A stretch of 64,000 nucleotides of DNA from Heligmosomoides polygyrus polygyrus (lineage: Eukaryota; Nematoda; Chromadorea; Rhabditida; Heligmosomidae), in NCBI GenBank assembly GCA_947396885.1, contig OX377202.1, forward strand, positions 30,123,407 to 30,187,406, written 5' to 3'. Within the stretch, counting starts at the first letter, position 1. Every line of letters starts with the position of its first letter. A program made the position numbers and the translations under genes. A model generated the notes under the pieces. The model had not been told where the DNA came from and made no database searches. It saw only the letters and a list, made by a program, of their open reading frames with translations. Of this stretch, positions 1 to 64,000 are shown piece after piece.

Positions 1-927
1 ATCCTCGCTTTCTAACTCCTTCTCCAGCCTTAAGAGGAACTGTAAACGAAGTCAACAGCGACAACGTACATGTAGTTTAAGTTCACGTGAAGTCCTAGAA
101 TCTGGTAGAAAACGTTAAGCATTGAAATCCTGACGCATTCTCTGAAGCAACAGAATTTATACCAATCCCTTCATTTGCCCTATACTTATCTATTTCCCTT
201 GTGATTCTGGTTTGATCCTAGCAGATCCTCTCAGATTCCATTCCTCCACGCCTATAAGTTTTTTATTGTATCAAAGATACACAGAGATCGCCTATTTTTC
301 TGGGGTTTGATTAATTCTGAAGCGCCAATGATGAAATTGCTCGAAGTCCAAAAAATTAACGTCGACTGATTGTGTTGAAGTTAATGATTGGTAGATTTTC
401 GCTGAAAACTGACCATATGGAAACTCTACCGAAAAATGCCTATACTGCTATACAGTTGTCGTTTACTTCTCAACGTCGGAAAACGATTAGGACATCAACG
501 TTTGAGTTCACGGCATTGAGACCTTGTCGAACTATTCGAGTCTGTTATGTAAAGCATAAAACGATTGGATGGAACACTCACTGACAGGTCACAGTATTTT
601 CACCTTTCCTACGCCTTCATATAATTACTAAAATTACCGGAGAGTTTTAGCATAGTTATGTCCCTCCAAATAGCGCTTACATTTTTGTGACGTCATGAGT
701 AATGTGCAGTGTTCCGTACGTCACTTTGGAGACGACTCTCTTGACATGCTAGTCTCATTCCCTCGATCGTCGAATATTTTTCTACTACGCGAACAGATTT
801 CACTTCCTTATAGGTTTTTATGAACTTTTCTTGAATGAACAAACTGCCGCCTTGTCCACATTACCACCAGTATCTTCGTGACATTTAAGTCCTGCCACTA
901 GCCCTATTAGCAAGGATATTCTGCCTT
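1..927. other. no recognisable feature
   Basis: Only short open frames without conserved motifs. No repeat recognised. Confidence 0.4.
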
Positions 928-3900
928 ATGTCTCTAGCGGGTGGTGGTGTCCGTTCCTCCTCGTGGTGCCACTGTAAACAGCTGGTTTGGTGAGCTAAGC
1001 TAAGCACGGACACTCGAATGCAGGCGACAGGCCGTGGTGACAGGCCGGCCTACGAAGACCCATGTCACATCACATGGTGCATGTCAGTTCATGTATATCG
1101 AGATAGTGCTACGGCGTCCGCGGAAACCGACGCGCACTCGCAAAGCCCGGCGAGTGTGAGAAGTATGCGAGGGTCCCTGATGCGAGGACGGCATGGGGGG
1201 CAACTGAGCTAGTCCGAAAGTCCCGTAACGTAAGCAGAACCCGCGTGGCAACGCTGAATGTGAGTATGTTGACGGGCCGCTCGTGCGAGTTGGTTGAAGC
1301 ACTGGAGCGTAGAAGAGTTGATTTCTGTGCGGTGCAGGAGACGAGGTGGTCTTGTCGCAAGTCAAGGGACATAGGACGTGGCTTCAAGGCCGTTCTATGT
1401 GGAAGTCCCAGGACCACCTGTGGTGTCGGTGTGATCGTCTCCAAACGATTTCGTGACTCGATTATAAGCGTCGAACGCTTTTGACGATCGTTTAATGAAG
1501 ATCATTGTCGCCGCTAAGGAGCGACTCTATCACTTCTTCTCTGCGTATGCTCCGCAGACCGGCTGCTCAGAGCAAGCCAAGGATGAGTTCTGGAGCCTAC
1601 TTGATGAGAAGACAGCAGAGGTACCGTCGAAAGATGTCATCATAGTCGCTGGTGACCTTAATGGGCACGTAGGTGCTACGAAGGACGGTTACAGCTGTCA
1701 TGGTGGTTTCGGGTGCGGGTCACGTAACGCCGATGGTGAGCGTATTCTTGAGTATGCGGAATCGCATAACCTCACCATAGTGAACACCGTCTTCCGAAAA
1801 CGCGACTCCCACCTCATCTCATACTATAGTGGGGGCACCAAAACTCAGATAGACTTTGTCATTGTAAAAGATCGCGACCGAGATCTTGTCACAGATGCGA
1901 GGATGGTGCCGTATGAGACGATCGCGCCACAGCATCGACCGCTGATCTGCACCGTAAAGATCGCCCCTCCAAGGCGGAAGCAGGTCGAGCGATGCGGTGC
2001 TGCAAGAATCAAGTGGTGGCGAATGAGAGAGAAGGAAGCAGCTGTGATTTCTCGCGTGCGGTTACCGACAGTCACGACTGTCGACGAAACTTGGAGGAAA
2101 ACGACCGACGCGATTCGTCAAGCTGCACAGTCGGAACTCGGCATTACGAAGCCTGGACGACGAAAGGTCGACAAGCAGGCATGGCTGTGGACAGATGACG
2201 TGAAAGCAAAAGTGCGAGAGAAGAAGTCGCTCTATCACGTGTTTCTCGGCGAAAAGACAGCCGATAACTGGCGGAAGTACCAAGAAGCGAGGAAAGCTGC
2301 AAAGAAGGCCGTGGCTGTTGCAAAAGCCACTCATTATGGAGATGTCAACGAGAAGCTCGAGTCTTGCGATGGCGAGCGGTATCTGTACCGGCTTGCTAAG
2401 AATCGCCATCGGCAGACCGAGGACATCGGGAAGTTTTTCGGCATCAATGATGAGAACGGCCATCTTCCTATGGACCGCAAGAAAGCATTGAAGCGATGGC
2501 GCGATTACTTTGAGGAAATCTCTACGGTAGAATTTCCTCATTCAGCCATCCCTTCAATGGCTCCAACCCACGGTCCCGTGCAGAAGATCACCGTGAAGGA
2601 GACTGAAGCGGCTTTGAAGAAGATGAGGCCAGGCAAAGCGACTGGGCCCGATGACGTGGTGGCTGACCTGTGGAAGTCAAAGTTTTGGTACCCCGCTGAG
2701 TGGTTGGCGAAGTTCTTTAATCGGGTTGCAGCAGAGAAGAAAGTGCCTGACTGTTGGAGCCAAAGTACGACGATTCCGATTTGGAAGAAGAAGGGCAGTC
2801 CTGCAGACTGCTCCAACTACCGTCCAATTCGTTTGCTTTCGCACAGCATGAAGATCTTTGAGCGAATTGTCGACGGACGAATTCGTGACATCGTCCAGCT
2901 TTCCAGCAATCAGTGCGGCTTCGTGGCTGGCTGTGGCACTGTTGATGCCATACATGCCGCCCGCTTCCTGATAGAAAAGCACCGCGAGAAACAGAAGCCA
3001 GTGCATATCGCCTTCCTCGACTTGGAGAAGGCCTTTGACCGCGTACCGCGTGAAGTGATATGGTACGCCCTGCGACGACATGGAGTTCCTGAAGAGCTCA
3101 TAGAGTGGGTGCGAATCCTCTACTCTTGCCCAAGGAGTAGAGTTCAAGCTGCAGCCGGAACCTCGATGGAGTCCCCCATCTCTGTCGGGGTACACCAGGG
3201 TTCTGCGCTTTCCCCACTTCTTTTTGTTGTCGTGATAGACGCCATTACACGAGATCTTCAGAAGCCTGTCCCCTGGACACTGCTTTATGCTGATGACGTA
3301 ATGCTCGCTTGCGAAGATAAAGATGAACTCGAGCGAGAGATGCAAGCTTGGTGTGATCGCTTGGAGCGATTTGGACTCAGATTGAACGTGAAGAAGACCA
3401 AATATCTAACGACGGACGTTACTGAGTCCAGCTCCATCAAGGTTAACGGCATCGAGCTCCCACGCACTTCCGCTTTTAAGTACTTGGGATCAGCAGTAGC
3501 ATCTGATGGCAATCTGATGACTGAAGTGAACTCACGCGTGAGTGCAGCATGGTCCAAGTGGAGCTCGTTGACTGGCGTGCTCTGCGATAGGAAGATACCA
3601 GAGCGCTTGAAGTTAAAAATATATAGAACCGTTGTCCGGCCGGTAGCGATGTACGGTGCTGAGTGTTGGCCTGCGACCAAGGAGGATGAAACGCGCCTCA
3701 GCGTCATGGAGACGAAGATGCTGCGCTGGACGGCTGGAGTCACGCGCGTGGACCACATCCGAAACGAAGCTATTCGGCAGAAGTTCGGTGTCGCGCCGAT
3801 AGCGGACAAGATGCGCAAAGCTCGCTTACGATGGTACGGCCACGTTCTGCGTGGAAAGGAAGATAGCGTCCGCAAGATAGGCCTCAAGTTCGAGGTGGTA

Positions 3901-4087
3901 GGAAAGCGGTCTAGAGGGCGTCCGAAGCAGCGCTGGTCTGACACGTTACATTTGGACTTGAAGATTACTGGTGTTTACCCTGATCTAGCGCTGGATCGGG
4001 AGAGGTGGCGTCATGACACCAGAATAGCGGACCCGCTACGAGGCGGGACAGACGCTGAAGAAGAAGAAGAAGAAGATGTTTCTAGCG
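928..4087 (+). mobile_element. RTE-like LINE copy 1, full length but frameshifted
   Basis: A non-LTR retrotransposon at 940-4075, flanked by atgtctctagcg (928-939) and atgtttctagcg (4076-4087), a 12-bp target-site duplication with one mismatch. It starts at the same base motif (ggtggYgRtgtccg) as copy 2 at 20658, so both look full length (about 3.14 kb). It ends in a short (GAA)n tail. The EN-plus-RT ORF without a separate gag and the microsatellite tail fit the RTE clade. It is immediately followed by a SINE that uses the same target site. Confidence 0.85.
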
Positions 4088-4109
4088 GGCGAGTGTGGCG
4101 TAGCTGGAG
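1018..4109 (+). pseudogene. EN-RT polyprotein of RTE-like LINE copy 1 (broken)
   Basis: Endonuclease-reverse transcriptase ORF. Against the intact copy at 17539-20517 it has a stop near 990, a 1-bp deletion near 1195, a 1-bp insertion in a T run near 1482 and a 1-bp loss near 4030. The last change carries the frame through the GAA tail (a run of Glu) into the SINE. EN motifs: QETRW, GDLNGHVG, QIDFVIV and QHRPLI. RT motifs: NYRPIRLLS, LDLEKAFDRVP, HQGSALSPLLF and YADDVML (catalytic Asp pair intact). The C-terminal RWYGHVLR...RGRPKQRW region is typical of RTE proteins. It cannot make one complete protein without frameshifting. Confidence 0.85.
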
Positions 4110-4380
4110 GAGGCGTGACTGTCGCGTGCACCCGATACCAGGTTCCTGGTTCGGATTTCCCGCCCAGGCCAACCAAGCCTTCCATCCCTCCGGGGTCGGT
4201 GAATTGGTACCAGACGTGTCTGGGAAGTATAAGGCGCTGACTTGTTCATCAGCTGGCCACCGCAAGTCATTGTATGGCCAAATACGCATTCATGTCGCCT
4301 CCACGACATCCCGTAGAAGTAGAATGCGCTGGCGCATCTCAGAAGGGATTAAGTAACGCCGTCCTTTATCCTTTATCCTT
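4087..4380 (+). repeat. tRNA-derived SINE, copy flanked by 11-bp TSD
   Basis: About 294 bp. An A-box-like tagctggagg sits near the 5' end and the B box ggttcggatttcc is at 4148-4160. The 3' end reads ...gggattaagtaacgccg followed by tttatcc repeats. It is flanked by atgtttctagc at 4076-4086 and 4381-4391. No protein function; presumably mobilised by a LINE. Confidence 0.85.
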
Positions 4381-5018
4381 ATGTTTCTAGCACCCGCCGC
4401 TCTCTTTTGGTATTGCAGAAGGAAACCTCCTACTATGGAAACCTACTGGGAAACCTACTATGTTCAGCATTCTATGATAAAAATTCCCTCTGGACAATAT
4501 AGCGGCAGCTTGACTCCTCATAGAAAGGAAATGCAGCTTCAAAGCATCGCGAAGAAACGGAACATACGGTACCATACGTGACGTTCCTGACCCTACGCTA
4601 TGTAGTCTTTTTTGTCATGCAGCACTTTTTCAAAAATGCAAATATAAATTAGGATTTTGGCAATTTCTTTTCCACTGCCGATGACATTAAGACTCCTAGA
4701 CCCTTGCTTGGCTTGTGGTGCATTTTTTAAAAACCCTAGCTTAACATTAACACTCCACTCAATATCACTCAAAAAGGTTTAAGTAGCCCTCTCCATCTTT
4801 CAAAGGCTTGGAAGTGGATCGAGGAACGTGCATTCAGATGACTACATCATGAATTCCAGTAATAGGAAGTAATCCTCCCAAGAGGAAGTAATTGAGATCT
4901 CCATTCACATGACACAGTAGAACAGCAGTGAGCAGGGAATAAATTCGTCGCCAGTTGCACAAACTGCAGGAAGTCATCTCTCGACAGTGTTACTGCGTAC
5001 TATTAATATTGACGCGTG

Positions 5019-5170
5019 GCAGCTCTGTCGGAGGTGGCGGCGACTCTCACCCGGATCCCATTCCATGCTCCTGGTTCGCATTTCCCACCCAGGACAACCA
5101 AGAATTCCATTCAAGAGATCGGTTAATCGATACCAGACTTGTTTTGGGAGGATAAACACAAACTTGTGCT
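5019..5170 (+). repeat. SINE relic (5' half)
   Basis: Diverged copy of the same SINE: cagctctgtcggaggtgg head, cctggttcgcatttccca B-box region, and ...taccagacttgttttgggagg body. The 3' half is lost. Confidence 0.6.
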
Positions 5171-5529
5171 TAGACTTGCCGCTACTAATCGTTGTATAGA
5201 TCATAGACCACATACACTCTCACTCTCAAATGATCCCCACTACATCCAGTGTAGAATGGGGGGAGGGTGAAGGTAGACCTTGTACTCTCAGAAAAATCAT
5301 GGTAGGAATGAAAGCCCATGCAATTTAAGGCACAACCAGACGTTAGGTCCGCTATGGCCTAATGAATGCCTGAAACGACATTTCTAGTTGAGGGAGAAAA
5401 GTTTAAAAAATACAACAGAATGAAAGAAAACCTGAACAAATTCGGACAACTCCGGCTGTTGCCACAGCCTAGCAGTTGACGCGTACTCATCTAGTCATTA
5501 TGCGCATACGAACTATAGATGTGCTTTTG

Positions 5530-5800
5530 ACAAATTTTATCGAATGAATGAAAGAACAAAACAAATTCAAAGTCGAGAATTTTCGAACGAATGAATGAAC
5601 GAGTTTATTTGTTCAGAAATTTTTAATCGAATAATCGAAAATCGAATAAGCCCTACTTTTCGTTTATTCGAATAGATTCGATTTTCAAATAAAGTTAAAT
5701 ATTTGATATTCGAAAAAACACTCGAATAGAACTCCCTTTTGATGTTCGAATTCGAACGAATAGCGAATTGTTCCAATAATTGTTCGAATGTTTTCGATCG
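5530..5800. repeat. TTCGAA/ATTCGAAT-rich low-complexity tract
   Basis: AT-rich stretch with many scattered TTCGAA, TCGAAT and GAATGAATGA motifs. It is not a perfect tandem array. It could be the subterminal region of a DNA transposon or decayed satellite. Confidence 0.5.
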
Positions 5801-6539
5801 TGCAGAACTATAATAAGGACATGGCTTGGAAAGAAGGAACGTACTGGCGCAACAGCGCAATAGGACCTACTGATTTAAATGAGTGTCAGGTGGAACCCCG
5901 ACTCGACTGGCACTGGAATGCTTGATGTAGCTGAAGTGGGATTGATTTTCTTTTTTTGTTCTTTGTCCTTTATCCTTTAAGAGTGGTCCTTCTACAACAT
6001 TAGGAGCCGTATTGTAAAACAGCACAATCTACCTACAAATCCTACAAATAATTTCCAAAGACGGCTTTGCATCCAAAAGTGAGACTCAATTTTGAATGGA
6101 ATTCTCTGCAAAACACCCCTGGAACAATACGAAAGAATTGGATCTGTAGATTCAAGTCAAGTGGAAAAGCTTGGTAGGAGACATGAAGACAGTTCGCTCT
6201 TCTCTTGCACTAGTATGCATTAGTGGAAGCGAAGAACGAAGCCGACTCTCATCGACACTGGGCCCGACGATCTGTGAATGGCAGACGCATGCAAAATGAT
6301 AGAATAGTGATACTAAAGCCCTTATAAATTTTTCTGAGAAAAACTTCCCCTCAAAAAAAGTTATCGGAGTGGGACGCAAAAACGTGTTTTTGCGCTGAGC
6401 CCGCTTCTGAGCCAGAATTCCGTGTGTTTGGGTTCCTGCAAAACCAGAAATACTTGAATATGCAGGTGAAAAACTGTTATTTGAGAAATTATTTTTTTAA
6501 ATCTTGCAACTCGCTGCGGTTCCAATCCGCGCACCGCGA

Positions 6540-6662
6540 TCGCCCCGCTCGCCGGTAGTTCATGAATACCAACCGGGTTGCGGGAAGCCGGAATCGGGAT
6601 GCAGCGGAAGTGGGACGGCATCGGGTACCTTCCCGGTCCCGCTAGTTCATGAATACGGCCAC
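6540..6662. repeat. GC-rich segment with repeated tagttcatgaatac motif
   Basis: The 14-mer tagttcatgaatac occurs at about 6555 and 6643. Read on the minus strand, the second one resembles the terminal ggccggattcatgaac of the TIR element at 27226-28170. Possibly an end of a related DNA transposon. Confidence 0.35.
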
Positions 6663-6839
6663 AGAAGTAAAGATCTCACTCTTGTAAAACTATATCTTCA
6701 ACTTGTTGTCCGAAAAAATATAGCAATTCGAACAACTTTTACTTAGGTTAAAACCTGCCTACGAAAACAGATATTTGAATTTGAATATGGCGACTCGAAT
6801 TCAAAGCTCACCTGGAACAAGTCGAGCGAAGAATTCTAC

Positions 6840-7012
6840 CTTTGCGTGACGTCTTTATCCTCAGTACTTTGCAGATATATATAGCGAGCAATCAGCGCTC
6901 TAAGTCGGTCGAGCGCTGCTTCGGGACTGACGTCAACGTCGCTGGTACTCAGGTTCGCTTGAGGACGAAGTGCAGTGTTTTTCAGCGAAGAAACGTTATT
7001 CAATTCAGTGGC
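6840..7012 (-). CDS. possible host exon (unrecognised; weak NPY-like look)
   Basis: A 173-bp open segment on the minus strand between an acceptor (ctacccaccag) and a donor (CAAAG|GTAGAA), ending in phase 2. It would encode ATELNNVSSLKNTALRPQAN through SPEAALDRLRALIARYIYLQ to a split final Arg codon. Amphipathic RALIARYIYL and a phase-2 split Arg recall neuropeptide Y/F genes. However, no following exon with an RF/RY-Gly end was found and there is no signal-peptide exon. It could equally be chance. Confidence 0.2.
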
Positions 7013-7304
7013 CTGGTGGGTAGGAGGCGGATGATTGCGTGGTCGAACGCCGTACAGGATGCTCCGCAATCACTCGCAAATGAGCCTCAGTGGCTGTTTC
7101 TGCGGTGGCCTCTGCTGCAGCTGCCTGCCGCAGAATAGTGCTCAAGAGACACGCATGCGCTGAGCTCAGCCGCCGATGTGCACTACATCATGAAGTTTCA
7201 GGCAAACACGTTTGCGAGAGTCATTCGCTAGGGGGCGGCGCACGTCAACATCCTTACAGGAAGTTGAACGAGCCAAGTTTTCGCGCAAGAACATGACTAA
7301 TATG

Positions 7305-7345
7305 CCCTTTGTGGGATGCGCCATGCATTCTACTAGAAGGTGACA
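7305..7345 (-). repeat. SINE fragment (3' end)
   Basis: tgtgggatgcgccatgcattctacta matches the 3' portion of the SINE in minus orientation; the rest is missing. Confidence 0.45.
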
Positions 7346-10300
7346 CCACGGTAGCAAATGGGGGATGTTAATTCCTCGGACAGTAACAGCGGAAAGTCAT
7401 AAACATCCATTCAGAACCTGATGTGTGAAGATAAAAAAAAACATAAAAAATCATTGTATTGACAGGACGGGTGAACACCACGCGCTACCAAAGTGTACGT
7501 CAACAGAAAGGACGGCTTCAGAGGACTACTCGTCTGTGGAAGGGTTCAGGCGCTCAACCTTGGATATCATTCGTACTATCATTCGTACTTTATCATCTGC
7601 AAAAGTACAACTGGCTTTGAAGACATGTGGCTCCGCCAGCTTTGACTGTTTTCGTCGTCTAGCTTCAAACAACCCGCTGCGACGACGAAGAGGCTGAAGC
7701 CTCCTAGGTGGAGCTGGAGGAGTTCTCTACAAGGTACACTTCTGTGCCAAGGTTTGACCGAGAAAATCGTCACATTAGGACCAACAGTTTGCAGCGGTTC
7801 GAATAAAGCAAAAATTTTCTGGATTTACTGACAACAACGACCATTCACTCTTATTCTAAACACAATGGCCTCTTTTCGACAATGAACCTAAGTATATTTT
7901 TGTACACAACTTTACAATGCAATAAAATACATTTACAAAAAATGCAAGAAATTAATTGTATTTATTTACATGTTCGTAATTTTCCACTTATAAAATGGTT
8001 AAAATCCATGTAAGCTAGAGTGTCGGTAGTTCAGAGTATGTCTTTCGGTACACAAATCCACCAGTTGTTCGACACCGTTTACTTCAAACTTGGGTAATTA
8101 AACCAAAACTTTAATATACAAATACAGTACGTATTAGAGCGTCCTAAAAACATCCTACAAAAGAATGAAGAATAGAAAAAATGGAGCATGAAAAGAGCGT
8201 CATGTGAATTTCCCATATGACCCTTTTATGAGGAGTTTTTTGTTTGCATAGCTGCACATTCTGATAATGCTCTAAGCGAAAATTCCTCACAATATCCCAC
8301 AAAATCGTCCTGTGATCGCGAAAATGCCGCGATACCATGCTTCAATAACAATTATTAGCAGGTAGCACTTAGCAAGTGTTGTTGTATTATTCCAGTAAAA
8401 CCAGTTGTAAATAGATAAGTAAACAACGTTCCCGCTGTCCTCTGACCTGCTACATATATGATCATATATATACATATATCATTGATTACATATTGACCAC
8501 ACCGCCTTCCTTTCATGCGTAGCTTCGTCTTTCGCAAAGAAGATGGCAGTATTCAAAAACCGTTTGCCAACGCCCTTCTCTTTCCGCTGTTTGGAATAAT
8601 TCAGGCCTGGACAATAGAAAGGAGGAATGTGAGCGGAAAGCCTGGAAGACTAGAGGCAAGGCAAAGAAAATCTGGGATCGCCCGTATCTGTTACACGGGA
8701 AATTGGTTGAATTGTATGAAAATAGTAATGCAAGACTGACGGAAGGGCAAATCACTAGAAGATGAGCACCTTCCCCCTTCCCCCAAAAAAATGCAACCTC
8801 TGCGTTCACTGCCTGAACTGTCTCTCCTTCACTTTCATCGGCTTTGCTCACTGACATGGTTTCGTTGATTTTATCTCAGATTCTCTTTTGCAGGAAAGCT
8901 CTTCAACGAATGAACTCTCCAAATTCAAGGCCGATATGCTGCGGGGCGAGCAGCGGAGTGTCCTTTGAATAGAGTGAGAAATTGCTTTTCCAATTGCAGA
9001 ATGAATGGAATCTCGGGAAAATGAAGGCACCAAGTGAAAAAAGTCGGCGAAACGAGAACCTCCGGCTACAGATTAATAGTTCAACGATAGTGTAGGTACC
9101 GTGAAGCAGATTGCCATAGAACATTAACGTCTGCAGGATCTACCAAGTTGTCTTTTCAAATCCGACACTCCGAAGCCAGACACTTTTGAAAGAGTCAAAC
9201 TAAGTTTTCGATTTAAACGAATCAATTTGACTATCCATGAAAATTGATCAGCCAAGCACAGAGAATGCTCAAAAGGGATTAAACGAGAGGTTGCTCGAAA
9301 GTTCATAAAATTGCTTTTCTTTCAGCTATTCTAATGTTCTGAAAATTATTTTAATTTACAGAAATTCACCGATGAAGCAGAAATAACCGTAGACGATGCG
9401 CAATTCTTACTTTGCCGCTCCAGGTGCACATGTCCACTACAGATTATTAAACATTGCGAGTGATAAAGAGAGTAAACGTCGCAGTCTGTTCGAGCGACAG
9501 ACCGAAAAAGTTGTCTTTGGTAATGACGGCTCACAACGCTCTTGTAGCTAAAAGAGTAAGAATTTAATGACGATTCGCGAGACGATTTCACAATTCTTGA
9601 AGCCTTGCGTGGTCCAGTGATGAATTTAAAAAAAGCCTATATGAGTGAATAAGTCTTGAATCTTCAACTTATTTTTGTTTGTCTATAAATTCCTCCTCTA
9701 AAGACGTATGTTAGATCTGGAAGGTTTACGGTTTGATTGTATATAAGCGGAAGAAAGACTGCTCACCGCAGATTTTCCTTGAATTGGGAAGCAGAAATGA
9801 CAATAATGAAAAGGAAATCTCTACGAAACATGAAAAAGACAACTTAAAGAAATGCGGTTTCTAATGCTCTCAGAGACATATCCCTTCATTTAGTACAACA
9901 CTTTAGCATCCGTCCTCCCCCGTGCACACACTATTTTGTCCTTTCCACTCGATCGTGCTTCACTCCTTCAGTAAAAAAGCACGAATTCGAACACTGGAAA
10001 TCCGTCAATAGCTCACGTATCTAGGAAATTAGTCTGCCCTTACTTGGCCTTTTCTCGAAGCGGGGCAACTGTCAACTCAATTTGCGGGATACTTTCGTAA
10101 AGGTCGAAAAAATGAACTTCACTTTCTGAGGACATTCAATCATAGAATTCGTTGGTGTGAACAAGGCATCAGACTTCTGTTAGAAACTATGCTAGGAGAC
10201 TATAATATATTCGCGGAAATAAGCTGTTGGAAAAACGCTTCGGTTAACATGTATTCCTTCCTTAACGTGGTACGCTATTAAAACACACAGTAAATATAGG

Positions 10301-10501
10301 TTCTGTTGTTTCAAACACGAATTTTCTACTTCCTTCTGAGGGTTTCTTTTCTTCTGTGCCATGCAGGTTTGTTAAAGTGTACGGACAGTGTACGAGCCAC
10401 AGGACAAGCACACCTTGATTGGGCTTGGTCCTCTGGACTTTAATGTTTTTGCAGTTGGCTTTGTGATACCAATTCACGCTAAATCTGCTGTATAACACCC
10501 T
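7346..10501. other. no recognisable gene
   Basis: AT-rich DNA with short frames only. A tatata cluster lies near 8455-8480. Nothing supportable as coding. Confidence 0.4.
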
Positions 10502-10787
10502 AATTTGTGTATTAAGATAGAGGATAAAGGACGACGCATTCTACTCGTATGGGATGTCGTGGAGGCTGTTTGAATGCGAATTGGCTATACAATTGCGGTT
10601 GTCAGCCGATGAACAGGACAGCGAGTAATCGCTCCCAGACAAGTCTGGTGCCAATTCACTGACCTTGAAGGGATGGAAAACATGGTTGGCCTAAGCAGGA
10701 AACTCGAACCACCAAGAGCCAGGTGTTGGATGCACGCGACAGGCGGTACCTCCTCCGACTGTACTACACGCGCCCAATTTGAGTATT
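10502..10787 (-). repeat. SINE copy with 12-bp TSD
   Basis: SINE at 10514-10775 in minus orientation, from gaggataaaggacg to the tcctccgactgtactacacgcg head. It is flanked by aatttgtgtatt (10502-10513) and aatttgagtatt (10776-10787), one mismatch. Confidence 0.75.
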
Positions 10788-11835
10788 TCTTATTTCTTAT
10801 TTTTATTTATTTTTCACCATTTTTACATCAAGTGCACGGCACTTCTGCAAGAAAAAGAAGTGATCCAGGAGGAGCTTTATGGCCGTCTGGATCCATGAAC
10901 GTAAGCCAGTAATGAACAGCAGCAACTAGTTCGTTTTCATTGCAAGTAACTTGCGCTTTCTTCCAGCTTTTGAGTTGTGAAATACCATTAACCTCGTGTG
11001 CTCCTTAAATCGCGTGTGACTCAGCCTCTCAACGGTTATCGCGTACACTGTACTTGGGCGGTCTTTCAGGAGTTGTTATGCAGCGGTATGGAACCTGTTT
11101 TTTCTTTACATTCTTGGTATCCCTATAGTGCTAACAGAGTTGGAAAACTAAAGCAATTGACGATACGAGTACATATTCTGCAAAAATTTTAAGTTCGTTC
11201 AGGTCTCTCATAGCGACGATAGCTTCGAAACTTGTCAAAGCTACGTTTTAACCCACTCGCGACATTGAAAGGAGGATGCTGTCCGATGCTTAGTTGGTAA
11301 ATCGGCCAACTTCAGACGACGCTAGAAGAAAACATAACAATTTTTCTTGGAAAAACCTCTTTGTTTTCTTTAAGTATACATTCACAAATCCACGAGTGAT
11401 GTGCTTTCTTGATTTAGTTTGATTTGCAAAGATAGTTACTAACAAGAATTGCGAGTGCGACGAAGAGGTGAAAAAGGCGGAATGTCGCGAAAGGGTTAAC
11501 AAACCTGCGTGGCACGGAAGAATTGAAATAGCTTGGAAACTTTTTGGCCAGCAAGAATGAATCGTTGCTTCGGTGTTATCATCCCACAAATATAAACAGT
11601 TGCTAAAATTCAATCCTTCAAGGTACGCGGACGAGATTTGCGTGTTTTGAAGTAGGATGGGCTATGGAACTCATAAGAACTGAATTAGAGATACGCTTTG
11701 GGGTGCGAAAAAGCTTTCGAAGTGCACTATTCCTCTTACGCTAATAAAACTGTCAATCTGTCTGCCATTGCGAAGGATTGCATTGCATGCAAATGGAACC
11801 ATAGCGTCTTCGTCTCCTAGTGACAGATACTGACG
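10788..11835. other. no recognisable feature
   Basis: Short frames, the longest 107 codons on the minus strand (11290-11613), with no recognisable motif. Confidence 0.35.
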
Positions 11836-12282
11836 CCCGCTTAAGACTAAGGATAAAGGACGGAGTTATTCAATCCCCTTTGGGATGCGCCACTTCTACT
11901 TCTACGGGATGTCGTGGGTTCGAGTTGAATGCGTATTTGGCCATACAATGACTTCGGGTGGCCAGCCGATGAACAAGTCAGTGCTTTATCCTTCCCAGAC
12001 AAGTCTGGTACCAATTCACCGACCCCGGAGGGATGGAAGGCTTGGTTGGCCTGGGCGGGAAATCCGAACAAGAACCTGGTATCGGGTGCAGGCTGCCGCC
12101 TGCACCTCCTCCGACTGCGCTCCACGCGCCCCGCTTAAGCCCTAGTTTATACTTGTGCCGCCATGCGGCGCGACATCACCACCGCCATAGATATTGATTT
12201 TTCGCGCCGCCCGGTCGAATATCTATCCCGATCATCGTGCCGCGCAGCGCAGCGGCGCAAGTATAAACTAGGGCTAAGACTA
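11836..12282 (-). repeat. SINE copy with TSD later split by a MITE
   Basis: SINE at 11850-12129, minus orientation, nearly full length. The left target duplication cccgcttaagacta is at 11836-11849. The right copy is present as cccgcttaa (12130-12138) plus gacta (12278-12282), separated by the TIR element at 12139-12277. Confidence 0.85.
12136..12277. mobile_element. 136-bp MITE with 23-bp TIRs and TAA target duplication
   Basis: The element is 12139-12274. Its ends gccctagtttatacttgtgccgc (12139-12161) and its reverse complement (12252-12274) match over 23 bp with one mismatch. It is flanked by TAA at 12136-12138 and 12275-12277. A 3-bp TWA-type duplication is typical of PIF/Harbinger elements, so it is probably a non-autonomous member. 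No ORF. Confidence 0.8.
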
Positions 12283-12484
12283 TTAAGGCCCAATAGACGT
12301 TGTTGTCAGAGGAAGCAATCAGCCAGTTCAGGTTATCATTAATAATTCCTCTTAGAAACGCCACTTAAGGAGGATTGCAACATGTGAGGCGCAGTTCCTG
12401 ATGTCCAGCAAGAATGAATCGTTGAGTCAGGCTACGTCTTGAGTTTTTTTAACAAGAACAAAAGATAAATGTGAGTGATAGTCA

Positions 12485-12563
12485 GTCTCTTGTGGGATGG
12501 CCACGCGTTCTGGTTTGACATGATGTTTGGAGGCATTTTAACGCGTATTTGGCCCATAGGGTG
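12485..12563 (-). repeat. SINE fragment
   Basis: tgtgggatggccacgcgttc...gcgtatttggcccata matches the 3' third of the SINE on the minus strand. It abuts a plus-strand SINE head. Confidence 0.55.
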
Positions 12564-12611
12564 CGTGTAGCGCAGCCGGAGGAGGCGCGACTGTCGCGTG
12601 CACCCGATACC

Positions 12612-13934
12612 CGACTGCTGCTCTAAACTGCAAGGAAAGCGTGAGCATTGTATATTTCTATTTCGCTAAGGCGTTCGATAGAGTGCCTCATAATAAATTG
12701 CTAGAGAAACTCAGGATCGTGGGTGTTTATCCAATGATAATGGCATGGGTGGAAAGTTTTCTCTCTAACAGGACATACCAAGTGAAAGTTGGGTCAAGTT
12801 TTTCCCATGTCTATCCGACCCCTAGCGGAGTTCCGCAGGGCGGAGTCCTCTCACCTCTTCTGTTCTTGATATACACGTATGAGATACCCGAGCTGGTCTC
12901 TACCTGCAACGTTACTTGCAAAATGTATGCTGATGACATCAAACTATATAAGACCATAGCAAGTAATGTTGACTCGTTAAGCTTGCAGTCAGCAATTGAT
13001 GTTATCAGCTGTTGGTCCAAGCGATGGGGTTTGCCTCTTGCCGTTGACAAAACATACGTGATGACTGTTGGTAACTGTTCTTCAGAGAGGATGTATTTGG
13101 TGGATGGCATAAGGCTAAGAACTGTATGTGAGGTCAGAGACTTAGGCTACCATTTTGCCTATAAACTTGACTTCAAAACCCACTATAAAGTGATAGTAAA
13201 TAAAGCCATGTTTCGCATATACAACTTATTCAAGATTTTAAAAACACGTGACCCTCAAGTACTTATCCGAGCATTCAAGGTCTACGTGCGTCCAATTATT
13301 GAAGGTGGCACCACAGTCTCTAATCCTACTAAAAAGAAGGACGTTGATTTCCTAGAAAGTGTGCAAAACAGTTTCACTCGTAAGCTGCTAATGAGATGCC
13401 TTGGTCTTAGCTATTCTTCAATTCCAAACGGCGCGGAAAGGGCGAAACAACTAGGCTTGCGTTCCCTAAAAAACAGGAGAGAAAATAACGACATAATTAT
13501 GATGTTCAAAATACTTACTGGTAGGGTTGATGTCAACGCAAGTGATTTTTGTTACTTCGCTGATACCAATACGAGAAGTGTCGGTATAAGGCTAGCTGGC
13601 TCGATGAGTAGATGCCAACCCAGGTCAACTTTCTTCTCTCACCGGGTGTTTGCACGCTTCAGGATGTTGATGAAGGACCGCATACTCAGTATGACGTTAA
13701 ATCAACTTAGGTCTCATCTTTCTCGTAGACAGATTGCAAGGTAGAGTTCAGACATCTATTGCAGTTGATCTTGTTGCACAGTCTAATCTTTTAGGTTGCA
13801 TTTTTTTAACTTCATTTTTGTTCTGGACATTAGAGTCTACTGTTTTTACCAGGCACTGGTTTTGCTTTCCGTTATGTTACTTTCTAAACAACACGTGATG
13901 TAGTCATCGTCACGTCCTGAATAAAGAATAAAGA
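12612..13934 (+). mobile_element. 5'-truncated CR1-like LINE
   Basis: A LINE 3' fragment inserted in the SINE above. It carries the RT C-terminal half and ends with (AATAAAG)n repeats at about 13919-13934, the kind of short tail used by CR1-group elements. Only the palm and C-terminal coding region remain. Confidence 0.75.
12614..13744 (+). pseudogene. Reverse transcriptase fragment, CR1-like LINE
   Basis: Open frame of about 376 codons with no N-terminal half and no natural start; the frame is open from the insertion point. Motifs: IVYFYFAKAFDRVPHNKLL (first catalytic Asp replaced by Tyr where D is usual), GVPQGGVLSPLLFLIY and MYADDIKLY (Asp pair intact). The C-terminus SHRVFARFRML is of the CR1/L2 type. 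Endonuclease and fingers are absent, so it is non-autonomous and probably inactive. Confidence 0.75.
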
Positions 13935-14186
13935 ATACCAGGTCCCTGGTTCGGATTTCCCGCCCAGGGCAACCAAGCCTTCCATCCCTCCGGGGTCGGT
14001 GAATTGGTACCAGACTTGTCTGGGAAGGATAAGCGCTGACTTTGTTCATCGGCTGGCCACCGCAAGTCATTGTATGGCCGAATACGCATTCATGTCGCCT
14101 CCACGACATCCCGTAGAAGTAGAATGCGCTGGCGCATCCCAGAAGGGACCGAGTAACGCCGTTCTTTATCCTTTTTATTTTATTAT

Positions 14187-14378
14187 TCGGCCCATACGAT
14201 GACTTGCGGTGGCCAGCCGATTAATAGGTCAGTGCTTCGACCTTCCCATTGCAAGTCTGGTGTCAACTGACCCCGAAAGAATGGAAGGTTTGGTAGGGCT
14301 GGGTAGGAAACCAAAGAAGCTGGAATCAAGTACGCACGCGACAGCAGGAGCCGCCCCCGACTACGCTACAATGCACCC
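14187..14378 (-). repeat. SINE relic, minus strand
   Basis: cccatacgatgacttgcggtggccagccgat through gccgcccccgactacgctaca matches the 5' two-thirds of the SINE. It lies tail-to-body beside the plus-strand copy ending near 14182. Confidence 0.65.
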
Positions 14379-15062
14379 ATTATTTATTATAGCCATAATT
14401 TTGTTTTATGCGTTGTCATGTTTCACTGATCACAGTATGAAGCACTATGGATTTTCTCGCAAGCAGTTGGTGCTAAAGAACTAGAAAAACCAAAAACTCT
14501 TGCGTTTATTTCATAGTTCTTTGGAGCAACAACTAGCTCCCACAGACAACCCTGTGGCGTAGACGTCTGGTAAACATTCAGTTCTTATTATGTGTGCCAT
14601 GGATTTCGTAAGATTGATATGGTCTTAATGAAACCCCATTAATACTCCTTGAAACATTTTCGCTCTGCTTCACGCTTACACCGTGGCCTGGAATTTCTGT
14701 ACAGAGCTTCTATGATTGGTAATGCCTTAAAACTAACCCATTTGACGGAACAGAACACCCTAACAATAAGATAAGCAACTCTGGACAGAAATGTTGTTCT
14801 AAAGCCGCATCAGGACTTTGAAGCGTTCTATTCTTGGAGAGTAAACTATGAAACATGGGAATGACTTCTGCAGTGACACAGACAAATGGGACTGTCCTAA
14901 GCAGCGGAATGAAAGATGAAGCTTACGGGTTACAAATTGTAGCCGAACATGAAATAATTCACGCTGAAAGAACAAACAGGGCTAATGTGCAAGTCACTTT
15001 CCATTGAGACGGAACTAAAAAGAGAGAACGACCATATTGCACCATGAGTTGTGAAGGTCTTC

Positions 15063-15235
15063 ATCTGCGCCACGCGTTATACTTCTGCAGGCCTTCTCAG
15101 AGGAATTTTTAGTGCGTATTTGGTCTCTGCAACCATCTCTGTTCGCCAGGCTGAGGATAATTCGTGTTTTGCTATTTTTAGGAGAGACAGATACCAAGCC
15201 ATCTACCCCGAATTAGTGAAAGGTTGGAAATGCTT
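15063..15235 (-). repeat. degenerate SINE relic
   Basis: ctgcgccacgcgttatacttctgc and gcgtatttggtctctgc, then acagataccaagccatctaccccg, follow the SINE order with heavy divergence. Confidence 0.4.
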
Positions 15236-15949
15236 TGCATGATGCGCAATTGGGACCACTTCACGCTACCCGGCAGGATCAGGGTTTCTATCCACTCTAC
15301 TGCACTCTCCCGATTGACTAATTAATTAGGTAGCTAAAGGATAAAGGCGTGAAAGTCGAAGAACACTACCGTAATTCGCGTGAGCTTTGAATTGACTCAA
15401 GGTCCGAGTCCAACTCAACCGTACATCACTAGGGGACCGGTGAATTGTCGTCAGAAATTTATGCGAAATACAAATAAATAAATAAATCCCATAGAGATAC
15501 TTCAATGCGTATCGGCGTCAATGGGTGCAATCTCAATGGCCCAGACACAGTGTCAAGAATCAGATTTCTGCACTCCAAGGAGGAAAACACATCAGTGTTC
15601 TGCAATCCACGGCAGACATTCAGGCTCAGATATCAGGAACGTTCCTCACATCAACTCGCATATAAGTATACTGCGTCTGAGAGCGGAAACCGGTGGCTTA
15701 TTCTGTGAAATCCCACTGCAAAGGGATGGCCAGTTAAGGGAGCACGAGTACCTCGTATTTGGCCTCGAAACAGAAGCTTGATAAGGAGAATGATCGTCTT
15801 CGGACATTTCACTCTTCCCATCACCCCGAGTGCAGGGATCACTCATCAAGCTTAGATACTACATTGAACAAATCTTGCTCTTCTTTCGTTAATAAAAACA
15901 TGACGAAATTTAACATAAGTGTGTACGAAAGACAGAAGACGTAATTAAC

Positions 15950-16130
15950 GAGCCCCCTTTATGATGCGCTGCGCATCCTACTCCTACGGCGCGATGAGGC
16001 TGTTTGCTTTTGTTTTTGGCCCGACATTCGGTGGCCAGCCTAAAGATAAGTCCCTTGTGGTCAAGTCTGGCGGTAAGTCACCGGCCCGTCGGTAAGAAAA
16101 GCTTGGCCTAGACGAGCCCCGGTCCGCGAT
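15950..16130 (-). repeat. degenerate SINE relic
   Basis: gatgcgctgcgcatcctactcctacgg, then ggtggccagcc, caagtctggcggtaagtcaccg and aagcttggcct follow the SINE in minus orientation. Confidence 0.6.
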
Positions 16131-16284
16131 AGTATTCCGAGCTGTTTTCTCTTCAGAATTGACATTTTCTATTATTTTGATAGCAAAAAACTGATTTGAA
16201 TGGGAGTCCTTCCTCAGCCATCTGGTTCACACGGTTTTCAAATGCACACACTCAAAAGACGCCGACGATAATGGGCGGCAAATT

Positions 16285-16313
16285 GTGAATCATGGGTTTC
16301 AGCCATGATTCAC
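16285..16313. repeat. short perfect inverted repeat (11-bp arms)
   Basis: gtgaatcatgg (16285-16295) and ccatgattcac (16303-16313) around a 7-nt loop. No associated gene seen. Confidence 0.5.
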
Positions 16314-17490
16314 TACCACATACTGCTCTCATTTCTAAAGTATACTCTCCTATTGCCTCGTGGTAAATGTTCACTGGATGGTGCATACACAGCACATTCG
16401 TTATCGCTTGTCGTTTAGTGCTCTGGAAGAGTATTTGTATCTCATCTTTGACATCGCAGTGTTAGGTTGGAAGCTACATAAGTCCAGCCGTTTTTAACCT
16501 ACTCTTATCCTGAATTTCTCTGAAAGTTTTTTTGTATTGCATAGTATTCGGAATCAAAAAGAATGATTTGGTCTACCCCAAAGTATCCTTTTTCCATTTC
16601 AATTTTTGTCAGTTTTTAGGTTAATCAAGAGGAAAGTCAAAAAAGCAAATTGACCTTCGCCGGCAGCTCCCCCTCTCTCCATAAGTTTGAAATCTTTCGC
16701 AAACTTTGTAAGCCATTCGAAATAAGACGATTTGCTTCATAAGAATGCTTGTTGGTTGCTATTTCGTTTTCGCTAATTTTCAATCATTAACGTGGAGACA
16801 TAATTTATTTTTGCCAACAGTCCTTATTGATTGTTCAGCGTTTTTTGTAGTGTTATAAGCCCTATTCGAAACGAAATGTTTCGCTATATCAGAAAGTATA
16901 TTCGCTTTTTTCCTATATCAATTTTGTCATGTTTTAGCAGAATGTTCCAGAAGATATGTGTGGTATCTTTGCCAACAGCCCCTACTCTTTGGTTAACTTT
17001 CTCACTCCATTTTGATGCCCTATAATTAACAAAGTTCAGAATGCTCAAAGAGGAAACTTAAATTCTGATAGAACGAAACATCCTCTTCCAAATAAAGTAT
17101 CACATAGTGCGAAAAAAGGTTGGTAAAGGTCACTTTCCATTTTTTAACATTCCACTAAAAAATTGATAAAATCGAAACCGGAAAGGAGGCAAACATACTG
17201 TCTGATAAGGAAAAACAGTCTCTTTTGAAAAGTATATAACACTGTCAAAAAAAAAACACAAAGAAAATGAGCTGTTGGTAAAATAATTTGTCTTCCGGAC
17301 ACTCTACTTCAATGCCTAGAAAATTAGCAAATTAAAAATGAACGAAAACAACCAACAAGCTCTCGTGTTACAACGCTGTGCAAAAAAAAAACTCAAACAT
17401 TAGCAGGAAGAAGGAGCTACCGGCGAAGGTCGTTCTTATTATCGACTTTCCACTTTATTGACCTAAAAATTGAGAAAAACCAAAATGCCA
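16314..17490. other. AT-rich, no recognisable gene
   Basis: T- and A-rich spacer before LINE copy 2, with several poly-A and poly-T runs. Confidence 0.4.
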
Positions 17491-20400
17491 AAAAAGCGAA
17501 TATTTTCTTCTTCTTCTTCTTCTTCTTCTTCTTCTTCTTCAGCGTTTGTCCCGCTTCGTGGCGGGGTCCGCTATTCTGGTGTCATGGCGCCACCTTTCCC
17601 GATCCAGCGCTACATCGGGGTGGACACCAGCTACTTTCAAGTCCGTATGTAACGTATCAGCCCAGCGCTGCTTCGGGCGCCCTCTAGGCCGCTTTCCTAT
17701 TACCTCGAATTTAAGGCCTATCTTGCGGACGCTGTCTTCTTCTCCACGCAGAACGTGGCCGTACCATCGTAAGCGAGCTTCGCGCATCTTGTAAGTTATC
17801 GGCGCGACACCGAACTTCTGCCGAATAGCATCGTTTCGGATGCGGTCCATGCGCGTAACTCCTGCCGTCAAGCGCAGCATCTTCGTCTCCATGACGCTGA
17901 GGCGCGTTTCAACTTCCTTGGTCGCTGGCCAACACTCAGCGCCGTACATCGCTACCGGCCGGACGACTGCCCTGTAGATCTTCGACTTAAATCGCTCTGG
18001 TATCTTCTTGTCGCAGAGCACGCCAGTCAACGACCGCCACTTGGACCAAGCTGCACTCACGCGTGAATTCACTTCGACCATCAGTTTGCCGTCAGACGCT
18101 ACTGCTGATCCCAGGTACTTAAAGACCGCAGTGCGTGGAAGCTCGATGCCGTTAACCTTGATGGAGCTGGACTCAGTAACGTCCGTCGTTAAATACTCGG
18201 TCTTCTTCACGTTCAATCTGAGTCCAAACCGCTCCAAGCGATCACACCAAGCTTGCAACTCTTGCTCGAGTTCTCCTTTATCTTCGCTAGCCAGCATCAC
18301 GTCATCGGCATAAAGCAACGTCCAAGGGACGGGCTTCTGAAGATCTCGGGTGATGGCATCCATGACGACAACAAAGAGGAGTGGGGAAAGCGCAGAACCC
18401 TGGTGTACTCCGACAGAGATGGGAAACTCCATCGAGGTCCCAGCTGCAGCTTGAACTCGACTCTTTGGACAAGAGTAGAGAATTCGCACCCACTCTATGA
18501 GCTCTTCAGGAACTCCATGTTGACGCAGGGCGTACCATATCACTTCACGCGGTACGCGGTCAAAGGCCTTCTCCAAGTCGAGAAAGGCGATATGCACTGG
18601 CTTCTGTTTCTCGCGATGCTTCTCTATCAGGAGGCGGACGGCATGTATGGCATCAACGGTGCCACAGCCAGCCACGAAGCCGCACTGATTGCTGGAAAGC
18701 TGGACGATGTCCCGAATTCGTCCATCGACAACTCGCTCAAAGATCTTCATGCTATGCGAAAGCAAGCGAATCGGACGGTAATTGGAGCAGTCTGCAGGAC
18801 TGCCCTTCTTCTTCCAAATTGGAATCGTCGTACTTTGACGCCAACACTCAGGCACTTTCTTCTCCGCCACAACCTGATTAAAGAACTTCGCCAACCACTC
18901 AGCAGGGTACCAGTACTTGGACTTCCATAAATCGGCTGCCACGTCATCGGGCCCAGTCGCTTTGCCTGGCCTCATCTTCTTCAAAGCCGCTTCAATCTCC
19001 TCCACGGTGATCTTCTGAACGGGGCCGTGGGTTGGAGCCGTGGAAGGGATGGCTGGATGAGGAAATTCTACTGTAGAGATTTCCTCAAAGTAATCGCGCC
19101 ATCGCTTCAATGCCTTCTTGCGGTCAGTAAGAAGATGGCCGTTCTCATCATTGATGCCGAAAAACTTCTCAATATCCTCGGTCTGCCGATGGCGATTCTT
19201 AGCAAGCCGGTACAGATACCGCTCGCCATCGCGTGACTCGAGCTTCTCGTTGACATCTCCATAATGAGTGGCTTTTGCGACAGCCACGTCCTTCTTTGCA
19301 GCTTTCCTCGCTTCTTGGTACTTCCGCCAGTTATCGGCCGTCTTTTCGCCGAGAAACACGTGATAAAGCGACTTCTTCTCTCGCACTTTTGCTTTCACGT
19401 CATCTGTCCACAGCCATGCCTGCTTGTCGACCTTTCGTCGTCCAGGCTTCGTAATGCCGAGTTCCGACTGTGCAGCTTGACGAATCGCGTCGGTCGTTTT
19501 CCTCCAAGTTTCGTCGACAGTCGTGACTGTCGGTAACCGCACGCGAGAAATCACAGCTGCTTCCTTCTCTCTCATTCGCCACCACTTGATTCTTGCAGCA
19601 CCGCATCGCTCGACCTGCTTCAGCCTCGGAGGGACAATCTTCAGAGTGCAGATCAGCGGTCGGTGCTGTGGGGCGACCGTCTCATACGGCACGATCTTCG
19701 CGTCTGTGACAAGACTCCGGTCACGATCCTTCACAAGCACAAAGTCTATCTGAGACTTGGAGCTCCCACTATAATATGAGATGAGGTGGGAGTCGCGTTT
19801 TCGGAAGACGGTGTTTACAATGGTGAGACTATGCGATTCCGCATACTCAAGAATGCGCTCACCGTCGGCGTTACGTGATCCGTATCCGAAACCACCATGA
19901 CAGCTGTACCCGTCTTTCGTTGCACCTACGTGCCCATTAAGGTCACCAGCGACTATGATGACATCTTTCGACGGTACCTCTGCTGTCTTCTCATCCAGCA
20001 GGTTCCAAAACTCATCCTTGGCTTGATCGGAGCAGCCAGTCTGCGGAGCATACGCAGAGAAGAAGTGGTAGAGTCGCTCCTTAGCGGCGACAACGATCTT
20101 CATCAATCGATCGTCAAAGCGCTCAACGCTTACAATCGAGTCACGAAATCGTTCGGAGACGATTATTCCGACACCACTGGTGGTCCTGGGACTTCCACAT
20201 AGAACGGCCTTGAAGCCACGTCCTATGTCCCTTGACTTGCGGCAGGACCACCTCGTCTCCTGCACCGCACAGAAATCAACTCTTCTACGCTCCAGTGCTT
20301 CAACCAACTCGCACGAGCGGCCCGTCAACGTACCCACATTCAGCGTTGCCACGCGGGTCCTGCTTACGTTACGGGACTTTCGGACTAGCTCAGTTGCCCC

Positions 20401-20676
20401 CCGATGCCGTCCTCGCATCAGGGACCCTCGCATACTTCTCACACTCGCCGGGCTCTGCGAGTGCGCGTCGGCTCCCGCGGACGCCGTAGCACTATCACGA
20501 AAAACTTGCAATGTCATGAGACATGTGATGTGACATGGGTGTTCGTAGGCCGGCCTGTCACAAGGGCCTGTCGCCTGCAATCGAATGTCCGTGTTCGGCT
20601 TAGCTCGCAGAGCGGGCAGTTTCCAGTGGCACCACGTGGAGGAACGGACATCGCCACCAAAAAGCGAATATTTTCT
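17491..20676 (-). mobile_element. RTE-like LINE copy 2, full length, perfect 18-bp TSD
   Basis: The element spans 17509-20658 on the minus strand. It is flanked by the identical 18-mer aaaaagcgaatattttct at 17491-17508 and 20659-20676. Its 3' end on the plus strand is the (TTC)n run at 17509-17540, which is the (GAA)n tail in element orientation. The perfect duplication, long pure tail and intact ORF all indicate a recent insertion. Confidence 0.9.
17539..20517 (-). CDS. Endonuclease-reverse transcriptase of RTE-like LINE copy 2 (intact)
   Basis: An uninterrupted polyprotein of about 992 residues from the first in-frame ATG inside the element (20517). The open frame continues upstream to 20715, but the first 19 of those codons lie in flanking DNA, so a different element start is possible. 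Domains: APE-type endonuclease in roughly the first third (TLNVGTLTGRS, QETRW, GDLNGHVG, SQIDFVL, QHRPLI), then reverse transcriptase (NYRPIRLLS, FLDLEKAFDRVP, HQGSALSPLLF, YADDVMLA), then a conserved C-terminus (RWYGHVLR, RGRPKQRW, DTRIADPATKRDKR). Role: nicks target DNA and primes reverse transcription at the nick. All catalytic motifs I can check are present, so it may be active. Confidence 0.85.
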   Translation of the reverse strand: MTLQVFRDSATASAGADAHSQSPASVRSMRGSLMRGRHRGATELVRKSRNVSRTRVATLNVGTLTGRSCELVEALERRRVDFCAVQETRWSCRKSRDIGRGFKAVLCGSPRTTSGVGIIVSERFRDSIVSVERFDDRLMKIVVAAKERLYHFFSAYAPQTGCSDQAKDEFWNLLDEKTAEVPSKDVIIVAGDLNGHVGATKDGYSCHGGFGYGSRNADGERILEYAESHSLTIVNTVFRKRDSHLISYYSGSSKSQIDFVLVKDRDRSLVTDAKIVPYETVAPQHRPLICTLKIVPPRLKQVERCGAARIKWWRMREKEAAVISRVRLPTVTTVDETWRKTTDAIRQAAQSELGITKPGRRKVDKQAWLWTDDVKAKVREKKSLYHVFLGEKTADNWRKYQEARKAAKKDVAVAKATHYGDVNEKLESRDGERYLYRLAKNRHRQTEDIEKFFGINDENGHLLTDRKKALKRWRDYFEEISTVEFPHPAIPSTAPTHGPVQKITVEEIEAALKKMRPGKATGPDDVAADLWKSKYWYPAEWLAKFFNQVVAEKKVPECWRQSTTIPIWKKKGSPADCSNYRPIRLLSHSMKIFERVVDGRIRDIVQLSSNQCGFVAGCGTVDAIHAVRLLIEKHREKQKPVHIAFLDLEKAFDRVPREVIWYALRQHGVPEELIEWVRILYSCPKSRVQAAAGTSMEFPISVGVHQGSALSPLLFVVVMDAITRDLQKPVPWTLLYADDVMLASEDKGELEQELQAWCDRLERFGLRLNVKKTEYLTTDVTESSSIKVNGIELPRTAVFKYLGSAVASDGKLMVEVNSRVSAAWSKWRSLTGVLCDKKIPERFKSKIYRAVVRPVAMYGAECWPATKEVETRLSVMETKMLRLTAGVTRMDRIRNDAIRQKFGVAPITYKMREARLRWYGHVLRGEEDSVRKIGLKFEVIGKRPRGRPKQRWADTLHTDLKVAGVHPDVALDRERWRHDTRIADPATKRDKR

Positions 20677-22990
20677 GATCGAACAAAACATTGTTTTGAA
20701 CGGTAAGTAACGCAAAAAAAATATTTTGCAAGAACCTTTCAGAGAAATTTAGAACAAGATTTTGAAAAACGGCGAAGAATTGACTTCAATCCTAAAATTG
20801 GCAAACGCTGCAGCTAATATAAGCAAATTGCAGTACGTAAATGCAATCATCAGCCGAAAGAGATCACTGTGCTGGCTCAGAATTGAACGAGAGAAGCCGT
20901 AATGAAGGAGAAATTACATAGCGTGGCATGTTTCTATTGAGTTTAGTCCCAGTTGAACAACATGCATGCTAGCGTTCGACTAGCAGTCGCTGGCCGGGCT
21001 TCGAGAAAAAAAGGAGCACTTCTGCCAATTGCCTCGCAGTGGCGTCTCATTTTTCAGCAGAACACAGCGCCTGGCGAGACGTCACTGCAGAACACTGTCT
21101 GGAAGCGAGTTACAGGCCCTACTCCCTGTTGAGTAAGTATTAATTGACCTTAGTCTGGACGAGGCTGGATGCACGAGTATTCGCTCTGGATGCCCGAGGG
21201 TTTCTGTGCCATAGACTGAAGCAGGACACTACCATTTCACAAACTAATATCTCATATCCATGGTATTCTAGGACTGCCAAGGTCTCTCTAGTTGGGGCAC
21301 GAACTGGCTTTCCGCACACGATATGTGTCTATGTTTATTACGCTTCGACAAAGCAACGCTGGAAAGCAGTCAAAAGAAAACAATCTTCTTACAAATCAGC
21401 ACCGAAAAGTAAACTAAGCAACCATCAAGAGTAATAAAAACCTTACAGACGATACTACATGACGCAAGTCTATGCAAACGTTCCACAAATTTCTGACCTA
21501 CGAAAGTAAGAATGTAGTTCCAACAAGATCCCTCAATTCCCGCTATATGAAAGAAAGTCAGATCTTATAAGTAGAACGAAGTGGGCGTTCGTCAAGGGCC
21601 AGCTCTATTAACGAATCCGCTTTTCCTCTTGCAAACGCTTAACTATGTAATAAACTAGGAGGACAGCCATGGAAGAGCTGAACGAGAAGGTGCAACTCAG
21701 GCAATAAGCACTCGCTGTTATAGGCTGCGGCCGAATGTAAGGAAGACGATGTTCAAGAGCTCTGAACAGTCGAGGAGAGGATATCGATAAGGTGGAGGAA
21801 TTTCGATACCTCGAGAGCGTACCCTCGAAGGAAGAGATTAGCTAAGACACGGATAAAAGTAGCTTCGCTCAAGGAGAGAAATCCGCGTGGAGTCCTCGGC
21901 TACCGACGATACCATTCTCGCCTGGCCTTGGGCTACCGAGCTTTGGGTGAGGTGCGGGAGCCTCATCTACACGCTGCTGAAGAGGGTTTTGAGGCGGAAA
22001 TGTGGACGAAATACATGTAACTCTCATGTCCAAAAGGTGTGGAGATTTGATGAATTTGTTTGTTGAAAGCAGGCCTGGATGCATATATTTTACTTTTAGC
22101 GTGGCGGCCCCAAATCCGTCATTCTTGGACCCATATAATGGTTTGCAATGAAATCAAACAAAACCACCCTCGCTGAAACAAAAAACCGTTGCCCGACATA
22201 TAGCGGAGGTTTACTCCTCCCTGACACGGCAAAGCCTTACTGCAATGTTGGAATGGCCTTCAAAGTTGCGATCTTATCCAACTGTGCTCAAAGACAGCCG
22301 AGAAAAAATGCTCAACATCAGATCCGAGAGCGAGTAACGTCGAGCAGTGCAATTCCTCTCCGGCTAAAGTACAGTGACTGGAAAAACGCTTGAGGAGTGC
22401 TTTCGAGACGTGCTGAAGCCAAGGTCGTTGTCGAAATGTGATGTGACGAGACGAGACGAGAGTGAAGTGGTCCAGACGAAATCCGCCTCCTGTCGCCGCC
22501 CTGCCACCTTCGTCGCACTCCCTCCTCCTTGCTGGCTCGGCCCGGCCGAGAGTGTCATCGACTAGTCATGTCGAACAAAGACTTCTCCTTGAATAACGTA
22601 ATGCGGACATGAATGCGCTGAGCGACGGCTTCAGTACTATCTCAGGCGGATTTGGTTGCTAGGAAGCATTCTCGATTAGTCCTCACGTCGTGACCTTTAT
22701 GAAGATGACAGCAAATAAATTCCTTCTGAATAATAGAGCCTAATTGACGTTTATGCGCCATCTTGAACAAAAACTCTCGCGTTAGGGTCACAACTGAAAC
22801 AATAGTTCCAGTCACTCAAAAGTTCGATTAGTCGTAGGTGTAGAGTGAAAATTTGAGATTCGAAGCAGATTCAGTCCAGATGTGCACCTGGCACGGGTCA
22901 TGCATGCGAATCCATCGAGCTTTATTCCAGCCCAGAGCGTTCCGTGCATCAAATTCAGCGTCTGCTCCACCGGAAACAGCAGTTCGCTTG
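20677..22990. other. no recognisable feature
   Basis: Continues the AT-rich target region for about 150 bp, then mixed sequence. No domain or repeat recognised. Confidence 0.35.
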
Positions 22991-23175
22991 CTGTTGTACT
23001 TTCACGAATCCTGACTTGGGAAGGTTTCTTCACCTAAGCCTAAGCCTAGAAACCTTAAGTAGGGTGCGGATCACTTATGTAAGGTTTGCTTTCAAATTTT
23101 TGACAGATTGCGATGGGTTACTGTCCTCCAGTGAGTGAGGGCTAACGATCGAGGGATCAGTGCCTTAAACAGCAA
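22991..23175. repeat. dispersed foldback repeat, copy 1 (half)
   Basis: Shares tttcacgaatcctg..., ggtttcttcaccta..., ggatcacttatgtaagg and gcgatgggttactgt with 28218-28385. Only one arm is kept here. Confidence 0.5.
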
Positions 23176-23459
23176 CCCCCTTGAGTGAAAATTTTTGAAG
23201 CCGAAATGAATCGATATGCTGTCCTCACACATCAGAGTGGGCGCCTGTCACTTTCGGTAGAGAAGTGTGCAAAATTGGCTCATCTACCTAGGGCAGACGA
23301 GAGACGCTTAAGACTGCACCAACAATCAACATGTATTCAGCAGTGTGCGCGGCACATCAATGGTCAACAATCAAATTGATCATCCTTCTCTTAACAATAA
23401 CAACAATAGTGTACAATGGTGAGCGGGAAGCAGCACACATTCTTAATTTACCAATTATG

Positions 23460-23545
23460 GTTTGAACACAGATTTAGCCCATACGATGACTTACAGCGGT
23501 ATGCCCGAAGTACAAGTCAATGCCTTCTCGATACGAAACGGCCTT
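23460..23545 (-). repeat. SINE fragment
   Basis: agcccatacgatgacttacagcggt and gtacaagtcaatgccttctc match the middle of the SINE on the minus strand. Confidence 0.45.
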
Positions 23546-23594
23546 GTGCCAGCATCACACCGTCAAGGCATTTTAACACTGCCAACTGCCAAGT

Positions 23595-23653
23595 GAGCTG
23601 TCTCAACGGTACGTCGGAATAGTGGCAGTTCCGGCGTACCGCTGAGACAGCTC
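23595..23653. repeat. hairpin: 25-bp inverted repeat, 9-nt loop
   Basis: The left arm 23595-23619 (gagctgtctcaacggtacg...) pairs with the right arm 23629-23653 with two mismatches. The loop is tagtggcag. It is compact and GC-moderate, with no ORF. Confidence 0.75.
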
Positions 23654-24184
23654 CCTATTCCGGAGTATCTACCCTTCCACTGCTTCGTTATTAACCTATG
23701 AGCACGAGTAATCTCGACACGGTCGCAAAGCTCACCCTCTGCCTTCTGCCGACAAGCCAATACCAATTAACCGAAGGGACAGAAGGTGGGTTTTCCGGAC
23801 CCGTGCCAAGAATCTCGTTTCGAAGTGCGCGCGACATCAGGCGCATTCTCCAATCGCGCCACCACACGCCTTACCCTTGTACCTCTTTATCCACTCTAAT
23901 TAAGCTTAGTGGCGAATATGTGCTCCAAGCAAAGGGATTAATCCAATCTCGACAACTCGTATTTTGGCAGTCTACTGTAAAGGACCTCGCGCGCTTTTTT
24001 CATGCGCCAGTTTGACACGTTGTCTGACACTGTCCCAGGGAACAGTCCGTTTCCACACAACGGGTCTGCCGTCATCTGAAGCAGCCCTACTACTGCAATT
24101 AAGTTCACCTGGGATCAGATGCATGCAATAAAGGTGAAGTGCAGCGTTATACTTCCACGAATATCGCGAAGGCATCTGACTGCA

Positions 24185-24260
24185 CTTTTCGTCAGCCGAT
24201 GGACAACTCAGTTTTTATCCTTCACGGACAAGTATTATAGTCATTCGCCCAACCCAAAGG
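24185..24260 (-). repeat. SINE fragment
   Basis: gtcagccgatggacaactcagtttttatccttcacggacaagt matches the SINE centre on the minus strand. Confidence 0.45.
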
Positions 24261-25195
24261 AAAGGGTTCTGTTGACCAAGATTATTAGATGCATAAGATT
24301 TCGGCGCCAGTCTTCGTCTGCTTCAGAGTAGGGAAAAATCGTAAGCAGTTACAATACTACTCGGCCAAAAAGCGCTTCATCTTATGTCATAACACGAGTG
24401 ATGAGGTAAACAGAAGGAAGAGCCGACAGTAAAGTCACAAACCGGCGAACAAGCGGGGAGTTAGTTACCAAACATGAGCACCTGACGCCGCAGGACGTAG
24501 ACGTGGGTGAATGAGCTTAGTCCGGGAAACCGCATGGCTTAAATACTCATGCAGGTCTATTCAGGTGGATGAACACCTTCAGTACTCAAGACTGTCAGTT
24601 CTTGAGTTACCGCTGGGCACTCTTCTTCCCGGTTGACCCGGGGATGTTAGCTGCGATCCAATGCGCTTCCAATGTCCCGCAAGCACTCTCGCACTAAAAT
24701 CGACGGAGACACCCGCAACATTGAGCATACATGGCACCAGTCTCCGTGTTCTCCACAAGGTGTCCAAATCTGCCTTTCTAAGGCCGCTCAAATGGCTGAC
24801 TCCTGCACTCTGGGGTCTTCCTGCACTTATCCCCATTCAATTGACACTAAGAAGACCAAATAGGCCACCTCATGTGGTAGCAAATAGCACATCAAACACT
24901 AAAAAAACGAATTGATTATTTGGACCCTGCCGTTTATAAATGAATACAAGGCAAGAGTAAGAGTTACGAATCAACAAGCAATACGGAACCAAATACTTAT
25001 CTATCGTGTTTCTGAAGGACATAATTCCGCCCGGAAGTATTCTTTTCATAATCTGATTTTTTTATGTGTCGGTGCCCCTTGAAGCAGCTGTTACGCATCG
25101 TTATCTCCAACTGTGTATACCGATGAATTTCAGGCACTTGAGTTAGTCTCGTCGATGAAGGTGACCTGCGGAAACTGCCCTTCCAGAAGCCACAC

Positions 25196-25330
25196 CTACT
25201 ACGAAGGATCTGGGAATTCCCCGCATGATCGATTCGACTGCGGGATAGAGCACGTCATCTTCAAACGCAAGGATTGACTGATCGACGCCTCAATGTCTTC
25301 AAATCCTATACCGAATCGAGCTATCCCTTT
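25196..25330 (+). pseudogene. decayed RTE endonuclease fragment
   Basis: cgaaggatctgggaattccc...gatagagcacgtcatcttcaaacgcaagg is the diverged counterpart of 37794-37880 in the younger RTE copy (the WTWESP...IEHIIFNRK segment of the endonuclease). Stops interrupt it. Confidence 0.6.
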
Positions 25331-25659
25331 CTGGTAATGTTCTCCCTTTCGTATGAGGGGCTGAAGAACGCAATAGCGAAAGGAGCCCCAGGAAGAGATA
25401 TGCGAAAAATCAAAAACTCTTGCTAAAAAGCTGCGAAATACGAGCAATGAAACATAAAATAGAACACGTTGTGCTTCTACATCAACGAAAGTTTATTTAT
25501 TATGAAGATACACCTGTTCTCACAAGAAGTGGAGTTGTAACACATCAGCTGACACTGCCAGTTCGGTGAGTCACTTCAAGAGACCCCTGCAAATTTGGAC
25601 GATCAGCAGATGAAGAAAAATTTAATTGAACGCAGTCGTCCTGCGCATGCAATTTTTGA

Positions 25660-26450
25660 AATGCATTATTAATAAAAAGATCGGAAAGCTTAACAACTGC
25701 TTTGTTAAGTAGCAAAAGGGAAAGGGCAGCAAGTGAGCGACAACTGAAAGGCGATAGCGAAGACAAGAGCAAGAAGTCGACTGGAGCACAGGAGGGTAGG
25801 AGAAAATTGAGCGGAATACATAGAGAAGGCATCGGATTCGACCAAGAATGAGAGGTGGGAGACACTGATTTGAAAAAGAGCGAAAGAAACGTAAGAACGA
25901 CAGAGGAAGGGGGCAGTGGGTGAGGTATGTAGACGGAGCAGAACGCGCTCGTGACCTGTTATTTCAATTTAAAAAAATTAGTAAAATTTTCACGATTTTC
26001 AGGAGCAGAAGCGGTCATGCTGTGGAGCCGAAAGGGCACGGAGACGTGGGCTTCTGCGTCACACAAGAAAAAGGGATGAAGGAACACGGGGCGGCGAAAA
26101 GCAAGTACGTGGAGCATGACGGAGTTGAAGGATGCGAATAACTGAAAACCGAGCCTCAACATTGCCGGGAAAAACACAAAAGTGTAGAAAGTGGTAGTGG
26201 AGGGCAGGAGTCAAAAAAAAAACAAGAAACGGTAAGCAGAAACAAGAAGGAGTGAAGATGGAAGCATGGAAGATGTGAACTGAAGGAGGAAAAATGAGTT
26301 CAAAGATGGAATATGCGAAAGCCGCAATATACACTGAAAACGAAGAATGATTAGGGAAATACGTTTTGACGAGAAGGGTTAATTTAAAGAGGTAACGAAA
26401 GGAATTGAATTAAAGAGAGAGGTATAGTGCAAAAGAGAGAGAGAACGACC
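25660..26450. other. purine-rich plus-strand tract
   Basis: A long stretch strongly biased to A and G on the plus strand (aggagaaag, gaagaaagg and similar), ending in gagagagagaacg. The open frames on the minus strand follow from this bias. No gene recognised. Confidence 0.5.
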
Positions 26451-26784
26451 ATCCTATGTAGTGCTTGCACCTCTCATAGTCATTTTGTTCACACTTCACT
26501 ACAGTCAACACTGGAGCAATTCTAGGAAAGTCAGATTCGCATTTGCATTTCGAACGCCTTTTTGTATGTCACGTCTTCCGCGACTCCTCGGCAGGACGTT
26601 AAGTTAGTACAGACAGCGCAAGAAGAATCTGCATTATGCATGAACAGGAAGGGACTGCGGCTGACCTGCAAGCTGCAAGCTGATGAAACTCCTAATCTAT
26701 TATGTTTTACCGAGCTTTTCGCTGAGGGCATGACTGCATACCTTCCTCAATCTTTTTGTATAAACCGATTTCCTGATTTCCGTT

Positions 26785-26838
26785 AGTCTACAAACATATA
26801 TAAGCCCTCTAGTCTCGACAAACATATATAAGCCCTCT
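26785..26838. repeat. two-unit tandem repeat (~27 bp)
   Basis: acaaacatatataagccctctagtct occurs twice in a row, the second with a 2-bp insertion. Confidence 0.7.
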
Positions 26839-27609
26839 AGTCTGTTACAAGGTATTAGGCAAGGAAGAATACGAGGAGGACATGGCACTTTGAGATGAGA
26901 TGTACACCGATGGACATGGCTTCGAACGCTGATTCCAAATATGTGTTCCGCATCTGCTATGTCCTTCCCGGTTCGGAGTTTGGGCCATTTTCAGATAGCC
27001 TTCTGAACCTCTGTCTAATACAGGGTATACTGTAATTTGTGTGCAGAGTTCACCAATCACAATCAGCCCTAGTGGTCTAGGAACAGCGCCAAGAGCTGAG
27101 CAGTTGTGGCACAGTCGACAGAGGGATGGCGTGGTGAGACGGCATGGTTTGTTGTTCGACTCTCCTACGGTACTGTACTTTTGCGCTTTCCAAAAAAGAT
27201 CCCCACACTCAGACAGAGCACTCCAGGGCCCGGATTCATGAACGATTTACTGGCGGGTAAGTGCAAAGTTTACCCCCACTCCCCACTTACGCGCGATTCA
27301 TAAACGCGCGGCGGGAGAAATCCGAGGTAAGTGTCGAGGTAAATGCTACCCCGTCAGTGCGTCGGGGAACATTTACCTCCAAAGCGAGGGCTTTGCTCCG
27401 CGGCCAATTTCTGACCCAATGCATGCCTCCGCTGGCCCTTAGCCAGCTCTGAGCTGGCCGCCAGCCGCAAATTCAATGCCTGGCAGGGGCGCTTAGTTGC
27501 CTTCGCCATGCGCACGTCTTTCGCTGCACTTCAGTGAGTTGTTTTACCTTTTGTTTTTCTCTATTAGGCTTGCATTCCATGATTTTTTGGGCTCTGTGGA
27601 CCACGGCGG

Positions 27610-27658
27610 CCCACAATGCCACTTATTTTTAAGTGAATTGCTTCCTTTAGTGGCATTG
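27610..27658. repeat. inverted repeat inside the TIR element
   Basis: cccacaatgccact and agtggcattgtggg form a 14-bp perfect inverted repeat around an AT-rich spacer. Confidence 0.65.
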
Positions 27659-27693
27659 TGGGTCGACTTGCGCCATCATGAGCCTAGTCCACT

Positions 27694-27720
27694 ACGCAAA
27701 TCGTAATTTACGATTTGCGT
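27694..27720. repeat. near-perfect 27-bp palindrome
   Basis: acgcaaatcgtaa, a single t, then ttacgatttgcgt. It can extrude as a cruciform. It lies at the centre of the TIR element. Confidence 0.75.
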
Positions 27721-28217
27721 GGGTAGACTATGCCCGTCCGCCACCTTAGCCTTCCTTGGCATATGTTGTCTATGGAGGCTACTGTGGTGGATGGCACCAA
27801 TTATTAGTCATGGAGGCCCACATTTACCATTGCTTCTCTACTACCTGCTATGCTACTAGTTTCCACCCCTCCCCCTCCCCTCGCCCTACCCTACATTTCA
27901 CATTTCATTTCCCCTAAATACGATGCTGCTAGTGTCGGTAAAAGCGACGTCCCAGCAGCAAGTGTGACTGCTTGGTTTCGCTGTTAGCTGATGCCAGCGG
28001 GCCAGCGGAGGCATGCATATTGGGTCAGAAATTGGCCGCGGAGCAAAACCCTCACCTTGGCCTTCATGAATCAGAAAACGGAGGTAAGTTCGAGGAAAGT
28101 GGCGGGTAAATGGCCGTCGAGGTATATGGGGGTAGAATTTACCTCCGGCCGCGTTCATGAATCCGGCCCCAGGTAAAACCGAAGCGAAAAAGGTATCCAG
28201 GAAGGAAACCAGATTCA

Positions 28218-28475
28218 CAGGCACTACATATTGTGCTTTCACGACTGCAAACGTGGAAAAGTTTCTTCACCTCAACAAAGCCTAGGAAGGTTATTTAAGG
28301 CATTGATCACTCATGTTAGGTGTGTTTCTAAATTTTTGTCTGATTACGATGGGTTACTGTAAGTGCTGGTGAGCATGGGTGAGTGAGCCTCACACCTACC
28401 GCAGCCCACCATAATCAATCGAAATTTCAAAAGACGGTCTTAGAAAGGTGATCAGCGTTCTAAAGCGCCCTACTC
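28218..28475. repeat. dispersed foldback repeat, copy 2 (both arms)
   Basis: The left arm (gtttcttcacctcaac... attgatcactcatgttagg... acgatgggttactgt) is mirrored to the right as gcagcccaccataatc... ggtgatcagcgttctaaagc. The left arm is shared with 22991-23175. Confidence 0.55.
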
Positions 28476-28740
28476 TCTGAGCGAAATTTATGCACATGGA
28501 TTATTTTATGAATTACAGATTTCTTTCAGACAAATTTCATCAGCGTCAAAGCCATGATATTTTGTAAACGAGCTTTAAAAAAGCAGCATTAGAGACACAG
28601 GCGCAGAACAGTAGACGGTGTGAAATCGTCATATGAAAAGGTTTGCAGGAATTGCTGTAGCGCGACGCACTTCTAAAATTAAAAACGCTAGCAGAAAGTC
28701 ATTTTAAACATTTTGTTCAGCCTAAATTTCCTAATGCGTT

Positions 28741-28926
28741 ATGCGAAACTTTATTCTTGTCCTATTTATTTATTCAACTTTTCATGTGTTCCCATTGTAT
28801 GCATGTGGGGAACCATGCAAAAACGCGCAAAAAATAACTTATTGTCATTGTAGGCAGAAAGAGAACGCAACAATTCCAATTAACGGTGTAAAAAAATGTG
28901 AACTATATACTAATTGTAACATGTAG
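28741..28926 (+). CDS. candidate small secreted six-cysteine protein
   Basis: ATG-initiated ORF of 61 residues. It has a hydrophobic start (MRNFILVLFIYSTFHVFPLYA) that fits a signal peptide cleaved near Ala21. The mature part is about 40 residues with six cysteines spaced C-x3-C-x8-C-x-C-x15-C-x5-C, and an N-glycosylation-type Asn-Ala-Thr. It is not recognised as any family I know. ATTAAA about 35 nt after the stop could be a poly(A) signal. Six cysteines in so short a frame, behind a clean signal sequence, argue for a real single-exon gene or a last exon. AT-rich chance remains possible. Confidence 0.4.
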   Translation: MRNFILVLFIYSTFHVFPLYACGEPCKNAQKITYCHCRQKENATIPINGVKKCELYTNCNM

Positions 28927-29296
28927 CCTGGAAGTACTGGACAAGAAGTTTTTTCCACAAATCATTAAAGAGTTTGGTAGGATGTGTTATTTCAATAATT
29001 TTAGGAATTTGGAGACCACAGCTGCATAAATGAAAACGAAGATCTTACACCAATTTTTGCTCTGAGAAGTTGGATCATTCGCTGATCATCCCTTGTTTTA
29101 TAACAGAAGAAGAAAAGGTATAGAATTCCTGAGCAGGAATACGAGTAAAACGGTTTATCATCTTATACTGTGTAATTTAATCTTAATTAACTACAGGTTG
29201 GCTTCACGTCAACCGTTTTTGTGTTCCTAACTACATGAAAGATCATTACATATTGGAGACGAGATATCCTACCTTGCAGTTTTTTTTTGTTGTTGA

Positions 29297-29600
29297 TAAG
29301 TCCTACTTGGGACGCGTGTAGCGCAGTCGGAGTAGGCGTGACTGTCGCGTGCACTCGATACCAGGTTCCTGCTTCGGATTTCCCGCTCAGGCCAACCAAG
29401 CCTTCCATCCCTCCGGGGTCCCAGACTTGTCTGGGAAGGATAAAGCACTGACTTGTACATCGGCTGGCCACCGCAGTTGTATGGCCAAATACGCATTCAT
29501 GTCGCCTCCACGACATCCCGTTGGAGTAGAATGCGCTGGCGCATCCTAGAAGGGATTGATTAACGTCGTCCTTTATCCTTTTATCCTTTAAGTCCTACTT
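29297..29600 (+). repeat. SINE copy with perfect 12-bp TSD
   Basis: SINE at 29309-29588 (280 bp). A box tagcgcagtcgg at 29319-29330, B-box region gcttcggatttcc at 29371 on, and a TTTATCC-type tail. Flanked by taagtcctactt at 29297-29308 and 29589-29600. Best-defined copy in the window. Confidence 0.9.
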
Positions 29601-29929
29601 CGAAATTTCCGAGAAATTTCTGTCCTGTGTAATCCCATATGTAATAATCGAAACAGACTTCCAGGAGTCCAGGAGGCTGGTTTGCATGGAGTGTGAGGGA
29701 CCCAGTCAGTAGTGGGAATGCCTCGAGCCCTTTAGCACGCTGTGGCACGATCCACCGGTAATTTGCCTGCCCTTTAGTGTAAAGAGCCGTCGAGAAGCGG
29801 AAGGAAATAGCCCTCCTTGAAGCTACGACGCGTCGTCGTGACTGCATGTACATACATACAGCTGGGTAAGGGCACTGCACAGTCCGTCGTTTCCAAGGAG
29901 ACGTGGCCATTAAACCAGCACTAAAGAGC

Positions 29930-30222
29930 AAAAAAAGGATAAAGGAAAACATTAGGGGACCCCAGTCTGGGATGCGCTACGAATTCTATACTACCTCTCC
30001 GTGATAGACTCCTCCTGGAAGCATTTTAAATGTGTCACACAGTGACTGGTGGTTGCCAGCAGGTGGAAAATTCGGCGCCCGGCCTTTCCCAGACAAGACT
30101 TGCACCAGATCGACGAACCCGGTGGGACGGAAGGGTTGGTTGTCCTGTGCGGGATCCGAACTGTGCATCTCTTGTCAGCCCTGCATGCACAGTCGCCAAC
30201 ACTAACAGTGCGGACGCTTCTG
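29930..30222 (-). repeat. diverged SINE copy
   Basis: Begins aaggataaagg, then gggatgcgctacgaattctat, ccagacaagacttgcacc and cgacgaacccggtgggacgg in SINE order, minus strand. The 5' head is degraded. Confidence 0.6.
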
Positions 30223-30358
30223 GATAAAGAATATTGCAGAAAAATATCACTTTAAGATTACTTCAGCGTTTCGTTTTTGTAAAATAGTCCACTTTCAATT
30301 TTGCTGCTGTTGTCAAACAAATGTGGTGAAGTACCAGCCACACCGCTCCTTCCCCCTT

Positions 30359-30375
30359 CCCCCCCCCCCCCCCCC
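30359..30375. repeat. poly-C run (17 nt)
   Basis: Homopolymer of C. The minus strand is poly-G and can form quadruplexes. Length is likely uncertain in assembly. Confidence 0.9.
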
Positions 30376-30705
30376 GTTCCCCCGCCCCACACAGGAACCC
30401 AGAATTCCCATAAATCTAGACACCAAAGAATAACCTCTGATGTTCTGCTGAGCCAGTGCTCCCACACTCATTAATGAACCTTGGGCAGGGCATCTAAAAG
30501 ACAAGCTCACTCATGCGGAAACTTATCGAGCTAAGGTTGGCAAGCGAATGGATGGAACCACAGCGAAAGGCTACGGTGGCCGCGTTATTCGAAAGAGACA
30601 CCGAGATTCTCCAAGAAAAGAAGGAGATTGGCAACTAGAGAGGAAGACGAGAGACTGCGAATGTGAGGATGTTAAGATACTATTCGGAAAAAAGGAGAGC
30701 GTACT

Positions 30706-31445
30706 AGAAAAGCTCCATGTATCATCTGTATCACCTGTCGTCCCGTTGATCATCAACTCGCTCGAGCGGGCGCCAGCAGCGTCTCCATTCGTCCCTGTCC
30801 CGTGCCAGAGTGGTCCAATGGATCCTCCTCGCTCGAGGGACACGAAGAGCGTCATATCGGTCGTTCAGGGCTTTCACGAAGAAATCCGACCAACGCGTTG
30901 GTGGGTGTCCTGGTGTTTTCTTGACATCTCGAGGAATCCAGTTGGTGATAGCTGTCGTCCAGCGGGTGTCTGCGAATCGCATTACGTGGCCGGCCCACCT
31001 AATTTTCGACAACTTGGCCCACGCGATAGCGTCTCTGATCTTCGAACGTCGGCGAAGCCTGGAACTCCGGACGCTTTCTCTCACTTGCGTGAGTCGTGTC
31101 ACTCCGAGCATCGTCCTCTCGATTCCACGCTGCGCGACGCTGATCGCGTGTTCATCCTGCTTTCGTATAGCCCAGGTCCCTGAGGCGTGTGTTAGGGCAA
31201 CAGTGGGGTCGAATAGGTGGGCACGGAGTTGGACGTTCTTCGTCTTCTTCGCGACTTCTTCGACGCTCTTGAAAGCTCCCCAAGCCGCTCGTTTCCTCCT
31301 GCTCAGCTCTGTCGCTAGGTCGTTGGCCATATTGACTTCGCGACCAAGATACACATAGCTGGAGCATTCGGAATTGTTCGTTCCATTGAGCGAGAATGGG
31401 GCATTGTCCGTTACTCATGAACATCGTCTTCGTAAGAAAAGTTCC
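30706..31445 (-). mobile_element. 5'-truncated RTE-like LINE, minus strand
   Basis: Element 30717-31434, flanked by agaaaagctcc (30706-30716) and agaaaagttcc (31435-31445), 11 bp with one mismatch. It is homologous to the 3' end of the RTE copy at 37788-40056 and ends with the same gatacag-type short tail. Confidence 0.75.
30731..31354 (-). pseudogene. C-terminal RTE polyprotein fragment
   Basis: Encodes [20 protein letters not shown] through [27 protein letters not shown] and the terminal DDQRDDR. This is the region after the RT active site. No catalytic residues are left. Small internal deletions are present against the 38-40 kb copy (VALTHASGTW for [12 protein letters not shown]). Confidence 0.75.
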
Positions 31446-31461
31446 CTACTCGGTAAAAAGA

Positions 31462-31671
31462 TGGAGGATGAAGAACGGCGTTTATCAATCTTGGGATGCC
31501 CCAAGCGTTCTATGTTCTTCTATGGGATGTGGTGGAGGCGAATTGAATGTGTATTTGGCCTCTACAAATAATTGCGGTGACGAGCCGATGAACAAGACCG
31601 TGCTTTCTTCTTCGCAAACGACTCTGGTGCCAATTGGTTAGCCCTGCAGGGTACACGCGACTGTACACCTT
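31462..31671 (-). repeat. SINE relic
   Basis: gatgaagaacggcgtttatcaatc, gggatgtggtggaggcgaattgaatg and gacgagccgatgaacaagaccg follow the SINE in minus orientation. The head is truncated. Confidence 0.65.
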
Positions 31672-31979
31672 ATTCTTTCCTGTAGATCTAGACAAACACC
31701 ATACGCAGGTTCGTCGTCCCAATCGCGTTTTTCAAAGACGACTTCAAACGCAGTCGCAGTTAGATTACGAATAAAAAAATAAGAGATGGTATTCCTAATT
31801 TTAATTGATCTGAAGCTGAAGTTCCGCTTTGCTAGCGGGATTAAACATTCCTAGTTTTTCCTGTAATGCCGCTTTTCCGCCGGATATGCTTTATCTTAAA
31901 AGCGCATGCTTTCAGGAGGAACCATATCTTTTTTGCTACATATCTCGTAGAACTCCATGTATGTAGATATTTAATCAGG

Positions 31980-32262
31980 ACGTCTTGTCGCAACTCGTAG
32001 AAGGCGCCGGTTGTCGCATTCACTTGCTACCAGGTTCTTGTTTTGGATTTCCCGTCCAGGCCAACTATCGCGCTTTATCCCTCAGCATTCGTTGAGTTAG
32101 TAGCAGACCTGTCTGGGAAGGAAATACCACTATCATGTTTATCGGCTGGCGAGTGCAAATCATTTATGTGCCAAGAAACAAATTCAAATCGCCTCCACTG
32201 CATCTCGTAGATGTGGCCATCCAAAAAGCGATTTAGTAACGCTCTTTTTATCCTTATTATGT
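31980..32262 (+). repeat. diverged SINE copy
   Basis: gctaccaggttcttgttttggatttcccg (B-box region), gtagcagacctgtctgggaagg and the final agtaacgctctttttatcc follow the SINE. It ends where the foldback at 32276 begins. Confidence 0.6.
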
Positions 32263-32521
32263 ATGTATGTACAACACCGGCCATATCTTTTCGTCTTTGG
32301 GCTGAAAAAGCGAAAAAACGCCTTTTCCGCCGCCTTTGTATAGCGCTCTTCAAATTAAGTCTAATGTAAAATGAACATATAATCGGGATCAGCGCCGAGC
32401 TATCTTCCCAATGAGCTTCAAGACGCACAGTGAGCACTTGAAAAGTAGTTCAGTGCCTAATCTCTGCGTGGCGGGGCTGATCCCTCCCCTTACAAGAGAT
32501 ATTTACACCCACAGGATGCTC

Positions 32522-33305
32522 GCTCCTAACTAGTGGTGTGGGATATCGTGAAGCTGTTGAGCCAAGATTGTGATGGAAGCTTTATTCGGCTTACGATTTG
32601 ACGTAACCGCCTTTTTCAGGGCCTGGAAAAGACAAAAAGAGTTTGAGAAATTACTCGTCCAAGGATCTTTTCAAGTTACAGGGGTCTCGAAAGTTAATGA
32701 ATGAGAGAATGAAACGAATAGGGAGTAAGACAACCCGACTGACGCTATAGAAACAGCCGAAAGACTGGTTTGCCACCCTTGGATGGAGAACGACTGGGTG
32801 AATGAGCTCTCTCTTCGGGTCAACCTCTCAGCGGCCCTCCAGTTGGCGCCCTCCCAGGTCAAGTCCACGGAGGTCGGCAATGGGGTTAGCTCCAGGGTGA
32901 CAGCCATCCGTTCCTCTTTCCTATTGATCGTGGATTCTTGAACGCAATCTACGACGCCTCTATGGTTCTGCGCGCCACGATATCGGACTCACGCGCTAGG
33001 ATTGTCACCGCTGTCTCAACCACTGCGCCACTATGACTCCGCAGTCCGTGTTCCCTCAGTGGCGTGGAGATCTTGCACTTGTCCAGTCCATCTACGTGCT
33101 TCTTCACACTGACCCAAAGAGGCCTGCCCTTCTCACCGATGTATTCCTCGTTGCATTGACTGCAAGTTATGAAGTACACCGTTCCCGAAACTCTATCCTT
33201 CCCTACCGTGCGGGCAGACCATGCAGGAAGGAGCAGTACATGCGCTGTCATAGAAACGGTTCCAAACAATCTGCGCCTTAAGGTTAGGAGGAGGCTCCTA
33301 ATTAG
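32522..33305 (-). mobile_element. Penelope-like element, 5'-truncated
   Basis: An insertion of about 760 bp (32534-33293) in the left foldback arm. It is flanked by gctcctaactag (32522-32533) and gctcctaattag (33294-33305), 12 bp with one mismatch. It codes on the minus strand for a GIY-YIG domain and has a 3' region ending ccctgaaaaaggcggtta, like Penelope-like 3' ends. Confidence 0.75.
32949..33269 (-). pseudogene. GIY-YIG endonuclease domain of a Penelope-like element
   Basis: About 106 codons. VSGTVYFITCSQCNEEYIG contains the degenerate GIY and the YIG motif with the Cys pair usual in Penelope elements. Then come LREHGLRSHSG and VTILARESDIVARRTIEAS. The conserved catalytic Arg expected before KKH is Ser (LWVSVKKH), and the frame breaks after EAS. 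The RT part is absent. Role when intact: DNA nicking for target-primed transposition. This copy is dead. Confidence 0.7.
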
Positions 33306-34323
33306 GTGAATAGGGAGCTGCAGTCTGTTTTAAAGCCTACTGACTACTTTACAGATAATAGCGGACAGTTCTTTGGATTTTTTAGTTTTTCATCATCACA
33401 ACGATATAATTTCTCAGAGTAACCAATAATTTATGTGCCATTAATTTCAGAAAATCTACCCAATTTCGAGGGCTCTAATTTTGGAATATCGTGCTTGTAT
33501 GTGCTGATACTCGTTTGTTCCGCTGTACGTAATAGTTGGAAACAAGCTGCGAAGGAGGATTTTGATTTTAGATTTGGAGTGACTTTGCTCCGTAACTGTA
33601 TGGGTAAAATGTATTCTACCCTGGTGGAAATCTCACCTGTGAAAGTCTATATTGAGTTTTCGTAAGCCTCCAAATCCTCAACTTTCTTTCTTCAAAGAAA
33701 GAATTCAATGGTATCTCTAACCATGGTTAAAGTGCGTGAGCAACTGCAAAGATGTAGCATGTGTTCAACTTTGTCACCGTATAATTACTAAAAATTTCAA
33801 CCCTACAGGTTTCACCCTCGCAGCTTATTTTCAACTATCGTGTAGAACGGGACAAACGCATAACAACACATACAAGTGATATTCCAAAATTAGAGCCCTC
33901 GAAAGTGGAGGTATTTTCTGAAATTGATGGCACTTAAATTAATGGTTCCTTTAAAGATTTATATCGTCGTGATGATGAAGAACTAAAAAATATTTTTAAA
34001 AAACTGTGTGCTATCGTCTGCAAAGTAGTCAATAGGCTTTAAATTAGACTGCACCTCCTTCAGCTAGTTAGGAGCATGCATTCTGTGGGTGTAATTATCT
34101 CTCGCGAGGGAAGGGGCCAGCTGCGCCACGCAGAAATTAGGTCACTGAACTATTTTTCAAGTGCTCACTGTGCACCCTGCAGCTCATCGGGAAGATAGCT
34201 CGGTGCTGATCCCGATTATATGTTTCATTTTACAACGGACTTAATATGAAGTGCGCTATACAAAGGCGGCATAAAGGCGTTTTTTCCGCTTTTTCACCCA
34301 AAGACGAAAAGATAAGGCCGGTT

Positions 34324-34375
34324 TTGCATGTGTGTATATAGGTATGTATCTATGAATGTATGTATGTATGCATGC

Positions 34376-34408
<33 letters not shown>

Positions 34409-34575
34409 TGTATGTATGTATGTATGTATGAATGAATGTATGTATGTACGTATTATATATGTATATCTATATATGTATGCATGCATGTACATATATACTT
34501 ATGCATGTATGCTTGGATGTATGTAAATACGTATGCAAGCATGTATATACATTTGAATGTATGTTTGTACGTATT
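34324..34575. repeat. TATG-type microsatellite array
   Basis: Long run of tatg/catg units, pure around 34380-34430 and degenerate on either side. It borders the right end of the foldback. Confidence 0.9.
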
Positions 34576-36574
34576 AGGCTTGCTGACTATGTACTGTAAG
34601 GTAAATATGTCGACCAACTATACATTCAAAGTGGCTTTATGAAGTCCTGTTGAAGTAAACACGTGGCGCTTTCCGCAAACGGATTGATTGATGCCATTCA
34701 TTATCATTCTTTACATAATATAATAAACTAAGGTTACAAAGACCATTATCAAAAACTAAAGTTACAAATACCATTATCTGAGATCTCAGCAACGCTGCTG
34801 CTGGGCGAACGGGATCATGGACTTTTCTACACGTCTACTTTTGCCTCCCAGAGGGAACACATTGACCGCCACCAGTGGAGAGGGGTGGGACTATTGGGCC
34901 GTGCATTAATCATCATTGCGGAAATTCTGTTTATAGACAAGAACCTCTTCGACGTCCGGCACAACGTTCGAGGCGGCGCTAACGCTTCCAATTCTGTCAC
35001 TGCTCACATAGAAACAACAATTTATGCGGAGGAAAACATTCTCGAGAGACTCGTTTGCCCATGCTCTTCAAGGCGGGGGAAATGTGCTCAAAGCTCACCG
35101 AGCTGTTTGCATGATGTGCGGAATGCCGATGTAGCAGCGCGTTTTGTCAGAAAGTTGCTGAAAGCATGTGGGTGGCCATCAGATGAGCCACTACCTCGTT
35201 CGTTATGACGGTATCGAGAGTGGAGACTACCACAAAAAAGTCATGAATGGCTTAAGTACAAGCCTAAGTTCAAGAATCAGGAAATCAGGGATTTTGAATC
35301 TCGCTCGCCTCCCAGTGAGAGGCATTGCAATGAAGGGTTTAACCGATTGAACCTCTCTTATACCACTGCAGCAACAACAACATGTTTAAAGGAGATATGC
35401 TACAAAATACGGTAAACCCTAATTAATTTCCACTTTTCCAGCTTACGGTTGTACTTTTACAGCGACGTGAATGTGTAGGATACTCCACTCTCATGTTCAG
35501 CTACTATTCGTCTACGTGAATTCGTATGGCCTACGTGAACACATACGAAAATTAAAAGAATAAAAGAAAGGATAAGAGGTGACGATATTCAATCGAGGAA
35601 TGGTGGATCACATTTGATTTGCCTCTCCGAGTCCTACACAGTGGTAAAGCTACAGTTTGACGAGCTCTTTGCAACTTGTAGGTGGACCAAGAATTATTGG
35701 CGCGGGTTTTTTGCTGTTGGAGTAACTTATTTTGAAAGGCAAGCTTCCAAAGTCCCTCAGGCCTTGGCATACTTTGCTAGAGCCCAATAGTGTCAGAGGC
35801 TTTTTCAGAGTGCGTTGTGCACAATGCATATTGAATCGACGAAGTCAATCCAGTAGGCGAAAGCACGTCCCATGCGCTTCTGCTTGTGTGTTCTGAGAAA
35901 TAAGCTGCTCCAAGCAATAGCACGTTCCAGTCGTTTTTGGGCCGACCACGACGGAATTACGACGATGTGGTAAAGCTGTACACATTTGTCCGTAAATTTC
36001 TAAAAGGCGAATCGTTATTAGCATGTGACGGTTTGAGACGGATTATTCTGTCGCCACGGGCTTTTTGTCCATGCGGTACATATTGTAACCGCCGACTATT
36101 TCCCTCACTTTACAACAATAATGTCTCGCCAAACTAAAAATGACGTAAATTTTATTAAATTCGATTTTTAATAAATTTTTTTTTTCCCATGTACGCACGT
36201 CGCATGATCGATTGGTATTCTAGGCTCAATTGACCCATGTCAACATAGTTTTCAGTCAGTAGGAGATAGGATTGTAATGTAGCAAGGATTGTAATGTAGC
36301 ACTTGGAAAAGGTAAATTTATTTACCATTTTTCCTATTTCTCTCTCAGTCAACCTTCGACATGGGCTCGTTATATGAGCTTGATTGTCTGGCAAAGTGCC
36401 TTTCCGTAAAAGTGCAATGCTTACTTACCACGTAGTAAATGTAAATTGATCCAGAAGTATGTGTCCACTGACGACGAGAAAAGCGTGATAGAAGGGAAAG
36501 TGCACGTTGATAGATGTCTACGGAAGGAGTGCAAGTCAAGAGCAAATGCAGCGTTTGTTGTTAGATAGGGGAAT
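34576..36574. other. no recognisable gene
   Basis: Open frame of 107 codons at 34885-35208 without known motifs. A 17-bp tandem duplication (aggattgtaatgtagca) lies near 36267-36300. Confidence 0.35.
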
Positions 36575-37480
36575 ATGAAAGGTTATAAGGTAGTCACGAT
36601 TTGGTCTAAATTAAGAAAAGCGATCAAGCTGGTCTACAATAGAAACGCCACCAAGAGAAACGGAGTCGTGAGTGCTGTGCCGGAGTTCCTGAAGGATTCG
36701 GTAGAGGCTGTCCTAAGGATAAACAATGAAACAAAAAAAAAAGGAGAGCTAGATGTGACCTATGCTAGCAGATGAAGAATGCCGGAAGTGGACCACTTTA
36801 TCTGAAAAGACCTGCCCTGAAAACCGTCCATGATGTTAAGTTACTTCCAGGAGAGGATGCATAACATCATATGCTCTTGGTAGCCAACCTTACCATCCAT
36901 CTACCCAGCATACCAGAAGTAAGAACAGAACCCAGAACCGGATGGTGGAGACTGCGGACCACAGACTGCAACGAGCTACGAAGAAGAGTGCGCGAAGCAG
37001 GTTCCCCAGATCCAACTGGCTCCTCAAACAAGCCCTGAATGAGGGTGACCCAAACGATCCTACGATGTGCCAAGGAAATCCTCGATAAAGCAGAGGGAGG
37101 AATCAGAGCGAACAAGGTAGCATGGTTCTGGAATAAAGAGGTGCAGGTTGCGGTGAGGAAAAAGGAGGATTACAAACTGTGGCGGGAGACAGGGCGCCCG
37201 TACATCCACCAGCCTACAGGCAGTTGAATAGGATGGCAAAAGCAGCCGCAGCGAGGGCCAAGAACGTCTGTAGAAGTGAAACTGTGATGGGAGGAGTACT
37301 TCAGGAGCTCTTGAACCAGGAATTCCCTCATCGGGAAGACCAGGGAGAACAGCCAACGAATGAGCCATCCCACCCTGCACGCAGGAGGATGTTTTCCGGC
37401 CAGGCCTTAGGGAAGATGATGCTGGAAAGATGAGGAAAAGTAGAGAAAAACCAGCAGGGCTCGACGGGATGCTAATAGAA
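36575..37480 (+). pseudogene. old RTE-like LINE remnant, 5' portion
   Basis: Decayed endonuclease and linker region. RNGVVSAVPEFLKDSVEAVL (36655-36714) fits the endonuclease. LLPGEDA and RTEPRTGWWRLR (about 36835-36960), then FWNKEVQVAVRKKEDYKLWR, fit the EN-to-RT linker of RTE-type elements. Stops and frameshifts are throughout. It resumes at 40138. Confidence 0.65.
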
Positions 37481-37774
37481 ACTTGTTTTATTAAGTTTTC
37501 ATTAAATTTTTCAACTTATTTTCACTTTCTAATTCTATTTCTCTCAAATGCCTCTAGTTCTTTGTCTTTTCTTCTTCACTCTTTCTCATCTTTCTTCATC
37601 TGTTCTCTCTTCCATTTTCGTTTTCCTATCTCTTTTCTTTTACAGACAGATTTTAAAGAAACCTTAAAATATACTCCTCTTCTCCACTGGAGAGCCACGG
37701 GAGGAGTGTAACACAAAGGTTCGTCTGAAGGCAGTGGCGAAACGAACCTTTTCCTATGTTTTGTATTTTGTGAC

Positions 37775-40069
37775 ATACCATTCTTTTCCCTACGATGGAC
37801 CTGGGAATCTCCCGGTGGCCAGTTCCACAACGAGATCGAGCACATCATCTTCAACCGCAAATATTGCCTGACCGACGTCTCCGTTGTCCCCAAGTTCTAC
37901 ACGGGATCGGACCACCGCCTCCTTCGCGCAAGGTTCCGCTTTTCGCGTCAAGGAGAGAAGGCCGCGAAGTTCAAGAAGAGGAGTCCCAGAACGACCATCA
38001 ACTGGGACCTCTACACCTCTCTTGCCGGTCTTTGGGAAGATGCCGTCATGGACAACGTCGACGAGGAATACGACCGCTTCGTGCATCATCTCCACGATAG
38101 TGCTAAGGGAGCCGAGAGCTTGAAGACCACCAAGAGACGCCTGTCTCCGGAAACTCTCGAGCTGATACGCCAGCGTGGAGCAGCACGAGCGTCAGGCAAC
38201 TACCAACTGACGTCCGAGCTTGCGAAGCTATGCAGAGAGGCGATAAAGGAGGATCTTAAGGAGAGAAGGGCGGAAGTGTTGGCTGAAGCTGCAGAGGCAG
38301 GGTTGAGCATCCGCAATGCCCGCCGGAACTTCGCCAACTTCAAGACCAAGATGACAGCTCTCCGACGTCCCGACGGAACCGTCACCTCTTCCAGAAGGAC
38401 CATGGAGAGGGTCATCCACGACTTCTACTCCGATCTCTTCGATAGCCACGTCCAACTGCCCCCACGCCATCTTCCGCAGGATGGATACGTCGTCCCCTCT
38501 GTTCTCCCTTCCGAGATCCGACACGCCATCTCGTCGGTGAAGAAACGTACAGCACCCGGTTCTGACAGAATCAGAGCTGAACACCTGAAGAACCTCCCGC
38601 CAGCGCTCATCAACACCCTGGCGCGGCTCTTCACACGCTACCTGTCCGAATGCAAGGTTCCATCTCAGTGGAAGACCAGCAAGACCGTTTTGCTGTACAA
38701 GAAGGGAGACGTGCACGACATTGGCAACTATCGCCCGATCTGCCTGCTGTCCGTAGTCTACAAGCTGTTCACTCGAGTTATCCTGAATAGGATTAGCAGA
38801 ACGCTAGACGAAGGACAGCCATGCGAGCAAGCAGGATTTCGGAGAGGATTCAGTACGATCGACCACATACACACCATTACGAAGCTCATCGAAGTGTCGC
38901 GAGAGTACAAGCTGCCGCTGTGCCTTACGTTCATCGACCTGAAGAAGGCATTCGACTCTGTCGAAACTGAAGCGGTCATCGAGGCCCTGCTCACCCAGGG
39001 CGTTCCTACTCAGTACATCAGAGTCCTTCGAGAGCTGTACAGTGGATTCACGACCAAGATCTCACCATTCTACAACGACGTCGTCGTCGACGTGAAGAGA
39101 GGGGTTCGGCAAGGGGATACCATATCCCCGAAGCTCTTCAGCGCCACTCTCGAAAACGTCATGCGCGAACTAGAATGGGAAGACATGGGAGTGAAGGTCG
39201 ACGGCCGGCAACTACATCATCTTCGCTTCGCTGACGACATCGTGCTCATAACGCCGAGCATCAGCCAGGCGGAGCGAATGCTGGCCGACTTCGATCGTGT
39301 ATGTGGGAACGTTGGACTGCAGCTGAATCTTACGAAGACGATGTTCATGAAGAACGGATGGGTTTCTGATGCCCCATTCTCGCTCAACGGAACGAACATC
39401 TCCGAATGCTCCAGCTATGTGTATCTGGGTCGCGAAGTCAACATGGCCAACGACCTAGCACCAGAGCTGAGCAGGAGGAAAAGAGCGGCTTGGGGAGCTT
39501 TCAAGAGCGTCGAAGAAGTCGCGAAGAAGACGAAGAACGTCCGACTCCGTGCCCACCTATTCGACTCCACTGTTCTTCCTGCCCTAACATACGCCTCAGA
39601 GACCTGGGCTATACGAAAGCAGGATGAACACGCGATCAGCGTCGCGCAGCGTGGAATCGAGAGGACGATGCTCGGAGTGAAACGACTCACGCAAGTGAGA
39701 GAAGGCCTCCGAAGTTCCGAGCTTCGCCGACGTTCGAAGATCAGAGACGCTGTCGCATGGGCCAAGTTGTCGAAAATTAGGTGGGCCGGCCACGTAATGC
39801 GCTTCTCAGACACCCGCTGGACGAGAGCCATCACCGACTGGATTCCGCGGGATGTCAAAAGAACACCAGGACGCCCACCAACGCGTTGGTCGGACTTCTT
39901 CGTGAAAGCCCTGAACGACCGATATGACGCTCTTCGTGTCCCTCGAGCGAGGAGGATCCATTGGACCACTCTGGCACGCGACAGGGACGAATGGAGACGC
40001 TGCTGGCACCCGCTCGAGCAATTCGATGATCAACGGGACGACAGGTGATACAGGTGATACCATTCTTTT
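37775..40069 (+). mobile_element. RTE-like LINE, second subfamily, 5'-truncated, 13-bp TSD
   Basis: Element 37788-40056, flanked by ataccattctttt at 37775-37787 and 40057-40069. The tail is two ggtgatac-type units. It sits inside AT-rich DNA that itself interrupts the older LINE at 36575-40990. Confidence 0.85.
37796..40048 (+). CDS. EN(C-terminal)-RT polyprotein of the RTE-like LINE
   Basis: An open frame of 750 codons with no stop from the truncation point, so the first codon is not a natural start (internal ATG at 38048). It begins in the endonuclease C-terminus ([20 protein letters not shown], then [12 protein letters not shown] with the SDH motif). RT motifs: [32 protein letters not shown] and FADDIVLI. 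The C-terminus [16 protein letters not shown] and [11 protein letters not shown] is as in other RTE proteins. RT catalytic residues are intact but the endonuclease is missing, so the copy cannot move alone. Its proteins or RNA could still act in trans. Confidence 0.8.
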
Positions 40070-40137
40070 AATTAATTATAATGTTAAATTCTATTATTTT
40101 ACAACTTTCTCCACCTCTTCAAATTTTACGTTTTCTT

Positions 40138-40990
40138 ATGTTTTATATTGGAAGGCGCTTGGGGACTGTGGACTCAACTGGTCGACACAGTTCCTCGACA
40201 AAGTCACAGTAGAGTGTAATATGCCGAAGGAAACTGAAGGAACAGCACTATAGCTACACATCTTCAAAAAGAAGAGTGACGCGTCCGAGTGTTCCTTTTA
40301 CCGAGGGACCAAACTGGTCACATGAAATGAAGATGAAGGTCTTCGAAGGGTCTAGTGGAGTCCAAGGGAGATGGCGCCCCTCGGAGAAGTGCAGCTTCAT
40401 GCCCGAGAGGTCCACCACAGACACCTTAATCACATATCAGGTGATGGAGAAGTTTCATGCGGAAAAAGCGAAACTCATGCTACCTGGCACTCCTGGACAT
40501 GGAGAAGGCTTATGACAGGGTACCCTGATCGTGTTCTGTAAAGCCCTCCTAGGAAGGGATGTTCCGGAACGTCTGATCACGGTCATTAATGGCATACACG
40601 AAGGCTCGTGGGGCAGGGCAAGGCGCAGCAGCGGCAAACACACGCTACGTGAATGAGAGAATGCTCAGGTGGGCATGTGGACGGAGCCGTCTGAATAGGG
40701 TGCAGAATGGGGGCATTAGGGCAGTGAAGAAGACAGCCCCGATCTGATTGAAAATGATGGAGCAGCGCTTGAGGTGGTATAAACACATCCTCAGAGGACA
40801 AGAGAGTCAGTCCATAAAGTTGACTCCAGACTTCGAAGCTCCGGAAAGCGCCCGAGAGAAGCCCCAAGGAAAAGGTGGAAGGATATCATCAAGAGAGGTC
40901 TCGTCGAAGTCGGCGCCACGGTAGATGACAACCTTGATAACTTACTTTATTACTAGAACAGCGAACCCTGCGACCGCGCGGGACTAAACC
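40138..40990 (+). pseudogene. old RTE-like LINE remnant, 3' portion
   Basis: Resumes the element of 36575-37480: WKALGDCGLNWSTQFLDKVT, IFKKKSDASEC and LHARE/HHRHLNHISGDGE in shifting frames. A deletion removes the RT active site. Then VNERMLRWACG, KMMEQRLRWYKHILRGQES and TRTANPATARD. Many frameshifts. Confidence 0.65.
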
Positions 40991-41052
40991 CTCAAAAGAG
41001 GAAGAATTAAAATGGGCTATCGGCTAAATTGGCTAAATTCTCATGCATTCCA

Positions 41053-41074
41053 CCCCCCCCCCCCCCCCCCCCCC
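41053..41074. repeat. poly-C run (22 nt)
   Basis: Homopolymer just after the old LINE remnant. Confidence 0.9.
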
Positions 41075-44000
41075 ACCTAACATCAAGCAGTAATTTGATG
41101 AGTGTGGCTGCTGAAAAGAATTTCGTAACGATAAACTTTGCACTACACTTGCAGGGATAATCGGCGTGCGGCACACTGGTGTACCACGTACGGTGCTGAA
41201 ATCAACCACTTTACTCGCCCGTACTAAGTTGAGCTCTTAATGAATCTAGCCAGTATTCACCCAAAACTATTTATTATGCTTTCACTGCACTCGGGAACTA
41301 AGGTGAGGGAGTAACTCAAGAATCGATTAGAACTCTCGAACTTCCATTTGAAAGGAACTCTCATAATCATGTGATCCTTTTGTAAAGTAGCATGTTCCAT
41401 GATGTCAAAACAAAGCCTATAACAAAAATGGTTTAAAACCTCAGTGAGATCAACAAAGCCGTTCAGACCCAGAGTGGTGGCATATTTCCGAAGGTCAAGC
41501 AGATGTGACTTTCAGCTCTGACCTCTGCTCTGTGTTGCCCACTGACAGGAAGATATTGGAACAAACTCTTTAACACTCTGGAAGTAGCCCGTTTTAGAAC
41601 CTGGCTGAAAGAACTTTTATAAACAAATCTTAACTCATGTGCAGGAAATCCGCTGTTATCGATGTTTCTCCAAGAGCCTGAAGACAGCGCTGTGTGGTAC
41701 AGCGATCGGACTGCTCAACAAAGGCGAAGACCTGGATAAACTACAGAACCCGCTGTGCTCATTTCAACAAAAAAATGTGCTAAATGGTGACAACCGAGAG
41801 GTATGGTGAACACAGTCCGATTCAGCTCAAATCTCCGGAACAGCCGTCTATGTATGTTGAGAAGGTCTATTGAAGAAGATGATACTAGCGTGTTTGACAG
41901 TTCGGATTCCAGAGTTTGAGACAAGCCAAAGAGGTTAAGAGTAGCTGCACTGCACATTCAAATGAAAGTTAAAAAGAAGACGATACGATAACGGCAGAAG
42001 GTAAAAGGTGGGATCATCTGTAACCCTTAGTTATGCATCACCCTTGAAAAGCCACCTCTCCCTAGATTATGATAGAAGGGAACCGGCACTCGGTAGAATA
42101 CGGGAGGCGTTTATGCGGAACAAGAGGAGATTTTGCGGAACAAGAGGAGGAATTGCGAAATTCATTAACAACACGAATAAGTAGTTAGAATCTGCGTAGT
42201 CGGGATTCCCTATCATTGAAAACGTAGCCAAATATTACGTTGAGGGGTTGAGCCCCGGTGAAGGCACACATAGGAGCTGTGCAATTCAGGCCCACTTAAA
42301 AAGACTATTCTGCTTAATATCCAACTGGACTTCTCTCGGCTAGCCATCTTCAAAGCTATTCAACTTAGTGGAATTTGGGCAGTATGAGTGTAAGTTCAGC
42401 AGTGATTTGTGGTCGACGTGAGTGAGGGACATTAGCGATATGGAGGGAAGCTCAGATGAGTTAGAGCATCGCCCCAAAGGGTTTCGCTGAGACGTGCACG
42501 GAAGGGGACACCAGGACTGCTAGCAGGTGTTCAGGTAGCAGTGCACATTCGGGTCCAGCTATCAACATTGGTGGTTGGCGATTGTTACAGCCGTTGAACA
42601 GCGAAACAGCGGTGTTCGAGAGGCACCTTTAATTTATGACACATGAATCGGCTAGGCACAACGGCACTCCGTCATTCTATGACATCCTCAGTCGGTGCAT
42701 CCAACCTTACGAATTCAATGAAGCCATTGAGTGGTTTAGGATCACGTGTCTGTATGTACACCTAGGGCAAGTCAGCAACCCCTTTGTGAAATTCTAAATG
42801 TTCAAAGCACTCTAGAGGGGACAGCACTACTCGCCATTTAGCCAAATTTTCAACCTTCTCAACTCTCCTGAAATTGTACAGTGTTCGAACCGATAACTGG
42901 AACGAGATACCTACCCAAGAATGGAGACATTTTCCTTTTTTTGATTCCTTTTAACGGGCACAGTCAGGGATCCTTGCTACAATTTTCAGTTTTCGTCAGG
43001 CGCTTGTGAAGAGGTGCCTGATCCTAAAAACGCTTGATAAAGGATGGCTCGTCTTCAATAATCGAATTACGGCTACTTTATGGCAAAAACCGTCACAGCA
43101 ATAGTAAGCATTCATGATCAGTTGAATTAACAGAATAAAGGCCAGTAAACATAACTTTCTAAAAAGTTTGTAATATATGAACCCTGTTAGGCGAATAGCT
43201 CGTCAGCAAATCTTGCCAAAATCTATGAAGAACGAGAGTATCTACAGCCTTCCAAAATGTGTATAGCACTCGTTAATGGCTCGCTAAATCTGAAGTACAT
43301 GCCAGAGCTCAACAACGAAAAACTAATCAGAAAGAGCAGTACGTTTCAAGTGCGCACCAGCGTGAGTCTTGTCTTTAATGAAATTCTGTTTACAGCCAAA
43401 CCACTTCCAGTAGTCGATGATGACGTAAGGTGTACTATACAACGCTTACTGAGGGTAAATAACAGGAGAACGTTTTTGAACGAATTTGTAGCGCAGACAG
43501 AATTAAGGCTTAAACCGTAGTGTTGATCGCTTCGTATCACTTACCTAAAACCCAGAATAGCCTTCTTGGTTAACCCGCCAGCCGTCCTTCAGCCCTGATT
43601 TCATGTCGAAAGTCGGGGCACTGAAACAGTTAATCAAATTTCAGAGAAGCTGAGCACAGCTCTGTCCGCTACACCGTGGAACAAATCGAATGCATATTTT
43701 CCTATAATTATCACTATGGAGCAATGATTGCTTAAAGCCTTTCAATGGAACGATCCTAACCGTCGAAGAATAAGTGCGCCACTTCACCTCTAACGACCTC
43801 TGTTTGGAAAGCATCACTATTTTTTGAGAAACGCGACGGCAGCAAGAGGCTGGCATAACATTGTTCCCTAATTCGATTTTTTTATTAATGATTACATGGC
43901 TGCTTGAAAAAGACTACTTCTAAGCGCAAGAGTTTTTTTATAGCAAGATCCATGTAAAAGATAGTAGCACCAGTAGCAGCCGCACTAGGCTGAGAGAAAT

Positions 44001-44385
44001 GTGTGAAAGGCTCCACAATTCCAAACTTGGCTTTGGAACGCCATTCATATGATCGTTGAGCTATCCTCCAAAGTTTTCTACGCGGATCTCCTGGAGTTGA
44101 ACTGATCGGTACAATTATATCAGGGTAACGCAACATGATTAATATTGAGGGAAATAATGCGGCAAGAAAGTTGATGTAGCGATTCTGCTACTATCTACTG
44201 TTGTGTGCTTCATTGCCATGCGGCCAATCATCTTACGCCTTGTTCAAAACGAATCAACCACTTCGTCAGCTTCAATGCTTTGGATTGTCAACAACTACAT
44301 GAACCACAAGAGGGGAATGCGAGACTTTGAGAGCAATTTAAAAGGAGCCTGCCCTTTCTCTTCAGGAAAAGGCGCTAGTAGCAAG
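41075..44385. other. no recognisable gene
   Basis: Short frames only (for example 43257-43520 plus and 43885-44136 minus) with no recognised domain. A 19-bp tandem pair (tgcggaacaagaggag) lies at about 42113-42150. Confidence 0.35.
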
Positions 44386-44635
44386 CAATCAAGGCGAGAT
44401 GTTGGGGATGCACCGGCTGTCACGCGCACCCGATTCCAGGTTCTTGGTTCGAGTTCCCCGTTCAGGCCAACCCTGTCTTCCATTCCTCCATGGTGAATTG
44501 GTATTGGTACTAGACCTTAAAAGGGCCCTGGGAAAGATAAAACGCTGAATTGTTTACCGGCTCGCCACAGCAATTCTTTGAATAGATCATACATTCAAAT
44601 TGCCTTCACAATATTCATAAGTTGAATCTGTAGCT
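44386..44635 (+). repeat. diverged SINE copy
   Basis: cacccgattccaggttcttggttcgagttcccc keeps a good B box (ggttcgagttcc). Then accctgtcttccattcctcc and agataaaacgctgaattg. The tail is lost. Confidence 0.65.
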
Positions 44636-44698
44636 TATTCTATAAGAAATTGGCCTTTGTTTCTGCTTGACTAGCCTCTGTTTTTATTCTTTCATAAA

Positions 44699-44990
44699 GG
44701 ATAAGGATAAAGGACGGCGTTACTCAATCCGTTCTGGGATGCGCCAGCGCATTCTACTTCTACGGGATGTCGTGGAGGCGACATGAATGCGTATTTGGCC
44801 ATACAGTGACTTGTAGTGGCCAGCTGATGAACAATTCAGCGCTTTATCCTTCCCAGACAATTCTTGTGCCAATTCCCCTACCCCAGAGGGATGGAACGCT
44901 TGGTTGGCCTGGGCAGGAAATCTGAACCAGGAACCTGGTATCGGGTGCACGCGGCAGTCGCGCCTCCTCGGACTGCGCTACACGCGCCCC
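44699..44990 (-). repeat. SINE copy, nearly full length
   Basis: Starts ggataaggataaaggacggcg and ends cggactgcgctacacgcgcccc, minus orientation, with little divergence. A possible 9-bp target duplication is ttttattct (44682-44690) / ttttatact (44991-44999). It lies head-to-head with the plus copy 44386-44635. Confidence 0.8.
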
Positions 44991-45019
44991 TTTTATACTC
45001 ATTCTTCATTCTTTCATAA

Positions 45020-46335
45020 TTTATAAAATAAACCATTTCATTAACAACTAAGCAAATTTATGCTCCGGAATTCACCCGTAGATGGCTCATAAGCTTCAAA
45101 GGGCATATGAACAAGGGTCAGCTTTCCTCGGAAGAATATTGCTCGCGGGCTCATAAGAATTGAACTAACAAGATAGGCAACCAAGACGATCAAAGATGTC
45201 AGAAGGAAGAGTGCTTAAGGTTGCAGGGCTTGAATAAAATAAAAAGCGGTGACGAAATCGGCTATGAAAATTCCTATAATAAAGAAGTAAAGAACGCCTT
45301 TTTCCATTCAGTGGATGGAATTTGTAACTGTAACAGCGCTGAGCAGTTGTCCATATAGCTGGAAAAGTTCAGAACTAACTTGAATAGAAATGGTCACTTC
45401 TCTAGCTTTAGCTGTCGCCAGAGGTCAGTATTCAGTCTTCCTCCAAAACGTAATAGACTACTTCGTATAAAAAGCTTTTAAGAACAAGCCCTGTGCGAAG
45501 CCCAAAACGCACAAAAGCATCACGGCTTGACGAAGTTCGGAATAAAGCTATGAAAATTTCGCGAAAAACTCTCTGGACCTCGAGGGAGCCATATCGTCGA
45601 GTGATTCGTGTTTTAGTGAAAAATATCACCAACCTTTCGAGCTAGAATTTCGTTATGCACCGCGCAAGGTGTCAACACAGCTATGAAAGTAATGTTTATC
45701 TTGTTTAGAGCATTATGTTGAAATAATACCTGCCTTCTACTGCAAGCGTTGAATGTTTTCACCGGACCAGTACTAGAGTATGGTGCATCAGTTTATAATC
45801 CTTAACCTCGTAAGGCCAGCAATGAAATAGAAGGAGTTCAAATTAGTTCAGTTTCTCAAAAAGGATAATGATAAGTGATTTGAGATTTGGGTGAAACTGA
45901 CCTAATTCCATTAAGTAGCAATACAGATAAGTAGGAATACAGAAATCGTAATTTCGGACTATTCACCCTTGAGTTTAGAATAAAGAAAAATGGTGTATTT
46001 CTGTTTTAGAAAATTGCTACCAATGAAAGCAGAATCAAGCTCACAAACATTGGAATGTTGAGAGTGTATAATGTTCGTGGAGAAATAGTGATTTGCGATA
46101 CTGAGCAGCAGAAATTGTAGGCTCTTCTTTTTCGTATGCAGGATCCACACCTCATATGAGGAGCTTTGTGAAAGACAAAGTCTCCAAAGGAAATACGGAG
46201 CCTTTAGAAGGTTTTTAAATTTACAATGAAATGCATAAAAAATTCTCTATTCACTTCACATATGCATTAGTACATATAAATATAGGTCTTATGAGTGAGT
46301 TGGTGTAGACTTGAAAGAAATATTGAAACTATATC
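45020..46335. other. no recognisable feature
   Basis: AT-rich spacer between the SINE pair and the possible Tigger-like end. Confidence 0.35.
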
Positions 46336-46689
46336 CAGTTCTCTCTTCTTATAACGCGTTTGAAGGGACCGGGGAAAATCCGCGTTGCAACTGGAATCGC
46401 GTCCTAACCGGAACTTACTTTTTTAGACTGTTTTACGCGTAGATTTGATAAAAATCGCATACACTGGCTAGGTATGACTATAGTAGTAAAATATGTGACC
46501 ACGTGGAGAGTTTGAAGGCAAAAAACATCTTTAGATTATGAATGAGGTCCAGTCGCAGAGCAGTACTCTCCGCTAGATGCATAAGTATGTCAGATATGTG
46601 TGGGAATAACGAGTTCCAGAGAGAAGTTAGAAGTGATCAACAACAAAACTGTGTACCCTGAGGTTACAAAATCTTTTCCCGCCATCAAA

Positions 46690-46760
46690 ACTCTCGCACC
46701 AGGCGAATCTCGAACCAGCTCTCTACCTCCCAGGATGTTAGCCCATTACGCGTGCTGTTA
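46690..46760 (-). ncRNA. tRNA-like sequence (possible second SINE head)
   Basis: On the minus strand, tgggctaacatcctggg resembles an A box and ctggttcgagattcgcc contains a B box (GGTTCGAGATTC) about 30 nt later. The cloverleaf is not convincing, so this is probably a tRNA-derived repeat and not a tRNA gene. Confidence 0.3.
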
Positions 46761-47901
46761 AATCGTTTGCCGCATCCGCCACATCCTCGTTGACGACAAG
46801 TCGTCTCCTTTGACGGATTTCGCGCCCCATTTCGCCTGCCGCGCGCGCTCTGGGTCTCCTCCTTCCCCGGGCTATTTCTCTGGGTTTCCTGATTTTCAGG
46901 ATCTTCTCAGGAGTCAGCGCTTCCAACCTTCTACATGGGCTTGCGGTCATTCGAGCGGCTATGCGCGTCCGGGAAGGGTCGTTAGGAGATGCTTTCGTTC
47001 TGCGCGTGTTTTTTGGTCATGGTTTCTCCCGTCTTACTCCTTGCGCGTACCTTGGGGTTCTTATTGTGTTCATAATGTCTTGCGTTCGTTGTTCTCACGG
47101 ACTCCTTTGTGTTCATGCATGTTTTTAGTGTTGCAATCGATTCTGTCTTGCTCTCATGTTTTGTTATCTCTCACATATCTTGTTCGAAGGTTACTCTATG
47201 CATATATGTTCCGTTTATCTTGTTTAGTGCATTGCATATTGGGTAGCTTGCCATAGCGTTGTGTTTTTATCGTGTCACTTAGCATTTCCAGGGTCTTACA
47301 TTATATCGGTGCTATTCCTATTGGTCTCCTTTTGGTCTCTATTTGTATTTGCGTAGTATCATCATAGTCATCCATGTTTATCATCGCGTTATGCATGTTA
47401 TTGCCTTATCTTATCATAGTACATTGCCATCGATGCTTTTAATGTGTTGTTTCGTTCATGTGCGCGTGTTATTTATGTATTATTTAAGATAAAGGTTTAA
47501 TTACCCAAGTTCGAGGTGACTCCATCGCGTTCGGTCGCATCCATCTACTTATTCCGCGTGGCAGCATATTTCTGTTTATTCGTCTGATTGGAATCACTTC
47601 ACTCGCTGTAGCGAACTATCAGCACTCTTCAGCGATATCGGTTTGTTGCTTGTGATAAAGCAGCTCTATTGCTGTAATCCTGCCCGGAAAGCAGAGGGTG
47701 CAGATACAAGTCCTGCATGGCGCGAGAGTTTTGATGGCTGCAGAACATTCCGTAACAGTTTGTAGCATCTATACTACCTGATCTCGGCTTAGAACAAATG
47801 TGTAGGATATTGTTTTGTATAGTCTGAGTTTTAATCCACACCTGTCGTTTCTGATACAGGAAATTTACGGCAACTTCTAAACACTACCGGGGATCCTTAT
47901 A

Positions 47902-48283
47902 AAGTGTTCGAAATACTGCTGACTATGACACTTTCGTGTGTCACGCCTGCATGAAAAACTTCTACTGGTGCGACAACGAACGAGGAAATATAGAAATAGT
48001 TCTGATCGCAGGCGCGGTAAGCATCTTGCTCCTCTTCATTTTCTGTGTGGGACCGTAATTGTGATCTCAGAATTGATGTGACCGTGATCTTATACTGTGC
48101 TCGACATATTGCTGAATGTAAACATTTGTGGGCCGCACACATATGAAAAACGTCTACATGCATCTAATTCATTGCCGCGCAGATGCTGGTCGTGGCTACA
48201 AACAAGGCTATAGAAGGGTAGGTCTGATCGCAGAAGCTCTCAGCATCTTGCTCCTCTTCTTTTTCTGTGTGGGACCGATATGA
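47902..48283 (+). pseudogene. duplicated segment coding a cysteine motif and membrane helix
   Basis: Two direct copies (47902-48058 and 48088-48283). In frame, copy 1 reads TFVCHACMKNFYWCDNERGN then IVLIAGAVSILLLFIFCVGP and stop. Copy 2 reads HMKNVYMHLIHC..., then GLIAEALSILLLFFFCVGPI and stop. Both end in a hydrophobic helix, like the C-terminus of a type I membrane protein. No splice acceptor is evident and a stop precedes copy 1, so this is probably a gene relic. The family is unrecognised. Confidence 0.35.
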
Positions 48284-48892
48284 TATTGAGCCGGGGTCGC
48301 GTTATAACTGGAGTCATTTTGAACGCAGAGTTCCTCCCTAAACCGCGCTATAATAGGAGTAGCGTTGTATCCGACGCGTCTTAAGCGGAGTTGATTTGTA
48401 TTGGCGTAAAGGTAAGCTGGCCGGGGCCAGAGAAAATCTACTTTATAGTCACGAGTCGCGTAGAGTCGCGTCCTATCCGGAGGCGTTATAACGGGGAGGA
48501 CTGTATTGTAGATTATTAGAGGTAAGTGCAATTGTGACCTAACGTATAAAGGGATTTAGTGGAATAACTCAAACTACGCCATATTTCAAAGTAATAGAAT
48601 AATAAATGTGTACCACAGTGATAACACATATCGTAATGTCAAACCCGGTATCGTATAATAGGGCACGGTACGTAGATGCTGTACAAGGAAAGATGATCGA
48701 GAGCGATTGTTGCACTCTGCTGGCGTGTTAGTGAACTATTATATTTTCATTAGTAATTGTTCAAACCGCATTGTTTCAACTTCTGCTGGTTTCTCGATTT
48801 TGGGCTAAAACACTATTTAGATAAAAATAGTTTTAGGAACATTCATAAAACCTTTGTTATGTAATTATTTGGTAACTAAATGAACCTAAATT

Positions 48893-50165
48893 TACAGGGT
48901 GCGCCATAAATATGATCACTTTTTTCGCGCGTCATTTTTTGTATTTGTTTGTGAACGTTTTTATGTTTCCATTGTTTCTTCGGATTCTACGTGTCATCTT
49001 AACCGTATAGAGTGTTTTTTGCATCTCCACACTGCTTCTATCAGAAATGGTAAAGTCTTGTTGTCAAAGAGGCGCAATCTTGGATCCGAGAAGGGTAGGA
49101 CTTTCTGTTCCCAACATCGCTCGTCTGCTGAAGCTGCACAAGATGACAGTCTATCGCTGTGTGGAACGTAACTCTCTCGTTGATCGTTTCCGACCTGGCT
49201 GCCAGGTACCCGTAGCTACGAGCAGTCTTTGAAAAATCGTGAAAGAACAATTCAAGTGGAATCCAGGCCGCAGCATGAGAAAGATGGCATTCGAGCTCAA
49301 CTTATCGGCTACCACGATGAAGCGAGTTTGCTAAGAATGAACTTGGACTATACCCCTACAAGTTCCGTCAGCTGCACGGACAAACGCCTGCACAGATGGA
49401 AGGAAGAAGAAAAAAATGTCCAAGACTCCTCGAGCGGCACGACCACTGCACGACGCTCTTCACTGATAGGAAACTTTTCTCAATTGAACAGCATTTTGAC
49501 CGCCAAAACTAGCGCTTATTGGTTGAAAGTGGTGAGGATGCAAACACCGTTAACAGAAACTCTCACTGAGCTTCCCTGATTGTTTGGGCCGGAGTTTGCG
49601 CCATAGGACGGACACGATTCGTTTTCGTTGAAAAAGGAGCCAAGGTCAACACCAATGTCTACGTGAACGACATTGTGATGAAGGAACTGCTTCCCTAGGC
49701 TCAAGAACACCCTTTAAATACAAAATGGACCTTTCAACAGAACGGCGCACCCGCTCATAAGTCCAAGAAGACTCAGGAGTGGTGCGCAAGGAATCTTCCC
49801 AACTTCATCCCTGTCTCTGAATGGCCGACAAACTCGTAAGATTTGAGTGTTATGGATAACTGCGTTGATTCATTCTAGAGAGTGAAGCCTGCGCTAAAAG
49901 GCGCACTACGACTCGAGGATTGAAATCTTCACGGGAAAAAGCATGGAAGAAAATTTCGCAAGCAACCTTACGTGCCGCCGTTGAGTCCTACCCTAAGCGT
50001 CTGAAGGTTGTCATTCGTGCCAAGGAAGATCATATTAGATTATATCCATTTTCCGTGTTAACTAGATTGTTAGTAAATTGTTGAGGAAGTTTCGCTATTC
50101 CCTGACAAATTCCCCGTGAGTAATTCGCTTTTTATTGAGTGACCATATTTATGGCGCACCCTGTA
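48893..50165 (+). mobile_element. Tc1/mariner element, maT-like (DD37D), decayed
   Basis: Element 48895-50163 (1269 bp). The TIR cagggtgcgccataaatatg at the left is matched by catatttatggcgcaccctg at the right, and it is flanked by TA at 48893-48894 and 50164-50165. Length, TIR and TA duplication fit mariner elements. Confidence 0.88.
49047..50060 (+). pseudogene. mariner transposase, DD37D type, inactive
   Basis: Starts MVKSCCQRGAILDPRRVGLS with an HTH (SVPNIARLLKLHKMTVYRC). Several frameshifts follow. Then KNELGLYPYKFRQL, FTDRKLF (first catalytic Asp at 49465), LIVWAGVCAIGRTRFVF, FQQNGAPAH (second Asp replaced by Asn at 49741) and DLSVMDN (third Asp at 49855). The second-to-third spacing is 37 residues, which defines the DD37D (maT) group. 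Stops occur at the SPDL position (TAA at 49837) and elsewhere. Role when intact: cut-and-paste at TA sites. Confidence 0.82.
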
Positions 50166-51291
50166 TAAGATCTTCTTATTCAACTGATGAACCACTGTGC
50201 AGGTGTTGCAATAATTAAGGCTCATCTGAAGGAAGGTGGCGAAACAAACCAAGAAAGTTACTTTCATTTCTTCATGAGTCTACTTACACTTGAGCATATA
50301 ATTTACTGTTCCCTCCGACGTCGTCCAAGTCGCTCTATTGGCACGCCACTATCAGTGATAGCCATCGCAGCTCTCCTTTTCATGCGAGTAATGAGAATGT
50401 GGGGACAACTCAATCTTTTCGCTTCGGCGGCTTGAGATTCTTCAGACTCCAGAATGATGTACATATGTAACAATCTCATTAATATCTTGGCAAACCTTGG
50501 CAAACCTACCTGTTTACACACATTCACGCACAAGTTCAGGACATCAGAATTTCAGATAATCTGTCTGGTTGTCAGAGAAACACATCCAATATGAGTACTA
50601 CAGTTTGCTGCCCTTGTGACGATCCTCCACAAAGTTTATTGTAGTACTCAGTTTCCTTCTTTATGCTCTTAATAACCGGTACAGTATACCATGGGTTACT
50701 GTTATTCTTCTGACGACTGTTTAATAGTAAATCACTGCTTGCTGTTAGCAGATAGCCCAATTACGAAGTAATTCAACCTCATCAAGGCGGCATTATGACA
50801 TTATGGTTAGCCTCCAGCTTCTCTCTCCTTGGAACCTCGGCATGGTTAGTTATTGTAATTAACGTCAATAATGGGCCAACACGATTTTTGTATCTTTGTT
50901 TCGGCCTTTTAGTATATTACTGTTAGCATCACCTTAGAAGATAGAAGAATACTAGCTATGTTGTTAAGCACCCTCAAGAAGCTATAGGGCCCCACCGCTC
51001 GGTCATTCGAATTTATTCACTGCAATATTTCCGAAAGCCACAGTGCTTCCTTATGCCGAGATATGTTCAGATTGAAGCTCAGAAACTGTTAAAGCACATT
51101 ATACGCGACGAACAGACGAATTCTGAAGCGCGTCTGCCGAAGTAACCGGTAGGCTGGGCCCATTGTCGATATGGAGGGTACCTCCTCACATTCTCTGTGA
51201 AGTGTAAACGATTTGGTGATAGCCTGTAGCTGAATCTGTATTTGTTATTTGGTGAGACTACTGCAGCTAATCGAATTCCTCGAGTGGTAAC

Positions 51292-51325
<34 letters not shown>

Positions 51326-52264
51326 GAGAGAGCAATACAATTGGAAGCATTGTCTTATATATTAGCATTGGCATCGCTTTCTGAAGCTACAGGTGTGAGG
51401 TGCTGGATTGGTCGAACGCTAGATGAAGAATGAGAAAATATGTCCCTTCATTTTGAATAGTTTTCGAATATGATGTATGAACGTTCTGTATATGTCTGTG
51501 TCGTCCTGCCGATGGTCAAGTCCAAGGGTACATATGTGGTTAATAGAGTTTTTGAGATAAAGAGGTGACGGGTAAAGTGGCCATACTATGTTCAGCCGAG
51601 GGCTACATACTTCGGGGAAGACCCTTACGCATCCGGTGGCCAGTCGGTTGAGGTCACCGTTCACCCCGTGAAAGATGTGTCAACTGACCGACAAATATAA
51701 TTTTCGGTGGCTTGATTCATACGACATCGCTCCACAGACTGCCATCTGGGCTCTAAAGTGCCGTTCCTTGCATAAATATTTTTTGTAGGACACAAGGAAG
51801 CTGAATAAGAAGGAGCGGAGTCGGACGTTGTTCTGCTTTTCATTTCTTTTTCGACGCAGTTGGATTCATTCCAGCCACTGATTCCATATGTCGTATATTT
51901 CAAGAGACAGCTTCATCATTATTTTTGTAATCGAGACTGCAATTGCAGGAAATGTTCCTCCATATGGCATAGACTTGGTGTGCGCCATATAAAAGTAATA
52001 GGTGTCGGCCGCACTTAATAATTTCGTCGTGCACAAAAGCGGAAACAATACCATTCCTGATGCGAGGATGTTGCCCTGGGCACTCCCTGTTCCGCCAGAA
52101 GATTTCCTTGAACCGCTCCATTATCAAGATTTTCTTCTTTCTAGGTCCTTTCGATGGGTAAGTTCAAAGAACAAGTTCACCTTTGGTTTCACCTCCATCG
52201 ATCCACATTTACCAAAATCGCAAATTTACCTTCAAGCTGAGATCATCAAAATCATTGTCATCGC
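50166..52264. other. no recognisable gene
   Basis: Apart from the GA microsatellite, only short frames without motifs. Presumed 3' intergenic DNA beyond nlp-11. Confidence 0.35.
51292..51332. repeat. GA microsatellite
   Basis: About 41 bp of GA repeats with one interruption. Confidence 0.9.
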
Positions 52265-52299
52265 CATCATCGTCGTCGGCATGCAGCCGACGACGATGA
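52265..52299. repeat. hairpin: 15-bp perfect arms, 5-nt loop
   Basis: atcatcgtcgtcggc / gccgacgacgatgat around atgca. It lies about 265 bp beyond the nlp-11 stop codon in the transcript direction. Confidence 0.8.
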
Positions 52300-52369
52300 T
52301 TAGGGAGGATACAGACACAACACTGTGATATAACACCACGCAACGTACACTGCTCAACAATAGTACACA

Positions 52370-52375
52370 TTTAAT
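52370..52375 (-). promoter_or_regulatory. candidate poly(A) signal for nlp-11
   Basis: ATTAAA on the minus strand about 190 nt after the nlp-11 stop codon. This is a common variant signal and a plausible distance. It is not confirmed, as other AT-rich hexamers could serve. Confidence 0.3.
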
Positions 52376-52399
52376 CTAAGTTGACATACATCGAGACAC

Positions 52400-52421
52400 G
52401 CACACAGACAGACAGACAGAC
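52400..52421. repeat. CAGA microsatellite
   Basis: acagacagacagacagacc, in the presumed 3' flank of nlp-11. Confidence 0.7.
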
Positions 52422-52563
52422 CGCCAGATCAATCGATATCGATTTGTTCTGCATAGTGTTATTGATTGTTGTTGACATACACGCGCACGCCACCCACTCC
52501 CTTGTTCAAATACTGGTATATCGCATAGTTCGCCTGCACTCAACCACCCCACGGTGATGATGA

Positions 52564-52680
52564 TCACTTTCTTCCGGCTCGTTCCAAGTAGTTGCTCAGT
52601 TCGACGGCGTTTTGGAGATCTTGCGATGGCGACAGGGCGGCTGCGCGCTTCTTGCCAGCGTCGAAGAGTCGGTGGTACAT
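52564..52680 (-). CDS. nlp-11: nlp-11 exon 3 (second and third peptides, stop)
   Basis: Thirty-eight codons plus TGA after an ATTTCAG acceptor. The first codons complete the second peptide (MYHRLFDA-GKKR). The third peptide runs AAALSPSQDLQNAVELSNY to LERA, followed by GRK and the stop. The join QMQ|MYHRLFDA matches the continuous C. elegans peptide, so exon 2 and exon 3 belong together despite 6.7 kb between them. Confidence 0.88.
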   Translation of the reverse strand: MYHRLFDAGKKRAAALSPSQDLQNAVELSNYLERAGRK

Positions 52681-55600
52681 CTGAAATGGAAGGAAATGAA
52701 GGATGAAGCGAGGAGAACATAGGAGGGAAAGTGATAAAGCCAGTAGGATGTATATTATCCATCCGTTTCATTTCTACAAACCTTGGTGGTTGGTCACATT
52801 TTCTTCTCTTAGAGTAATAGGAGTCCGGGGAGGGGATTAACTCTTTGAATTGCATAGCCTTTTGCTTAATCAATAGGCTTTCAAGACTAGAAAACTTGTG
52901 TCAAGTAATACCTTCTGTCTTCTTGTTAATCTACGAATTGCTCGAGTAGGCAGGTAACCTTCTCGTTGGTATATGTCCGGTGCCAGAATTGTCCAGTGAA
53001 TTTTCCTCACTCGAGGAAGGTAAAGCGATCACATCATTCCTTCAGGAATTTCACAAAAAGACTGCGACAAACGCGTTGAAGGGATCCCTCATTTTTCGAC
53101 GTCCATCGGAATGAATCGGTTTCGACCGTCATCCAACTAAAGTCAGCAAAGCATTAGGAGTGCCAGTGCGGCCCACCTAATGCTCGACGAGTTGTCCCAT
53201 GCACAACCGCATCTCCTCCAACGGATTTCAGTGTTCCGGAAGCATTTTCCCATATGTGCGAGTCGAGTGGTTCCGAGCATCGTCCTTGGTTCGATGTGTA
53301 GCGTGCAATCAAGCTTTCTTACGACTCCGGCTTCCAAGGTGTAGTTGTATAACAGTTTTCAGTTTTTTTGTTCAGTTAGCTGTATTATCCTTTTTTCCAG
53401 TGCCGAGCATCTTCTGGCATTCTCACTTTCAGATCGGAAGCCAACGTCGTCCACTCTTCTCCCTCAAATAAATAACTGCAGAAGTGCAGTCGAATTTCTC
53501 TGCCTTCTCAAACGCTGTTGACGATTAGGATTGGGAGCAGCGGCCACGACCGCCCATAACATCAAGAAATCATACATATCTCTAAAATCCATTTACGAAA
53601 TTGTTGACGAAATCTATGTTGCAGCTCTGGCAACCCCTTCTCTGCTCTACTATGCCACTCACTAGCCAATCAACTACGCGTTTGTTAATACATATCGGCT
53701 TTCTTCATTAAGAAGCAATTGGATACACTGCTGCAGACATTTTCGGTGGATGGCAAATATGGAGATTGTGAACACCACTCTGTTGGAGGAAGAATATCTC
53801 TGCAATCACTACAAGCTAAGAAGCTTCAAGCTGAGAATAGTGTAACGCTAGCGATGAATCGAAATATGGAAAAAAATACCAAATTTTCATAATCGCATTC
53901 GAATTAATAGAACCACGCCTACAGATGAGTATCACGGATAAAGGACAAAATTCGCCGGTGAGTCTTCAATGGCTATCAATCCCTCCATAGGATGCACTAC
54001 GCATTCTAAATTCGCCGAGATACTATTGAGAGAATTTCAAAACATGTTTAGATAATGTAATGAATTTCGGTGGCCAATCGAGGTGCAGGTCGCTGCGCTA
54101 TCCTTCTTGAAAAAGCAGCATTCACCTTCTTAAGAGAATTTGAAAGTCTGACTACGTGTTTGCAACGCCGACTTTTATTCGGGGTTTTGTGAGATCCGAT
54201 TCCTCCTGCGCCACTGGCCCAAGTGTTTGAACCTAAAATTGCCGATAAAAGGAATCGCGATGAAATTTTAAAAATCAGTTACCTTATTGTTTCGACAAGC
54301 GGTTCGCACTTTCCACACGACTAAGAGATTAAGGAATTGCCTAGTGGCTTTATTTTGTTGTTTTTCAGAGATCACCTTAGTATGGTGCAAAAGCTATCCA
54401 AAGTGCGCTCGAGCGCCGTCGTATTGTCTTCGTTTAGTTGTATGTTTTAATAGCCAAAGCTTTACCCTAACCCCGTAGCTGCTGGAAGATCTTTTGAGAT
54501 AGGAGGATCTTCCATATTCTTTAATCTTCCATAGTCGGTAGCTGAAGAATATTGAGACGTATCAAGCAATCTCACAGGAGCTATTTTTAGAGTAGAGCGT
54601 CTTTCTTTTTGAATACCTTGTTCTAACAATCAGTAAAAGCCAAGAAAAAACACGGGATGAAAGTGGAGTTTCACTGGCTGTACTATGTCGCACAAAAGGT
54701 TTCTAACGTTTTATTGACTGAAATAATGCCTAAGGCTGGGTTGGTTCCTTTATGTAGAGAAGAGTTTCACATCTGAACAGTCAGAAGACATACAAGATGT
54801 TGATATTTTCAGCGTTATGTCGCCAACCGTCGTCAGTTCTAGGCCTTCTTGCAGCTTGGACTGTTCGAGACTTCCTTGAACTTCTGGGCTTTCTGCTCTC
54901 AGAAGCCTCGGTTCTCAGGCTTTTGAGTCCTCCAGCGTGCCGTCTTGGTCGGACCGCGACTAGTAGAATCCTTCGGCAATTTTTTGCTTCTTCTCTTCAT
55001 TGAGTTCCATTTATCGACTCCTTTTCACTTGCTTTCAGTTGGTGTCGGAAAAATCGCCGAGGAGTTCTACTGGCTGAAGGAGATAGAAAGCTTGAGAACC
55101 GAAGTTTCTGAGAGCAGAAAGGCCCAAGTTCAAGAAAGTTTTGAACAGCCCAGGCTATACAAGATGTATTTCAAACGCTGAAGAGTTTAAACCACTTTTC
55201 GCGAAAACCTGTATGGCAAAGGTCATGGAGATTTGTGACTCGAATCTCAGCAGAGCCATACCGGAATTTTATCGGGATTGCTAGCTATATGAGGAAGGGA
55301 AAACCTGAAGGCTCCGCGCTGAATTATCGATAGTGAGCACTTTGAACAGTAAACAGCCTTAAAATGATGGAAAGCCCGGTTAGATTGTAAAATCGTCCAT
55401 AGGAACCGAACCTGTTGAATTTGGAATATAAAACAATGTCTTGATTTTTCATTTCAAATAATAGTTCACAGTTGATTGTATTTTTTGACATAATTTAACG
55501 ATTCACAAAGGCATTTACAAGAACAGCTCATAAAGCGCGAAACACGTGCAACAATATCAAAGGTTTTTTGAAGGCTCTAAACATGGGCTGCCCTCCTTGT

Positions 55601-58600
55601 GCCATTGCAAAGCTTCTAAATCACTTTCAAAGGATCCTTTTTGGTGATCCACTGCCGGTAGATTTCAAAAAAAAAATGCAGCAGGCACACTGTACATTGG
55701 AGGTGAGAATGCTATGCTATAGGAAAACTAAGGCCAAGCAATGATAAACTACTACAAATGTACCTTCCTCCTGTAAATTAAGGGTTTGCGGCAACATTAA
55801 ATATTACAAAACAACATCAACCTGGTAACTCACGTACTAAAACTGCAGGATTTAGAATTTAAAGTGTTATCCGATTCTGTGTAATCTGCACGGGTCTCTT
55901 ACATATATATATATTTTTGGAGAAAGCCTGCAGAGGAAAAATTTCGCCTTAGAAGAAGGGTATCAAAATTATATTAGCACTATAAATATCACTATTAAAG
56001 TTATAATTATTAATACATTTCGACAGTTCGTGAGTTCTAACTGTACAATTATTTAAGAGTAAAGATACGTACTCCTGCCTTTCATTGATAGAGATATTCT
56101 AAATGGCTCTTATAGTAAATAAAGTGGTCAAACGTAAATGAGGTTATGGTGTTTTGAAACTAAGAGACGGAAACTTCGGATACTTTCGGTCCAATCGAGT
56201 GCCAAGATTAGGGGTACGTTTAACTTCGGTATTCTCTGCAATGAAGTATGGTTTAAGACACGAGGTAAGCAATAGACAAATACATAAACAGGTAAGTTTC
56301 TGGGAATGCATCACTTTTACAGTTTTGATACAAAAGCCACTAAATAAATAAATAAATAAGTAAGTAAATAAATAAATAAATAAATATCTCGTCTCCAACC
56401 TGCGATGCAGTGACCTCAATGATCGCCATACTTTATAAATGCTACGCGCACAGCGTTCTGGGGCAGCATGCGTATAAAGAGATAAAGTCCTCAAGTATCA
56501 TCTCAATTCCGTAGGATCTGCTTGGTACGAGAAGGTGTCAAAGTCCTTCTGACAGTGCGAATAAGAACATAAATTGTAGCAAACCGACTTTCAGTTTTGA
56601 TGAAAAATTCATACTATCTACATTATACTTTCCATGCAACTAAGCCTTTACCGGCGTGAACCATGTCATAAAGCAGCCATAGGAAAACACCCACGCTCGT
56701 TCTATCTGTTTCCGAAAACAAATAAAGCATTGGCGAATTCGAAAAGGCCAATTGCAAAAATTTCGATGAAAAATTCATACTACTCCCACGAACATAGGCC
56801 AACATCATGTCACTTCTGCATGGCCAAGCATCATCAAAAATGACTACGGTCCAGGATAGAAAGAACGTTGAAGACTTTAGAATTTATTAGAAATTCATAG
56901 CTCTAAGTGAGTGTTACTAGAGTCTAGAGGAGTGAGAGTTTTGAACCAAATTCTTAAGGGAAACGCAACCTTTGCAGACGCTACATACCTTGGGTGTTGA
57001 AAATCAAAGACTAAGCTAAACAAACCTTTAACTGTTAGATTTCTAGAAGACTATTCATTTTACTGTGTGGTAATAATGTGAACCAATAACGAAAAGCCAT
57101 AGCGCATTCTCCTTCAGGAACGATTTTGTCATTTTCTGCTCAACAGATGGCGATATTGCATATACATAGTTCTTCTCTCTGTAGTCGTTTGATTGTCGTC
57201 ACACTAAAACTGGATGAACTGCAGAGAAAGTGCTTCTGCAATGGCTAACGTAAGGTGCGTGGCGCAACCCAGGTGCCGACCATTAAAACAGCCCTCCACT
57301 TGGGCCGATCGATGCAGCACCACGCGATATTTCAAAGGAAGAGTTTCTTCCTTAATGCCCATCGCCAGACGTACTTGGCGTCATGCAATTATTGGTCGTG
57401 TCTGAAGAAAAATCCTCATTAATTCCCACTTTTGCAAGCAGCAGAACAAATTGCCGAGTTCTGTCAAACAATTCCGCAGGGTACGGAATGTTATTTGAGG
57501 GATAAGAGCTGTCATTTCTGGAAGGAATGTCTGCATTTCTGAGACCATGTCGTCTAGACGCATGTCTCAATGATCTCTATCCAAAGACAGAATGCGGCTA
57601 CCAACACTTCCAGCAGGACCTTCCTTAGCACTTATGCTGGTATGCATACAGCACTACAAGAAATCAGGGTTTGCAACGCACCAAACTCTGTGACGAAGCA
57701 CTGCAGTTCTGCTTTTCCCTTTAACCATTAAATGAATTGCTTAGCGAGCGCGGCTTCCCCTTCACGAAGCACAAGATGGTAACCAAGATGCTATTCTACA
57801 GCTTACAACAGATGCTATAGAAAAAAAGATATCTTTCGGTGTCAGTCAATCCCCTTTTGCTCCACGAACCTTGTATCCTTCAGCAGGATAACGTGGAGGC
57901 GATCCTAATGAGCAAATGGCCCACACAACGACTTGCACGATTTGTGGTGCCCAAAAGAGTCGGAGCCTTATCCCTCCACAAGTCGGTGTTCTCCAGAGGC
58001 AATTCTTTCGCCCACATAGAAAGCTTTAGAAGGCGTAGTTGGTCAGCAGAGCACTCAAACCAGGAATTTGGAGTGCACGCGACAGCTGGCGCCTCCCCAC
58101 TGCGCTCCACGCCCCAGAGCTTCAAATCAACATTTATTCGAAGCAGAGTGGCGCCTTCTAATGTTCTTCTTGAGGAAGAGACCCAGTAAGAGTAACAAAC
58201 CGGACATTAAGTTAAGCTTTGGTCAACCTGGAGTCAGTAATCCAATAGTTTTCCTGAGAAAAGTTACAACGCACTGCCTCATTAACATCATTAGCCTTTT
58301 AAAATTTTAGCCCTAATTTTTTTGTTGACCTCATAATAGCATTTAAACAACCGTTCCAAATCGACAGAGGAAATAGGCCAACATTTGTCGATTCCTTCAT
58401 AAGAGCTTACGCGACTTAGAACACAGCACTGCTGATCGCGATGACGACTCGGAAAAAATTGTCGTCTACAAAAATTGGTCCTATGCAGCATTTAACGGGA
58501 AATTATTGGTGCGTAGGAGCGCATGTTCAACTGAGTTGTGCCACATCCTATAATTACATGCTGCAAGGAGTGATTCAGAAGTCGCATAAAAGGCCATTAA

Positions 58601-59759
58601 TATAAAAAGGCCAAAAAGGTTAAATATTAGCATAAATTACTATCTTTGTGAGATGCGCCACGAATTCTACTTCTGCGGGACAAGGTCGGGACAATTTTAG
58701 TGACAAATCTAGGGACACAATTTTAGTTTAATGGCATTCGCACGTAAGCAGCTTTGCTGACGTAAATTGACGAAATTCAAAGACTCAAAATTCCGCCATT
58801 TTTCCCTCACGTTTGTGAGTTATGCGCTGTTATTTTAATCTTTTAGTTCTAGGAAAACTTGCTACTCTGCTTGCACTGGAGACGCTCCCATTTAGTTTTA
58901 ATTTTTTCAACTTCTGGTGTTGCTTTTGATTGTTGTTTCTTTCTTCCCTTTCTTTGTCATAAAAAAAATAAAAAATAAATAAATAGATAAACTAAATCCC
59001 AGTAGATGGACAAATCAGTGTTTGCCTTTCCAAGCAAATTCTGATACCATTCAATAGCCCCAAATATATGGTCTTTGCTGACCTGATGTGAACCGAACTG
59101 TATTGTGCGCTGCCTCCTTTTTCTTTTCTTTTTTTCAAACAAAAGATTTCTTTCTAAACAACATTTCTAGAACAGCATTTTTCTCATAACTACTTTGAAG
59201 ATCGGTTGTTTAATTCATGAGATGAATGTTGGATAATACAGCGCCACCATGTTGAACGGTGACCATTTCCGTACGGCTCTCTTGTTTAAAACAGCGGAGT
59301 TCGAAACGAGGAAACGGAGATTCCGCTGATGGTTAAAATTCAACCCCTCTTATATGAGAAAGCTGCTTCACATGGTACCCATGCACAAAACTCCGACTGA
59401 CCTGCATCTGTCGCCCAACGTCATCGGCTACGCTGACTTGACGCTTGCCGATGTCCATCAGAGTGCGCATGTTGCCGACGTCTTCTTCGACGTCGAACGA
59501 CGGAGAAATGTGCCGTTTCAGACTCAGTGGCGACCGCTTGAACGCTGATGAAGCTCCCTGAAATTGGGTCGATTCCGAAGAATCTAGAGAAAAAGGGCTT
59601 CTTTGTCGGTCTCACATCATATCCATAGATTCCCATCATAAGAGGATGCAGTTCGCTTTCCAATCGTACGGCAGGACTCAGTTGTCGCTTTGCGCGCACC
59701 GAATTCGCACCGACCGAGCACACGACGAGCGCCAACACAGCGATCTGAGCAAGCACCAT
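52564..59759 (-). CDS. nlp-11: nlp-11-type neuropeptide precursor (three exons)
   Basis: This is a secreted neuropeptide preproprotein, spliced as complement(join(52564..52680, 59402..59557, 59616..59759)), 138 residues. Seen: a hydrophobic N-terminus (MVLAQIAVLALVVCSVGA), several dibasic sites, and three peptide blocks each ending in an alpha-amidation glycine plus basic residues: GNMRTLMDI-GKR, QMQMYHRLFDA-GKKR and LSNYLERA-GRK followed by the stop. All three junctions are phase 0 with GT/AG sites. Known: C. elegans NLP-11 (from memory) has the same three peptides in the same order, with HISPS starts and NMRNLLDI, MYNRLIDA and LERA ends. Inferred: cleavage by a kex2/PC2-type convertase, carboxypeptidase trimming and amidation in neuroendocrine vesicles. 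Gene identity is strong. The exact start and absence of further 5' exons are not proven. Confidence 0.9.
53040..53345 (-). pseudogene. decayed RTE fragment in the nlp-11 intron
   Basis: ccacctaatgctcgacgagt and gtggttccgagcatcgtcct parallel the minus-strand RTE copy at 30985-31110. It encodes ...RTMLGTTRL... and IRWA in broken frames. Confidence 0.55.
53935..54125 (-). repeat. degenerate SINE relic
   Basis: ggataaaggac, gatgcactacgcattcta, cggtggccaatcgagg and gctgcgctatccttctt in SINE order, minus strand. Confidence 0.45.
54850..55165. repeat. inverted duplication within the nlp-11 intron
   Basis: The arm ttgaacttctgggctttctg/ctctcagaagcctcggttctc (about 54850-54988) recurs inverted at 55056-55165. 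The right arm has an open frame (EEFYWLKEIESLRTEVSESR) after a tttcag, suggesting duplicated gene or transposon coding sequence. Source unknown. Confidence 0.55.
56338..56387. repeat. TAAA microsatellite
   Basis: Tandem taaa/taag units. Confidence 0.9.
57880..58115 (-). repeat. diverged SINE copy
   Basis: gtggaggcgatcctaatgagc, gcccacacaacgacttgcacg, ccacaagtcggtgttct and gcgcctccccactgcgctccacg follow the SINE on the minus strand. Confidence 0.6.
58648..58695 (-). repeat. SINE fragment (3' end)
   Basis: gtgagatgcgccacgaattctacttctgcgggac matches the SINE 3' region. Confidence 0.55.
58998..59110 (-). repeat. SINE relic (middle)
   Basis: gatggacaaatcagtgtttgcctttccaagcaaattctgataccattca follows the SINE centre. 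Confidence 0.45.
59402..59557 (-). CDS. nlp-11: nlp-11 exon 2 (first amidated peptide)
   Basis: Fifty-two codons after a TTTCAG acceptor. It encodes AFKR and LSLKR processing sites, then a peptide starting HISPSFDVEEDVGNM and ending LMDI-GKR, then the start of the second peptide (QVSVADDVGRQMQ). The donor GTCAGT is at 59397-59401 and downstream. The HISPS...GNMR.L.DIGKR signature is the clearest evidence for nlp-11. Confidence 0.9.
59616..59759 (-). CDS. nlp-11: nlp-11 exon 1 (signal peptide)
   Basis: Forty-eight codons from ATG at 59759. The first ~18 residues are hydrophobic (LAQIAVLALVVCSVGA) and fit a secretory signal peptide. A KR site follows at residues 24-25 and the exon ends ...MMGIYGYD. 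The donor GTGAGA sits at 59615. Read through without splicing, the frame soon diverges from the peptide-coding frame of exon 2, which supports the 58-bp intron 59558-59615. Confidence 0.85.
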
Positions 59760-60079
59760 GATCTGGAACAGACTTCATCTTGTGAGTTCCTCAGGTCGGA
59801 TCGGAGAATCACACGGACGGTTGCGGAACAAGAAGCGAACAGAGCGCGAGAAGCCCTTCTTATTGGGGACGAGTCAATGGTAGAAAAGAGAAAAGGAGTA
59901 GAAACCAGAGTGTGAATTAAAGAGTCGCGTCCAATCACAAATTTTCAGACAAACAATTTTACAAATGCTGAAATAGAGGTGGAGTTTGAAACCAGATAGA
60001 GTGAAATGTTGAGCTGGCAAAGAAATGTCTACAGCAGTGCGACAAATATCTCGTATATATTTAATAGCACGTATGTAAC

Positions 60080-60350
60080 CAGGGCGCATGTTGCGCGGTC
60101 GGAGAAAGTGCCACTGTCGCGTGCACCCAGATTCCTAGTTCGGATTTCCCGTCTAGGCCTTAAGCCCCTCATCCCTCTGTGGTCAGCGAATTGGTACATA
60201 CTCGACTGGGGAGGATAAAGCGCTTACTTGTTCATCGGCTTGCCCCGCAAGGCAATGTATGGACAAATACGTAATTCAAATCGCCTACACGATATCCCGT
60301 AGTAGTAGAATGCGTGGTGCATCCTAACAGGGATTCATTAACTCAGTCCT
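60080..60350 (+). repeat. diverged SINE copy
   Basis: gggcgcatgttgcgcggtcgg head, cctagttcggatttcccg B-box region, and a ggattcattaactcagtcctg end. It lies about 0.3 kb upstream of nlp-11 exon 1. Confidence 0.7.
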
Positions 60351-60375
60351 GCTTCTTATATCTTTTATGTCTCCG

Positions 60376-60560
60376 ATCACCGCATGTAGCGCAGTTGGAG
60401 TAAGTGCGTGGCTGGCGTGCACCCCAATTTAAGGTAAGGTTCAAGCTTCGCCCAACCACCTAAGCCATTACTCCCATTGAGACAATGAATAGGTACAAGG
60501 TTAACGTGGATGGGTTAAAGCACTACAGGTCCTTCGTCTGGCTTTAACAAGTCATTGTAC
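60376..60560 (+). repeat. diverged SINE copy
   Basis: gcatgtagcgcagttggagt has a perfect A box (tagcgcagttgg), then ggtaaggttcaagcttcgccc. The body is degraded. It ends at a solo mariner-like tacagggtggcccatgac. Confidence 0.6.
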
Positions 60561-61812
60561 AGGGTGGCCCATGACTACAACTGCAACAGAATTTGGCGGC
60601 CTTGTAAAGAAGCGCTTGTCACTTATCTCGGACCCTACAGCTTTTACATAGGTAATCCTTAGCACCACTATTATCGCGACAGCAGCTTCTCCCACTAGGG
60701 GTTAGTGGGCTCTCATCTAAAACGATTGAATGTCTGTTCCTGGCCCGCATTGGAGCACTCTCATTTCGACGGGGATAAATTTCTGAAGATTAGTCGGTTA
60801 GGATTCAGTATATCGTATAGCACACTGTAGGGTCTTCTTCAAAGTTAAAAGTCCGAGCGAAACCGAGCTGCAGCAGAAGAACGCTATTAGCTTCTCGATG
60901 ATATACAACGTAGCAACCAGCTAGAATAAATTCAATATTTAACCATCGTGCAGGACACTCGTGCAAAAGGAATGCAGTATTTTGTTTTATTGGTTTTAAC
61001 ACAATTTTTCAAAAAATAACTGAGACTTTTTCACACGGTATTATTCACTATTAGAACGCCAATAATATGCGTTTTCAAAATATGTATATGAAAATTCAAG
61101 TCGCTCATTAAAAAATAATTTCACATACATATTTAGAGAAAGCGTATAGTACGCTTTCAACATTGTGTAATGCCTTATGAAAAAATCACAGTTTATTCAA
61201 AAATAGTGTTGAAACCAATAAAACAAAAGACCAGAATTTCTTTTGCACCAACAGAATAGAAAAGTCAGAATAGCATAGCGTCTGAGCCAACTTCTTAAAA
61301 ACACGATGTGCATAGGAGATTGGCTGCGCACACCTTATTTACGTAAACCTTGACAATTTTAAGCCCCTTATTGGCGGGTCTGAGGACTTTTATGTTTACC
61401 TTGATTGAGCCAGCGGCTGAGATTGTAGTAGAAACACACTTGGTTCACCATTTTTTTATCTTCTCCGAGTTTTGTATAAAGCTGCTGATCTATGCCTTTT
61501 CAATTGTTGTGGCGGAGTTCTTGGAGAAGTGAAAAAACAGGAAGTGTCCAACGCTTTGGAAGGAATTCCGCCCTGCCTCACTCGACGTTTTCAGCCACTC
61601 TCCCACACCTTCACCATTAAAAGCGGCGAACGTGCGCTGCCTTTAGTCGTCAGACTTAAGGAAATTAGCGTGGAAAGCGAGGGTAAACGTGTTCTTTTCC
61701 GCAACATGCTTACCCTATACTCACTGTGTACCTAATGGCCAAAGAGTTTCTAATTGCGAATGTGGTATTCTTAGGGGTTGCTTTTTTTCTTAGGGGTTAA
61801 CTTTTACCACAT
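60561..61812. other. no recognisable gene
   Basis: An 87-codon frame (61472-61735) is open but has no recognised motif or splice context. Confidence 0.3.
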
Positions 61813-61932
61813 AAAGGATAGATGATAAAGCTTCTCAATCTCTTTTTGAAGGAGCCATGCTTTCTACTTCTACGGGATGCAGTGGAGTCAATCCGAATTC
61901 ATATTTGGTCTCCAGAATGACTTGCACTTTTA
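61813..61932 (-). repeat. SINE relic (3' part)
   Basis: aaggatagatgataaagc, gagccatgctttctacttctacggg and ggtctccagaatgacttgc. Confidence 0.5.
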
Positions 61933-62269
61933 GGCACGTTAAGGAATGGAGACGTTGCTCGCTTCTTAACAAGCAAAAATTACGGAACAATGAGAGTAGG
62001 TGATTAGTCATCCAAAATATCTCGTACGACATGTCGATATGGACTAGAGACCATAAAAGAACATCGTCTCGACGTGTCAGGAAATCACTCCAAGCATTGA
62101 AAAATTATGGAATGTGCCCCGACGGATTATCCGAGGAAAGCCACACTTTATTTAATTGCATGCTGAGCTGAGGGCAAGCCGTGGAATAGCCACGCTTGTC
62201 GCCACTACAGGCAGGTGGGACTTGTTACGGAAAGTCGCTCAATAGAGACGAAAAGGGCATAGGATATGG

Positions 62270-62478
62270 GATAGAGGGATAAATGATAAACGATAAATGA
62301 TAAAGGGAGGCGTTACTCAATCCTTTTTGAAATGCGCCACGTATTCTATTCTACGAGATGTCGTTTAAATTGGGCCATGCAATGGCTTTCTGCTGTCAGC
62401 CGATGAACAAGTCAGCACTTTATTATCCTTCCCAGACAAGACTGGTACCAATTAACCGACCCCGGAGGAATACGATTC
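62270..62478 (-). repeat. SINE copy with expanded tail
   Basis: agggataaatgataaacgataaatgataaaggg is an extended variant of the TTTATCC-type tail. The body continues to accaattaaccgaccccggagg, where the copy is truncated by the next one. Confidence 0.65.
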
Positions 62479-62481
62479 TAG

Positions 62482-62750
62482 GGTATAAACGATAAGGGAT
62501 AAAGGAAGCGTTAGTCAATTCCTTTGCTCGATGCACCATGCATTCTACTTCGACAGGTTATCGTGGATGCGCCTATAAAATGTAGCCTACAAAATGAGTT
62601 GCCGTGGCAGGCTGCAAAAATGCAATGTGTTTTCGCTTCCAGACAAGTCTGGTACATTGTTATTAGTGCCGGAGGAACGGAAAGCTTTGTTGGCCTGAGC
62701 AGGATCCGAACAAAGAATCTGAAATCGGAGCGCGTGCACCATCCGTAGTC
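62482..62750 (-). repeat. SINE copy, diverged
   Basis: gataagggataaaggaagcg, atgcaccatgcattctacttcg, cttccagacaagtctggtac and ggcctgagcaggatccgaac, minus orientation. It directly abuts the previous copy. Confidence 0.65.
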
Positions 62751-63576
62751 AAAATGCTACCAAAATCAGAATGGTCTGTACGTGCGTGAAAACAAGGTAC
62801 ATCTCTATTATCCAATAGGAAGTGAGTAGAGTGATCTGGGCTCTGCTAGTAACTACTGAACCAGATCTGCAAAGAAAAAATAATCTCAATATAATCTCAA
62901 TTAACGTCAGGAAAGTAGAGAAGAGAAGGGTTTGTTGGCTCGACATCATACATGACCGAGGCCAGCCCCAATGCAAAATGTCCACGATGCAAAAGCCTCA
63001 AGTCGATGATCAATGGGCGTCATGATACGTAGTGGTTGTAACCCCAATCTTGCAACGCCGTTTACACCAAAAATTAAAGGAAGGAACGCCGGATGTGATT
63101 CTCCCACAAAGAGAAACTTCCACCAATCCAACGAGGATATCAAGTTTCCATCTCCCCAAACATGAAAGGTGATACTCAAGTTCGTTATACAGAGGGCATG
63201 TCAACGAGCATGAACACGTGGAGATATGACATGCCGCTCCTTCGGTGAACTTTGTGTTGCTAGTTCATTCTTGAGGATGCCCCATCTTTGCCACTGCTAG
63301 GATTTCTATACTTCAGTAATGCGCCAGAACACCTTAAATGATAAGATTATACTTCTCTGAGCTGAAAACACTTCTCGAACAAAAACTTGCAAAGGGCCTT
63401 CAAAGGCTGCAAAGCGTGAGATCTTGAACCAGTCAAACCGAAGAACGAGCAAGAGCGTCAGTATTTCACATGGAGCAAAACATGTATCTCAGGACGTAAG
63501 TTTACGCTCGCTCGAATCAGAGCAGAAACCGTAAAACCAAGAACGGCTTCACTACGGCGCATTTGTCAAGCACTGT

Positions 63577-63636
63577 GGTCTATAGTAAGCCATACCCAGT
63601 GTCGAACCTCCGCTGGAGTATGGCTTACTATAGACC
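63577..63636. repeat. hairpin: 19-bp perfect arms
   Basis: ggtctatagtaagccatac (63577-63595) and its exact reverse complement (63618-63636). The stem can extend into the loop through ccagtg/cgctgg with one bulged base. Confidence 0.8.
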
Positions 63637-64000
63637 GCTATTTGCTCCAGAATTGAATATGTAGACGAATAGCACGGAAGGAAAGTGCAACTTCTACACA
63701 GTGTTACTCCTGTGAAGTGCCTCTGTTGGACTTTCTACCATTCTTAATTATTGCGCACGAACATCGAGAAGCTTCTCGGCGTGAGGAGCACAACTGCTGC
63801 TGGGGACCTACTCTACAAAATTAGTTAGCGTACATAGGTCGTTTGAGCGGATCAGAAAAAGGGATAAAGGAGCGAAAAGTTTACGTGAACTCTGACACTC
63901 AATACACGCATAAGCAAAGCCAATTAATGAAGCTCTTCCAATGCTACGATGTCTTCTCGAACTACAGTAGGGATATTGAAAATAGCATAGCCCTGTGCTC

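What the first reader, a model, noticed from the sequence alone, without database searches (positions are those of the whole stretch)
52564..59759. nlp-11-type neuropeptide gene reassembled from three separated exons
None of the exons stands out as a gene alone. Spliced at GT/AG sites, all phase 0, they give a signal peptide and three amidated peptides in the same order as C. elegans NLP-11. Peptide ends NMRTLMDI-GKR, MYHRLFDA-GKKR and LERA-GRK are conserved in position and processing signal.
Basis: partly seen in the sequence, partly recalled or inferred. Interest (0 to 1): 0.85.

Follow-up and report, generated by a model that had tools for sequence, protein, structure and literature searches.

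The report
Nematode nlp-11 neuropeptide gene
Three scattered DNA pieces join into a nematode gene for a known neuropeptide precursor (NLP-11); the gene is ordinary, but it encodes one extra well-conserved peptide stretch that the laboratory worm C. elegans seems to have lost.

Summary
On the minus strand, exons 59759-59616, 59557-59402 and 52680-52564 join at GT/AG sites, all in phase 0, into a 138-aa precursor. Searched against the whole window, seven relatives (six strongylids, C. elegans) find exons 2 and 3 every time and exon 1 in six of seven; their other listed matches have E of 0.19 or worse. Six strongylid proteins match over 100% of its length at 78-86% identity, one already named NLP-11. 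C. elegans NLP-11 aligns end to end with its three amidated peptides in order. It is an nlp-11 ortholog: a new member of a known kind. Two additions. First, 7 of 20 database models break exactly at the exon 2/3 junction, so the last exon is often missed. Second, the precursor holds a fourth, non-amidated dibasic-flanked peptide (QLSPAVRLESELHPLMMGIYG...), as conserved in strongylids as amidated peptide 1, shared with Plectus and absent near C. elegans. Transcription, processing and paralogs in the same genome could not be tested.

The parts
59616..59759 (-). Exon 1: start codon, hydrophobic signal sequence, KR site, start of the conserved non-amidated peptide QLSPAVRLESELHPLMMGIYGYD
   Evidence: Translation and splice sites; hydropathy and dibasic map; tblastn by P0001-P0006
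59558..59615 (-). Intron 1, 58 nt, GT..AG, phase 0
   Evidence: six full-length strongylid proteins align across it
59402..59557 (-). Exon 2: end of the N-terminal peptide, SPLSL spacer, amidated peptide 1 HISPSFDVEEDVGNMRTLMDI-GKR, first part of peptide 2 (QVSVADDVGRQMQ)
   Evidence: GKR columns invariant in the 18 rows of A3
52681..59401 (-). Intron 2, 6721 nt, GT..AG, phase 0; no Pfam match in six frames at E 0.1
   Evidence: 7 of 20 database models leave the family alignment at this junction
52564..52680 (-). Exon 3: rest of peptide 2 (MYHRLFDA-GKKR), peptide 3 (AAALSPSQDLQNAVELSNYLERA-GRK), TGA stop
59760..59778 (-). Leader: out-of-frame ATG at 59778 overlapping the start; TTCCAG (59768-59763) three bases before the start codon is a candidate trans-splice acceptor; in-frame TGA 18 nt upstream of the start codon
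   Evidence: for ATG and TTCCAG; TGA read; use as acceptor is inference
52370..52375 (-). ATTAAA, candidate polyadenylation signal 188 nt after the stop codon
   Evidence: motif only

Best explanation
This is the nlp-11 gene of a strongylid nematode. It encodes a secreted precursor: signal peptide (about residues 1-18), then units cut at dibasic sites by an EGL-3-type prohormone convertase, trimmed by an EGL-21-type carboxypeptidase and, where a glycine precedes the basic pair, amidated. Predicted products are HISPSFDVEEDVGNMRTLMDI-amide, QVSVADDVGRQMQMYHRLFDA-amide and AAALSPSQDLQNAVELSNYLERA-amide, plus a conserved non-amidated N-terminal peptide starting QLSPAVRLESELHPLMMGIYG. The peptides most likely act as neuronal signals through G-protein-coupled receptors. 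Shown here: gene structure, homology and the presence of processing sites. Inferred: transcription, cleavage, amidation, receptor use and function.
For: Exact splice structure and open joined frame. All 20 phmmer hits (E up to 1, 35 candidates) are better than 1e-20, and P0001-P0006 cover 100%. The profile search reaches C. elegans 'Neuropeptide-like peptide 11' (E 1.5e-37) and 'Protein CBR-NLP-11'. tblastn of ten relatives against the whole window picks out the exons and lists nothing else better than E 0.19. Same-species comparison: one Necator americanus model (P0009) loses exon 3 after QMQ, the other (P0003) has it. Four database models that read on past QMQ continue with V, as expected if a GT donor sits there in phase 0 (P0008, P0010, P0012, P0020). 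In C. elegans, neuronal nlp-11 is tied to longevity, and egl-3 and egl-21 are treated as neuropeptide-processing genes (PMC9203275, abstract and passages).
Against: No transcript, peptide or expression evidence for this genome. No Pfam model covers the family (only match for the precursor 15.8 bits against a cut-off of 27). An out-of-frame upstream ATG could reduce translation if the leader is not trimmed. A second nlp-11 copy in the genome was not excluded. The protein tree leaves the window row unresolved.
Confidence: 0.96

Rival explanations
1. A pseudogene or untranscribed duplicate of nlp-11 left behind among retroelements.
For: The window holds several retroelement frames, and a paralog search of the same genome could not be run.
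Against: No frameshift or stop in any exon, canonical sites at both introns; conservation among relatives is highest in the peptide units and the window keeps them. A retrocopy would lack the introns.
Confidence: 0.03
2. Chance assembly of exon-like pieces by a reader looking for NLP-11.
For: Exon 3 is only 117 nt and lies 6.7 kb away.
Against: Ten proteins not derived from the window find the pieces; among the eight best rows listed for each, nothing outside the three exons is better than E 0.19. The weakest queries are less clear: Diploscapter P0019 reaches exon 1 only at E 0.06, and Plectus P0149 reaches exon 3 at 9e-4.
Confidence: 0.005
3. The precursor belongs to the pigment-dispersing-hormone family, as the UniRef name of the A. 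cantonensis relative P0017 says.
For: Name of P0017.
Against: P0017 has no Pfam match at E 10; it is an exon 1 + exon 3 product with exon 2 left out. None of the three Pfam families matched by any of the 21 members of A1 is a hormone family.
Confidence: 0.01

Closest known systems
C. elegans NLP-11 (P0143, 'Neuropeptide-like peptide 11')
   Same: Three amidated peptides in the same order, with amidation signals in the same columns.
   Different: The N-terminal QLSPA peptide is absent: the region reads ATVPVANEEDYLAALYGFEAPGSQFKGAPLQSKR, and residues 26-46 are 19% identical.
Strongylid NLP-11 models: P0001 A. duodenale, P0002 H. contortus, P0003 N. americanus, P0004 D. viviparus (named NLP-11 by its source), P0005 C. 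nassatus, P0006 P. tenuis
   Same: Full length, 78-86% identity, including the N-terminal peptide.
   Different: The window has AAALSPS where five of the six have AALSPS, and IYGYDG where the six have MYGF plus varied residues.
Plectus sambesii protein P0149
   Same: Begins with KRQLSPAVALENELHPL after the signal region and carries repeated units, most ending in G plus a basic residue or pair.
   Different: Six units instead of four; aligned amidated peptides 38-40% identical against 62% for the N-terminal core, 48% for the whole N-terminal peptide.

Membership tests
NLP-11 neuropeptide precursor | Full-length homology to C. elegans NLP-11 and annotated NLP-11 proteins | tested here: met
NLP-11 neuropeptide precursor | Three amidated peptides ending ...NMRxLxDI-GKR, ...MYxRLxDA-GKK, ...LERA-GR in this order | tested here: met
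   window and C. elegans rows of alignment A3
NLP-11 neuropeptide precursor | N-terminal secretion signal | tested here: met
   Hydrophobic stretch with Kyte-Doolittle peak 3.0 over residues 6-15 and a V-x-A site at 16-18 (and reading); no signal-peptide program was available
NLP-11 neuropeptide precursor | Same exon-intron layout as C. elegans nlp-11 | tested here: inconclusive
   Window has three coding exons. A figure legend speaks of 'the three exons' of C. elegans nlp-11 (PMC9203275); its boundaries were not seen
NLP-11 neuropeptide precursor | Expression, cleavage and amidation in vivo | not testable with these tools
   no RNA or peptide data held
NLP-11 neuropeptide precursor | Orthology rather than paralogy within this genome | not tested
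   own-genome search did not complete; the protein tree has no starred branch around the window row
Pigment dispersing hormone | Match to a pigment-dispersing-hormone profile in Pfam | tested here: not met
   none listed at E 10

The most novel reading that the evidence does not exclude
The most deeply conserved peptide of the NLP-11 precursor is not one of the three amidated peptides but a non-amidated N-terminal peptide, QLSPAVRLExELHPLMMGMYG. It was present in the common ancestor of Plectus and the strongylids, is under strong constraint in strongylid parasites, and was lost in the C. elegans group. It would then be a bioactive signal that work in C. elegans could not have shown.
Probability: 0.45. 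Interest if true: 0.45.

Novelty: new member of a known kind. Interest (0 to 1): 0.25.

Why it matters
As a gene it is ordinary: a strongylid copy of a known neuropeptide gene. It is useful in two ways. It shows that automatic gene models of this family often lose the last exon (7 of 20), and with it one whole amidated peptide and the amidated end of another. It also points to a constrained peptide stretch missing from C. elegans, which peptide libraries built on C. elegans alone would leave out.

Tried and rejected
Pfam for the precursor: only sub-threshold matches. PDB profile search: best E 1.3, chance. Rfam (gathering scores) and ARAGORN on the window: nothing. Pfam in six frames of the large intron: nothing at E 0.1. 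Six frames of 59780-64000 and 47600-52560: three sub-threshold matches, the best HTH_38 at E 1.3e-4, 22 bits against a cut-off of 27; 42700-47600: nothing at E 0.05. So no neighbouring host gene was identified and no synteny test was possible; the rest of the window was not scanned this way. Tree: window row unresolved (3 of 16 inner branches starred).

Internal-repeat test of the N-terminal peptide against the amidated units (39 pairs over five proteins, 17 of them with the N-terminal peptide; number of 500 shuffles reaching the observed score): window 38, 436, 87; Plectus 2, 60, 4, 15, 76; C. auriculariae 137, 232, 0; Diploscapter 31, 280, 31; C. bovis 12, 234, 70. With this many pairs some low counts are expected, so common origin by repetition is not shown for the window protein.

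In the conservation count I used 13 rows: the window and 12 of the 16 other non-Caenorhabditis, non-Diploscapter rows of A1 judged strongylid with exons 1 and 2 intact; P0013, P0017 and P0020 were dropped because the model lacks or garbles the 5' end or exon 2, and P0018 (unnamed, Diploscapter-like) was left out. P0003 and P0009 are one species and P0010 and P0014 are one species, so rows are not independent.

Literature: peptide strings were searched (0 papers; 9 papers listed, none on nematodes by title); receptor search (1 paper, already seen).

Full report
Check of the observation. Exon 1 is 59759-59616, exon 2 is 59557-59402 and exon 3 is 52680-52564. The introns are 58 and 6721 nt, start with GTGAGA and GTCAGT, and both end in TTTCAG. 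All three exon lengths are multiples of three (144, 156, 117). The joined frame gives 138 aa with no internal stop. The coordinates in the finding are exact.

More than chance. C. elegans NLP-11 (P0143) hits exon 2 at E 3e-17 and exon 3 at E 3e-10; it does not detect exon 1; the next best match is E 0.79. Each of the six strongylid proteins P0001-P0006 hits all three exons (worst of these E 1.5e-14), with no other listed match better than E 0.19. Of the other three queries, C. auriculariae P0011 hits all three; Diploscapter P0019 hits exons 2 and 3 and reaches exon 1 only at E 0.06; Plectus P0149 hits all three more weakly (9e-9 to 9e-4).

What it is. phmmer with the joined protein gave 20 proteins with E up to 1 among 35 candidates, all better than 1e-20. 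P0001-P0006 cover 100% of the query at 78-86% identity; P0004 is named 'Neuropeptide-like peptide 11 family protein' by its source. A profile search (29 proteins) adds C. elegans 'Neuropeptide-like peptide 11' and 'Protein CBR-NLP-11'. The pairwise alignment to C. elegans NLP-11 has 63 of 138 identical positions. In the 18-row alignment A3 the G, K and R of the first amidation site, the G and first K of the second, and the A and G of the third are invariant. It is an nlp-11 ortholog, with the reserve that a paralog in the same genome was not sought successfully.

Support for the junctions from database models. Of the 20 models, 13 carry exon 3 and 7 (P0007, P0008, P0009, P0010, P0012, P0014, P0020) leave the alignment directly after QMQ, the last codons of exon 2. 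Four of the seven (P0008, P0010, P0012, P0020) continue with V, as reading on through a phase-0 GT donor would give; this is inference from protein letters, as their DNA was not seen. For Necator americanus the two models differ: P0009 loses exon 3, P0003 has it. P0017 (A. cantonensis) joins exon 1 straight to exon 3; whether that is an annotation slip or real in-frame skipping of exon 2 cannot be told here. The simplest reading is that a short last exon is often missed by gene prediction; that a large intron is the cause is known only for this window, not for the other species.

The fourth peptide. Over 13 rows including the window (selection in Tried and rejected) the mean pairwise difference per site is 0.068 for its core (residues 26-46, 16 of 21 sites invariant), 0.089 for amidated peptide 1 (residues 64-84, 16 of 21 invariant), 0.392 for the signal sequence and 0.345 for the tail 47-56. 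The core does not differ from peptide 1 (14108 of 20000 site permutations as extreme) but does from the signal sequence (5 of 20000) and from residues 47-63 (65 of 20000). In the seven full-length strongylid rows the core has 92% mean pairwise identity, against 89, 87 and 83% for the three amidated units with their basic sites; the whole N-terminal peptide, tail included, has 81%.

Where the fourth peptide occurs. The pattern KR[QE]LSP[AS] was counted over the 29 proteins. The script listed 18; one of these (P0016) is a later unit and was taken out by eye, and P0017, missed by the script because no KR follows closely, was put in by eye from its sequence, so 18 of 29 stands. The 11 without it are P0013 and P0020 (5' end garbled or missing in the model), P0016 (C. 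angaria) and P0141-P0148: seven rows from five named Caenorhabditis species and one unnamed row (P0141). Against Plectus the core is 62% identical while the aligned amidated units are 38-40%; against C. elegans it is 19%. C. bovis and C. auriculariae still have it, so loss within Caenorhabditis is the simplest reading; the relationships among these worms are recalled, not tested. It has no glycine before the KR, so no amide is expected. Against it as a separate signal: it could be a folding or sorting segment of the precursor, the Plectus alignment has more units than the window and is partly arbitrary, and likeness to the amidated units is not significant within the window protein.

How it likely works. 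The signal sequence peaks at hydropathy 3.0; dibasic sites start at 24, 55, 62, 86, 110, 111 and 137. Cleavage, trimming and amidation by the usual nematode enzymes are inferred from established knowledge. In C. elegans, nlp-11 is expressed in neurons and intestine, and its loss reduces the longevity caused by the lipl-4 transgene, with neuronal expression responsible (PMC9203275, abstract and passages). Its expression differs in many neuron classes between Caenorhabditis species (PMC7617994, passages). In a parasitic nematode a homologue of nlp-11 was among eight neuropeptide genes downregulated in ivermectin-exposed samples (PMC9232149, one passage). PMC8764417 (passages and two sections) leaves nlp-11 out of its H. 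contortus expression figure as unannotated, which fits hard-to-predict exons but does not show the cause. No function in the worm of this window was tested.

5' and 3' ends. An ATG at 59778 opens a 53-aa frame overlapping the start, out of frame; TTCCAG lies three bases before the start codon, and an in-frame TGA lies 18 nt before it (read). The H. contortus model carries Q-V-M where the window reads Q-I-M, so the Q codon at that spot may be kept. Trimming of the leader there by trans-splicing would remove the upstream ATG; this is a proposal. ATTAAA lies 188 nt after the stop.

Limits. The species is not identified: NLP-11 and retroelement proteins point to a strongylid without an exact match. 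The own-genome search did not complete, so paralogs are open. No RNA or peptide evidence was available.

Noticed in passing
1468-4353 (+) and 17542-20748 (-): Two long non-LTR retroelement frames (962 and 1069 aa stop to stop), inverted to each other and 92% identical over about 3.1 kb (940-4076 against 20658-17521). The first has reverse-transcriptase and a sub-threshold endonuclease match; proteins like the second occur in Ancylostoma and Haemonchus.
   Followed up: partly
37712-40045 (+) and 12560-13741 (+): Two more reverse-transcriptase frames (Pfam RVT_1, E 3e-34 and 9e-21); 30719-31437 and 39328-40060 are a 92% inverted pair.
   Followed up: partly
copies near 4087-4387, 10535-10775, 11848-12132, 13935-14178, 29310-29594, 31999-32265, 44694-44989, 60082-60373, 62286-62471 and 62485-62728: A dispersed repeat family of up to about 300 bases in both orientations, 66-95% alike among the 60 longest self-matches seen, SINE-like in size; one copy ends 323 bases upstream of the nlp-11 start codon.
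   Followed up: no
about 49070-49170 (+): Sub-threshold helix-turn-helix match (HTH_38, E 1.3e-4, 22 bits against a cut-off of 27), perhaps a decayed transposase.
   Followed up: no
54797-55181: By eye, two similar stretches in opposite orientation inside intron 2, perhaps a small inverted-repeat element; not among the 60 longest self-matches.
   Followed up: no
60961-61248: Self-complementary stretch of about 290 bases, 72% alike to its own reverse complement.
   Followed up: no
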